DNA of 64,000 bases from assembly GCA_029582155.1 (NCBI GenBank), contig CM055901.1:26493404-26557403 (forward strand), written 5' to 3'. Below are positions 1-64,000 of the stretch, one piece after another. The DNA is from Panopea generosa. Taxonomy: Eukaryota; Mollusca; Bivalvia; Adapedonta; Hiatellidae. The first letter of the stretch is position 1. Every line of letters begins with the position of its first letter. The notes beneath the pieces are model-generated. The model was not told the DNA's origin. It ran no database searches and worked only from the letters and a program-made list of their open reading frames with translations. The position numbers and the translations under genes are program-made.

Positions 1-461
1 CATTTTCAACACATTAATGATTTAGAAAATTATGGTACCCAGTTTTTGTTCCAATAGGCAAAATAAATTCAATGCCTTGCATTAATTTTGGTGTACAAGA
101 CATTGACTAAAGCCATCTCCCTTCCACAATTAACTGGTAAATTGTCTTTGTTCAGAGTTAGGCTTGAGCTAGGGGGACAGTGACCTTCATGGTATTGTGA
201 CAGTTGTTTGGGCCACCCTGTCACTGTAGACAGACACCTTTTCTGAATAATAATGGAATAGTTTAAAAACAAAGATGTGCAAGATAAGGGTTTGGTATTA
301 TTGTAAAGATTGGTAAATATTGTTTTGAAATTACTTTAAATTATTATTATAAATTACCATTAAAAGAAGTTAGGGAACACTTTATATAACATGTGTAATA
401 TATTACAACTTGGCATATTGTATCAGTAGATATTTATTTAAGTGATTTATGATTAATTATG

Positions 462-563
462 CCATTATGAATTAATTGCTAGATTATTATCTAAATTTTT
501 CTTAAAAAAGGGCGGGAGGATTTTATTTTTTTAAATTTTATTTTTATTTTTAAAATTGTTGAT

Positions 564-601
<38 letters not shown>

Positions 602-686
602 AAAATAAAAAGGGTCAGGGCAGCATGAAAATTAGGGGGCGGGCGGGGATGATATTCTAGCAATTAATTTATTATGGCCTTACAAT
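462..686. mobile_element. Foldback (MITE-like) element, copy 1
   Basis: The ends are inverted copies of each other. The left end reads GCCATTATGAATTAATTGC and the right end, reversed, reads GGCCATAATAAATTAATTGC. The interior is a long T-rich run flanked by GGGCGGG-type blocks. A second copy in opposite orientation lies at about 50625-50860. There is no coding capacity, so this is probably a non-autonomous DNA element. The superfamily is not assigned because the target duplication is unclear. It sits in the intron upstream of the exon at 721. Confidence 0.6.
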
Positions 687-720
687 GATTTATGTATGAT
701 TTATTTATATTAATGTACAG

Positions 721-821
721 CTGCTTGTGTATGAGAGGGCATTAAAATGTATACCTGAACCAGAACATTCTGTTGACCCGGAGAGAGCCATACATGTGCA
801 TGTTGATATACTCCTTATCAG
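721..821 (+). CDS. Internal exon of an unrecognised helical protein gene (exon A)
   Basis: An acceptor (ttaatgtacag) precedes 721 and a GTAGGT donor follows 821. The open frame starts in phase 0 and runs 33 codons plus two bases, beginning LLVYERALKCIPEPEH and ending HVHVDILLI. The final AG joins the first C of the exon at 3383 to make Ser. The residues look like an amphipathic helical repeat (TPR or clathrin-repeat-like), but no named domain can be assigned. Earlier exons lie left of the window. A BLOC-2 (HPS3-like) C-terminus was considered only as a guess. The exon call rests on splice borders and phase agreement across four exons. Confidence 0.72.
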
Positions 822-1269
822 GTAGGTAATTATGTGACATATATTAACATTATCAGCTTAACATTTGACATGTAGAACACAATGATTAAAATTGTATGCC
901 CCTTTAGTTTGACTTACAAAGAAAGAAGAGCTAGTGTACTCTCCCTGATGTAGGTGATGGCATCAGCATTTTTTTGTTATAGTTTTTTAGCAAGCCCATA
1001 TCTCAGTAACTATTACCCTTACTTCAATGAAACTGCACGTGTCCTTAATACTGCTATGGAAGGGGAAAGTGGGATAACTATATTTTGATTTCAGGAAGAA
1101 TTGGCCTTTTTATATTCAGAAATTTTGGTTGAAGTTTGTTTTGTTTTTTTGCAAGATCATATTTCAGTAACTACTAGTCACGAGATAGACACAGATTAAA
1201 TCTAATTAAGCCTTAAACAAGTTGTAAAGTTATAATGAAAATATATTCTTAAGGTCTATTGAGTTAATG

Positions 1270-2812
1270 ACACAGCTGGATGATTGGAGGAATCTCTCAT
1301 ATCATTATTTTGTGGTTTATTGGGTGATTGAAGGAATCTCTGATAGTTTTATAGTGGTTTATTGGGTGATTGAAGGAATCTCTCATATCTTTATAGTGGT
1401 TTATTTGGTGATTGGAGCAATCTCTGATAGTTTTATAGTGGTTTATTGGGGTGATTGAAGGAATCTCTGATTCCTTTATAGTGGTTTATAGAGTGATTGG
1501 AGGAATCTCTGATAGCTTTATAGTGGTTTATTGGGCGATATCTTTACAGTTATTTATTGAGCAATTGGAAGAATCTCTGATAACTTTATAGTGGTTTATT
1601 GGGCGATATCTTAATAGTGGTTTATCGAGCAATTGGAGGAATCTCTGATATCTTTATAGTGGTTTATAGGGTGATATCTTTACAATGGTTTATTGGGTGA
1701 TTGGAGGAATCTCTGATTTCTTTATAGTGGTTAATTGGGTGACTGGAGGAATCTCTGATTCCTTTATAGTGGTTTATAGGGTGATATCTTTACAATGGTT
1801 TATTGGGTGATTGGAGGAATCTCTGATTTCTTTTTAGTGACTAATTGGGTGATATCTTTATAGTGGTTATTGAGCAATTGGAGGAATCTCTGATATTTTC
1901 ATATTGGTTTATTGGGTGATATCATGATAGTGGTTTATTGGGAGATTGGAGGAATCTCTATTAGCTTTATAGTGGTTTATTGGATGATATCTTTATAGTG
2001 GTTTATTGGGTGATTAGAGGAATCTCTGATATCTTTATAGTGGTTTATTGGGTGATTAGAGGAATCTCTGATTTCTTTATAGTGGTTAATTGGGTGACTG
2101 GAGGAATCTCTGATTCCTTTATAGTGGTTTATTGGGTGATTGGAGGAATCTCTTGATTTCTTTATAGTGGTTTATTGGGTGATTGGATGAATCTCTGATA
2201 GCTTTATAGTGGTTTATTGGGTGATATTTTTTAAAGTGGTTTATTGAGCAATTGGGGGAATCTCTGATTCCTTTATAGTGGTTTATTTGGTGATATCTTT
2301 ATAGTGGTTTATTGAGCAATTGGAGGAATCTCTGATATCTTTATAGTGGTTTATCAGGTGATATCTTTATAGTGGTTTATTGGGTTATTGGAGGAATCTC
2401 TGATATCTTTATATTGACTTATAAGGTGATTGGAGGAATCTCTGATATCTTTAAAGTGGTTTATAGGGTGATTGGAGGAATCTCTGATAGCTCTATAGTG
2501 GTTTATTGGATGATATATTTGTAATGGTTTATTGGGTGATTGGAGAAATCTCTGATATCTTCATAATGGTTTATTGGATGATATTTTTATAGTGGTTTAT
2601 TGGGTGATTTAAGGAATCTCTGATATCTTTATAGTGGTTTATTGGGCGATTGGAAGAATCTCTGATATCTTTATATTGGTTTATTTGGTGATTGGAGGAA
2701 TCTCTGGTATCTTTATAGTGGTTTATTTGGTGATTGAAGTAATCTCTGATATCTTTATAGTGGTTTATTGAATGATATCTTTATAGTGGTTTATTGGGTG
2801 AATGGATATTTA
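1270..2812. repeat. 42-bp minisatellite with a 26-bp short variant (intronic)
   Basis: About 40 units repeat a core such as GGTTTATTGGGTGATTGGAG followed by GAATCTCTGATATC. Full units are 42 bp. A recurrent shorter unit of about 26 bp lacks the TTGGAGGAATCTCTGA part. The array fills most of the intron between the exons at 721 and 3383. The short open frame at 1267-1458 is repeat-derived and is not treated as a gene. Confidence 0.9.
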
Positions 2813-3382
2813 GACTACGTTCAGTTTTACATCAAGTGTGTGTTGAATTAAATGTAGAGATTTAATCTAGATTATAAATTTGCTAATGCAATTTTATGGC
2901 AAGCATTAATTTAAGACTATTAATATAAACTTTCAGTACATGCAGTATGTTTTGATGATATTACTGGAGTCAGGGTTTGTACAACCTTGAAAAGTATTTG
3001 AAGTTTCAAATGTCAATGAAAAGAGATTATTCAACAAACTCTTCTTGAAAAGTGCTTATTTTCGTGTGTTGTCTTAAAAACAATGCATGAAAAATACTTG
3101 AAAATAATCAGAAGTCCTTAAAAAGAGCTAAAATTTAACTGGAAAAAGTTGAAAAATATAAAATGAGAAACTGATTGAGATTTTCTAATGCAGATTACAG
3201 GTACTTTTGAATATAACAAAATGGAACAGTTTCTCGCTCACACTGTTTGTGTGGTTTCGCTATTAGATGCCATTAAAAGATTAAGTTAATGAAGTTAATT
3301 AAGTGTTAATTACGTTAAACATAACATGATCGGCTTAGCTATATGAATTAAGGCAATCATTGCTCTCTTGTTTTATTTCCAG
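2813..3382. other. Intron sequence, no feature seen
   Basis: AT-rich non-repetitive sequence between the 42-bp array and the next exon. No open frame or recognisable element was found apart from the acceptor tract (ttttatttccag) at its end. Confidence 0.5.
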
Positions 3383-3530
3383 CGAAACTGACAGTTGTTT
3401 CTTGAAAGCAACCCGACTGTTATTGAAATACAAAAAGTGGGCGGAGTCTATAGAGTTACTTAAGGAGGGCACAGATGACTATAAACAATACAGTTTGATG
3501 TACCAGGTCATTCTCACAGCATTAACTCAG
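3383..3530 (+). CDS. Internal exon of the unrecognised helical protein gene (exon B)
   Basis: A strong acceptor (tgttttatttccag) precedes 3383. The first base completes the Ser codon begun at the end of the exon at 721, and 49 further codons run to LTALTQ before a GTTTGC donor at 3531. The sequence includes SCFLKATRLLLKYKKWAESI and YKQYSLMYQVILTALTQ. These alternating helical segments are typical of alpha-solenoid proteins. The exon ends in phase 0, matching the next exon at 4391. The function is unknown, but phase agreement makes the exon itself likely. Confidence 0.78.
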
Positions 3531-3745
3531 GTTTGCATATAAAATGTTTCTCTTATTAACTTATAGTTTGATTTTTAATTGATTGGACTAACCTATTTAA
3601 TCAACTTGCTATATTTCTTTATAATAAATGCCTTGTAAATATAAAAAAAAAGGTTCACACCTCAAATTTTATTATCTGTCAACATATAAAGTATCTCCAA
3701 TCATTTTATCGAATAAGGAACAATTTGATATATATTTTTTAAATT

Positions 3746-4048
3746 GACTGATTGATTGAATATTTAGCGTCATTCTTTAGCCATCGAGGGCTAACAGATG
3801 ATCAGTTAACCTATTAGTAACAACTGTTTCCTGGGATTCTGAAAAGTTAACCAGTACTCAAGTACACCCCATCTCCGCAACAAACTGATTACTTTCCCAC
3901 TTGAATCAGTGGTGAGACACTAATGACAATGAGACACATTGTCGTATATCAAACATCACGGAGACTGTTGCCGGGCGGAAATTCAAACTCATGATCCTTG
4001 GATTGATAGTCAAGACGCGTAACCGACTGAGATGATCGATGGCCCGGC
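3746..4048 (-). mobile_element. tRNA-derived SINE, family 1, full-length copy
   Basis: Read on the minus strand it starts GCCGGGCC and has a tRNA-like A box (CTCAGTCGGTTACGCG) and a decayed B box (GAGTTTGAATT). A conserved body follows (GTGATGTTTGATATACGAC, ATTCAAGTGGGAAAG, AGTACTGGTTAAC, CCCAGGAAACAG). The 3' end is GACGCTAAATATTCAATCAATCAGTCA, an (ATCA)n-like tail. Related copies are at 10365, 35594, 38580, 58104 and 58927. It lies antisense in the intron before the exon at 4391. Confidence 0.85.
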
Positions 4049-4390
4049 TTCTTTTTTTTCTTTTTTTTTCTTTTTTGTTTAAAAAAAACAACTATCCTTT
4101 TTATGACATGCATGTTGATGGAAGAAAAATGAGGACTACGAATATGATCAAAAATTTATAATTAAGAAAAATAATGTGCAATATGTCTGCAAAATAAAAA
4201 CTATGTATATAAACTTGTATATATATCAATATAAGTAAGCTCAACAAATGACCGTCTGTTTTTATTAAGATATTTAGGTAGCTAACGCATTTTGACGCCA
4301 TATTCAAAACCAGACTTAAGGAAAGCAAACAGTTTTTGAGGAAGTCAGTTGGGAGGTGATTATAATCACTGTTTTAAACAATATTTTCAG

Positions 4391-4443
4391 AACCATATCC
4401 TGCATAAGTATGCTGACCAGATATTTCCACTCATGCCTAACAG
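4391..4443 (+). CDS. Internal exon of the unrecognised helical protein gene (exon C)
   Basis: The acceptor aatattttcag precedes a phase-0 exon of 17 codons plus AG, reading NHILHKYADQIFPLMPN, followed by a GTACTT donor. The terminal AG joins the T at 5902 to form Ser. At 53 bp the exon is short, so the evidence is the borders and the two-sided phase match rather than length. Confidence 0.68.
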
Positions 4444-5230
4444 GTACTTCGTTGTTTTTTTATCGTGTACAAGTTTCATCAAAGGCGATCTGGTGATTGT
4501 CCCTTTGGAACAATTACTCAGAAAGTGTCCAAGCTAGGTTTGTGAAACATTGCATGTTGATAGAGGGAACTAAGACTATAATGCATTTTGTTGCCATGGC
4601 AGCAAAATTGGCCAAATTACAGATACAACCTGGATCTGTTAAGAAAAAGTCCTACCTGTAAACCAGTAGATGACTTATGTATTGCTTGCAATACTCAGGT
4701 GTCTTGTTCATATTTTATAATAAAGTTTTCTTTAATTTAGATCAAATTAAAATGGTCAAACCTGTCTTTAGCATTTAATGTTGGAAAGGAGAGATAGCAA
4801 TAACTGCATTTTATTGTGTATTTATTTAATTTAATATATTTTATTTGATCAGGTATATCAAATATTTTCAAAAATTGGCAAAAAAACATTTTTTTCCATA
4901 CATGTATATCATGCCACTATATATATGTATATACTCACTTTATTGCCCTAAGGATATCTATTTAAACATGCTAATATAAAATATTGAAAAGGAACTTCAT
5001 AACTTGACGGTGGTTCCACTCAGATTCATTCTGAGGAATACCTCCACCAATTAAACTTGATATGTCATATATAACCTGAAATGTGTTGAAAATACATGAA
5101 GTGTTTAAACCCCATTCAAAAAACTTGTTTGTGATAAATGTTTCATCCAAGTTTGTTTTGCCTTTAATAGATAAATTGTTGGTGAGAGTGGTGTCCAACT
5201 GAAAAGAAGCTTTCATGCTACCTTTTCTAA
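4444..5230. other. Intron sequence, no feature seen
   Basis: AT-rich, mostly non-repetitive. The antisense open frame that overlaps it (4971-5360) runs into the following minisatellite and shows no protein-like character. Confidence 0.5.
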
Positions 5231-5234
5231 ATAA

Positions 5235-5815
5235 AGCACAGTAAGAGTGCATTGAGAAACCCTGGATGTGACCCCACCACAAATAAAACCACATTTCAAC
5301 CCTGGACGTGAGCCAACCACATATCAAACTACAGTTCAGCCCTGGACGTGACCCCACCACAAATCAAACCACATTTCAACCCTGAATGTGATCCCCACCA
5401 CAAATCAAACAACATTTCAACCTGGACATGACACTACCACAAATGGAACTACAGTTCAGCCCTGGACGTGACCCCACTACAAATCAAACCACATTTCAAT
5501 CTGAACGTGACCCCTACACAAATGGTACTACAGTTCAGCCCTGGACATGACCCCACCATAAATCTAACCACATTTCAACCCTGAACGTGAGCCCACCACA
5601 CATCAAACTACAGTTCAGCCCTGGACGTGACCCCACCACAAATCAAACCACATTTCAACCCTGAATGTGATCCCCACCACAAATCAAACAACATTTCAAC
5701 CTGGACATGACACTACCACAAATGAAACTACAGTTCAACCCTGGACATGACCCCACCATAAATCTAACCACATTTCAACCCTGAACGTGACCACTCCACA
5801 TATGAAACTATAGTT
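5235..5815. repeat. 40-41-bp minisatellite (intronic)
   Basis: About 14 imperfect units alternate two halves: a CCTGGACGTGACCCCACC block and an AAATCAAACCACATTTCAAC or AACTACAGTTCAGC block. It fills the end of the intron before the terminal exon at 5902. Confidence 0.88.
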
Positions 5816-5901
5816 TAAAGTTGTTATAAATTCATGTTGTCTTTAAATGATCAAAGTTTAAAGGCATGACTAGCATATTAATTCCATTTTTATGTTTTCA
5901 G

Positions 5902-6046
5902 TTGTGACGATGTTCTAGATAGCGATGTTCTAGATGGAGACAATGCTTCTACCACAGAGGTTTTCTGTGAGAATGATGATGAGGGCACAGTCAGTATTCA
6001 CAGTGTGAGACCTCATCTTGTACAATGTCTACATGCCAATACCTAG
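5902..6046 (+). CDS. Terminal coding exon of the unrecognised helical protein gene (exon D)
   Basis: The acceptor ttatgttttcag precedes 5902. The first T completes a Ser codon, and 47 codons follow to TAG at 6044-6046. The tail is acidic and low-complexity (CDDVLDSDVLDGDNAS, then VFCENDDEGTVSIHSV) and ends RPHLVQCLHANT. The last 15 codons and the stop lie inside the first unit of a 50-bp direct repeat, so the C-terminus of this protein is repeat sequence. In later units the equivalent stop is TAA. Confidence 0.75.
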
Positions 6047-6200
6047 CTTATAGTGTGAGACCTCATCTTGTACAATGTCTACATGCCAATACCTAACTTA
6101 TAGTGTGAGACCTCATCTTGTACAATGTCTACATGCCAATACCTAACTTATAGTGTGAGACCTCATCTTGTACAATGTCTACATGACAATACCTGATTTT
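6002..6200. repeat. 50-bp tandem repeat, four copies, starting inside the coding exon
   Basis: Units begin at 6002, 6052, 6102 and 6152 with AGTGTGAGACCTCATCTTGT and continue ACAATGTCTACATGCCAATACC. The first three are nearly identical; the fourth diverges at its end. Unit 1 encodes the last residues and stop of the upstream gene; units 2-4 lie in the 3' UTR. Confidence 0.92.
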
Positions 6201-6479
6201 CGATGTTCTTTAAACAAAATGAGCTTGTGATACTTCTGTGAAACCTAAACTAACGATGTACTAGATACTTTGCTCATAATATGTGACCATACTGTGTTAA
6301 ACAAATCTTGTGAAAATGACGATTATGTTGTGGCATTTATAGCTTAATGTTTCATAAAACTCTTGACACTTCATGTCATATAACTATGTTATCTATAATG
6401 AAATTCTTTTATTGGTATTCTGCGACTTTGTTATATTAGCATTGACAGTTATGTTTTATTATGAAAGTGCAATGTGCTT
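6201..6479. other. 3' UTR-side spacer, no feature seen
   Basis: AT-rich sequence between the 50-bp and 49-bp arrays. The small open frame at 6373-6567 runs into the array and is not supported. Confidence 0.4.
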
Positions 6480-8130
6480 CATTTACAATGCATCTACAGT
6501 CAGATTCCTGTATACTAGTGTGTTACCTCATTTTCATGACATCTACAGTCAGATTTTTGTAGGCTAGCGTGTTACCTCATTTTCATGGCATCTACAGTCA
6601 GATTCCTGTATGTTAGTGTGAGATCACATTTATATAGCATGTACAGTCAGATTCCTCTATTCTTGTATGTTACCTTATTTTCATGGCATCTACAGTCAGA
6701 TTCCTGTATGCTAGCGTGAGATCACATCTATATGGCATTTACAGTCAGATTCCTCTGTGCTTGTATGTTACCTCATTTACATGGCATCTACTGTCAGATT
6801 ATTGTATGGTAGTGTGAGACCTTATTTATATGGCATCTACTTTCAGATTTCTGTATGGTAGTGTGAGACCCCATTTATATGGCATCTAGTCAGATTCCTG
6901 TATACTTGTGTGGGGCCCCATTTACATGGCGTCTACAGTCAGATTCCTGTCTGCTTGTGTGGGGCCCCATTTACATGGCATCTACAGTCAGATTCCTGTC
7001 TGCTTGTGTGGGGCCCCATTTACATGGCATCTACAGTCAGATTCCTGTCTGCTTGTGTGGGGCCCCATTTACATGGCATCTACAGTCAGATTCCTGTCTG
7101 CTTGTGTGGGGCCCCATTTACATGGCATCTACAGTCAGATTCCGGTCTGCTTGTGTGGGGCCCCATTTACATGGCATCTACAGTCAGATTCCGGTCTGCT
7201 TGTGTGGGGCCCCATTTACATGGCATCTACAGTCAGATTCCTGTATGCTTGTGTGGGGCCCCATTTACATGGCATCTACAGTCAGATTCCTGTCTGCTTG
7301 TGTGGGGCCCCATTTACATGGCTTCTAGTCAGATTCCTGTATACTTGTGTGGGGCCCCATTTACCTGGCATCTACAGTCAGATTCCTGTCTGCTTGTGTG
7401 GGGTCCCATTTACATGGCGTCTACAGTCAGATTCCTGTCTACTTGTGTGGGTCCCCATTTACATGGCATCTACAGTCAGATTCCTGTATGCTTGTATGAG
7501 GCCTCATTTACATGGCATCTACAGTCAGATTCCTGTATGCTTGTCTGGGGCCCTATTTACATGGCATCTACAGTCAGATTCCTGTCTGCTTGTATGAGGC
7601 CTCATTTACATGGCATCTACAGTCAGATTCTTGGAAGGTAGAGTGAGACCACATTTACATGCCATATTTAATCAGATTCTTGTTTGCTTGTGAATTAACT
7701 TTTGACATGGCATCTTCAGTTAGATTCCTGTATGTTAGTGTAACCCCTCATTTACATGGCATCTACAGTCAGATTCTTGTAAGGTAGAGTGAGACCACAT
7801 TTACATGCCATCTTTAATCAGATTCTTGTTTGCTTGTGAATTAATTTTTGACATGGTATCTTCAGTTAGATTCCTGTATGTTAGTGTAACCCCTCATTTA
7901 CATGGCATCTACATTCAGATTCTTATATGCTAGGGTGAGAACTCATTTACATGCTATCCTTAATCAGATTCCTGTTTGCTTGTGCGTTACCTCATTTATC
8001 AGATTCCTGTATGCTAGCATAAGACCACATTTACATGGCATCTGCAGTCAGATTCCTGTATGCTAGCATGAGTCCACATTTACATGGCATCTACAGTAAG
8101 ATTCATGTATGCTTGTGCGTTGCCTCATTT
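6480..8130. repeat. 49-bp minisatellite in the presumed 3' UTR
   Basis: More than 30 units carry the core CATCTACAGTCAGATTCCTG followed by TCTGCTTGTGTGGGGCCCCA or older variants (TATGCTAGCGTGAGATCACA). The centre (about 6900-7500) is nearly uniform and the edges are diverged. Because 49 is not a multiple of three and the unit has no stop, all three plus-strand frames stay open across it (frames of 149, 229 and 243 codons). None is treated as a gene. Confidence 0.92.
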
Positions 8131-8500
8131 ATATGGTTTATCGGTTAGGATTAACTTGTAGTTTTGTCTGAGCCTTTATTTCATTTATAGTGAACATGTA
8201 ACGATTTGCCATCCTCAGTGTGAGCTATAAACTAAACAGGTAAACAAACCCAGACATGTTTAACTCATAAAATGATATAATCATATTTATTATATGTAAA
8301 AACGGCCTCAGAAAATGGGTTTGAAACTGCTATATATTAATTTTGTATGTTTGTATAATGTGCATAAGCATTTTCACTATATGCTGGGATATCAGTTAGG
8401 ATCAGCTTTCATGTTTTGTCTGAGTCAATATATTTTAGTATGTAGCATATATTTAACGAATTACCATCCTATTACCATCCATAGTATGACATGTGTTGTT
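8131..8500. repeat. Local duplication of about 100 bp
   Basis: Two diverged copies at about 8135-8225 and 8388-8490 share GTTAGGAT, TTTTGTCTGAG, the GAACATGTAACGA/GCATATATTTAACGA block and TTACCATCC or TTGCCATCC. Confidence 0.6.
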
Positions 8501-8569
8501 TATTTTCAGGTTAATTATTATGTTCCTTATGTAATAATACTGTGTATGCTGGTCTCCGACACTGGAGAA

Positions 8570-8740
8570 AATAAAGAATATAATAATATATAAGTTAGGT
8601 ATATTTAATTTGTTTAATTTGTGCAATATTTATACAGAGATAAGTTACTAATAAAATGTATTATTTAATGCTGCTGTTATTGCATGCATATATAGAATAT
8701 AATTCGATATTTAAATTTTATTTTCAATAAATGAAATAAA
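8570..8740 (+). other. Candidate polyadenylation signals for the helical protein gene
   Basis: AATAAA hexamers occur at 8570-8575, 8726-8731 and 8735-8740. They are the first clustered hexamers after the repeat-rich 3' region. Any of them would give a 3' UTR of about 2.5 kb containing the 50-bp and 49-bp arrays. RNA evidence is needed to choose. Confidence 0.4.
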
Positions 8741-8759
8741 AAAAGTCATTGTCATTTTA

Positions 8760-10360
8760 TTTTGATCAAATACCAGATAATATATCACCCAAGAACACAG
8801 ATGAACGAAGGTGGTTACTTTGTTTAACTTAATTTGTCCTAACTTACAGAGATTATAAGAATCTTACATGGGTTTGAGGTTCGGATAGAAAATTCTGTCC
8901 CGAGGGATAACTGTTTTGGCGTGAATGAGGCTCTGTCTTTATTATATTTTCCTTAAAATATATAAAAAAAAACCTGATCCTAATTTCCCCTCTTAATCTC
9001 TCCTCGCCTTTTGTTCTTTTTATGCTTTACTCTATCCTTATTCTGAGTCTCCTTATATCTACCCAAATAAGTTATTTCATTATGTTACATACAAAATAAA
9101 TATGGTTATATCTTGTTGGTAAATTCACAATATAAAAACATTATCTTTGGTGCTGATTGATTTGCTTTTTCTCAATTTACTCAGTTGTTTATACAGTTCA
9201 ACTGTGACGGATATCTCTAAGAATTATATACTTTTTACACATCAATCAACCTACACATAAGCAAGCAGCAAAATGTAGTGTTATAAGACTATGGTTATGC
9301 TGTGAATAAAATTTATGAAATAAAACATCCATACACATTTTCTTTTCTTATATACGTGCATCAAATGAAACTTTCCTTTGAATCTATTATCACGGAGATA
9401 TAATCCCAAGTATAGAAGTAGAGTTATGGCCCATGATTGATTGAGAAATACCGATGCTTGCCTTATACACATTGTAGATTAACTGACTTTAGTTAGATTG
9501 TGACTAAACTTGGTTTGAATGTGTATTGGAATAAAAGATAACGTGAGTGAACAGAAAATGAATATATTCCTATTTAAGGGAAGCTAGTGATGGGTTTTAA
9601 ATTTGTACCAAGCTCAGGGTAACTGTTGCTAAAATAGAGAAAGGTTTTCCGCTAAATAACGTTTGTTTCTTTGAAATATTTTGATGAAGTTTGGTATATG
9701 CGTTCCTTGTATGGAAAGGAAGTTTGCGACTAATCAATTGCTATACATTGTTAAAGTTTGTATTTATAACTTAGTTTAAACATATTTTATTGCCATAAAT
9801 AAACAATTTTATTTATAACAATACCGACTTAAAATAAAGGTATGTCTCTCCCTCTCCTCCGACATCTGAAGTCGCATTTAGCCGAAACCTTCTGGTAAGG
9901 ATAAGTGAGAGGTCTAGTTGCGCATATCATTTGCATCCTCGTTCATCCTCGTTCGATGATTTTTGGCAGAGTTGTGACTCTGCATTTCTCGAATGAGACA
10001 CTTACCCGTACTTCTTCTCCACAACCAGCCAGACACGACTTGCTGCGAATGATGAATGTGAGGCCACAATGTGCTTATCCGTTTGTAGATTTTTTCTTTG
10101 AGCGCCATCACCAGTCCTAAAACTCAGCAGTTTTAACAATACTTATGATAAATCTCACGGTTGTATGAGGAAAAGACTTAGTGTTTCTATGAAAACCAAT
10201 TCCTAGTTAAAATTGAATTGTTACTTAAAATAGAAAAAAGGTTTCCACTCAATAAGTTTAGTGACCTATGATATTTTGATAACATTTTGTGCATATGATC
10301 CTGACATGAAAATAAAACTTGGTATTGATTATGTGTGTGTATGTTGGGGTTAGTTTTGTA
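8760..10360. other. Intergenic sequence, no firm feature
   Basis: AT-rich. The stretch 9850-10130 is more balanced in composition and has open frames on both strands (9905-10120 plus, 9914-10111 minus), but neither resembles a known protein and no splice context was convincing. Confidence 0.4.
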
Positions 10361-10364
10361 GTAA

Positions 10365-10566
10365 ATGATTGATTGATTGATTGATTAATTGATTGATTGA
10401 ATATTTAGCGTCCTTTTTATGCCATCGAGGGCTAACATACGATCAGTTAATCTAACCTCTGTTTCCTGGGATCCTGAAGGGTTAACCAGTACTCGAGCAC
10501 ACACCATCTCCGCAAGTTACTGATAACTTTCCCACTTGAATCAGCGGTGAGAGACGAATGATAATG
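10365..10566 (-). mobile_element. tRNA-derived SINE, family 1, head-truncated copy
   Basis: The tail is a clear (TGAT)n run followed by TGAATATTTAGCGTCC. The body matches the other family copies (CATCGAGGGCTAAC, CCTGGGATCC, TTAACCAGTACTCGAG, CACTTGAATCAGCGGTGAG). The tRNA-like head is missing, as expected from 5' truncation. Confidence 0.85.
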
Positions 10567-10782
10567 GTCCTCTCTAAATCTCAAATGTTGCACCCAATAC
10601 TAGTAATAGCTATTAAAAAACTAGTGGTGGCGCATGTTGACTTTGATGTCATGATTAAAAATATTAATAAATATAAATTTATCATTCCTTGGCATTGTTT
10701 ATCATTTTTTTATTTGCATCATTTTGATATCAATTTTTACAAATAAGTGTATTAGTGTATTAAAGTGAAATTAAATCAAAAG

Positions 10783-11250
10783 ATAAGTATCAACTACCGA
10801 ACGACATATAACCACTGGCGAATGATAAGTAACTACTGCCGAATGACATGTAACCACTGCTGAATTACATGTAACCACTGCCGGATGGTGCGTAACCACT
10901 GCCAATTGACAATTAACTACTGCCGAATGACATGTTACCACTGGCGAATAACAAATAACTACGGATGAATGACATGGAACCACTGCCAAAATGACAAGTA
11001 ACTACTGCCGAATGACAAGTTACCACTGCCGAACAACAATTAACCACTGGCGAATGACATGTAACCATTGGCAAAAGACAAGTAACTACTGCGGAATGAC
11101 ATGTAACCACTGCCAAATAACAATTAACCACTGGCGAATGACATTAACCACTAGCGAATGACAAGTAGCCACTGCCGAATGACATGTAACTACTACCGAA
11201 TGAAATGTAACCACTGCCGAATAACATGAAACCACTGCCGAATGACAAGC
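10783..11250. repeat. 21-bp minisatellite
   Basis: About 22 units of ACCACTGCCGAATGACATGT plus A, with variants. The unit is a multiple of three, so both strands show open frames of 72 to 111 codons that are repeat artefacts. The array ends directly at the first promoter plus first-exon cassette. Confidence 0.9.
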
Positions 11251-11462
11251 AATAAAAAATCGCCATATATTTAGTTTGTCAAATGTGCGAGAAGTGTCAA
11301 CTGATACTGCAACCCCAGCGTTGACACCGGTTAAAGGGAAACCCTTGGAGTAGGTCACGTGATGTGACGTCGAAACGCCACCGTCATAGCGACGACGTTG
11401 CGTTTTGAGTAGCCACAACAAAGAGTTTTATACTGGTAGCAGACGTGTAAAATAAGTTCATC
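11250..11462 (+). promoter_or_regulatory. Promoter/5' leader of first-exon cassette, copy 1
   Basis: A CpG-rich patch in AT-rich surroundings contains an E-box CACGTG at 11356-11361 and a CRE-type TGACGTC at 11365-11371, then ATAGCGACGACGTTGCG. It leads to the ATG at 11463. The same block is preserved upstream of the second ATG (14648), including both motifs and their spacing, while the neighbouring minisatellites differ. Promoter function is inferred from composition, motifs and conservation; no TATA box is obvious. Confidence 0.5.
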
Positions 11463-11534
11463 ATGGGAAAACATTTAGCGGCAGTTTTAAGTCAAGTTTA
11501 CTGTATATCAGGGTCAGACTCGATGGAATCCGCG
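11463..11534 (+). CDS. Candidate first coding exon, cassette copy 1
   Basis: ATG at 11463 in context ATCATGG opens 24 codons beginning MGKHLAAVLSQVYC and ending SMESA, followed by a consensus GTAAGTGAT donor at 11535. The exon ends in phase 0. The duplicate at 14648 keeps the start, the donor and the frame. It differs by one silent change, two conservative changes (V to I, I to L) and an in-frame 21-bp deletion. The acceptor exon is not visible nearby; the first compatible one is the phase-0 exon at 33501, so this may be an alternative first exon of the pseudokinase gene. It could equally be a decayed or transcribed repeat. The MG start raises possible N-myristoylation, but residue 6 is Ala, so that is weak. 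Confidence 0.5.
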
Positions 11535-11775
11535 GTAAGTGATCGATATTATTACGATATAATGATTGAATATTCCCTATTTAGATATCACTAAAGGGTT
11601 TGTCACACCTGGCCGATTTGGGTCGCCGGAGCTATACCGGAGCACAAATTTGGCGATTTTCGGGGATCGGTACTAGTACTGCAGCGCAACGGTATCATAT
11701 CGCTAAAGAACAGTAATACATCGTCAGAACATCGGCGAAAAATTTAACAACAGCAGGCGACGGTAGAAAGTTTTG
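11535..11775. other. Spacer after cassette copy 1
   Basis: About the first 55 bases are shared with the second cassette. The remainder is unique and more GC-rich (GGCCGATTTGGGTCGCCGG). No gene was seen. Confidence 0.4.
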
Positions 11776-13145
11776 AAAATGCACTTGTTTCCGCTTATAA
11801 TAGTGAGACTGTACACTTGTTCCCGTTTATAATAGTGTGACTGGGCACTTGTTTCCGCTGACAATAATGAGACAGTACATTTGTTTCCGCTTACAATAGT
11901 GAGACTATACACTTGTTTCCGCTTATCATTTTGAGACTGTACACTTGTTTCCGCTTATAATAATGAGACTGTACACTTGTTTTCGCTTATAGTAGCGAAA
12001 ATGTACACTTGTTTCCGATTATAATAGCGAAACTGTACACTTGTTTCCGCTTATAATTGTGACAAATGTACACTTGTTTCCGCTTATAATTATGGGACTG
12101 TACACTTGTTTTCGCTTATAGTAGTGAGACTGTTCACTTGTTTCCGATTCTAATAATAAGACAGTTCACTTGTTTCCGCTTATAATAGTAAAACTGTACA
12201 CTTGTTTCCGCTTATAATAGTGATACTGTACACTTGTTTCCGTTTATAATTGTGAAACTGTACATTTTTTTCCGTTTTACACTTGTTTCTACTTATAATA
12301 GCGATACTGTACACTTGTTTTTACTTAAAATAGCGATACTGTACACTTGTTTCCGCTTATAATTGTGAGACTGTACACTTGTTTCTGCTTATAGTAGTGA
12401 GACTGTACACTTGTTTCCGCTTATAATAGCGAGAATGTACACTTGTTTCTGCTTATAATAGCAAGACTGTACACTTGTTTCCACTTACAATTTTGACACT
12501 GTACACTTGTTTCCGCTTACAATAGTGAGACTGCACACTTGTTTCCGATTATAATAGCGAGACTGTATACTTGTTTTAGCTTATAAAGCGAGAATGTACA
12601 CTTGTTTCCGCTAATAAAAGTGAGACTGTACACTTGTTTCCACTTATAACTGTGAGACTGTACACTTGTGTCTGCTTATAATAGTGAGATTACACACTTA
12701 TTTCCGCTTATAATAGCTAGAATGTGCACTTGCTTCCGCTTATAATAGTGAGACTGTACACTTGTTTCCAGTTATAAAAGCGAGAACGTACATTTGTTTA
12801 CGCTTATAATAGTGAGACTGTACACTTGTTTCCTCTTATAATAATGATATTGTACACATGTTTCCGCTTATAATAGTTCGACTGTACACTTGTTTTCGCT
12901 TATAATAGTGAGACTGTACACTTGTTTCCACTTCTAATAGCGAGAATGTGCACTTGTTGTCGCTTATAATTGTGATACTGTACACTTCTTTCCGCATATA
13001 ATTGTGATACTGTACACTTCTTTCCGCTTATAACAGTTATTCTGTACACTTATTTCCGCTTATAATTGTGAGACTGTACACTTCTTTCTGCTTATAATAT
13101 TGAGATTATACTCTTGTTTCCAATTATAATAGCGAGACTATTATT
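11776..13145. repeat. 32-bp minisatellite
   Basis: About 42 units with core TACACTTGTTTCCGCTTATA followed by ATAGTGAGACTG. A small remnant of the same array (15065-15165) lies downstream of the second cassette. The cassette and this array were therefore probably duplicated together. Confidence 0.93.
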
Positions 13146-13829
13146 TCTATTATCGCATAGGATTATATTATTTTATTTTTACTATTTTAATGAAGCAGTG
13201 TAAACCATGAGTTACCATCTTCAGCTGTTGTTCATCCACGGCTTAAGAAAACTGACTAATGAGATACTACTAAAATACACACTTTCACAATTATTATCAT
13301 ACAAAATCGTAAGTTTCTAAATATGGACTATTTAATACAGAAACAGTAGTAGATATCTCGGAATCTGTAAAATGTCAGTCCTAGCAAAAGCAAAAACATA
13401 TTTCATATTTGACACTAAATCATCCTCGACGGCTGAAAAAACAAGAAGTCAACCAGAAGAAAGTTAATTTGCTACCAAACATTTTGATAAGAAATAAACT
13501 ACAGTATATATGTTATTATTATATCATTTTACCATGTCCGGTATCGCTGTTAAAGCAATGGATTTCATGTAAAATCAATACGATGTCAGCCTATACAATT
13601 ATCTTGTATTTTTGTCTTGTTACTGAAAAAATGTTCATTATTTTGAAAAATACATTTAATTTCCCACTATACTCTTTGATATATCAATGATCGGTCAAAT
13701 TTGAAATTAATTTTAAGGGAATATTAATGTCCAGTGTAGGAAATATAGAAAATAAGCGCTTCAACGCCAACTATACTCCATTTTGATGGTTTACGTCGTG
13801 CATCGCTTAGATACACCATTAACATGTGG
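13146..13829. other. Unique AT-rich spacer, no firm feature
   Basis: An open frame at 13409-13690 shows no protein-like composition. The end (13785-13830) resembles 15180-15222, because both have TACGTCG, CATCGCT or TATCGCT, and ACATTAACA next to a minisatellite start. Confidence 0.4.
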
Positions 13830-13839
13830 GCAATCACTA

Positions 13840-14418
13840 CATATATAATTATACATGTAGAAGCACTACTTACACATATATGAGCACGGCATTTACGTGT
13901 ATAAGCACTACTTACACATGTATGAGCACGGCATATACGTGTATAAGCACTACTTGAAAATGTATGAGCACGGCATATACGTGTATAAGCACTACCTACA
14001 AATGTATGACACGGCATATACGTGTATATAGAGCACTACCTACAAATATATGAGCACGGCATATACGTGTATAAGCACTACTTACACATGTATGAGCACG
14101 GCATATACGTGTTTAAGCACTACCTACAAATGCATGAGCACGGCATATACGTGTATAAGCACTACCTACAAATGCATGAGCACGGCATATACGTGTATAA
14201 GCACTACCTACAAATGCATGAGCACGGCATATACGTGTATAAGCACTACCTACAATGTAATAGAACGGAATATACTTGTATAAGCACTACCTACAAATGC
14301 ATGAGCACGGCATATACGTGTATAAGCACTACCTACAAATGCACGAGCAAGGCATATACATGTATAAGCACTACCTACAAATGCATAAGCACGACATATA
14401 AATGTATAAGCAATGAAT
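13840..14418. repeat. 42-bp minisatellite
   Basis: About 13 units of TACAAATGCATGAGCACGGC followed by ATATACGTGTATAAGCACTACC. The first units are shorter or diverged. The 3' edge abuts the second first-exon cassette. Both strands are open (150 and 97 codons) only because the unit is divisible by three. Confidence 0.92.
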
Positions 14419-14426
14419 ATGCAAAA

Positions 14427-14647
14427 TACACAATAATAAAAAATCACCGTATATTAAGTTTGTCAAATGTGTGAGTAGTGTCAAATGACACTGCAATCCG
14501 AGACGTTAACACCGGTGAAAGAGAAACCCTGGGAGTAGGTCACGTGACGTGACGTCGAAACGCCATCTTCATAGCGACGACGTTGCGTTTTGAGTAGCCA
14601 CAACAAATAGTTTTATACTGGTAGCAGACGTGTAAAATAAGCTCATC
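14427..14647 (+). promoter_or_regulatory. Promoter/5' leader of first-exon cassette, copy 2
   Basis: Second copy of the block at 11250-11462. CACGTG is at 14541-14546 and TGACGTC at 14550-14556, followed by the same GACGACGTTGCGTTTTGAG segment leading to ATG at 14648. The start of the copy is also shared (AATAAAAAATC, TTTGTCAAATGTG). Confidence 0.5.
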
Positions 14648-14698
14648 ATGGGAAAACATTTAGCGGCAATTTTAAGCCAAGTTTACTGTTTATCCGCG
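14648..14698 (+). CDS. Candidate first coding exon, cassette copy 2
   Basis: ATG at 14648 opens 17 codons, MGKHLAAILSQVYCLSA, ending in phase 0 at a GTAAGTGAT donor (14699). Relative to the copy at 11463 it lacks seven codons in frame just before the final SA. The nearest phase-0 acceptor exon in the window is at 33501. The frame-preserving deletion and intact donor argue for use as coding sequence, but no transcript evidence exists here. Confidence 0.5.
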
Positions 14699-15060
14699 GT
14701 AAGTGATTGACATAAATACGATATAATGATTGAATACTCCTTATTTAGGTATTACTTACCAGGCTGTCTATTTATTAACATCAACCCTCTCATGGGTACC
14801 TAGATAATGTTTTCATCCGTTAAGCTGATAATGTTTACAGAAAATGAGGAAGAACAGTGGCACTTAAAAGATCAGTTGTACAACCTAGTTAACGGGTTGG
14901 CAGATTATACAGAAACATGTCCAACCTGGTGGCCAGGATGGCTTGCGTAACTCAAGGTCATTACAGACAATATTGTTTTTATTGTATGTGTTTGTGTGTG
15001 GGGGAGGGGGATGGGGGATGTTGGGATGTGGGGGATAAATGTTCTTCTTAAATGGCGGAA
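14699..15060. other. Spacer after cassette copy 2
   Basis: The first 55-60 bases match the spacer after copy 1. The rest is unique, with a G-rich patch near 15000-15030 (GGGGGAGGGGGATGGGGG). No gene seen. Confidence 0.4.
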
Positions 15061-15064
15061 ATTG

Positions 15065-15165
15065 TGTCTTTGCCTACAATAGTGAGACTCTACACTTGTT
15101 TCCGCTTATAAAAGTGAGACTTTGCACTTGTTTTCTCTTATAATAGTAAGATTGTGCTCGTGTTT
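15065..15165. repeat. Remnant of the 32-bp minisatellite
   Basis: About three units (CTACACTTGTTTCCGCTTAT and variants) match the array at 11776-13145 and occupy the same relative place downstream of the cassette. Confidence 0.85.
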
Positions 15166-15199
15166 CCACAGTATAATCTGTGATCTACGTCGCGTATCG

Positions 15200-17702
15200 C
15201 TAGGAGACAACATTAACAGATAAAACGGCATAAACAGACATAACAGCGTACACAGACACAACAGCATATACAGACATAACAGCATACACATACAGAATGG
15301 CACACACAGACATAACAGCATACACAGACATAACAGCATACACAGGCAGAATGGCACACACAGACAGAACGGCATATACAGACAGAATGGCACACCGACA
15401 TAACAGCATACACAGACAGAATGGCACAAACAGACAGAACGGCATACACATACATAACAGCATACACAGAACGAATGGCACACACTTGACAAAACGGCAT
15501 ACACAGGCATAACAGCATACACAGACAGAATGGCACAAACAGACAGAACGGCATACACAGACATAACAGCATACACATACAGAATGGCACACACAGACAA
15601 AACTGCATACACAGACAGAATGGCACACACAGACAGAACGGCATACACAGATAGAATGGTACACACATGTATACAGAATGGCATACACAGACAGAACGGC
15701 ATACACAGACAGAATGGCACACACAGACAGAATGGCATACACAGACATAACAGCATACACATACAGAATGACATACACAGACATAGCAGCATACACAGAC
15801 AGAATGGCACACACTGACAGAATGGCATACACAGACATAACAACATTAACAGACAAAATGGTATACACAGACAAAATGGCACACACAGACAGAATTGCAT
15901 ACACAGACAGAACGGCATACACATACAGAATGGCATACACAGACAGAATGGCACACACAGACATAACGGCATACACAGACAGAATGGCATACACAGACAG
16001 AACGGCATACACAGACAGAATGGCACACACAGACAAAATGGCATACACAGACATAACAGCATACACATACAGAATGACATACACAGACATAGCAGCATAC
16101 ACAGACAGAATGGCTAACACTGACAGAATGGCATACACAGACATAACAACATTAACAGACAAAATGGTATACACAGACAAAATGGCACACACAGACAGAA
16201 TTGCATACACAGACAGAACGGCATACACATACAGAATGGCATACACAGACAGAACGGAAAACACATAACGAACGGCATACGCAGATAGAACGGCATACAC
16301 AGACAGAATGACACAAACAGACAGAACGGCATACACATACAGAACAGCATACACAGAGAGAACAGCATACACAAACAGAACAACATATATAGACAGAACA
16401 GCATACGTAGACAGAACGGTACACAGACAGAACAACATACAAAAACAGAACGGCATAAACAGACAAAACGACAAACATAGACAAAACGGCATACATAGAC
16501 AGAACAACACACATAAATAAAACAGTATACACAGACAGAACAGCATACACAGGCAGAACAGGACACACAGACATAACAACATACACAAACAGAAAAGCAT
16601 ATCGCGACAATACAACATGCACAGCAGACCAGCATACCGAGACAGAACAGCATACAGAGACAGAACATCATACACAGACAGAACAGCATACGGAGACAAA
16701 ACAGCATACACAGACAGACCAGCATACCGAGACAGAACGGCATACACAGACAGAACATCATACACAGACAGACCAGCATACCGAGACAGAACAGCATACA
16801 CAGACAGATCAGCATACCGAGACAAAACAGCATACACAGACAGACCAGCATACCGAGACAGAACAGCATACACAGACAGATCAGCATACCGAGACAAAAC
16901 AGCATACACAGACAGATCAGCATACCGAGACAAAACAGCATACACAGACAGACCAGCATACCGAGACAGAACAGCATACACAGACAGATCAGCATACCGA
17001 GACAAAACAGCATACACAGACAGATCAGCATACCGAGACAAAACAGCATACACAGACAGATCAGCATACCGAAACAAATCAGCGTACACAGACAGAACAG
17101 CATACACAGACAGATCAGCATACCGAGACAAAACAGCATACACAGACAGACCAGCATACCGAGACGAAACAGCATACACAGACAGATCAGCATACCGAGA
17201 CAGAACAGCATACACAGACAGATCAGCATACCGAGACAGAACAGCATACACAGACAGATCAGCATACCGAGCCAAAACAGCATACACAGACAGATCAGCA
17301 TACCGATACAAATCAGCATACACAGACAGATCAACATACCGAGACAAAACAGCGTACACAGACAGAACAGCATACACAGACAGATCAGCATACCGATACA
17401 AAACAGCATAGACAGACAGATCAGCATACCGAGACAAAACAGCATACACAGACAGACCAGCATACCGAGACAAAACAGTATACACAGACAGATCACAAAC
17501 GGAGACAAAACATCATACACAGACAGAACATCATACACAGACAGAACAGCATACACAGACAGATCAGCATACCGAGACAAAACAGCATACACAGACAGAA
17601 CGGCATACACAGATAAAACAGCATACATAGACAGAATGACATACACAGACAGAACATCATACACAGACAGAACGGTACACATAGACAGAGTAGCTTACAC
17701 AT
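15200..17702. repeat. 18-bp minisatellite with a 36-bp higher-order unit
   Basis: The basic unit is ACAGACAGAACGGCATAC. From about 16620 the array is organised as 36-bp dimers in which ACAGACAGATCAGCATAC alternates with CGAGACAAAACAGCATAC. A stretch near 15670-16210 is also duplicated at larger scale. Because 18 is a multiple of three and the unit has few stops, long open frames appear on both strands (up to 761 codons). They are compositional artefacts. The array is interrupted at 17702 by a LINE and resumes at about 22755. Confidence 0.95.
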
Positions 17703-18047
17703 AATAATAATTTGATATCTATTCAGTAATACACAATACCGAATGGTCTATCAGTACACATAGAACATAATAGTTTAAATAAACAGTGAATGGCATCAAT
17801 ACAGCTAGGTAGGCAAAGATAATAGTTCAAACAGTACAAATATTGTAAAAGATATAGATCAATTAAGTAATAGTATAAATATGTTCATTCTACATTGCCT
17901 GTGAATATCATACAATTCAAACTTTCACAAATTATTGCAAATACATAATTGTATTCATTGTTGTACTTTACAATAACCAATAATATTACATATACTGATA
18001 TTAGTATGATAAACGTTGTTTTTCTTCTGTTTTAAAGAAGGGATGTT

Positions 18048-18371
18048 TTATGCAAAATAATACATTTCATTTTGTCTTTTGAAACTTTGAAAAATAAACA
18101 TGGTAAGGTTTTTAATAATTTTACTTTTTTTGTAGTTAACTATTCTATGAAATTTGGAATATTTGATCTTTTCCAATAATATTTTTATATGCAATTCTCT
18201 GAGATCATGATAAAGTGAATATTCTAATAAAAAATGAAATTCGTCTTCTAATGAGTTACAAAGTTGACAGTTTCGTTCAGGCACAGGCGTTTTCTCTGGT
18301 TTGTGCCATCTACCAGTTTCTATTTCGATAATTGTATCTAGATACGTTTTAAAACTAAAATCTGCGAACAA
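18048..18371 (-). pseudogene. LINE C-terminal fragment
   Basis: A 107-codon frame contains ETGRWHKPEKTPVPERNC followed by CNSLEDEFHFLLE. This is the Cys/His-containing tail commonly found after the RT of invertebrate LINEs. Sequence between here and 19100 still shows LINE-type residues but is frameshifted. Confidence 0.75.
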
Positions 18372-19100
18372 TTTATATGTTTTGGCTCTTGAAGAGTCAT
18401 TTAAACTTGCATTCCATCATTGAATAAAAATATTTTTGAGTCTTTGATTGAACAAAGACAAAAAATGTTTTATATTTCCTAATCCTTGTTGTAGCCAAAC
18501 ATGATTAGAACCTAAATTTTCTAGAATTTCTTTTACCGATTTACCCATGATGTTTTGTTTGGATACTTATCTAAGTTCTCGAGTAATTTATTATAGATAA
18601 CCTTAATATATTTAGGCTTCGAGCATGTTATAATTTTAAACCAATAGCTTTTATTCCATGTTGCTGCAATGACATTCCTTCTAGTTCTCCATAAATAAAG
18701 TTATTTTGTGTTGGTGTTTCTACACCTAAAAGATTTTTACAATATTAAAGATGAACCCTTTCTATTATTTTCGCTTCATTAAAACCCCAGACTTCTGCTA
18801 CATAGTTCAAAAAAGGTAGAATAAGTCTATCAAACAAATCTAACATATGACTCATTTTTATGTCAGTAAATTTATTCATATAAGATTTTAATTCATTAAT
18901 TGCTTTAAGAGCTTGTCAAACTTATGCTCCGTGCGTTTCAGCAAACGACCAACCAGTTGTAAAAACTATTCCTAAATATGTATTTTTTTCACTATTCCAA
19001 CTTCTAAACCATCATACATAAACGATAAATCCTTTCTATTCATTCCCCCTTTTTGAAGATCATAACTTTTGATTTGTTAACATTAACTTTAAGTCTCCAC

Positions 19101-19933
19101 CTATAGCAATACTCTTGTAATAGATTCAAACCCTCCTGCAACCCCTTGTCTGTTTCTGAAAAAAAAAACAACAACATCATCTGCGTATGAGATTAAACAT
19201 AATTCTAAATACCCCAGATTAATCCCGCTATATCCTTTTAATAACAAAGTTTCCTCAATATCATTGAGGTACATCGAAAATAAAAACGGTGAGAGACATT
19301 CACATTGAGCAACCCCATGAAAACTTGTATATTGCTCACTTAATTTATTGTCATATTTAACTCTTGATTTAACGTTTTTGTACATTGACTTAATAACTTC
19401 TAGTATATTCCCCCGTACTCCTAATCTTATCAATTTGTACCATAAAATATCTCTTACAACAAAATCAAATGCTTTAGTGAAGTCTATAAATGCTACATAT
19501 AGTTTTTTATTTTCATTTAACAAATGTGTTATTATACCAATTTAGATAAAAATGTTATCAGTGATTCCCATATATTTTCTAAATCAGCCTGAGCTTCTAT
19601 ATAAACATGATACTTTTCAGCCCAAGTATTCAGTCTATTGCTTAAAATACGAGTAAACAGTTTACCTAATGTACTTAAGAGTGTTATACCCCGATAATTT
19701 TCAGGATTATTAATATCCCCCTTTTTATGCAACTGAATGACGTAACCCTCTGACCACTTTTCAGGAAAATACCCTTTACTAAGTAATTTATTGAACAAAG
19801 CACTTAACCCTTTACTACATAGATACGCTTTTTCCCGCCTTTGAAAACAGTGCATGAAGAGTTCAGATTGCTCGTAAAGAGCAATCTGAACACTTCCTGC
19901 ACTGTTTTCCACGCTGTCAGTTAATATAAACAT
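19101..19933 (-). pseudogene. LINE reverse transcriptase, broken into two frames
   Basis: The upstream part (about 19532-19933) has the pre-palm motif KKGDINNPENYRGITLLST. The downstream part (19101-19523) has FIDFTKAFDF (motif A), a motif B region with the usual Q-G changed (GVAQCECLSPFLFSMYLND) and YADDVVVF (motif C). A frame break near 19525-19540 separates them, so the enzyme is not intact. Confidence 0.88.
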
Positions 19934-20399
19934 AATTCACCCAATAATTCAAAAGCCTTCTATATAAGGTGTCCAAAGGCGTCTAAATTAGAGGTGTCCA
20001 AAAGCGTCTATATGTAGTAAAGGGTTAAATAACTAATGAAATAATTGATACCATATTTAAAAAAAACAATAAAATAAAATTAATACCAAATCTGGTATCC
20101 TGACCTATTAAGACTCTATTCCTTGCATACTTTATTAATTTCAATACATGTAATCGTGCTGTCTAGTTCTTTAAACATTATTTAAATTTCATTATTTAAT
20201 TATTTTTCATTAAAAAATAAAATTTCTTCATCTGGTTGGAAAAAACTCAGATTGTGGGTTGTTAACAGCTTTAAAATACTCGGCAAAATAAGACGCATTT
20301 AGGGACTATTTAGTGTACGCAAACCTTTTAACATTTTCCAATATACTCTTTTGCGTTTTTGTAACGCATATCTTCTAGTTTTTTTAGATTGACACTTAT

Positions 20400-21560
20400 T
20401 ATAATCACTCTTTTTAATTCTTAAAATTTTCTTATAACAACTTCTTGCTTTTACAAATTTACATCTATTTTCCTCGCTGTTATCCTTCCTATACTTTGTT
20501 AAAAGGTCATAAAACCCATTTTGTTTCTCTTAGCACTTTCGATCGAACCACGGTTGCGATTTTGAGTCTGCATTTTGAATTAAACTTATTTTTATCACTT
20601 TTAACCTTATGTTTAAATAGATTGCCATAATTTTCGTCAAATATTGATAAAAACTATTCACATTATAATCATTGTCACAATCAGAAATGTGTTCGTTTTT
20701 AAATCATTTTCTATATTCAACAATTCATTTTTGAAATTAGCTGTATCGATAATTTCTTGAAAAATTGATGCTTTATTATTATCCCATTATTTATTATAAG
20801 AATCTTTGATGCGCTCGAGATCTTCGGAGTGTTCACTTATTATACTTGATTCTTGTCCACAAGTGAATGAAATAGCCAAAGGATCTGAGAAAATATTAGG
20901 GTCATCTACTTTGAACAATTTAAATTATTCATCAAATGTGTACGATATGATACACAGTCAACTACACACACTGCATCCGTTATGTGTAATACACATAAAT
21001 TTGCCCAACCCTTTATCATCTCATATTTTCCCATTTAAAATTTGTAGTTCTGTTGCCTTGCAAAATTTAATAAATAATTACCATTTTTATTTACGTTTTT
21101 ATCTTAAGATGTACTATTTAAAGGTATATCTTCGACGTAATCATCAGGTAATAAGTTTGAATTTATCAAATATTCGTTTTCAGCATAGTCTACATTTGAC
21201 CCAGTTCTAGAATTCATGTCCCCTGTTATCACAAAATTACGCATATTGTTATTTATTTATTTTCAAAATAAAATTTATCATCTGAAATTAAGTCATAAAT
21301 ATTTTGTTGCATATACACTTCCCTGTTACTATTGCTCGGGATATTATAGCAAAGACATAATAATAGTGGATCCTTCAAACCAAATATATTTCCATTTAGT
21401 TTAAGTCATATCACACAGTCATCAACAGATTTTCAATAATACATCATCAGTTATAAAACGATTGGAAACATAAATCACTAAGCCACCACTGTCTCTTCGA
21501 GCAGTTTTGAGTTTTAATTGTCTATGTAGTACGAAACCGGTGAAACCTTCCACTTCTAAA
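20400..21560 (-). pseudogene. LINE endonuclease (EEP type), heavily frameshifted
   Basis: Minus-strand translation shows scattered endonuclease motifs, clearest at about 21199-21240 (FVITGDMNSRTG) and about 21480-21510 (ARRDSGGLVIYVSNR). Many stops and frame changes occur between the motifs. The stretch 20400-20800 is the linker to the RT and is poorly preserved. Confidence 0.7.
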
Positions 21561-21569
21561 CTTTGCTTC

Positions 21570-22677
21570 TCATTTGTCCATGTTCTCATCGATCACGTGT
21601 TCGTTGTTTACACTTGTGTGGTGGGCGTTACCCATTGTTGTGACACAGTTTTCGGTGATTCGCATTGCCTGTTGTGTTACACTGAAAACCGATTCATCTA
21701 TTGCCCTGGTATTAATATGGTCATCAACAACCGTATTGCATGAATATTTACTTTGATTGTCATCCTTGTGGTTGACATTCCTGACAGCAGTTAATGACTT
21801 TTCATTGTTGTAACTGATTTCATTGCAGTTAATCCATGCATTGTGCGCGACTTGGCCGTTTTCCTCGTCGATTTCGAAATCTTCAACTCTGCTTTCACAC
21901 AGTACCTTAAACCAATCTGGAAATAAGTCGTTTACTTGCTTTCCATCAATAAAGAGCTTTGACGGATCCTTTATTTGTACTTTAATACGTTTCGAACGCG
22001 AGTCCTTTGCTGTTTGAGAAGTACAGAGTTGTTTTTTCGGGGCATCAGCTATTTCCTTCGGACAATCGCGATCAGTGCCAAAAGGTGTTCCCTTCAACAT
22101 TAATGCATTTCCCATATTATGTTTTCCGTATCTATGTAGTCTCTAAAACGAACTATAATGGGACGTTTAGGGTCGCTCCTGGCCCTATTGACGTTGTTGT
22201 GTGCTGACCCGAGTCGGTGTGCACGCTCGATACATATTTCTGTTGTGTCAATATCTAACTCGTACCTCAAAAAGTTATAAATAATTTGTTTACAATCACG
22301 CCCTGTTTTCTCCGTAGTACCACAAAATATCATATTGTTTCTCCTGCTTCTCGCTTCCGGATCTATGGATTTATATGATAGTATATCAACTTGCGTGTGT
22401 GCGTATCAATAAACTTTTCTGTTCGATCCACCCACTTGTTTACAATGAAAATACGCTCTTGTGTTGTTTGTATCTCTGATAAACATTTCTTCAGTTTTTT
22501 TTCTATAGAGTTTATTTAATCATAGTTTCTGTTTAAACTAGAAAATAGGCATGTTAAAAATTGTTCAGATTGTGATAATCGGGAAAAACACTCACGGTTC
22601 ATACTTTCTGTTCTGAATTTTTTTCGTTTCCCGCGCGGTCCTTTTACCACCCAGCCGTTACCCCTTCCCATCTTCAA
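21570..22677 (-). pseudogene. LINE ORF1 (RNA-binding-type protein), broken
   Basis: Three minus-strand frames lie in sequence. One starts at 22677 (MGRGNGWVVKGPRGKRKK). One at 22333-22100 holds ERAHRLGSAH and RPIIVRFRDYIDTENI. One at 22115-21570 is a basic then acidic tail including SKLFIDGKQVNDLFPDWF. The ERAHRLG and RPIIVRF motifs are typical of L1-type ORF1 RRM domains. The frames overlap out of register, so the gene is broken. Confidence 0.7.
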
Positions 22678-22751
22678 TCTCAAACCGGTTTTGCGTTGGT
22701 AATGAATATCTTGATGTATCATCATCTAAACCCATGTCCGTAGTATCACTG

Positions 22752-22978
22752 CTGTTGCACAGACAGAACAACACACACAGGCAGAACGGCACACACAGAC
22801 AGAACAACATACACAGACAGAACGGCATACATAGACAGAACGGCATACACAGACAGAACAACATACACAGACAGAACAGCAAACACAGACAGAACGGCAT
22901 ACACAGACAGAACAACATACACAGGCAGATCAGCAAACACAGACAGAACGACATACACAGACAGAACGGCATGCTCAA
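22752..22978. repeat. 18-bp minisatellite, continuation beyond the LINE
   Basis: About 12 units of ACAGACAGAACGGCATAC/ACAGACAGAACAACATAC in the same orientation as 15200-17702. This is the right-hand part of the array split by the LINE. Confidence 0.92.
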
Positions 22979-22979
22979 A

Positions 22980-23560
22980 CGGCGCGTATCTAGTCTTTTA
23001 TTTTCTTCAACTACTATTTTAATGATAAATCCTGTCTTGATTTAAATAAAACCGCAATTTAATAAGAAATTAACAAATCTAATTTACAAGTTATAAAATT
23101 TTAACAATACATTAAATTTTGGTCTAATGATTTCTCATCTATAAGCCGTTTGCGGGAATTCATGGTTGGCTTCATACGGCACTGGATACTTACATGGGTT
23201 TTGGCAAACCAATATAAATACAGGCTGCTTCAACAATCAAATTAGTCTGCCGACGTTCTCTGCACTACTTTAAACACGCGCTGTTATACTCCCTGACTGC
23301 AATTACTAAAAGTGCCAAATTTCCAATAACATCAGACCCAAGTAGTTATTGGAAATGCTGGTCATGGTCAGACAAATCTGTTTCTCCGATTGCTGTCGAT
23401 TGCTGTGATTGACGAGCAGTAACAACAGTTGGTAATGACGGTAAGACGTTCTCTCGGTCTTACTAACTGTATTTTTCTCTCTGTGTATGTCGTCCCGTTA
23501 GTGTATGACACTATTCTGAATGGTTTAATATGCCGTTCCACATATGCATGTCGTTATTTG
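22980..23560. other. Unique spacer, no firm feature
   Basis: No gene or element recognised. It lies between forward and inverted blocks of the 18-bp minisatellite. Confidence 0.4.
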
Positions 23561-23561
23561 C

Positions 23562-24905
23562 TGTTCTATCTGTGTGTGCTGTTCTGTCTGTGTATGCCGT
23601 TCTGTCTGTGTCTGCTGTTATATATGTGTGTTGTTCTCTCTATGTATGCTGTTCTGTTTAGATGTATTTCGTTTTGTCTCTATGTACAACTAAAATGATC
23701 CATTCAGCTGTTGTCTATGTACAAATTACAGCTTCTATAACAGTAACTGTTTAAATAACATACACATATTGCCAGGCGACTGCGTCTGAAGGAAACGGTG
23801 TCTCTGTTTGTTCAAATACAATTAGTTTTACGTCTCACAATTAATTTTGTACTGTTCTACATAAAATTATGGTGAAGTTCACTTCTACACCACTGAACAA
23901 ATTAACGATGGATCTAAATGTGTCTTGTCATCTGTTAGTCCAAAAAATACACGAAAATACATAGGGTTGATCATGTATGCAGTTCTATCTGTGTGTGCTG
24001 TTCTGTCAGTACGTGCTGTTCTGTCTTTGTATGCGGTTCTATCTGTGTATGCTGTTCTGTCCATGTATATTGTTCTGTCTGTGTGTGCTGCTCTGTCTGT
24101 ATATGCTGTTGTGTCTGTGTATGATGTTATGTCTGTGTATGTCTTTCTGTCTGTATGTGTTGTTCTGTCTGTTTATGTCATTCAGACTGTGTATTTTGTT
24201 CTATATGCGTATGTCGTTCTGTCTGTGTATGCTATTCTGTCTGTGTATGTCATTCAGACTGTGTATTGTGTTCTATTTGCGTATGTCGTTCTGTCTGCGT
24301 ATGTTGTTCTGTCTGTGTATGTCATTCAGACTGTGTATTTTGTTCCATATGTGTATGTCGTTTTGTCTGTGTATGCTGCTCTGTCTGTGTATGTTGTTCT
24401 GTCAGTATATATCATTCAGACTGCGTATAATGTTCCATATGTGTATGTCGTTCTGTCTGTGCATGATGTTCTGTCTGTGTATGTGTCATTCAGACTGTGT
24501 ATTTTGTTCCATATGTGTATGTCGTTTTGTTTGTGTATGCTGTTCTGTCTGTGTATGTTGTTCTGTCTGTATATGTCATTAAGATCGTGTGTTTTGTTCC
24601 ATATATGTATGTCCTTATGTATGTGAACGCTATTCTGTTTATGTATGTCTATCTGTCTGTGTATGTGGTTCTGTCTGTGTATGCCGTTCTGTTGTGTATA
24701 GCTGTCTTTCTAACTAACTATTTTTTTCTGTCTGCCTGTGTTTGACGTTCTGTCTGTCATTTTAACTAACTGTATGTCTGTCTGTGTATGTTGTTATGTG
24801 TTACTTTCCGTATTAAATAACTATATGCATGTATGTCTATGTGTGCCGTTCTGATTCTGTATATCGTTCTATCTGTATGCTTGTCTACTGTCTGTCTGTC
24901 TGTGT
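23562..24905. repeat. 18-bp minisatellite, inverted block
   Basis: Units read TGTTCTGTCTGTGTATGC, the reverse complement of the 15200-17702 unit. The block is interrupted by one copy of a 0.3-kb direct repeat (23682-23965) and decays into TCTGTCTGTCTG toward 24905. Variants with CATTCAGACTGTGTATTTTG recur as a higher-order unit of about 108 bp between 24175 and 24520. Open frames up to 233 codons are repeat artefacts. Confidence 0.92.
23682..23965. repeat. 0.3-kb direct repeat, copy 1
   Basis: Shares long blocks with 25060-25350: ACAACTAAAAT, CCAGGCGACTGCGTCTGAAG, TTTTACGTCTCACAATTAAT, GAAGTTCACTTCT, GTGTCTTGTCATC and ACGAAAATACAT. It contains a short open frame beginning MVKFTSTPLNKLTMDL with a counterpart in copy 2. 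Confidence 0.85.
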
Positions 24906-25059
24906 GTCTGTGTGTCTGTCTGTCTGTTGGTCTGTTTGTTAGCCGGCTGTCCCTCCGTCCGTTCATATGTTTGTTGGCTGAAATAATTGTATTTGAAGAC
25001 CAGAAACAATGTTCACAATCACTGTAGTGCCAGTCCAACGATTGTGAACGTTGTTTGCG

Positions 25060-25350
25060 TACAACTAAAATAATTCATTCAGTTGCTATCTATGTAAAAA
25101 TTACAGCTTCACGTGTAACTTTTGTAAATCAGATGTAAATAACATATACATATTACCAGGCGACTGCGTCTGAAGGAATCTGTGTCGATATTTGTAAATA
25201 TCCAATTTGTTTTACGTCTCACAATTAATTTTGTACTGTTCAACATATGGAGAAGTTCACTTCTGTACCACTGAACACGTTAACAATGGATCTAAAAGTG
25301 TCTTGTCATCCGTTGGTCCAAAAAATGCACGAAAATACATATATTGATAA
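25060..25350. repeat. 0.3-kb direct repeat, copy 2
   Basis: Diverged copy of 23682-23965 in the same orientation. The corresponding short frame begins MEKFTSVPLNTLTMDL. Together the copies bracket the main inverted minisatellite block. Confidence 0.85.
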
Positions 25351-27185
25351 GATTACTTTTTCACAATTTCAAACAGTTTAATGACACCACTTCAGTTATG
25401 GTACCTCGGCCCGGGTGTCGGGATGTATACTGCCATATATTTACCCAGCGTCGCTTAATGTCATCCAAACTTGGAAGAACTCATTAAAATGTTTCAAATT
25501 TCTCATCTGTATATAGAAACATGGCCATTTTTAGCAGTTCCAAAACAGAAATACGCATCCAATAAACACAGCTCTAATTTTTCGAGTGCAAAATGGTGCG
25601 ACCTTCACTAACAGGAGAGGAGGTAATTGGTTAATAAGATCTTTAGTTAAATTGTAAGACAGTGAGATAGAATGTAACCGTTAGAATACAACACCAATAG
25701 TAAAAAAACTAAAACATGTGTTATTCCTGCGTTTATTATGGGAAATCGAATCTTGAATGAGATTTTGTAGATGTCTGACGGAAACTGTAATTTGAAATAA
25801 CCAATTGAACCTATAAAGTACACTTTTATATATAATTTCAGAGAAAAAAAAAATTAAAGTTCTACTAATCTAAACAATTTGTCATTTAAAATAAAATTAT
25901 TTTATTAAAACATTATTTTTGTAACTTAATACAAATCAACGCGAGGTACTGGTAACCAATCGTGAAACAAGATGCTCAAACGTTTTAATTGGCATGTGTA
26001 TTTTCAAGCAAACAATTTCATTATATGATCCTTAAAAATCTATCAGACTTTACCATCAGACGTATTGCGAACTGTGTGTTTATATAGGAGAAGAGTAATT
26101 GGGTTATTCAACAGAAATGAGCAATACGATTGGAAACCCATTAAAAATGCTTACAACGTTGATATGGTTGTCTCTGGGATGGGCATGGAAAATTCATATC
26201 CGTTCAAATTCTTATGTGAAGCATGTCATGTATCAGTAAAGAAGAAAATCCATTAGTTATATTGATTGTTAAATATCTCAAGATAAATTGAATTATTCAG
26301 ATGAGTTATTTCATTTATAAAAAATAATATTTATTGTTTTTCTTAGCAAAAACTATTATTATTACTATTAAAACTAAATTTAAAAAAAAAAACAACAACA
26401 ATAGAGGTGTTAAGAGGTTTAAATTCCAGCAATGACATTAACATGGTATTTAGCAGGTGAACATAGCGTTCTAAAAGAAAAGATATGTCTTTTTAAAGAT
26501 AACGGGTACCGAGTTCAATAATATTCCCAAACTTCTTAAGGTCTATCTACACAGTTAAATTTTGTTCTTTGTTCTATACGGACTAAAAGCAAAACAGCTA
26601 TATGATATGTAGAGATGCTTTCATTGAACAGTTATATGTACTATCGTTTGTTCCTATTTCTCTTTTTTACTACTATTTATAGGAATTTAAGTATCGTTTC
26701 GATCCGATATTTCATGTACTTGTGTTTGCGACAAAATTCTTTATGAGCCGCGTCTTGTCGCGTGTTTGGCTCCTGCATGAATAATTCTTTGAGTCGAATT
26801 TTGCGCGACGTGGCTCATTTGTTTTTCCCGCTTTTTAAACGTTATGTGACGTTACTTCCGGTGTTTATATATTCATTACTCCATGATTAAGGCCATAAGC
26901 CGAAACGTCGGTATTAAATTTTAATTAACGTTTTTTTTTCTCCAAGTGTCGGACCTGATTGCACAGTTAATTAAACACGCATTGACAATACCAAAGCGAT
27001 ACACGAATATATCAAACGAAAACGTAACCACACATATACCAACCAGAATTTAATTTCATAATTCATTGAAAACAACAAATTAACATATTATACTTGATTT
27101 ATACATGACTAAATTACATTATTCAATTTGTGTTTTATTTCTTGAGAGCTTTAGTAATCTTCTGACAAAATGTTAAATGGCGGCC
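25351..27185. other. Unique region, no firm gene
   Basis: It contains an ATG followed by nine codons and a GTAATT site (25593-25622, MVRPSLTGEE) and an open frame at 26065-26256 that includes NEQYDWKPIKNAYNVDMVVS; neither is supported by homology. A patch at about 26850-26960 carries TGACGTTACTTCCGG and AAGCCGAAACGTCGG, reminiscent of retroelement ends. Confidence 0.35.
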
Positions 27186-27189
27186 TACA

Positions 27190-28190
27190 GTATAGCCTTC
27201 AGCATACAATACATCCTACAATATATCCTACAATACAACCTATAATACCGTCTACAATACATCCTACAATACAGCCTAAAATATAGCCTTCAGCATACAA
27301 TACATCCTACAATATAGCCTACAATACAACCTATGATACCGTGTACAATACATCCTACAATACAGCCTAAAATACAGCCTGCAGCCTACATTATAGCCTA
27401 AAACATACCTTACAATTCAGCTTACAATATAGCCTACAATACAGCCTACACTATAGCCTACAATACAGATTACAGCATAGCCTACATACAGTCTACAATA
27501 CAGCCTACACCCTACAGTATAGCCAACAAAATAGCCTTCAATATAGTCTACAATACAGACTACAATACAACCTACAGTCTATACTTAAGTCTACAATATA
27601 GCCTAGATCATACAATACAACCTACAATATAGCCTACAATACAGCCTATAATACCATCTACAATACAACCTACAATACAGCCTACAGCCTACAATACAGC
27701 CTATGGTATAGCCTACAATACAGCCTGTAATTCAGCCTACAATATAGCCTACAATACAGCCTACAATATAGCCTAGAATACAGCTTATAATATAGCCTAC
27801 AATACAGCTTACAATATAACCTACAATACAGCCTACAATACAGCTTACAATATAGCCTACAATACAGATTACAATACAGCTTACAATATAGCCTACGGTA
27901 CAGCTTACAATATAACCTACAATACAGCCTACAATATAGCTTACAAGATAGCCTACAATACAGACTACAATACAACTTACATTATAGCCTACAATACAGC
28001 TTACACGATAGCTTACAATACAGTCTACAATACAGCTTACAATATAGCCTACAATACAGATTACAATTTAGCCTACAATACAGCCTACAATACAGTTAAC
28101 AATATAGCCTACAATACAGCTTACAATTTAGCCTACAATACAGCCTACAATACAACTTACATTATAGCTTACAATACAGCGTACTCAAAC
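27190..28190. repeat. 12-bp minisatellite
   Basis: Roughly 80 units of CTACAATACAGC and variants (CTACAATATAGC, TTACAATACAGC). The antisense 97-codon frame made of KLYCRLYC repeats is an artefact of the 12-bp period. Confidence 0.93.
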
Positions 28191-28640
28191 TAAAGCCTTT
28201 TCCACCTTGTCACTTACCCTAAATGATGATAAAACGACCAGAATAGCCCGCCATATGTCTTTACAGATCACTTTAGCGCATTGTATATCGTCGATTTAAG
28301 TTTCTATTTCCCAATATATCCATAAAATGTACTGAAAATAACAATGTTACGAAATTGGTTTTATAATCACCGACAGCTGTCGGAAGACCAAGACGTAAGA
28401 TGATTAATTTAGAAACATATAGTAACCAAATATTCTATGATACTTACATCTCAAGTATATCTCGACAAGAGTTGCAATCACACCTGTTCCTCACTATTAG
28501 ACTACCAATACGGTATTTTATATATAGCTGGCTTGGTGATACCCCGGATGATATCAAGAAGAACCTCTCGGCGACCCTTAGCACCCGCGTGTCTAGACAT
28601 GAGGCAGAGATGAGAATCGTGCTATAGTTGTCACAACAAG
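28191..28640. other. Unique island between two minisatellites
   Basis: This 450-bp island has two possible coding pieces. One is ATG 28344 with 17 codons (MLRNWFYNHRQLSEDQD) ending in phase 0 at a GTAAGA donor. The other is a 75-codon frame at 28400-28627. Neither has recognisable homology. The island is more balanced in composition than its surroundings. Confidence 0.35.
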
Positions 28641-28643
28641 TCA

Positions 28644-30366
28644 ATTCTGTTAATATACTTCAGGTGAATTTACACCTGGCTTAATTCTGTTAATATATTT
28701 CAGGTGAATTCACACCTGGCTTTATTCTGTTAATATACTTTAGGTGGATTTACACCTTGCTTAATTCTGTAAATATACTTCAGGTGAATTTACACATGGC
28801 TTTATTTTGTTAATATACTTCAGGTTGATTTACACATTGCTTAATTCTGTTAATATACTTCAGGTGAATTAACACCTGGCTTAATTATGTTAATATACTT
28901 AAGACGGATTTACATCTTGCTTAATTCTGTTAATATACTTCTGGTGAATTAACACCTGGCATAATTCGGTAAATATACTTCAGGTGAATTTACACCTGAC
29001 TTAATTATGTTTATATACTTCAGGTGAGTTTACACCTGACTTAATTATGTTTATATACTTCAGGTGGATTTACATCTGGCTTAATTCTGTTAACGTACTT
29101 CGGGTGAATTTACACCTGGCTTAATTCTGTTAACGTACTTCAGGCGTTTTTACACCTGGCTTAATTATGTTAATATACTTCAGGTGGATTTACACCTTTC
29201 TTAATAAATTCTGTTAATATACTTCAGGTGAATTTACACCTTGCTTAATAAATTATGTTAATATACTTCAGGTGAATTTACACCTGGCTTAATTCTGTTA
29301 ATATACTTCAGGTGAATTAACACCTGGCTTAATTCTATTATTATACTTCAAGAGAGTTTACACCTGGCTTAATTCGGTTAATATACTTCAGTTGAATTTA
29401 CACCTGACTTAATTCTGTTAATATACTTCAGGTGGGTTTAAACCTTGCTTAATTCATGTTAATATACTTCAGGTGAATTTACACCTGGCTTAATTCGGTT
29501 AATATACTTCTGATGAATTAACACCAGGCTTAATTCGGTTAATATACTTCAGGTGAATATACACCTGACTTAATTCTGTTAATATACTTCAGGTGAGTTT
29601 ACAACTGGCTTAATTATGTTAATATACTTCAGGTGAATTTACACCTGGCCTAATTCTGTTTTTACACCTGGCTTAATTGTGTAAATATAATTCAGGTGAA
29701 TTTACACCTGACTTAATTCTGTTGATATTCTTCAGGTGGATTTACACCTGGCTTAATTATGTTAATATCCCTCAGGTGAATTAACACCTGGCTTAATTAT
29801 GTTAATATACTTCAGGTGAATTTACACCTGGCTTCATTCTGTTAATGTACTTCAGGTGTTTTTACACCTGGCTTAATTCTGTTAATATACTTCAGATGGA
29901 TTTACACATGGCTTAATTCTGTTAATATACCTCAGGTGAACTTACACTTGCTTAATTCTGTTAATATACTTCAGGTGAATTTACACCTGGCCTCATTCTG
30001 TTAATGTACTTCAGTGTTTTTACACGGGCTTAATTCTGTTAATATACTTCAGGTGGATTTATACATGACATAATTCTGTTAATATACCTCCGCTAAACTT
30101 ACACCTGGCTTAATTATGTTAATATACTTCAGTTGAATTTACACATGGCTTAATTCTGTTAATATGCCTCAGGTGAATGTACACCTGGCTTAATTATGTT
30201 AATATACTTCAGTTGGATTTACACATGGCTTTATTCTATTAATATACCTCAGGTGAATTTACATCTGGCTTAATTATAATAATATACTTCAGGTTAATTT
30301 ATACCAGGCTTAAATTTTGTTAATATTCTTCAGATGGATTTACACCTGGCTTAATTCTGTTAATGT
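28644..30366. repeat. 40-bp minisatellite with an internal palindrome
   Basis: About 43 units carry TTCAGGTGAATTTACACCTG followed by GCTTAATTCTGTTAATATAC. Each unit contains the inverted pair CAGGTG...CACCTG. There are no unique spacers, so it is not a CRISPR array. Confidence 0.94.
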
Positions 30367-30559
30367 AATATGCAATCACGATTTGCACTTTAACGTGTAC
30401 ATGGGTTATTTTCATCCATACATTTAATAATCAAATACTTCGACAAATTGCAAATTCGTTAGACTTGTGATCATTTATAAACTGAAAGTATACAAAATAA
30501 AACAAATGAAACTGGCTAATATCAAAGACAGCTACCGTAACATAAAAATCAAAATTCGA

Positions 30560-31408
30560 TTAAAGAAGAGACACAGCAAGGTGATCAAAGATACACTGTA
30601 CGGTTTACAAAGAGATACTGCACGGTTATCAATGAAACACTGCACGGTTATGAAAGCGACACTGCACATTTATCAAAGAGACACTGCACGGTTATGAAAG
30701 CGACACTGCACAGTTATCAAAGAGACACTGCACAGTTATCAAAGAGACACTGCACAGTTATCAAAGCGACACTGCACAGTTATCAAAGAGACACTGCACA
30801 GTTATCAAAGCGACACTACACAGTTATAAAAGAGACAGACACTGCACGATTATCAAAGAGACACTGCACAGTTATCAAAGAGACACTGCACAGTTATAAA
30901 AGAGACAGACACTGCACGGTTATCAAAGAGACACTGCACAGTTATTAAAGAGACACTGCACAGTTATCAAAGAGACACTGCACCGTTATCAAAGCGACAC
31001 TGCATGGTTATCAAAGTAACACTGCACGGTTATCAAAGAGACACTGCACAGTTATCAAAGAGACACTGCACAGCTATCAAAGAGACACTGCACAGTTATC
31101 AAAGCGACACTGCACAGTTATCAAAGAGACACTGCACAGTTATAAAAGAGACAGACACTGCACGGTTATCAAAGAGACACCGCACAGTTATTAAAGAGAC
31201 ACTGCACAGTTATCAAAGAGACACTGCACCGTTATCAATGCGACACTGCATGGTTATCAAAGTAACACTGCACGGTTATCAAAGAGACACTGCACAGTTA
31301 TCAAAGAGACACTGCACAGCTATCAAAGAGACACTGCACAGTTATCAAAGCGACACTGCACAGTTATCAAAGATACACTGCACAGTTATCGAAGATACAC
31401 TGTTCGGT
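30560..31408. repeat. 22-bp minisatellite with a 246-bp higher-order repeat
   Basis: Units of GAGACACTGCACAGTTATCA plus AA. A block containing CACCGTTATCA and GCATGGTTATCAAAGTAACA recurs 246 bp apart (from 30981 and 31227). Open frames of 76, 84 and 135 codons are artefacts. Confidence 0.93.
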
Positions 31409-31480
31409 TAAGATAAACATGGAATAACGAGACATCAGTGTTTTGGTTATGCTGGAAGCAATGCTCGCTTACAGACCAAG

Positions 31481-31730
31481 GGTGGTATTCACCAAACATT
31501 CTTAAGAATATTCTTAGATTTGAATTCAAGAATTAATTTTGAAAAACACACTTACAGACCGTTGTTTGAGACCAGAATTTGCAAGCATGTAGATACACAT
31601 AATATATAGTCAAATAAACTCTCACACTTATCATATCTGTCATGGTAAACTAGATATCTAAGATTGAAAATTGAATTTTCAAGCTTAAATCTAAGAATAT
31701 TCTGAAGAACGGTTGGTGAATTCGACACCA
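31481..31730. mobile_element. Foldback MITE
   Basis: A 250-bp element with inverted ends of about 50-60 bp. The left end is GGTGGTATTCACCAAACATT then CTTAAGAATATTCTTAGATT. The right end reversed is TGGTGTCGAATTCACCAACC then GTTCTTCAGAATATTCTTAG. There is no coding capacity. The superfamily is not assigned. Confidence 0.75.
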
Positions 31731-32089
31731 GATAACATGTATGGCGCTGCTAATTTGTGTTATATGACAAGCACTGTTGAGGTATAAACGTGGATAAGTT
31801 TGACACCAACTATTGACGATGTTCGGTTATATATGAGGCAATATTTGATTACAAACCTGGTAATGTTTATAAACAATATACCGACGAGTATATAAGACAA
31901 CAATGTTAATTGGTTTTAACATATTTTATTGCATAATTCATACAGCAAACAGGTTGGGCCACAAGTCCGAGCAACATTACTTACAGCCCTCTCCTTTCAA
32001 TATGCAAATAACATAAGAATCAAGATGACAAATATTACATTCAATGTTAACCAAACAATCAAAAAAAATAAAGCAATGTTAGTTATATA

Positions 32090-33102
32090 CAAGGTATGTC
32101 CCAAAAGTAATAGAACGACCCCGTCATTTTTGTATTTAGGGCGTTACATGCAAACCAGTGATATCAATGGATAGATCGACACATCTTCTATTGTCGTAAA
32201 ACATCAAATCAACTTTCAGTCATCATTAAGTTCATACAAAAGGCACCATAGTAACGCGGGTTTAGAAGTACGGGGGACTTTGAAATAAGACGCCATTTAA
32301 AAAAACAACATTGCCGATATGCGGATAACTTCCTCAATATTGTGCCAAATGTTATTAAATAACAGTGACCGTTATTTCAGATCATGTGCTAATGTCGTTT
32401 TTAAAATTCGACTTATCGATAAACATTTAAATAGTATGCGCACTTTTGAAATAACAAGACTAAGTGCGAATTTGAATAGTAAAAAAACTGGACGTCACGC
32501 ATAGATTGAAAATTTTGAGTGTGGTAAAATTTTGTGTTTTGTGTAATATGACCCCACAGGATACTCTGAAGTTTATTTCACACAACTCTTTAACAGAAGG
32601 CACATCCTGGAGTCTTATCTATTGGTGGTATAAATAGTTTTCCAATGGTGAGACGAAAGTAACTGGCCATCAGCGACCGGAATCATGTGTGGTTTTCCTG
32701 GGATTCGAGTCAGATCTTCGTGAAAAGCGCATTCAGTACCTCCGGGCCATGTGCCTGAGTGAATTTGTAGTTAGGATCTATGTGTCATCATAGTATCGTG
32801 ACATGTATAAGAAGGGGGTGCAATACCCCAAAAATTGTGTTTTGCACAGTGGTTCATACTTTGAAAAAAGAATATCTTTCATTTCAATGTCAACTTGACG
32901 TCTCACAAATAACGTCAACCCGTACTTTGTTACATATACATTTTAACTTGTCAAAATTAATGTTAAATGGTTGTGTACGATATCGAAATCGTGCATGCTT
33001 ATAGTTTAAATATGGAAAATTATTCATGCCAAGTTTTGTTTGGATTGAAACACTAAAAGACATATTCCTAAATGCGTTCTATTACTTTTGGGACATACCT
33101 CG
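32090..33102. mobile_element. Mariner-like element, 1.01 kb, non-autonomous or decayed
   Basis: Near-identical inverted ends of about 28 bp (CAAGGTATGTCCCAAAAGTA on the left, CGAGGTATGTCCCAAAAGTA on the right when reversed) continue ATAGAACG. Both ends are flanked directly by TA (32088-32089 and 33103-33104), the Tc1/mariner target. No recognisable transposase frame remains; the open frames of 61-81 codons inside are not transposase-like. Confidence 0.8.
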
Positions 33103-33500
33103 TAAGATACAGTGTTGTCCGGTTATATAAGAGAAATTGTTCGCAATGACTGTTTATATTCGAGTATTTTTCGTTGGTTACGTATAAACAGACACTGTTG
33201 ATTATAGTTTTATAGATAAGTTTTGGTTATATTATAAATTATAATGTTAGATTATATAAGCGAATAAACTACTGAATTGAATTGAATTGAAATGCTCGAT
33301 AGGCAATGTTCTAGTATATATACTGGAGGTCTAGTAATAGACACCGAAAAAAAAATCGAGCATCCATTTTTAAATAGAACTTACTTGTCAAATCGATATA
33401 AAATACATTTATAACCGTTCTTACACAATATATCAAGGGAGGAAAAACATAAAGCAATGTGTCTTAAACATCCTGTGTAAATGCATGTTTACATTTTCAG
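33103..33500. other. Sequence upstream of the large exon
   Basis: AT-rich. The acceptor tract ttacattttcag ends at 33500. No promoter or start codon upstream in frame was convincing, so the exon at 33501 is taken as internal. Confidence 0.5.
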
Positions 33501-34649
33501 GACGTGGTTATCAACCAAGTTCCAAATGCAAAGGTTGAAGATATAATCAACCATGGCGACACCGTGACAAAACCACTCTGCAAAGATGTACTCGGACCAG
33601 TCCAACTTCATGATATGATGCAGCAATCGTTATTATCATTAATGGTCCAGTCTAAATTCCTTGAACGCAATATCGAGACGGCCCTTTCAAGATACAAAAC
33701 CGCTCCGGAAACAGGGATTAGCCCGTCGACGCTGAGAAAGTTGTGTTTGCAGGGGTCGCAAGTATCGACGCAACCACAAAAGAGCAGATCTACCAGCGAC
33801 TCATTGTACCAACACAAAGATGATAACACACAAATCGGTATGGCTGGCGTCAGCAGTATTCGACCAAATACAACTGGAGATCAACTTAATGTTCGAGCAA
33901 ACCAGAATGTAAGTGAGATTCATTATCACGAGCCATTGCCCAGAGAGAGCTCATTAGAAAGTGATCTTCTCGGTGACACAGGTTCCTTGTCAGCTTATTA
34001 CGGTGATAACGAATCAGGCAATGAAGACGATGATACACGAGATGCAACGAAGAAGAACAAGTCTCGCTCGAGATCAAAACGACACAAGACAGATGGAACC
34101 ATGTCAAAAGCGATGTACGCGGGGTTAAGCGATTTAGCAGCTAAGCGAGTGAAAGTTCCGTTTTTAAAGGAAATGGCTTACACAGTTTTTGATGAAAAGA
34201 AAGGATGTAGTGATCCTTCTCGTCGACTTGAGCTTGTTTATCGTCGGAATCGGGGAGCGGATGGTTTAAACAGGTCTCACAGAGAGAAACTCGTCATAGC
34301 AACTGCCCTCATAGATACGCTTTCAAGGAATAACAATCACCCAGGCAATATAGACGAAGGAGAACCCAAAAATCAATCGAAAGTGCCCGTCGTAACAAAC
34401 AAGTTGTCTTCAGATGATACATCTGCTGATGGCATATTCAGATTTGTAGGCGCAGATGTGAAGAAGTCGGACACCAAAACACGCCCACTGTCTACACTGA
34501 CAGAAAAGAAGACTGTGGTGATAAAAAAGAGAAAGGATTATGTACTCGTGCCGATTGGCGGCACGTTTGGTACCGCTGGCTCTGCAAAGATCAACACGAA
34601 ATGGACAGATGTGGCATCCATTATCAATCAGGGAACATACGAACATAGG
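33501..34649 (+). CDS. PKG-like pseudokinase gene, large N-terminal exon
   Basis: The acceptor ttacattttcag precedes a phase-0 frame of 383 codons starting DVVINQVPNAKVEDI. The donor is AGG/GTTGGT at 34650; reading on reaches TAA at 34662-34664, but the phase-0 exon at 35315 fits the donor. The N-terminal half is helical (VQLHDMMQQSLLSLMVQSKF) and then polar and probably disordered. A basic cluster KKNKSRSRSKRHK near residues 184-196 could be a nuclear signal. A second structured part reads FLKEMAYTVFDEKKG. Near the end VPIGGTFGTAGSAKI loosely resembles a protein kinase glycine loop. No cyclic-nucleotide-binding domain was seen. The upstream exon or exons are not identified. Confidence 0.82.
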
Positions 34650-35314
34650 GTTGGTAGATATTAAACATATTTTGAATAATGATTTTGAAAAAAAATGATG
34701 TAACTCATCAATGCGTTTGCTGTATGATAAGCGCCCTCAATCATCTCATGAGGATAGATACAAATGCATTGATTTGTTTTATCATTGTGATCAAATTGTG
34801 ATTTAAATAGTTTATATAGAATATCTTACATGAGTGTTAAGTTAAAGACTACACGGAATATGTTAAACGTCCATACACTATGAGCTAGTGTGTGTCACGT
34901 GACAAGTAAGTGTACCCAGAAGTGTTTCAGGTAATTCTTGTTCGTTACAAGTACGGTCATATCTCATATACGATATACTTGTAAATAAGATGTTGAATCC
35001 GAAAGTTTAATTTGATAAACGGAACATCAAAAATCACATCTCGTGTACACTATTTGTTATCAAAAACGTTAAAACGTATGAAAGATTTAACCGCACAATC
35101 AATTTCGACAAGGGTGGTTTTATCTAATACACGGAAGTAAAAATGAACCCTCATTGGTATGCTTCCGTGGAAAATGAACGACACATATTCTATATTTAGG
35201 TTAATTGAAGGAATTATGCCACCCATGCAAGTACGTATATTACTCACCTGCAAACGTCAATCACATGGTAAATGATTAATTTCTCCTTCTTATTCCTATA
35301 TTATATATTTATAG
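34650..35314. other. Intron 1 of the pseudokinase gene, no feature
   Basis: AT-rich, non-repetitive. It ends in the acceptor ttatatatttatag. Confidence 0.5.
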
Positions 35315-35370
35315 AACTTGAATTCCCAACAAAGAGCCAGGGTTGATCCCCACAAGACGTTAGATACTGG
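35315..35370 (+). CDS. Pseudokinase gene, short exon 2
   Basis: 56 bp, phase 0 start, reading NLNSQQRARVDPHKTLDT plus GG, with a consensus GTAAGC donor. The GG joins the A at 36032 to make Gly. It precedes the beta-2/beta-3 region and may contribute a degenerate glycine loop (TLDTG-M) in which only one glycine survives. Support comes from both splice sites and phase. Confidence 0.72.
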
Positions 35371-35593
35371 GTAAGCGAATGTTGATTTATAACTTGGCCA
35401 CTCATTTGTTGCTGATCTTCACTAAAATATTTGATGGAACGTTTAATATCATTCTGATTTTATATGACAACTGTTTTTAATTCTGAAGTTTTATATCACG
35501 ACTCTATGAAGCGTTATCTGTAAATAACGTATTATATAAATAAGTATTCCTGTATTTGCTGCACATGCGTTAACCGTCTTTGTTTATATATGT

Positions 35594-35848
35594 GCCATTC
35601 CCGGTTAACTCAGACGGTAGCGCGTCTGACTATCCTTCAAGGGGTCGAATTCCCGCCCGATACTGTGTCCGTGATAATTGATTTACGACATTGCGTTGCA
35701 TTAACATTCATCTCTCACCGCTGATTCAAGTGTGAAAGTATCATTCACTTGCGAAGATGGGTATGGTCGAGTACTAATTAACCTTTCATGATCCCAGGAA
35801 ATATTGTTGAGGTTAACTGATCCTATGTTAGCCCTCGACGGCTTAAAG
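35594..35848 (+). mobile_element. tRNA-derived SINE, family 1
   Basis: The A-box-like part is CTCAGACGGTAGCGCGTCTG. The body is TGATAATTGATTTACGAC, TCTCTCACCGCTGATTCAAG, CGAGTACTAATTAACC and CCCAGGAAATA. It ends GTTAGCCCTCGACGGC without the usual tail. It lies in the intron between the exons at 35315 and 36032, in gene orientation. Confidence 0.82.
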
Positions 35849-36031
35849 TGTTTGGCAAGGGTTGATTTGTCCAAAATATGTGCAGAAATGACTGCCAGTA
35901 TCATAAAAAAATCGCCACCGGTGAGTAATCTATCATCTAAATATACAATAATATTGTCTAAAATAAAACTTTTTCTTATGTCATATGTATAAAGTGATTT
36001 TATGTCGTTTGATTTAACGTTCTGTTTGTAG

Positions 36032-36133
36032 AATGGTAACATACGTGATGTCCAGGCTGAAACTTTATGCCGTTAAGCCAATAAAGAAACAAATGACCAG
36101 TCTGAAGCATTTGCTAGCCGTCAACGCTGAAAG
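36032..36133 (+). CDS. Pseudokinase gene exon 3: beta-3 Lys and alpha-C Glu
   Basis: 102 bp between the acceptor tgtttgtag and a GTCAGT donor. It encodes MVTYVMSRLKLYAVKPIKKQ and then MTSLKHLLAVNAE. YAVKPIKK aligns with the VAIK strand of AGC kinases (Lys codon AAG 36075-36077, residue 417 counted from 33501), and NAE gives the alpha-C glutamate (GAA 36129-36131, residue 435). The N-lobe salt-bridge residues are therefore kept. The terminal AG joins C at 37071 as Ser. Confidence 0.85.
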
Positions 36134-36684
36134 GTCAGTACACTCGCAGTTTGACGTAAAACTCTTAAATACTGATATTCAAATAAACCAGTAACAAATA
36201 CGTTACAGTAAAATGGGATGCTTGTACAATGCAGTGATTGCATTGTATTTAGTCCTTAAGTCAGGATGCAGTACTTCTTCATCTGATAAATATTTAGGCA
36301 CTTTGACAGAGTTGATTCAAACCCAGCCTTGAACTGATCTACTACTCTGTTTCAATCACTTGACTGGTGGAGGTAATTAAGTCATCCTTTAAAACACAGT
36401 GCATAGTTTTGGAGTTGCTTAAATGCCAGAATTAAAATGAATAATCATTCAAACAATATAAATGTTGATGCTTGGTAAACGTACCAATGAATAAGAGTCA
36501 GGATCGTAAACCGTAGGAACGATCCATAACCAATGGGAAGTGGCGTATCCTTCACCAAACCAATATAGCTGTATATGCTCATACTGCGGTTGTGTCCATT
36601 GATGCCACGTCTGCTTTGGTTGTATATTTTCTCATCTTTCACATCCATGTACAAAGCGTCGCTTAACTGGAAATCAGACTGCAG
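36134..36684. other. Intron 3, first part; no exon found
   Basis: Searched for an exon supplying kinase strands beta-4/beta-5, the hinge and alpha-D, which would have to enter and leave in phase 2. Every candidate acceptor led to an early stop. Confidence 0.45.
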
Positions 36685-36955
36685 CGAGGTCTAGTGGTAG
36701 AGCGTCCGCCTTGCATGCGGAAGGTCGTGGGTTCGATCCCCACACTGGGTCATACCAAAGACTTTAAAAATGGTACTAGAAGCTTCCTCGCTTGACGCTC
36801 AACATTTAGAGGAGAGTTCTAAGTCTGGTTAGCCCGGTGTCAGTATAATGTGACTGGGTGGGGTATCATACCATGTGTCTGTGGCATGATACTCGAGCGT
36901 GACAGCGCTCACAATACTGTCGCGATATGACTGAACAAATTGTTGAAAGCGACAC

Positions 36956-37042
<87 letters not shown>

Positions 37043-37043
37043 G
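36685..37043 (+). mobile_element. tRNA-derived SINE with (CAA)n tail, family 2
   Basis: The head resembles tRNA-Ala: GTCTAGTGGTAGAGC (A box), an anticodon-like stem-loop CCGCCTTGCATGCGG, and GTGGGTTCGATCCCCAC (perfect T arm). The acceptor stem does not pair, so this is not a tRNA gene. The body has TGACTGGGTGGGGTATCATA and GTGTCTGTGGCATGATACTC, followed by a long (CAA)n run. The layout matches SINEs known from bivalves (Meta-type); that attribution is from memory. Confidence 0.8.
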
Positions 37044-37070
37044 TAAATTAATTCATATTTTCACTCACAG

Positions 37071-37212
37071 CCGTATATTTGCTGAGACGCACGCCAAGTT
37101 TGTATGCGTGAACCTGATGATGGCGCTACGCTTCCTGCACGAGCACGATATCATGCACGGGTCGATCTCTCCCAAGAAGATTTTGTTTACAGAGAAAGGA
37201 TATCCGTACTTG
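37071..37212 (+). CDS. Pseudokinase gene exon 4: alpha-E and catalytic loop (HGS)
   Basis: 142 bp, acceptor ttttcactcacag, donor GTAAGA. The first C completes Ser, then RIFAETHAKFVCVNLMMALR (alpha-E) and FLHEHDIMHGSISPKKILF. Aligned to HRDLKPEN of PKG, Arg is Gly (37159-37161), the catalytic Asp is Ser (37162-37164), and Asn is Lys (37177-37179). It ends TEKGYPYL in phase 0. The loss of the proton-accepting Asp and metal-binding Asn predicts no phosphotransfer. Other exons keep the frame, so this looks like a pseudokinase rather than a random dead copy. Confidence 0.88.
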
Positions 37213-37844
37213 GTAAGATATATATTTATACAGCATTCACAATGAATAGACGACAACTTGCCAACCCTGACAACAAATTAAATTATGCTGTTCATTATAA
37301 GCTGCCTGAACACCCGAACTGCGGTGAAGGTTACTTTTATGCGAGTCTTTACGTCTATTTCTTAAAGCGTACATAATAAATTAGATAAATACTTATGGTA
37401 CTCTATTGTTTCTGTCTCTCTCTGCTTCTGCTTTTGACTCTGTTACTGCTTTAGTCTCCTGCTTCTTTCGCTGCTGCTGTTTTTGCTAATGTTGCTGTTG
37501 CTACGGTTTCTCCATCTTCTACTACTACTTCCACTGCTACTGCCCTAGATTTTGCTGCTTTTTTTAATATTTCTGCGACCGCTACTAGTCTGTTTCTGTA
37601 ACTGATTCAGCATTCACTTTGACCATTACCTTAACTTATACTGCTACTTATCCAGCGATTGTTACGGGTGAGGCATACCACTTCTGAGTTTGTCGATGCT
37701 GCGTCTACATCTTCTTCTATCACTACTACTACTGTAATTGACTTGGCTACTGCTATTGATACCAATGTTATATTTTTTGCTGGTGATCTTGTTTTTGTTG
37801 TTTGAATTTACATGACTAGTAATATTTACATAAAAAACGTGTGA
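37213..37844. other. Intron 4, first part
   Basis: Includes a degenerate trinucleotide-like stretch at about 37410-37810 (TGCTGCTGTTTTTGCTAATG and CTACTACTACTG). No exon or element. Confidence 0.45.
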
Positions 37845-38895
37845 TTATCGAATATTGCAAAATACGCTTATAACATTTATATAAAGTATATCATAGTAAA
37901 AATGCGTGATCATCGCATATTGCCGAATACGCAAGTAATATTTTACATTAAGTTTCCCATAATAAAAACGCGTGATTATCGTAAAATGCCGAATACGCCA
38001 GTAATATTTACATTTAATTTCCCATAGTAAAACGTGTGATTATCGCATATTGCCAAATACGCCAGTAGTATTTACATTAAGTTTCCCATAATAAAACGTG
38101 TGATTATCGCATATTGCCAAATACGCCAGTAATATTTACATTAAGTTTCCCATAGTAAAACGTGTGATTATCGCATATTGCCAAATACGCCAGTAATATT
38201 TACATTAAGTTTCCCATAGTAAAACGTGTGATTATCGCATATTGCCGAATACGCCAGTAATATTTACATTCAGTTTCCCATAGGAAAACGCGAGATTATC
38301 GCATATTGCCAAATACGCAAGTAATATTTGCATTCAGTTTCCCATAGTTAAACGTGTGATTATCGCATATTGCCAAATATGCCAGTAATATTTACATTAA
38401 GTTTCCCATAGCATATTGCCAAATACGCCAGTAATATTTACATTAAGTTTCCCATAGTAAAACGTGTGATTATCGCATATTGCCAAATATGCTAGTTACA
38501 TTTTCATTAAGTTTCCCATAGTAAATCACGTGGTTATCGCATAATGTCAAATACACTAGCAATATTTACATTAAGTTTAGCCTGACCCGATTAGCTCAGT
38601 CGGTAAATCTAGGGGTTGTGAGTTCGAATCCTCGCCCGGCAACAGTCTCCATGATGATTGATATACGATAGTGTGTCTCATTGATATGCGTCTCTCATCG
38701 CTGATTCAAGTGGGAAAGTTATCAGTTACTTGCAGTGACGAGGTGTGCTCGAGTACTGGTTTACCTTTCATGATCCTAGGAAACAGCGGATAGGTTAACT
38801 GACCGTCTAGTCCATCAATTAAACATTAAGTTTCTCATATTAAAACGTGTGATTGTCGCATATTGCTAAATACGCCAGTAATATTTACATTAAAT
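37845..38895. repeat. 64-bp minisatellite, interrupted by a SINE
   Basis: About 11 units share ACGTGTGATTATCGCATATT, then GCCAAATACGCCAGTAATAT and TTACATTAAGTTTCCCATA. The array stops at 38579, where a SINE begins, and resumes at about 38820 for one more unit that runs up to the exon acceptor region. Confidence 0.92.
38580..38820 (+). mobile_element. tRNA-derived SINE, family 1, with target-site duplication
   Basis: The head CCGATTAGCTCAGTCGG and GAGTTCGAATCC are good A and B boxes, although part of the tRNA-like head is deleted. The body matches family 1. It is flanked by ACATTAAGTTT at 38569-38579 and again at about 38824-38834, which is the expected target duplication inside the 64-bp array. 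Confidence 0.88.
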
Positions 38896-38942
38896 TTCCC
38901 GTAAAAGTGCATGGTAAAACTGGCACTTTCTGTTATATCCAG

Positions 38943-39106
38943 ACTGGGTTCGGAGCAGCGTGTATTATTGATGAGCGCATGAGCCGCCCACGAGAGATGT
39001 GGCCACTGGAATACAGCAGCCCAGAACAGTTGTACCAGGCCTACCTTACCGAAGTCACTGACGTCTTCTCTGTAGGGGCTCTTGTGTATGCCATGATCTA
39101 TGGAAG
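38943..39106 (+). CDS. Pseudokinase gene exon 5: DFG (GFG) to alpha-F
   Basis: The acceptor tctgttatatccag is strong. 54 codons plus AG follow, with a GTTAGT donor. It starts TGFGAACIIDERMSRP, so the DFG aspartate is Gly (38946-38948, residue 485). The activation segment has PLEYSSPEQL, where SPE stands for APE, then TDVFSVGALVYAMIYG, which keeps the alpha-F Asp and the W/F-S-x-G pattern. The activation segment lacks the Thr found in PKG. The upstream start in the same frame (38853) would read through repeat sequence and mismatches the phase, so it was not used. Confidence 0.87.
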
Positions 39107-39634
39107 GTTAGTACAAACATTAAATGTTAAATTACGTACCAAATACACGGCTGTTGATTGGTTAGGGATTATAAGGATGTTCAGTGAAGCGAATTAAAGG
39201 GTGGGGGACAGAGGGGATACGATTTTCTTTGTAAATGATGTTGGAAAAACTAAGGGTGTTCCTTTAGTAGCCGGTATTCAAAAGAGAACAAAAATTGCAT
39301 GCATACTGTGTAAGATACTGATACTAAATGTGTAGATATATGAAAAGATTATCTTATGTTTATTACAGTAACCTTTTTCTTATATATGATTGTTAATAAA
39401 AAACGGATCACATACGAGTTCTAGTATTATTTATCCACATTTTTTTGTATCTGGAATATGTTCTAGTGTTGTACTTAAATACAGTTTGATATCTGATAAC
39501 TACGGGTTGAACGCCGTTTCAATAATGCAAGCGGTTTGAAGTTATAACCAAGCAATGACATATGTACACTATCCACTTGAACTGGTTTTGAAGAAAAATG
39601 TTTACCTTTTTTGTGAGAGAATGAGATTTGAAAA
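39107..39634. other. Intron 5, first part, no feature
   Basis: AT-rich, unique. Precedes the long 30-bp array. Confidence 0.45.
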
Positions 39635-42600
39635 TTCTAACATCTACCACAGCTACTGCCACGACTCTAACATCTACCACAGCTACAGCCACGACTCTAA
39701 CATCTGCCACAGCTACTGCCACGGCTCTAACATCTACCACAGCTACTGCCCCAACCCTAACATCTACTATAACTACTGCCGCGGCACTAACATCTACCAC
39801 AGCTACTGCCACGGCTCTAAAATATACCACAACTACTGCCACGGCTCTAACATCTACCACAGCTATTGCCGCGACTCTAACATCTACCACAACTACTGTC
39901 GCGGATCTAAAACCTACCACAACTACTGCCGCTGCTATAACATCTACCACAACTACTGCCGCGGCTCTAACATCTACCGAAACCACTGCCACGACTCTAA
40001 CACCTACCAAAACTACTGCCGCGGCTATAACATCTACCACAACTACTGCCGCGGCTCTAACATCTACCAAAACATTGCCACGACTCTTACACCTACCAAA
40101 ACTACTGCCACGGCTCTAACTAATACCACAACTACTGCCACGGCTCTAACATCTACCACAACTACTGCCACGGCTCTAACATCTACCACAACTACTGCCA
40201 CGACTCTAACATCTACCACAACTACTGTCGCGGATCTAACATCTACCACAACTACAGCAGCGACACTAACATCTACCACAACTACTGCCTCGGCTCTAAC
40301 ATATACCACAACTACTGCCACGGCTCTAACATCTACCACAACTACTGCCACGGCTCTAACATCTACCACAACTACTGCCACGGCTCTAACATCTACCACA
40401 ACTACAGCAGCGACACTAACATCTACCACAGCTACTGCCACGGCTCTAACATATACCACAACTACTGCCACGGCTCTAACATCTACCACAACTACTGCCA
40501 CGGCTCTAACATCTACCACAACTACTGCCACGGCTCTAACATCTACCACAACTAAAGCCACGGCTCTAACATCTACCACAACTACAGCAGCGACACTAAC
40601 ATCTACCACAGCTACTGCCACGGCTCTAACATATACCACAACTACTGCCACGGCTCTAACATCTACCACAGCTATTGCCGCGACTCTAACATCTACCACA
40701 ACTACTGTCGCGGAACTAAAACCTACAACAACTACTGCCGCTGCTATAACATCTACCACAACTACTGCCGCGGCTCTAACATCTACCAAAACTACTGCCA
40801 CGACTCTAACACCTACCAAAACTACGGCCGCGGCTATAACATCTACCACAACTACTGCCGCGGCTCTAACATCTACCAAAACATTGCCACGACTCTAACA
40901 CCTACCAAAACTACTGCCACGGCTCTAACTAATACCACAACTACTGCCACGGCTCTAACATCTACCACAGCTACTGCCCCAACCCTAACATCTACTATAA
41001 CTACTGCCGCGGCACTAACATCTACCACAGCTACTGCCACGGCTCTAAAATATACCACAACTACTGCCACGGCTCTAACATCTACCACAGCTATTGCCGC
41101 GACTCTAACATCTACCACAACTACTGTCGCGGATCTAAAACCTACCACAACTACTGCCGCTGCTATAACATCTACCACAACTACTGCCGCGGCTCTAACA
41201 TCTACCGAAACCACTGCCACGACTCTAACACCTACCAAAACTACTGCCGCGGCTATAACATCTACCAAAACATTGCCACGACTCTAACACCTACCAAAAC
41301 TACTGCCACGGCTCTAACTAATACCACAACTACTGCCACGGCTCTAACATCTACCACAACTACTGCCACGGCTCTAACATCTACCACAACTACTGCCACG
41401 ACTCTAACATCTACCACAACTACTGTCGCGGATCTAACATCTACCACAACTACAGCAGCGACACTAACATCTACCACAACTACTGCCACGGCTCTAACAT
41501 ATACCACAACTACTGCCACGGCTCTAACATCTACCACAACTACTGCCAAGGCTCTAACATCTACCACAACTACTGCCACGGCTCTAACATCTACCACAAC
41601 TACAGCAGCGACACTAACATCTACCACAGCTACTGCCACGGCTCTAACATATACCACAACTACTGCCACGGCTCTAACATCTACCACAACTACTGCCACG
41701 GCTCTAACATCTACCACAACTACTGCCACGGCTCTAACATCTACCACAACTAAAGCCACGGCTCTAACATCTACCACAACTACAGCAGCGACACTAACAT
41801 CTACCACAGCTACTGCAACGGCTCTAACATATACCACAACTACTGCCACGGCTCTAACATCTACCACAGCTATTGCCGCGACTCTAACATCTACCACAAC
41901 TACTGTCGCGGAACTAAAACCTACAACAACTACTGCCGCTGCTATAACATCTACCACAACTACTGCCGCGGCTCTAACATCTACCAAAACCACTGCCACG
42001 ACTCTAACACCTACCAAAACTACTGCCGCGGCTATAACATCTACCACAACTACTGCCGCGGCTCTAACATCTACCAAAACATTGCCACGACTCTAACACC
42101 TACCAAAACTACTGCCACGGCTCTAACTAATACCACAACTACTGCCACGGCTCTAACATCTACCACAACTACTGCCACGGCTCTAACATCTACCACAACT
42201 ACTGCCACGACTCTTAACATCAACCACAACTACTGCCACGGCTCTAACATCTACCACAACTACTGCCACGACTCTTAACATCACCCACAACTACTGCCGC
42301 GAATCTAACATCTACCAAAACTACTGCCACGACTCTAACATCTACTACAACTACTGCCACGGCTCTAACATCTACCACAACAACTGCAACGGCTCTAACA
42401 TCTACGACAACTACTGCCACGACTCTAACATCTTACACAACTACTGCGACGACTCTAACATCTACGACAACTACTGACGCGGATCTAACATCTACCACAA
42501 CTACAGCAGCGACACTAACATCTACCAAACTACTGCCACGGCTCTAACATCTACCACAGCTACTGCCACGACTCTAACATCTACCACAGCTACTGCCGCG

Positions 42601-45600
42601 GATCTTATATCTACCAAAACTACTGCCACGGATCTAACATGTACCAAAACTACTGCCGCGGATCTAACATCTACCACAACTACTGCCGCGAATCTAACAT
42701 CTACCAAAACTACTGCCATGGCTCTAACATCTACCATAATTACTGCTGCGGCTCTAACATCTATCAGAACTACTGCCACGGATCTAACATTTACCAGAAC
42801 TACTGCCGCGGATCTAACATCTACCAAAACTACTGCCATGGCTCTAACATCTACCATAACTACTGTTGCGGCTCTAACATCTACCACAACTACTGCCGCG
42901 GATCTAACATCTACCAAAACTACTGCCACGGATCTAACATCCACTACAACTACTGCCGCAGATCTAACATCTACCAAAACTACTGCCGCGACTCTAACAT
43001 CTACCACAACTACTGCCACGACTCTAACATCTACCACAACTATTGCCGCGGCTCTTAAATCTACTCAAATACTGCCACTGCTCTAACATCTACCACAACT
43101 ACTGCCACGTCTCTAACATCTACCACAAATACTGCCACGGATCTGACATCTACCACAACTACTGCCGCGGATATAACATCTACCAAAACTACGGCCACGA
43201 CTCTAACATCTACCACAACTACTGCCGCGGATATAACATCTACCAAAACTACTGCTACGACTCTAACTACTTCCAAAACTACTGCCGCGGATCTAACATC
43301 TACCAAAACTACTGCCACGTCTCTAACATCTACCATAGCTACTGCCACGACTCTTACATCTACCACAGCTACTGCCACGACTCTAACATCTACTACAACT
43401 ACTGCCATGACTCTAACATCTACCACAACTACTGCCACGACTCTAACATCTACCAAAACTACTGCCACGGCTCTAACATATACACAAGTACTGCCGCTGC
43501 TCTAACATCTACCATATCTACTGACATTATTCTAACATCTACCAAAACTACTGCTGGGACTCTAACATCTACCACAGCTACTGCCGCGACTCTAACATCT
43601 ACCACAACTACTGCCACGACTCTAACATCTACCACAACTACTGCCACGACTCTAACATCTACCAAAACTACTGCCACGGCTCTAACATCTACCACAACTA
43701 CTGCCACGACTCTAACATCTACCAAAACTATTGCCGCGGCTCTAACATCTATACAAGTACTGCCGCTGCTCTAACATCTACCATATCTACTGCCATGATT
43801 CTAACATCTACCAAAACTACTGCCACGACTCTAACATCTACCACAGCTACTGCCGTGACTCTAACATCTACCACAACTACTGCCACGGCTCTAACATCTA
43901 CCACAACTACTGCAACGACTCTAACATCTACCAAAACTACAGCCACGACTCTAACATCTACCACAACTACTGCCACGACTCTAACATCTACCAAAACTAC
44001 TGCCGGGACTCTAACATCTACCACAGCTACTGCCGCGACTCTAACATCTACCACAACTACTGCCACGACTCTAACATCTACCACAATTACTGGCACGACT
44101 CTAACATCTACCAAAACTACTGCAACGGCTCTAACATCTACCACAACTACTGCCACGACTCTAACATCTACCATAACTACTGCCGCGGCTCTAACATCTA
44201 CACAAGTACTGCCGCTGCTCTAACATCTACCATATCTACTGCCATGATTCTAACATCTACCAAAACTACTGCCACGGCTCTAACATCTACCACAACTACT
44301 GCCACGATTCTAACATCTACCAAAACTACTGCCACGGCTCTAACATCTACCACAGCTACTGCCGGGACTCTAACATCTACCACAGCTACAGCCGGGACTC
44401 TAACATCTACCACAGCTACTGCCGCGACTCTAACATCTACCACAGCTACTGCCGCGACTCTAACATCTACCACAACTACTGCCGCGACTCTAACATCTAC
44501 CAAAACTACTGCCACGGCTCTAACATCTACCACAACTACTGCCACGACTCTAACATCTACCACAATTACTGCCACGACTCTAACATCTACCAAAACTACT
44601 GCCACGGCTCTAACATCTACCACAACTACTGCCACGACTCTAACATCTACCATAACTACTGCCACGACTCTAACATCTACCAAAACTACTGCCACGGCTC
44701 TTACATCTACCACAGCTACTGCCGGGACTCTAACATCTACCACAGCTACTCCCGGGACTCTTACATCTACCACAGCTACTGCCGCGACTCTAACCTGTAC
44801 CACAGCTACTGCCGCGACTATAACATCTACCACAGCTACTGCCGCGACTCTAACATCTACCAAAACTACAGCCGCGACTCTAACATCTACCACAACTACT
44901 GCCAAGACTCTAACATCTACCACAGCTACTGCCGCGACTCTAACATCTACCACAACTACTGCCGCGACTCTAACATCTACCACAACTACTGCCGCGACTC
45001 TAACATCTACCAAAACTACTGCCACGGCTCTAACATCTACCACAACTACTGCCACGACTCTAACATCTACCATAACTACTGCCGCGGCTGTAACATCTAC
45101 ACAAGTACTGCCGCTGCTCTAACATTTACCATATCTACTGCCATGATTCTAACATCTACCAAAACTACTGCCACGGCTCTAACATCTACCACAACAACTG
45201 CCACGATTCTAACATCTACCAAAACTACTGCCACGGCTCTAACATCTATCACAGCTACTGCCGGCACTCTAACATCTACCACAGCTACAGCCGGGACTCT
45301 AACATCTACCACCGCTACTGCCGCGACTCTAACATCTACCACAGCTACTGCCGCGACTCTAACATTTACCACAACTACTGCCACGAATCTAACATCTACC
45401 AAAACTACTGCCACGGCTCTAACATCTACCACAACTACTTCCACGACTCTAACATCTACCACAATTACTGCCACGACTCTAACATCTACCAAAACTACTG
45501 CCACGGCTCTAACATCTACCACAACTACTGCCACGACTCTAACATCTACCATAACTACTGCCGCGGCTCTATCATCTACACAAGTACTGCCGCTGCTCTA

Positions 45601-47975
45601 ACATCTACCATATCTACTGCCATGATTCTAACATCTACCAAAACTACTGCCGGGACTCTAACATCTACCACAGCTACTGCCGCGACTCTAACATCTACCA
45701 CAGCTACTGCCGCGACTCTAACATCTACCACAGCTACTGCCGCGACTCTAACATCTACCAAAACTACTGCCACGGCTCTAACATCTACCACAACTACTGC
45801 CACGACTCTAACATCTACCAAAACTACTGCCACGGCTCTAACATCTACCACAGCTACTGCCGGGACTCTAACATCTACTACAGCTACTGCCGGGACTCTA
45901 ACATCTACCACAGCTACTGCCGCGACTCTAACATCTACCACAACTACTGCCACGACTCTAACATCTACCAAAACTACTGCCACGGCTCTAACATCTACCA
46001 CAACTACTGCCACGACTCTAACATCTACCAAAACTATTGCCGCGGCTCTAACATCTACACAAGTACTGCCGCTGCTCTAACATCTACCATATCTACTGCC
46101 ATGATTCTAACATCTACCAAAACTACTGCCGGGATTTAACATCTTCCACAGCTACTGCCGCGACTCTTACATCTACCACAACTACTGCCACGGCTCTAAC
46201 ATCTACCACAACTACTGCCACGACTCTAACATCTACCATAACTACTGCCGCGGCTCTAACATCTACACAAGTACTGCCGCTGCTCTAACATCTACCATAT
46301 CTACTGCCATGATTCTAACATCTACCAAAACTACTGCTGGGACTCCAACATCTACCAAAACTAATGCCGGGACTCTTACATCTACCACAGCTACTGCCGC
46401 GACTCTAACATCTACCACAACTACTGCCACGACTCTAACATCTACCACAATTACTGCCACGACTCTAACATCTACCAAAACTACTGCCACGGCTATTACA
46501 TCTACCAAAACTACTGCCACGACTCTTACATCTACCACAACTACTGCCACGGCTCTATCATCTACCACAACTACTGCCACGACTCTAACATCTACCAAAA
46601 CTATTGCCACGGCTTTAACATCTACAATAACTACTGCCGCGGCTCTAACATCTACACAAGTACTGCCGCTGCTCTAACATCTACCATATCTACTGCCATG
46701 ATTCTAACATCTACCAAAACTACTGCCGGGACTCTAACATCTACCACAGCTACTGCCGCGACTCTAACATCTACCACAACTACTGCCACGACTCTAACAT
46801 CTACCAAAACTACTGCCACGGCTCTAACATCTACCACAACTACTGCCACGACTCTAACATCTACCAAAACTACTGCCACGGCTCTTACATCTACCACAGC
46901 TACTTCCGGGACTCTAACATCTACCACAGCTACTCCCGGGACTCTTACATCTACCACAGCTACTGCCGCGACTCTAACATCTACCACAGCTACTGCCGCG
47001 ACTCTAACATCTACCACAACTACTGCCACGACTCTAACATCTACCAAAACTACTGCCATGGCTTTATCATCTACCACAACTACTGCCACGACTCTAACAT
47101 CTACCAAAACTATTGCCGCGGCTCTAACATATACACAAGTACTGCCGCTGCTCTAACATCTACAATATCTACTGCCATGATTCTAACATCTACCAAAACT
47201 ACTGCCGGGACTCTAACATCTACCACAGCTACTGCCGCGACTCTTACATCTACCACAACTACTGCCACGGCTCTAACATCTACCACAACTACTGCCACGA
47301 CTCTAACATCTACCAAAACTACAGCCACGACTCTAACATCTACCACAACTACTACCACGACTCTAACATCTACCACAATTACTGCCACGACTCTAACATC
47401 TACCAAAACTACTGCCACGGCTCTAACATCTACCACAACTACTGCCACGACTCTAACATCTACACAAGTACTGCCGCTGCTCTAACATCTACCATAACTA
47501 CTGCCATGATTCTAACATCTACCAAAACTACTGCCGGGACTCTAACATCTACCACAGCTACTGCCGCGACTCTAACATCTACCACAACTACTGCCGCGAC
47601 TCTTACATCTACCAAAACTACTGCCACGACTCTAACATCTACCAAAACTACTGCCACGACTCTAACATCTACCACAACTACTGCCACGGCTCTAGCATCT
47701 ACCACAACTACTGCCACGACTCTAACATCTACCAAAACTACAGCCACGACTCTAACATCTTCCACAACTACTGCCGCAGCTCTAACATCTACACAAATTC
47801 TGCCGCAGCTTTAACATCTACCATAACTACTACCATGATTCTAACATCTACCAAAACTACTGCCGCGGCTCTAACATCTACACAACTACTGCCGCGGATC
47901 TAACATCTACCATAACTACTGCCATGATTCTAACATCTACACAACTACTGCCATGACTCTCACATTTACCACAAG
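39635..47975. repeat. 8.3-kb array of 30-bp units (intronic)
   Basis: Roughly 275 units of ACTCTAACATCTACCACAAC followed by TACTGCCACG and variants. There is higher-order structure. A block of about 1.2 kb is repeated (starting near 40072 and 41270, both followed by CCTACCAAAACTACTGCCAC). From 43470 an anchor CACAAGTACTGCCGCTGCTC recurs at about 279-890 bp intervals. The Thr/Ser/Ala-rich plus frame and Val/Asp-rich minus frame stay open for up to 447 and 291 codons. Each anchor unit is short and shifts the frame into a stop, so I do not annotate a mucin-like gene. Confidence 0.95.
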
Positions 47976-48342
47976 TGCATCTCTGTATTACGTTAAATGA
48001 CCATCTTTTAAGTGTTCTACTCTCTTAGTCTGTGAAAAAAGAACTTGCTTGTAGACTGGAAAAATCAGAATTTTTTTTGCCATTTGGGTTGGCTACAAGT
48101 TCTATATAAAAAGTGTAGCCTTGTGTTTGTTTATATATGCATGTAGTATAGAGTTCATTTAAGTTGTAAATGTAATTCAGCACTGAGTTATACTACTGCA
48201 AGTTTCGTTTCAATATTTATCCATACGTGACTATAGGTAAAACAGTGGTCTGGAGTACTATTTTGCCCTGACATTGGTTTTAAAGGCATGTGAAGCAATT
48301 TATCTATCAATAGTTGATATTACAAACAATGTATAATTTTAG
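47976..48342. other. Intron 5, last part, no feature
   Basis: AT-rich unique sequence ending in the acceptor gtataattttag. Confidence 0.45.
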
Positions 48343-48468
48343 TCCACCACACAAAGGTGAGGACCCGGCATCAACACGGAGAAATATTCTTGACTACCAG
48401 TTTGTGCCGCCATTCGAACCGGAAAACATCACAGCTGCAGGAAAGAAATTCATTCTGAAGTGTATCAG
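48343..48468 (+). CDS. Pseudokinase gene exon 6: alpha-G to alpha-H
   Basis: 126 bp. The first T completes Ser of the G-S-P-P motif (YG/SPPHKGEDP), matching GSPPF-G-DP of PKG. It then reads NILDYQFVPPFEPENITAAG and KKFILKCI, ending AG before GTTAGT. This is the substrate-lobe region of AGC kinases. The nine visible residues around SPP are the closest match to PKG in the whole gene. Confidence 0.87.
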
Positions 48469-49116
48469 GTTAGTCTCCTGCAGAGTCACCGAGAACACTT
48501 GCGTTTACGTGTTTCTATCTACGAGTATATGTTAACATGGTTAGTCTCCTGCAAAGTCATCGAGAACACCTGCGTAAACGAGTTTTTATATAAGAGTATA
48601 TGCTAACCTGATCAGTTATGTGTTTTACACCGAACCTATGTCACGGTGCATGCTGACGTATCTGCAGGTGAATCGTCTGTCGGGACTACTTCTATTTACT
48701 TCTCAATCTCCTTCGCAGAGTTGTCGTTCGTTACACTCATTCACCTCTGCAACAGGCTAAATGTCGGAATTTTTTTTACGAAACTTCCTAATTACAGTTT
48801 ATGTAGTTGTAAGCATATTGTTAAAACCAGACAACAAATCTAGAACAAAACATCACTTTTACATTAGAACAAAAACAATAAAGCAGCTTTTACATGAATA
48901 AATGAACTTTTTTTCTAGTTTTTTTAACGCAGAGCGATTTCCCGATTAATACGCATTTGAAAAAAATGGCAGTGATCACGTGACTGGAAGTCGAAAGTAG
49001 TCCGCAGTCAATGACAGAGGGGAATGTAATTAGTCGAGTGTGTTAGAGAATGTACTCCTATGTCGTCATATGATGTGGCAACAAGGGGGGAGGAACACGA
49101 TTGGGTGCACCCATTA
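48469..49116. other. Intron 6, first part with a duplicated donor region
   Basis: A 71-bp direct repeat begins at the donor itself: GTTAGTCTCCTGCAGAGTCA at 48469 and GTTAGTCTCCTGCAAAGTCA at 48540. The rest (48640-49116) has no gene; an open frame at 48646-48843 is not supported. Confidence 0.55.
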
Positions 49117-49335
49117 ACATGTGTAGGGCGCGTGGCCTAACAGTAGAACATCGGACCAAGGATCGGGTTTGGTGGGTTCGATCCTCCGCCACGGCTATGT
49201 GTGGTGTCCTTGAGCAAGACACTTTTTCAGCATATGCTTAGTACTGGTTCTAACCAGGAAGACATCGAACCTGATTTGTCTAAATTGTAAGAACTTGTTT
49301 CATTATCATGGTAAAAATAAAGTAAAATAATATCT
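49117..49335 (+). mobile_element. tRNA-derived SINE, family 3
   Basis: The head has GCGTGGCCTAACAGTAGAAC and the B box GGTTCGATCC. The body has GTGTCCTTGAGCAAGACACT, a motif shared by many animal SINEs. The 3' end is AT-rich (GGTAAAAATAAAGTAAAATA). Confidence 0.7.
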
Positions 49336-49849
49336 GATAAGGCTTAAGTTCTTCAATGAAAGTAGAAAATCTAAAGTCCTGACGATTTTTATATGTTTAT
49401 TGAATGTCTATTTTGATAAGAACATTAACGATATATGATCAATTCCATCAATTTTCATTTAATGATTTTCTGTTTATTTTAGTATTAATTTTTACGCTTT
49501 GAGATATTCATAATGTTTGTAATCTAATACCCAGTTGTTTAACTCGCGAACGTACAAAAGAAAACTCATTGACGTACACTTTTGTCAAAAGCCATCAAAG
49601 TACAATGTATAATCAGAGTGCTCTAAATGTTCACTTTATGTAGGCTATATATCGATCTCAATGACATAAAATACTTTATTATGATTTTACTTTAATATTA
49701 GCAGAATCGCCATTAACACGTTTTATTTTACTATCAGAAATTATACATGGCAATCACTTTGATTGTTGGAGGAAGACCTCAGACACGTGCTGATCACTCT
49801 GGGTAAAACCATTGATCTCCACATGTAACGTGCAACGGCAAAGTAGTGG

Positions 49850-50095
49850 TCCAGCGTTAAAAGGCATTTGACTGGGTACCCAGGGATTGCGAGTTCGATC
49901 CCCAGCTCCTCCAATTAAAAAATACTAGTCGGTCTTTCGGATGGGACTTTAACAAAAATCGAGGTCCCATGTACCGGTGCTTAACACCGGGCATATATCT
50001 CTGCACTTTCCTCCAGAACTCTAAAATTACTAATACTCTTCGGGAGGCGTCACTGGAGGCGACGATAAATAGCATTATCATCATCATCAGTAACT
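49850..50095 (+). mobile_element. tRNA-derived SINE, family 4, with (ATC)n tail
   Basis: The B box is GAGTTCGATCCCC. The body is GGTCTTTCGGATGGGACTTT, AATCGAGGTCCCATGTACCG and CGGGAGGCGTCACTGGAGGC, with tail TTATCATCATCATC. An antisense open frame of 76 codons across it is incidental. Confidence 0.75.
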
Positions 50096-50158
50096 GACAA
50101 ACAGTTAGTCTTAAATTTAATTTGGTCGAGCAGGGCTTGAACCAAGGAACTCAGCTTT

Positions 50159-50159
<1 letters not shown>

Positions 50160-50219
<60 letters not shown>

Positions 50220-50282
50220 GGGGAGGGAGGGAGGGAGGGAGAGAGAGAGAGAAAGAGAAAGAGAAAGAGAAAGAGAGAGATG
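50160..50282. repeat. (AG)n/(GGGA)n microsatellite
   Basis: Long AG run, a GGGAGGGAGGGAGGGA core, then AGAGAAAGAGAAAG. Confidence 0.97.
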
Positions 50283-50434
50283 TAATATTGTGAAAGCGTT
50301 TTAGATCGCTCGGTCATGGTTGACCCAAGAATTAAATGCATATTTTAAAAAAAAAATAATATTCGTTTGAAATGATTTAATTATTGTCATAGATTTAAAT
50401 AATTCCAAATACTTTGTTTGATTTATATTGACAG

Positions 50435-50497
50435 AAAAAATGAAAGGAGGCGATTCAGTATCCTAGATCAGAAGAAAGGTTTATTCGACTCTGTTCC
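50435..50497 (+). CDS. Pseudokinase gene exon 7 (63 bp)
   Basis: The acceptor ttatattgacag precedes A completing Arg, then KNERRRFSILDQKKGLFDSV plus CC before a consensus GTAAGT donor. It corresponds to the N-P-x-x-R-L-G segment before the W-F of PKG. The LG is replaced (RRFSILD). Confidence 0.82.
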
Positions 50498-50624
50498 GTA
50501 AGTAGTCAGTGTACATTAAAAAGTTTAATATGTAGACTTAATTGTATCGAGAAAAAACACGTTTATCATAAGACAAAAAAATGAGAAGAACATCAAATCG
50601 TCAAATTAATAAATTTACTTAATT

Positions 50625-50862
50625 TAGGCTATATTAAATTAATTGCTAGATTATCAATCCCGCCCGCCTCCTAATTTTCATGCCGCCCGGACCTGTTTGA
50701 TTTTTTTTTGATCTTATCTTTTTTCTTTTTCTTTTATTATTAAAAAAAAATCAACAAATTTAAAAATAAAAATAAAAAAATAAAAAATACTCCTGCCCTC
50801 CCCGTTTTTAAGGCAAATTTGGATGATAATCTGGCAATTAATTTATAATGGCCTTGGCAAAT
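50625..50862. mobile_element. Foldback (MITE-like) element, copy 2
   Basis: Related to 462-686 but in the other orientation. Both ends carry AAATTAATTGC or its complement (TTAAATTAATTGCTAGATTA left; CTGGCAATTAATTTATAATG right), with CCCGCCCGCC next to the left end and an A/T-rich centre. Confidence 0.6.
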
Positions 50863-52150
50863 AATAGTGGCATAAGACAGAAACAAATGTACGATGTTAA
50901 TAAGCTAGCATAAATAGTATTACACGATGTCTTCTGTTAGTTATTTTTCCATATGTTAGTTTATATCCTGCCGAAGACCCAGACAGCCGAAACGTTGACA
51001 TATTACAGTAACTAAACTAAAATATACATGCTGGTGCTTTTTAAACTTCTTGATAGAAATAGTTCAACACTTCTGCAGATCTAACGATTACACTTGTGTT
51101 TTGTGACATTAATATAATACACCGAAATATGTGAATTGCATTTGAATAAACTGATGTAAATCAATAAATTAATATGAACATTTCATTGAATTCTGAATGT
51201 GAGAAATATATATTTCCTTCATACAAAGCAGATATCACAACTACATTCGGAACACCTCGCTCAATTCTCAAAAGGTGCGAGCAGTGCCCGAGGAGCTCGC
51301 TCCCAATGATCACAACTAGTGAACATTTGATATCACCACTGTTAATTTGAATACAGGCCAGGCAATAGCCAATAGAGTTACGCCTTATATTTTCAGAACC
51401 ATGTGTCATCTTCACTATTTTAGAAACTAATCATGTGTTGTTAATTTTTCGGTCAGCGTTGCATTATTGGAGAAAAACATAATTATGTTATTTTTATGCA
51501 AAACACACATGCAAATTAAACGTGGTTTCGATCTGTGAATTAGCATCTTTTTCATGTTTCACTGATTTTGCTTCGTATACCGTGTGTAGTTTAGAACTTT
51601 ACAGTAAAGTTGAAATTAAAAAACATCTTTCTAATAAAGAAATAATTGAAGTATAAAATGCTCAATTAGAACATTCCAGTGCTGTATAGATTTATTAATG
51701 TCTCTCTTGAAATCCAACATCCTACACACATCTTACACTCTAATGTCACCATGTTTTGATTATTTGTTTCAACTCAATGTTTTTATCAACGATGTATAGT
51801 AACCGTTTCTCATTGTCATAGCTACTTTCCCTGAAGGTCCTTTACTACGAAACTGATAATAATTCTTTTTAAAACATCGTCCAAAATAGTTACTAGTTGT
51901 TGTTGATCAGTAATTTCAGTTCAGTTTTCGTTTTGATCTTACCGACACTCATAACCATCAAGAATGGCTGACGTTGCTTCAAAAAATGCACGGAACGTTG
52001 TTGTTTTGTGTCCTAGTTTAGTTTAAACATATTTTATATTTCATATATACATTGAAATGCGGTCAGGCCACAAATTCTAACACTACACTTTTGTAAAATA
52101 TATGTGCAATTGTTTACAAGTTAACACAATGTAAAATTTTAATATTTTAA
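50863..52150. other. Intron 7, middle, no firm feature
   Basis: Contains a short motif CCTGCCGAAGACCCAGACAG then CCGAAACGTTGAC near 50968-51000 that resembles retroelement 3' ends. The antisense 84-codon frame at 51161-51415 is unsupported. Confidence 0.4.
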
Positions 52151-52151
52151 A

Positions 52152-52163
52152 GATGAGAGAGAA

Positions 52164-52212
<49 letters not shown>

Positions 52213-52236
52213 AGAAGAGAGAAGAGAGAGAGAGAG
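52152..52236. repeat. (GA)n microsatellite
   Basis: GAGAGAGAAAGAGAGAGA and similar for about 85 bp. Confidence 0.96.
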
Positions 52237-52299
52237 TACAGATCACCATTTATTTAAATGTATATTCATATCAAACATTTATGCTATATTTCATACTAA

Positions 52300-52938
52300 C
52301 AGCAGCCATAGTAACACCAATAGAAGTAACACTTGCACTAGTAACACTTGCAATAGTAACATTTGCAATAGTAACACTTGCAATAGTAACACTTGCAATA
52401 GTAGTATTTGCAATATTAACACTTGCAATAGTAACATTTGCAATAGTAACATTTGCTATAGTAACATTTGCAATAGTAACACTTGTAAAAGTAATACTTG
52501 CAATGGTCACATTTTCAATATTAACACTTGCAATAGTAACATTTACAATAGAAACATTTGCAATAGTAACACCTGCAATGGTAACACTTGCATTAGTAAC
52601 ATTTTCAATAGCAACACTTTCAATAGTAACATTTACAATAGTAACACTTACAAAAGTAACATTTGCAATAGCGACACTTGCAATAATAACACTTGCAATA
52701 GTTACAACATTAATAGTAACATTTGCAATAGTAACACCTGCAATAGTTACACTTGCAGTAGTAACATTTGCAATAGTAATATTGCAATAGTAACACTTGC
52801 AATAGCAACATTTGCAATACTAACACCTCCAATAATAACACTTGCAAAAATACCATTTGCAATAGTAACACTTCTTGCAATAGAAACTCTTGCAATAGTA
52901 ACACTTACAACTTGCAATAGTAACACTTGTGTTAGCAA
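52300..52938. repeat. 15-bp minisatellite next to the last exon
   Basis: About 42 units of GTAACACTTGCAATA with TTTGCAATA variants. It ends about 40 bp before the acceptor of the terminal exon. Open frames on both strands are artefacts of the 15-bp period. Confidence 0.94.
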
Positions 52939-52977
52939 CGGATGCATAAATGACGTTTTTTTTCAATTATGTTACAG

Positions 52978-53077
52978 ATGGTTTGCCGGCCTGAACGAAG
53001 ATCGACTATACAGACAGCTAATTGCATCTCCAATGATCGGCTCAATAAAGAAATATTCACCAAAATCAGAACATTAA
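52978..53077 (+). CDS. Pseudokinase gene terminal exon 8
   Basis: The acceptor attatgttacag precedes A completing Pro, then WFAGLNEDRLYRQLIASPMI and GSIKKYSPKSEH, with TAA at 53075-53077. It matches the W-F-x-G-x-N/D-W-x-x-L...PPI segment of PKG, but it stops soon after and lacks the AGC hydrophobic-motif tail. The total from 33501 is 633 codons. Confidence 0.88.
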
Positions 53078-53111
53078 ATAGGTTATCATTAAAATATACC
53101 TTTGTTTTTAA

Positions 53112-53174
53112 AATAAATCGATAAACAATTATTTATGTATACTAATTTTTATAAATTATTATTTTTCAAATAAA
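53112..53174 (+). other. Polyadenylation signals of the pseudokinase gene
   Basis: AATAAA at 53112-53117 and at 53169-53174, 35 and 92 bases after the stop. A short 3' UTR is likely. Confidence 0.6.
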
Positions 53175-53554
53175 ACTACAAAATATTTGGCAATTTTATA
53201 TGCTGTGTGTCTGTTTTATTTAAACAAATGACCCTATATAGTTCATACAATGGTAGAGGAGTAATGCGTTCCAACCTCGGTAGGAAAGCTCATTAGAAAC
53301 ATAAATATTTCACAATTAGTTAGTATTGAAAACTGTAAAGTTACAAATTGTTATTTCAATGTTTTCAATAAAAAATGAAATAAAAAGTTGTTGAAATATC
53401 AATTAATTTTTACTCAGGGACACTGACAATGGCTTGTTGACTAGTGGTGTTATTTGGTTTTTTTTCTTAACATGTATTTATTATAATTGTTTAGCACCTC
53501 TATCTGTATTAGATTTTCGAAAAATATCTTTTGCAAGATATGCGGATAAAGTTC

Positions 53555-53775
53555 AAAAATAATATTGATCCATTAAAGGTGGACATCCGCTGTTTTACAT
53601 CATGAAATAAAGAGACAATTGCAACGATTAAAAATTGTGAGATTATGACACAATCATCTGAATACAAATAAACTGTATAATTAGTGTTACCATGGAAATG
53701 AAAGCACACAACTGATCTAATTACTTTGATCACCCAAGAAATGACGTCATATAATGATAATAAATCAGCAAGGTA
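53555..53775. repeat. CRE-bearing duplicated segment, copy 1
   Basis: Shares with 54705-54915: GATCCATTA, GACATCCG, TTTTACAT, AATAAACTGTATAATTAGTG, GAAATGAA and TGACGTCAT. It is non-coding by inspection. Confidence 0.75.
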
Positions 53776-54704
53776 CTAATAATTGCTTGATAAAAGGGCT
53801 ATAACAGAGCAGCTGCTATTAAATAATATTAAATCTTTTTTTCAGTAATTTGCTACTTTTATTAACAATCGTTCCTTATTCATAAAAAGATTTAAAAGCA
53901 CTTAGTTTATTAAAATAATATTTTAGAACACATTTAAGACGATATGAGGCGGTTTAAAATATGAATTATTCTATCCTTGAACAGTCTTTGTCTCGATTTT
54001 GAAGGTAAAAGCCCTTAAGACTATTAAAGTAGCCAATGATTGGTTGAAATTCACATTAAAAAATTACTTTATATGACGTTGGCATGAAATAATACTCAAT
54101 ACTACAATTATCGTTTACAATTGATATTTATAGATGGAATCTAACTATAGTCACTACAAGCTGGTATAAGTATATTATTAATAATTTTTAAATTCGTTGG
54201 ATAGACTTTTAAGTCTAATCTAAGTAGTGATGTTCATTTATCTCGTGGTACCAGTGAACAGTATTATATTGGTAATACGAAATGAATATCACTTTTACAC
54301 AATTTAATGCAATACAATACAAGTATTTTCTAAATAAACTCTACCTGGCATATATACTGCTCATTTCGATTGACGACAATTATCTTATCGCTCGCTGTAT
54401 TGTATTATCGCATATTATTTTGCTCACATTAGGTACTGTAAGGACTAAATGATTCTTACCAAAGTTTTACCCCCAGAATAGGATTATTATAGTGACCTGC
54501 CAATGACTTGATAAAAAGAGAGTTTATATACTACATGTGCACACATGTGAATGTCATATAGCAATATATTTTTTTGGAAAATTTATTTCAGTATTCACTT
54601 TTGTAAACCTATATTTACTTTGAACCCTATATGACCCCATGTATCTCGATATGAACAAACTGAAACAGTTGGGAAATATTGTATTAATACTACAAAGTGT
54701 AATA
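53776..54704. other. Spacer, no feature seen
   Basis: AT-rich unique sequence between the two CRE-bearing copies. Confidence 0.4.
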
Positions 54705-54915
54705 TAAGACAGTGATCCATTAGAGACGGACATCCGTTCTTTTACATATTGAATGACACAATAAAATGATTGAATCAACTGTTGGCTGACAATGACATGA
54801 TACTCTAGACACTAAATAAACTGTATAATTAGTGTTACTATAGAAATGAAGATACCAATCCGATCACTTTGATTGCCAAAGAAGTGACGTCATGAAATGA
54901 CAATAAAAGGTACAA
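54705..54915. repeat. CRE-bearing duplicated segment, copy 2
   Basis: Diverged copy of 53555-53775 in the same orientation. It has AAGTGACGTCATGAAATGAC followed by AATAAAAGG, a TATA-like string. Confidence 0.75.
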
Positions 54916-56280
54916 AGGCTAATATGTGTTTGTCTGTTTTCTAAAAGCTAATTACATTTAAGACGGAAATAAGAAGACAAAAGCCGAATGAAAATTATTC
55001 TAAAGTTTAATGATGTCTTTTATTTTATATTGAAGGTGAAAGAAATATTAAAGAAGACAAGTATCGAATTGTAACACGTATTCAAAACATACTGTACATT
55101 GATATGCCATAAGAGCAATAGTGTTCACTATTTAAATGTAACAAAAGTATGTGATAAATTTTCATAAATTTACCTTATAAAAGTCGACGACCCTAAGTGT
55201 TGAAGATAGGGAACAAAGAAAGGAAAGTAAACAAAATGTCTTTATCGGTCGTTGTCGTGACCATCTGGTGAGACTTGCAAGCGTAATATCATAATGCTAG
55301 GATACTGGCAGTTCACATTAGCAGTGCATCGTATGTATACGCATTAGATATACGATCTTAACCACTTGCTCCCGTTGTTCTGCTTCCTTTGTCATTGCAG
55401 TATGTGCTGTCACTGAAAAATCAATCTTTACACTAACAGGAATTTGTTGCCGTGCGTCTCGACATAATACAGCGTCTGTTAATGACGATAAGCGGTCCCC
55501 GCTTTGTGCGTCATATTATGGTGGCTTATTTGTGCTATGTCATGTTGTCGTAAATATATATCAATTGACTCCAGCTTGTCGAAAGAAATAGTCCTCAGTC
55601 ATTCTTCCATCTCACCATGGTATATAATCGTGTGTCGTTATGTCTCCAGGATGACATGGCACAAATTCATTGCATGTCGTGCACGAAAATATACATGTAC
55701 GACACTACGACCTTTAAGTGTCGTGTATCGTTATTTCGTGTCTTTCTGACGAGATAAGAGAAAGCGGTCCTTTCGTCCTGGCAGGGTCAAATGGCAGTAT
55801 TGCGCAAATTCTGTGTTGTTTCATCATTTCGCCCCTTTCCCCATCTCCTTGGTCCATGTTAGTGACAAACCCGGTTTTAATATTGTTCACCAAAGGTGAT
55901 CTTTGTATCTTTGTCAATAATGCCTTGTTGTTTTAGCTTTATTTTTCTCTTTTTTATTTTGCTTTACTAACGGTGGCTAATATACTCACTTCTTGTCTTG
56001 TCAGATATGATCCATTTTCCTTTCAAACGCTTTTAAACATGCGTTGAAATGCTGTTATTTTTATTTTCAGTGTATTTTTTTCGTGCTATTTTCTTTGTAG
56101 ACTTATCTTCGTTATGAACAGCCACTGTTATATGGTGCATGATAGTATTGTTGTTTGTAACGTCATGTTATATGAAACAAATTGTGATATGTAGGTTTAT
56201 CTCTTATGACTTATTTAATAAATTCCTACCTTCTATAAAACACGTTTTTTATATAATTATGTAAACGTTTGTAAAGTATG
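54916..56280. other. Region with a weak promoter-like signal, no firm gene
   Basis: TATAAAAG at 55176-55183 lies 53 bases before ATG 55236, which opens MSLSVVVVTI and then meets a GTGAGA donor at 55268. A good acceptor tract (cctttgtcattgcag) ends at 55400. After it, a frame open to 55590 holds six cysteines, but the phases do not agree. No gene is called. Confidence 0.3.
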
Positions 56281-56289
56281 AGAGAGTAA

Positions 56290-57585
56290 AAACGACTACT
56301 GCTACTACTACTATTACCTTTGCTGCTACTACTAGTACTATTTTGCTGCTGCTACTTCTACTGCTTTTGCTACTACTACTGCTTCTACTACTACAAAAAC
56401 AGCAATCGACAACAATAACAAAACTTTTACTGCTACTGCTGCTGCTGCTGCTGCTACTACAATCCTTCTGCTACTGCTACTATTAATACTACTACTACAT
56501 TTCTTCTTACTACTACTACTACTTCTACTGCTGCTACTACTATTACTACTTCTGTTGCTGCTACTTCAATTGCTGCTGCTACTACTTTTTATTCTGCTGC
56601 TGCTACTGCTGTTACTACTACTACTACTACTTTTATTACTTCCGTTTCTATTATTTCTACTGTTACTTACGCTGCTGCTGCTTCTACTACTACTACTTCT
56701 GCTGTTACTACTACTTCTTCTACAACTTCTGCTGCAGCTACTCCTACTTCTGCTGCTGCTATTGCTCCCACTTCTGTTGCTGCTATTTCTACTGCTTTTG
56801 CTGCTGCTACTACTACTACTATTTTTGCTCCTGCTACTACTACTAATACTGCAATAAATGCAACAGTAAACAATAACAGCAACAACAACGAATGTAACTG
56901 CTGCTTCTACTGCTACTTCTACTGATGCTTCTGCTACTGCTATTTCTGTTGCTACTACTACTATTATTTCTCCTGTTGCTATTACTACTACCTCTGAAGC
57001 TGCTATTACTACTTCTTCTGTGCTACTACTATTACAGATGTTGCTACTACCACTTTCACTTCTGTTGCTGGTACATCTACTAATTCTACTTTTGCTACTA
57101 CTACTATACTGCTGCTGCTATCACTACTTCTTATTCTGCTGCTGCTGCTTTTACTTTTGCTGCTGCTACTACTACTTTTGTTTTTATTACTTCTATTTCT
57201 ACTTTTTCTGTTGCTTTTACTACTTCTGTTGCTGCTGCTACTACTACTATTTACCACTACTTAAGCTACTGCTACTGCTTCTAATTCTGCTACTGCTACT
57301 ACTATTTTTCTGCTGCTGATATGACCTCTACTACTACTACTACTACTACTGCTACTACTACTACTCCAGCTACTGGTACTACTACTACTACTTCTGCTGC
57401 TACTACTATTTCTGCTACTTCTACTACTACTACTACTACTACTAGTTCTACTGTTACTACTACTGCTACTACTACAACTACTACTACTTCTACTACTACT
57501 ACTAATAATAATTATAATAATCATAATAATTATAATTATATTAATAAAAATGATAATAATAATTATAATAATAATGATATTGTTG
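56290..57585. repeat. Imperfect trinucleotide tract (CTG/CTA/CTT), ending in AAT repeats
   Basis: About 1.2 kb of CTACTACTACTG-type sequence with frequent changes, then ATAATAATTATAAT at 57505-57585. Poly-Leu, poly-Ser and poly-Thr frames in it are artefacts. Confidence 0.93.
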
Positions 57586-57604
57586 CTGCTGCTGTTACTT
57601 CGAC

Positions 57605-57935
57605 TTTTGCGGACACTGCACACGCGCACATATATACATACATGTTTGAATGCTTTTGTTGGTTTTGCTGTCAGTACTACTTCTAGCCTAGTACACACGA
57701 CTGTACGCACATGCATGCATGCACATATGTATTTGAAAATATTGACACGCACGCTGCACACACAGATGAACACATAAACGCACATGCGCACTCACACAAG
57801 TACCTACGCTGCACTTGCATACAAACGTATGCGCTCACGCCTGTCACATGCACTCACAAACATACACACCTACTCTGCGTACACACACAAACGCACGTAT
57901 ACACACGTACACATGCATTATATTATATTATATTA
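57605..57935. repeat. AC-rich low-complexity tract
   Basis: Irregular CACACA/CATGCA sequence (ACACATAAACGCACATGCGC and similar). Confidence 0.75.
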
Positions 57936-58103
57936 TTTACTTCATTTGGACACTTGATTTGAAAATAGAATCTTTCAATTGAACAATTTGATATTCCAAT
58001 TGGGAACCTGATTTATTAATAGAATCTATAAACAGAATATTCCAATTCTGGACTTAATAATAATTGGAAGTGACTGCTTGGAAATCGTAATTTCCCATTG
58101 GAA

Positions 58104-58350
58104 TGATTGATTGAATATTAAGCATCATGTTTATGTAATCGACGGCTTACAGATGATCCGATCCGTTAACCTAACCTCTGTTTCCTGGGATCCTGGAAGG
58201 TTAACCAGTACTCGATCACACCCCATCTCTGCAAGTAACTGATGTTTTTCATACTGGAATGAATGAATGGTGTTTTACGACACGCCGACACATAAAATGG
58301 TCATTTTGAGCGCGAATTTCACACTGGAATCAGCAGTAAGAGACGAATGG
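58104..58350 (-). mobile_element. tRNA-derived SINE, family 1, with an internal insertion
   Basis: The tail end is TGATTGATTGAATATTAAGC. The body has CCTGGGATCCTGG and AACCAGTACTCGATC. At about 58252-58320 it is interrupted by ATGAATGGTGTTTTACGACA then CGCCGACACATAAAATGG, which looks like the start of another common molluscan repeat. Family sequence resumes with CACTGGAATCAGCAG. The head is truncated. Confidence 0.75.
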
Positions 58351-58489
58351 TAAATGGAAACTAATGCCAATTTGAATATAAGAATTCCAACTGGACAAGG
58401 CGCTTTATTACTACTTGAATTCCATTTATCTCAGTAGTTTACGAACATTTTGAGTTGAAACTATATAATAGTTATAATTAAGACCACAT

Positions 58490-58532
58490 CCCTCCCCCAC
58501 CCCCATCCCCCAAAAACAACAACAACAACAAC

Positions 58533-58563
<31 letters not shown>

Positions 58564-58620
58564 AAAAAAAAAAATACAAAAAAAAAAAAAATCCAACAAA
58601 AAAAAACACAAAAACACTCA
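58490..58620. repeat. Homopolymer cluster (C)n then (A)n
   Basis: CAACAACAACAACA, then a run of about 20 C, then A runs. The antisense Gly/Cys/Phe frame is an artefact. Confidence 0.95.
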
Positions 58621-58926
58621 GTTTGTAACATTAAAGTTCATTATATTAAAAAAGGTTTTCACAGAAATTCACTGAGATGTGTTAACAGATTGTGGGCGTA
58701 ATTTTAACACAATCTGTTACAATATGTCGTAACGTATGTTAAATTGATGATCTGCAACGAGTTTGGTTATAATCGCTGTCTGTAATCAAATACTGCTTGT
58801 CTACATTATGTATCAATGTGATTAATTGCAAATGTCAATGTTAAATATTGTTAAATAAAGTACATTGCCATTGGTATTGAAATCAGGAGAACATAATCAA
58901 CTTTATGCTTCCGTTCTAATCCTTTG
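58621..58926. other. Spacer, no feature seen
   Basis: Unique AT-rich sequence. Confidence 0.4.
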
Positions 58927-59095
58927 GCCGGGCCAGATTAGCTTAGTCGTTAGCGCGTCTGACTATCAATCCAGGGGTCGTGAGTTAGAATCCTCGTTCT
59001 GCCACAATCTCCGTGATAGTTGATATACGACATCGCGTCCCATTATCATTCGTCTCTCACCGTTGATTCAAGTGGGAAAGTAATCAGTTAATAGA
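58927..59095 (+). mobile_element. tRNA-derived SINE, family 1, 3'-truncated copy
   Basis: Clear head GCCGGGCCAGATTAGCTTAG with TTAGCGCGTCTGACTATCAA and a B-box remnant GAGTTAGAATCC. The body runs as far as TTCAAGTGGGAAAGTAATCA and then stops at the edge of the 28-bp array. Confidence 0.85.
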
Positions 59096-59099
59096 GTTT

Positions 59100-60572
59100 T
59101 ATGTTATAATTTTATCTGTAAAAATGAATTACAGTTCAATCTAAATTAATGTAATTTTAATACAATCTATTACCGACTAAATATGTAACATACTTTATGA
59201 CAGAACGTTGATATAACACAGCATATTACAGTTTATAACTGCAGCACAATATAATATTACAGACCTTACTTCTAACATAGTCATTTACAAATCGTAATTA
59301 TAACACACTTATAGAACTATTTCACATTTATTCACCATAACTTGTAAATAAATATTAAACAGAACGTTATAACAACATAAACATTATTTTAATACAATCT
59401 ATAACATATTGTGATTATAACACATTCTATAACACATCGTTATTTTAACACAATATATAAAATATTATGATTTTAACATAATCTATAACATTTTGTGATT
59501 ACAACATAATTTCTTACATACCGTAATTATGACACAATCTATAATACATTGTGATCATAGCATAAGCTATAACGTATTGCGATTATAACACAATTGATAA
59601 CATACTGTAATTATAACAAAATCTATAGCATAACGTGATGATAACACAACCTATAACAGAATGTGATTATAATACAATCTAAAACATATTTTGATTATAA
59701 CCCAATATATAACAGAACGTGATTATAACACAATCTATAACATGATGTGATTATAACACAATCTATAACATGATGTGGTTACACAATATTTAACATATCA
59801 ATATTATAACACAATCCATAACAGACCGTTATTTTAACAGAACCTATAACAGAATGTGATTATAACACAATCCATAACAGAATATGGTTATAATACAATA
59901 TATAACATATTCACAATCTATAAATATATATTGTGATTATAACACAATTTATAACAATCCGTAAGTATAACACACAATACATTACTTTCTAACATTATAA
60001 CACAGTCTATCACATATTGATATTATAACCTATAACAGAACATGATTATAACACAATCTGACGCAGACTGATACAATAACGAAATTCAAAGCACGGTATG
60101 GCTATAACACAATATGTTATACAACGTAATTATAATGCAATCTGTGATATACCGTTATTATAACACAATCAACTATACACTGTAATTATATCTCAATCTG
60201 TTATACACCGTAATTATAATGCAATCTGTTATACGCCGTAATTATAACGCATTCTGTTATACACCGTAATTATAACACAATCTGCTATACACTGTAATTA
60301 TAACGCAATCTGTTATGCGCCGTAATTATAATGCAATCTGTTATACGCCGTAATTATAACACAATCTGCTATACACTGTAATTATAACGCAATCTGTTAT
60401 GCGCCGTAATTATAACGCAATCTGTTATACACCGTTAATATAACGCATTCTTTTATACACTGTAATTATAACACAGTCTGCTATACACTGTAATTATAAC
60501 GCAATGTGTTATGCGCCGTAATTATAACGCAGTCTGTTATACACCGTTAATATAACGCATTCTTTTATACAA
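59100..60572. repeat. 28-bp AT-rich minisatellite, left part
   Basis: Units of TTATAACGCAATCTGTTATA followed by CACCGTAA. They are highly diverged at the left (ATTATAACACAATCTATAAC) and regular near 60180-60570. The unit has internal dyad symmetry (TTATAAC...GTTATA). Confidence 0.9.
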
Positions 60573-61655
60573 CGTATTTATTAGTCCTTCGAAATTTATT
60601 TGATTTGTGCGTGATTTGACATTCTTTACACATGCATAAAAACAAGAAAAAATGAATGTTATCCTTATAATTCCAATCCTTATGATAATATTTGATTTGA
60701 GACTCCTCAAGTGAATGAAAAAAAAATAAAAAAAAATAACTATACACAAAGTGAACGCGTAAGAATACTTCACCTCTGTCCTGGTTGACATCAAATCCTC
60801 GAGATCTAATAAACAATAATATTGTAACGGCTAATGTTTCCATTATCAGATGAACTCTGCAGCATTAGTTGGTTTATTGTACAATGACAAAATATTTTGC
60901 GGTGAAAAAAATTAAACACCCGCCTTTTATCTCTCGATTTAGACAATTAAAAAATCAATAATTCCAGGAAATACTCACACAGTGTAGACGCTGACGTCAT
61001 TGTTTAGTTTTTATCTACACGCTTGTTTTTAAAAAAAATGTGTCAATATCAATATTTAATATAAATCTACGCTCATTGATGGAGAATCCGAATTTGGAAC
61101 GTTTTAAACGACTTTTACGTGCAAATTTGTGTATTTACATTGTTTCACGATCGTCAGCTTCTGAACTTAAACTACATGTATACATGTTGTTTTTTTCATT
61201 TTTCCGTAGAATAAATTGGTCTGTGGAAATTTTTGTCAACGACTAGTATTCACGTTCGATAAACCAGGGTTGTGTTCAATGGTATACAATACATCTCAAA
61301 TGTGAACATTTTATGACCTACTTCAATGTTTCTAAAAACAACTTCTGATGGTCTGATTGTGACGTCCGGTTAAATCGCTGAACCAAAGAAATCTATAAAA
61401 CAATAAACCGATGAAAACAGCTACGACTAGATCTAACATTTGTTTTTGTTGTATTTTATTATTAAAATAAGCGTGGAACCGTAGTGAACGTCATTTAAGT
61501 TCGTATATTGTTAAACCAACCATCAAAATGTCGATGCTTCTTTGTTTACGCGAGAAACGTAAAAGCAGTCCGGTTCCAGGGTTTATCGAAAAATAAAAGT
61601 ATTTAAAAAATTGAGGTTGTCCAATGAAAATGCTTTAAATACATATGTGATAATG
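60573..61655. other. 1.1-kb unique island inside the 28-bp array
   Basis: On the minus strand a CRE (TGACGTCA, 60992-60999), a TATA-like ATAAAAGG (about 60924-60931) and an ATG at 60843 are spaced like a promoter and start. The frame opens METLAVTILLFIRSRGFDVN with a hydrophobic beginning and could end at a GTGAAG donor. The inverted pair TTCGATAAACC (about 61255) and GGTTTATCGAA (about 61580) suggests a second element. No homology is recognised. Confidence 0.35.
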
Positions 61656-61945
61656 AGATTGGAATTATAACGCAATTTATTATATACCGTTATTATAACA
61701 CAGACTGTTATACACCATATTTATAACTCAACTGTTATACATCGTAATTATAACGCAATCTGTTATACACCATAATCATAACACAATCTGTTATACACGG
61801 TAATTATAACACAAACTGTTAAACACCGTAATAGTAACGCAATCTCCTATATACTCATATTATGCCGCAATCTACAACAGAGTCTAGTTATATCACACTC
61901 TATTAAAATTGTAATCATAACACAATCCAAAACAGCGTAATTAAT
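61656..61945. repeat. 28-bp AT-rich minisatellite, right part
   Basis: Same unit as 59100-60572 (GTAATTATAACGCAATCTGT and TATACACC), resuming after the island and decaying by about 61945. Confidence 0.88.
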
Positions 61946-63400
61946 AAACAATTAATCTCCCATCTTAGCTATTACGACATATGTTAATCAGCCATTATCT
62001 TAATTTAGCAAACACATTCACAAGGTTCATCGCCAATACATACGGAGGTCACACATAGACTTTACTTTATATTGTACATACAACATAACGTATTACAGAT
62101 AATATAACAGATAATGACAAGTACATTATATATTCATTTTTGAAGATCGTCACGTTACATAACTGTTATAAAGTAACAATTTTATAATTTATTACATGTC
62201 ATAACTATCAGTAAACCTAATTTTATTATATTGGGTTCCATTGATAATCGTATATTCGGCTGTAGTTTCATAATAGTATATTGGCAAAAATATAAGTCAA
62301 GAGAGATGGACTCATGGACTAATCATAGGACTAGTGTTAAAACGTTTCAGGCATTTGTGAACAAAAAATATACCGAGCGATTAGTCTCATGTATGGACCT
62401 CGTTTAGATAAAATGTTTTCAAAAGCTAAGAATAATGTTGGTAAGTCAATGTATGTGCAAATAAAATGTTGTTTTTAGGAGTATAGCATATGATGATTTT
62501 CTACGATTACTTCTAAATAAAGATCTACATTGTCTTGGCCCGACAGGCCTTACCTGATATAGCTATTAATCGGAATTTTTTATGTCTCTTCTTTTCTATT
62601 TCCCTCACAGGCACACACGCAATCCATATTTGTCACTCAAGATTGTTGTAAATTAATCTTTTTATAACGAAAGACTCGATTCGTGTCGTCAACAGATTTA
62701 CAGATGAAAAACAACAAAAGCACAGTGATTCTTTTCATCTGTCATTATGTCTTGTAGTAATTTGTAGTATGACATGTTCCCGGATATTTGACTTCTCTTT
62801 TTCATTTTGATATTGAAGTTTATTTAAGAGATTTTCCTCAAAATATCAGTATCAAGCGCAATTGATGTTTTTTCTTTAATTAGAGCGCATGCCTACACCA
62901 CGCGCCTTATGTAATACGTGACTATCGATCGTTGCCCTCAGTGCAGCGATTGCATATCCCGATATGTAACCACATGCATGCGCCAAGGATTAATACGCAA
63001 TAAAAACCCTACTAATTGCTATGCATGCCGTCGAGGTTTACATCTATGACAGTCAGTCAGCAACAATGACCACGCCCTTTTAAGAAAATGAGGATATTTA
63101 GAGAAGGTAAATAGTTTGCCTGATAATGGTGGAATTATTGATCAATAGATAATTACCAGCCATTATCGTCAAAGAAGAATGGACACTGGAAGACAGATTT
63201 ATGTAACGACGCGTCTGAAATGGAGTTCCGTTAATATACTTTCTTCTAGTTTGAATTATTGTGCATACTAACATAATATTTGTGCTGTTTAATTTGTATC
63301 TGTTGCTATCGCCTGATAACGTAACAAGAACAAGAGCATTTATTGCGACGAATGCGATCTGAAGAATTAGAATTCTTTTTGGATTTTTGAAGTTTATATA
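61946..63400. other. Unique region, no firm gene
   Basis: One minus-strand frame (63409-63098) begins MFNYINFKNPKRILILQIAF and continues VAINALVLVTLSG, a hydrophobic stretch like a signal peptide, followed by several RR pairs. It has no recognisable homology or splice evidence, so it is noted only. Confidence 0.35.
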
Positions 63401-63404
63401 GTTG

Positions 63405-63650
63405 AACATTATATTGTGACGATTAATATGGAAATACTAATTTAATGAGATTTTTGTGCCGTTTAATATGAAATTGGAATACTAATTTATTGAGATTTTT
63501 TTGTGCCGTTTAATATGAAATGGAAAAACTAATTTATTGAGATTTTTTTGTGACGTTTTAATATGAAAATACTAATTTATTGAGATATTTTTGTGACGTT
63601 TAATATAAAAATACTATTGTATTGAGATCGTTTGTGACGTTCAATTTGAA
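63405..63650. repeat. Short array of about 50-bp units
   Basis: Five imperfect copies carry ACTAATTTATTGAGATTTTT followed by GTGACGTTTAATATGAAA. Confidence 0.85.
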
Positions 63651-64000
63651 ATATTTACTAAATAAGCTTGTTGTTGAAGTTTATGACGAACACACTGGAA
63701 AATAATTAACTATCGGTCATAGATAAATGATACGCACATATTTGTCATACTCAAGACATCCAGGATAGGATGTCTGCATGTTGGGGTTATACTGGAAAGC
63801 ACGAGGAGGATTTAATTAAATAGAAATTAAATAAATGATACGTCGAATATTCTAGAATTGATCAATCATGTATGATTTTATTTTCTGCTATCGTTAAAGT
63901 GTATAAATTTGATAATATGATTTTTAAGGAATTAGTTTTTTTTATATATATTATAAGGATATCCTATTCGGAGCTTGATGTATTTGCGGACTTCTCATAT
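63651..64000. other. Terminal stretch, nothing seen
   Basis: AT-rich unique sequence to the window end. Confidence 0.4.

Follow-up and report, generated by a model that had tools for sequence, protein, structure and literature searches.

A candidate AGC-related pseudokinase gene with a ruined catalytic loop and no recognizable hinge segment in Panopea generosa

Results

Gene model and exon 1

On the forward strand of the 64-kb stretch of Panopea generosa DNA analysed here (the window), eight exons join in phase into 633 codons followed by a TAA, and all seven introns have AG/GT borders. Rejoining the exons bore out the first-pass annotation on two points: the phase is consistent with an open frame throughout, and every kinase landmark motif quoted there is found in the joined translation. 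The splice sites had also been described as good, which holds for the dinucleotides, all of which are present, but two donors and two acceptors are weak. On rough, home-made tables, low scores were obtained for the donors of exon 1 (AGG/GTTGGT) and of the exon at 50435 (TCC/GTAAGT), and scores below zero for the acceptors of the exons at 35315 and 48343. Exons were scored with self-made tables too, with codon use taken from eight kinase loci and from exon 1 itself; the support of the exon score for exon 1 is therefore partly circular. A phase-consistent exon-chain script, run without a kinase model, recovered six of the eight exons. It lends modest support to the model, because 30 exons were returned, many of them plainly false, and 49127-49171 was chosen instead of 48343-48468.

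Exon 1 (33501..34649, forward strand; 383 codons) contains Ser-rich, acidic and basic low-complexity stretches and no known domain. Its open stretch of 398 codons would be expected ∼5e-10 times per 64-kb window at the base composition of the window's less repetitive parts; this stretch and the kinase C-lobe are the two parts of the model that are unlikely to have arisen by chance. The best Pfam match of exon 1 has an E value of 0.044, below cut-off, and no match was obtained in PDB or NCBIfam. AlphaFold, run without an alignment, gave an uninformative mean pLDDT of 36. The exon begins at an acceptor, not at a start codon, and a search upstream identified no start exon. Candidate N-terminal exons on the forward strand (around -26.2, -24.2, -10.8 and 3.4 kb) had no Pfam match and were rejected; two of them, when joined, gave a single PDB row with E = 1.5. 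A comparison of the upstream exons with HPS6 produced no match, the controls in that search being equally silent. Tandem cyclic-nucleotide-binding domains, which the earlier reading took exon 1 to replace, were looked for in that exon and in several of the upstream candidates, and none was found. A glycine loop in the tail of exon 1 (IGGTFG) was also considered, and alignment tests gave it no support.

The junction with the kinase exons

Exon 1 is linked to the kinase exons solely via a weak 56-nt exon (35315..35370, forward strand). This weakest link of the chain joins in phase and scores 5.2, against 2.8 for the runner-up among phase-bridging candidates between 34680 and 36020. A two-gene arrangement, with exon 1 in an upstream forward-strand gene and a short kinase-like protein starting at the ATG at 36033, is possible but doubtful. 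Besides the weakness of the 56-nt exon, it draws on the good context (AGAATGG) of the in-frame ATG that opens the exon at 36032, on the stop that the frame of exon 1 reaches 12 nt beyond its weak donor, and on an upstream candidate exon, 3383-3506, whose exit phase would fit exon 1 by our own arithmetic. Yet the 646 nt that follow the stop of exon 1 hold neither AATAAA nor ATTAAA, and the chain stays in phase through 35315. Furthermore, the exons at 35315 and 36032 together read KTLDTG..., a possible ruined glycine loop that would span the junction (p = 0.08 in an alignment with a PKA segment).

The highest score between exon 1 and 36032 (14.7) belongs to an extra exon, 35798-35920, whose frame does not fit the chain. 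The first 50 bases of this candidate lie inside a SINE-like repeat (35589-35847), further copies of which occur in the vicinity, and leaving the candidate out is right because of that overlap.

The next exon (36032..36133, forward strand) starts one base 5' of the ATG and carries the β3-like YAVKPIKK and the αC-like NAE. Alone, it reaches 3.6 bits with one kinase N-lobe profile and 5.6 bits with another, scores taken without a shuffled control, and p values of 0.05 against PKG and 0.13 against PKA. On these figures, the earlier proposal that the VAIK Lys and the αC Glu are retained is plausible but weak. When this exon is joined to the one at 37071, the PDB matches rest mainly on the 37071 part. 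Even with both residues in place an ATP pocket would hardly form, because β4, β5 and the hinge are absent.

A preserved C-lobe with a ruined catalytic loop

Searched against Pfam, the joined kinase part hits PF00069 with E = 3.7e-23 and 82.7 bits, well above the curated cut-off of 31.7, and so belongs to the protein kinase superfamily. The match spans positions 83-255 of the 263 in the profile, which is the C-lobe part only; positions 1-82 found no match in the joined kinase part. Pfam and PDB matches as well as the column comparison below cover the exon with αE and the ruined catalytic loop HGSISPKK (37071..37212, forward strand) and the exon with TGFG in place of DFG, SPE in place of APE, and the αF segment DVFSVG (38943..39106, forward strand), whose activation segment has no phospho-Thr. 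Pfam and PDB also match the exon with αG-αH and PPHKGEDP (48343..48468, forward strand). The αH-αI exon with ERRRF (50435..50497, forward strand) keeps, by eye, the Arg equivalent to PKA Arg280. The last coding exon, WFAGLNEDRLYRQLIASPMIGS... (52978..53077, forward strand), ends with the TAA at 53075-53077 and has no AGC C-tail.

Conserved columns were compared with three human kinases and eight of 18 named loci of the same genome, namely those with an open reading frame that matched an HRD..N pattern (10 were dropped). All five catalytic columns are lost: Arg165, Asp166, Lys168, Asn171 and Asp184 (PKA numbering) are replaced, with Ser for the HRD Asp and Gly for the DFG Asp. Owing to the HRD..N filter, the invariance of Arg165, Asp166 and Asn171 and the near-invariance of Lys168 in the eight loci are by construction; the three human kinases agree with them at these positions. 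The C-lobe has six further columns on which at least 85% of the 11 kinases agree, and all six are kept, among them the αE His, the Phe and Gly of DFG and the Tyr-x-x-Pro-Glu segment. The αF Asp and Gly and the αI Arg are also kept, as judged by eye in the alignment. Under random losses over 11 columns, such a split would occur once in 462, a figure calculated post hoc.

The first-pass annotation, which reported three altered motifs, was correct on these but underestimated the damage, which extends to the HRD Arg, Lys168, the activation-loop Thr and ∼44 further residues. Its broader statement, that the protein is kinase-related and has an intact frame but is no canonical kinase, agrees with the Pfam match, the residue losses and the 633 codons. 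A pseudokinase lacks at least one of the VAIK Lys, the HRD Asp and the DFG Asp; with both Asp residues gone, the protein has the residue losses of a pseudokinase. Judged from its residues, phosphate transfer by the known mechanism is impossible for it, because none of the five catalytic-loop and DFG residues tested is retained and part of the nucleotide pocket is lacking.

The missing hinge segment

Between NAE and RIFAETH, ∼44 residues that would form β4, β5, the hinge and αD are missing; NAE passes directly into αE, a gap overlooked in the earlier reading. The domain is thus not a complete bilobal one with β1-β5 and hinge. The expected site of the missing exon is an intron of 937 bp (36134..37070, forward strand), which contains a SINE-like repeat (∼36684-36883) and an (AAC)n tract (36958-37042). 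PKG and PKA hinge segments aligned to this intron scored 29 and 27, against a 95% shuffled level of 33, and the three phase-compatible exon candidates found in it under our own thresholds all scored below zero. An incomplete model or an assembly error, in which this repeat-rich assembly has lost or collapsed a real hinge exon together with the rest of the N-lobe, is improbable. The missing piece does correspond to a phase 2-2 exon of ∼132 nt between 36032 and 37071, and the surroundings are repeat-rich, but the intron is just 937 bp long in gap-free sequence, and the catalytic loop and DFG would be ruined even if the hinge were present.

In-frame read-through from the exon at 36032 gives HSQFDVKLL and ALYLVLKSG, interrupted by a TAA at 36192-36194; the gain in kinase similarity has p = 0.02-0.09 against shuffled and genomic controls. 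This weakly kinase-like, TAA-broken continuation, together with the absent hinge segment and the weak donors and acceptors, would suit a unitary pseudogene in early decay, that is, an AGC-related gene which lost the hinge exon and catalytic residues and is not under selection any more. Such a history appears unlikely, given that 633 codons are open with intact splice dinucleotides and that the catalytic columns are lost while structural positions are kept. In the absence of selection, the open frame with its splice dinucleotides would survive with p ∼0.07 at 1% divergence and 0.005 at 2%, assuming an indel rate of 10% of substitutions; decay that began recently (less than ∼1% divergence) may be compatible with it.

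Family placement

AGC kinases are the most similar, narrowly: phmmer against PDB gave 61.5 bits for S6K1, 58.5 for SGK1, 56.8 for PKG1 and 56.2 for PKA, with CaMK1G close behind at 55.2. Pairwise identities are 29.6% for PKG1, 29.4% for S6K1, 28.9% for PKC-α (over a shorter stretch) and 28.2% for PKA. The special relation to PKG proposed earlier did not hold up, as S6K1 leads PKG1 by 4.7 bits, the identities lie within 1.4 points, and S6K1, PKG1 and PKA fit about equally well. A query of the genome with PKG1 gave no exon of the window among the 125 matches scored out of 306 candidates, and this absence is weak evidence because of that proportion; the highest identities (68%-77%) lie on contig C2. 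NCBIfam returned generic kinase models only, far below their cut-offs. The AGC C-tail, with its turn and hydrophobic motifs, is missing, the stop lying 14 residues past the LIASP segment; the protein is therefore named AGC-related and not classed as an AGC kinase.

In the 1.47-Gb genome no close second copy was found for the kinase part or for exon 1, every first-look candidate having been scored (36/36 and 3/3, respectively); exon 1 matched itself only.

Discussion

With somewhat better than even confidence, we read the locus as a gene, present in a single copy, that encodes an AGC-related pseudokinase (PKA/PKG/S6K-like) whose C-lobe would fold and serve as a docking surface. The Pfam match of the C-lobe, the pattern of lost catalytic but retained structural columns, the open frame and the failure to find a close second copy count for this reading. 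With the phosphate-moving residues gone and, on this reading, some of the ATP pocket as well, the protein would most likely work by binding partners. The C-lobe probably still folds, because the positions that hold it together are kept, and its αF-αG-αH face may dock another protein. The long flexible N-terminal region, if part of the same gene, could act as a tether or second binding site. Loss of β4, β5, hinge and αD counts against a folded domain, because the bilobal fold needs them. Rather unlikely is a maintained and expressed pseudokinase that lacks these elements, in which the C-lobe and a β3-αC stub would form a module for docking, with a novel N-terminal region of great length fused to it.

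Pseudokinases of this type are a known kind and show the reuse of enzyme folds for binding. The window protein has in common with PKA, PKG1 and p70S6K1 the C-lobe order from αE to αI, ending in WF..N...L.....P, at 28%-30% identity. It differs from them in the replaced catalytic Asp, Lys, Asn, DFG Asp and HRD Arg, and has no activation-loop Thr, hinge segment or C-tail. RPS6KC1 and RPS6KL1, RSKL-type AGC pseudokinases with altered catalytic motifs, share both the AGC relation and the altered motifs with it, a likeness drawn by description. Tribbles and STK40, also set beside it by description, differ in being CAMK-related pseudokinases whose N-lobe is complete and whose C-tail serves docking. 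Excerpts of one account present Tribbles as a binding platform for substrates (PMC5382568).

In the literature searched, judged mostly by abstract openings, no account of such a gene was found. Excerpts of the oyster kinome study give 28 AGC kinases, covering all metazoan-lineage families and subfamilies (PMC4883820). If maintained, the gene may be an addition beyond the AGC families in this comparison, and its hinge loss would raise the question of how small an N-lobe still lets a kinase C-lobe keep its fold.

Two further features accompany the kinase exons. A minisatellite of ∼279 copies of a 30-bp unit occupies 8.3 kb of an intron (39636..47974, forward strand). An AATAAA (53112..53117, forward strand) lies 35 nt 3' of the stop and is one of five AATAAA/ATTAAA hexamers within 323 AT-rich bases.

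Catalytic Residues Are Lost and C-Lobe Positions Kept

Within the window (CM055901.1 26493404–26557403), positions 33501–53077 of the plus strand carry eight exons that, joined in consistent phase, read as 633 codons followed by TAA, as the first-pass annotation had claimed. In a Pfam profile search, the 250-aa kinase part of the joined protein hits PF00069 at 82.7 bits (E = 3.7e-23), covering profile positions 83–255. It was aligned with 11 active kinases, comprising three typed human sequences plus eight loci chosen from 18 named ones in the same genome. Eleven columns are conserved in at least 85% of these kinases, the invariance of some being partly a matter of choice, as the eight loci were picked on an HRD..N pattern, and they split cleanly. 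Arg165, Asp166, Lys168, Asn171, and Asp184 (PKA numbering) are replaced; His158, Phe185, Gly186, Tyr204, Pro207, and Glu208 are kept. Judged by eye, the alignments further show retention of the αF Asp and Gly and of the αI Arg, with loss of Thr197 and Thr201 from the activation loop. The stop codon falls 14 residues beyond the LIASP segment, and the AGC tail is therefore absent. The proposal of a pseudokinase with three altered motifs is largely right, with a loss deeper than first described that takes in all five positions; its PKG label is unsupported.

The N-Lobe Is Incomplete in the Gene Model

In PKA, 44 residues separate the αC Glu from the start of αE (hand count on typed letters). Here, the Glu ends exon 36032 (exons are named by window start) and αE opens exon 37071, so that the gene model has a hole at this segment. 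The 937-bp intron between them contains a SINE-like repeat and an (AAC)n tract. The hinge segments of PKG and PKA align to it no better than to shuffled sequence, and the three phase-compatible exon candidates found in it all score below 0. Read in frame beyond the exon 36032 donor, the text is slightly kinase-like as far as a TAA at 36192–36194 and past it, with a gain over shuffled and genomic controls of p between 0.02 and 0.09 (two profiles); this text is possibly what remains of the lost segment.

Exon 36032 alone, in the right place and order, scores 3.6 bits with an AGC profile built from five kinases and 5.6 bits with a profile of eight, and aligns to PKG at p = 0.05 and to PKA at p = 0.13. 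By chance, 0.15% of random strings of 33 residues contain a YAVK-like motif. Extended by 20 residues of intron reading, the exon found no PDB match at E up to 10. Given the modest scores, these p values, and the empty PDB search, the claimed retention of the VAIK Lys and αC Glu is likely, short of proof. The glycine-loop segment of PKA aligns across exons 35315 and 36032 (p = 0.08), which hints at a ruined loop; adding the exon 1 tail to the kinase part did not lengthen the Pfam match.

The catalytic Asp, Lys, and Asn, the DFG Asp, and the hinge are needed for phosphotransfer or usual ATP binding. Because they are absent, the protein would be expected neither to phosphorylate nor to bind ATP in the usual way. 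Loss of the positions for chemistry with retention of those that hold the fold suggests that the C-lobe may serve as a docking surface; this surface, the role of the N-terminal region, and the partners are our inference.

Gene Model and Extent

An exon-chain script was given splice-site preferences and codon usage, with no kinase model. The 30-exon chain it returned covers 154 kb and contains exons 33501, 35315, 36032, 37071, 38943, and 50435 in phase. The script missed exon 48343, whose acceptor is poor, choosing 49127–49171 instead, and the terminal exon is likewise absent. Many of the other 24 exons are plainly false, and support for the gene model is therefore modest. Nor is exon 1 an independent success, since the codon table was trained partly on it. 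An open stretch of 398 codons, as in exon 1, is expected ∼5e-10 times per such window.

An acceptor precedes exon 1, and no initial exon was identified upstream of it. On the plus strand, from window −26232 to 3506, several candidate exons score well by our own scoring in the script, some resembling by eye a β-propeller and then helical repeats; they gave no domain matches. They suggest another gene directly upstream, which might include exon 33501–34649. Exon 1 is joined to the kinase exons via an exon of 56 nt whose acceptor is weak. A serious rival reading is that a short kinase-like protein starts separately at exon 36032, because an ATG in good context opens that exon, although the 646 nt 3′ of the exon 1 stop hold no AATAAA-type hexamer. 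AATAAA occurs 35 nt 3′ of the final stop, in AT-rich surroundings where such hexamers are common.

Copies and Repeats

A search of its own genome (1.47 Gb, 39 contigs) with the kinase part gave 33 matches at E ≤ 10, seven being its own exons; the best of the remaining 26 shows 28% identity (E = 2.8e-4). The 383-aa exon matches only itself there. With no close second match to either, a recent spare copy appears unlikely. A single gene now dying is a less likely but plausible reading. Frame and splice sites would survive without selection with p ∼0.07 at 1% divergence and ∼0.005 at 2%, if indels occur at a tenth of the substitution rate.

A minisatellite of ∼279 copies of a 30-bp unit (8.3 kb, window 39636–47974) fills most of one intron, and the window holds many further long tandem arrays. 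SINE-like repeats lie at window 35589–35847, 38576–38808, 10416–10566, and 3776–4031, 73%–87% identical to each other; an exon-like start within this gene was rejected as mimicry by one copy. Upstream, a 6.6-kb segment occurs twice, 35.7 kb apart and 99.7% identical, at CM055901.1 26423454–26430022 (window −69949 to −63381) and 26459152–26465718 (window −34251 to −27685), reflecting either recent duplication or an assembly artefact. Its minus-strand exons read like what we take to be a CobW/ZNG1-type GTPase. At window 18048–22405, minus-strand open frames resemble a LINE-type retroelement and include YADD, a motif typical of reverse transcriptase.
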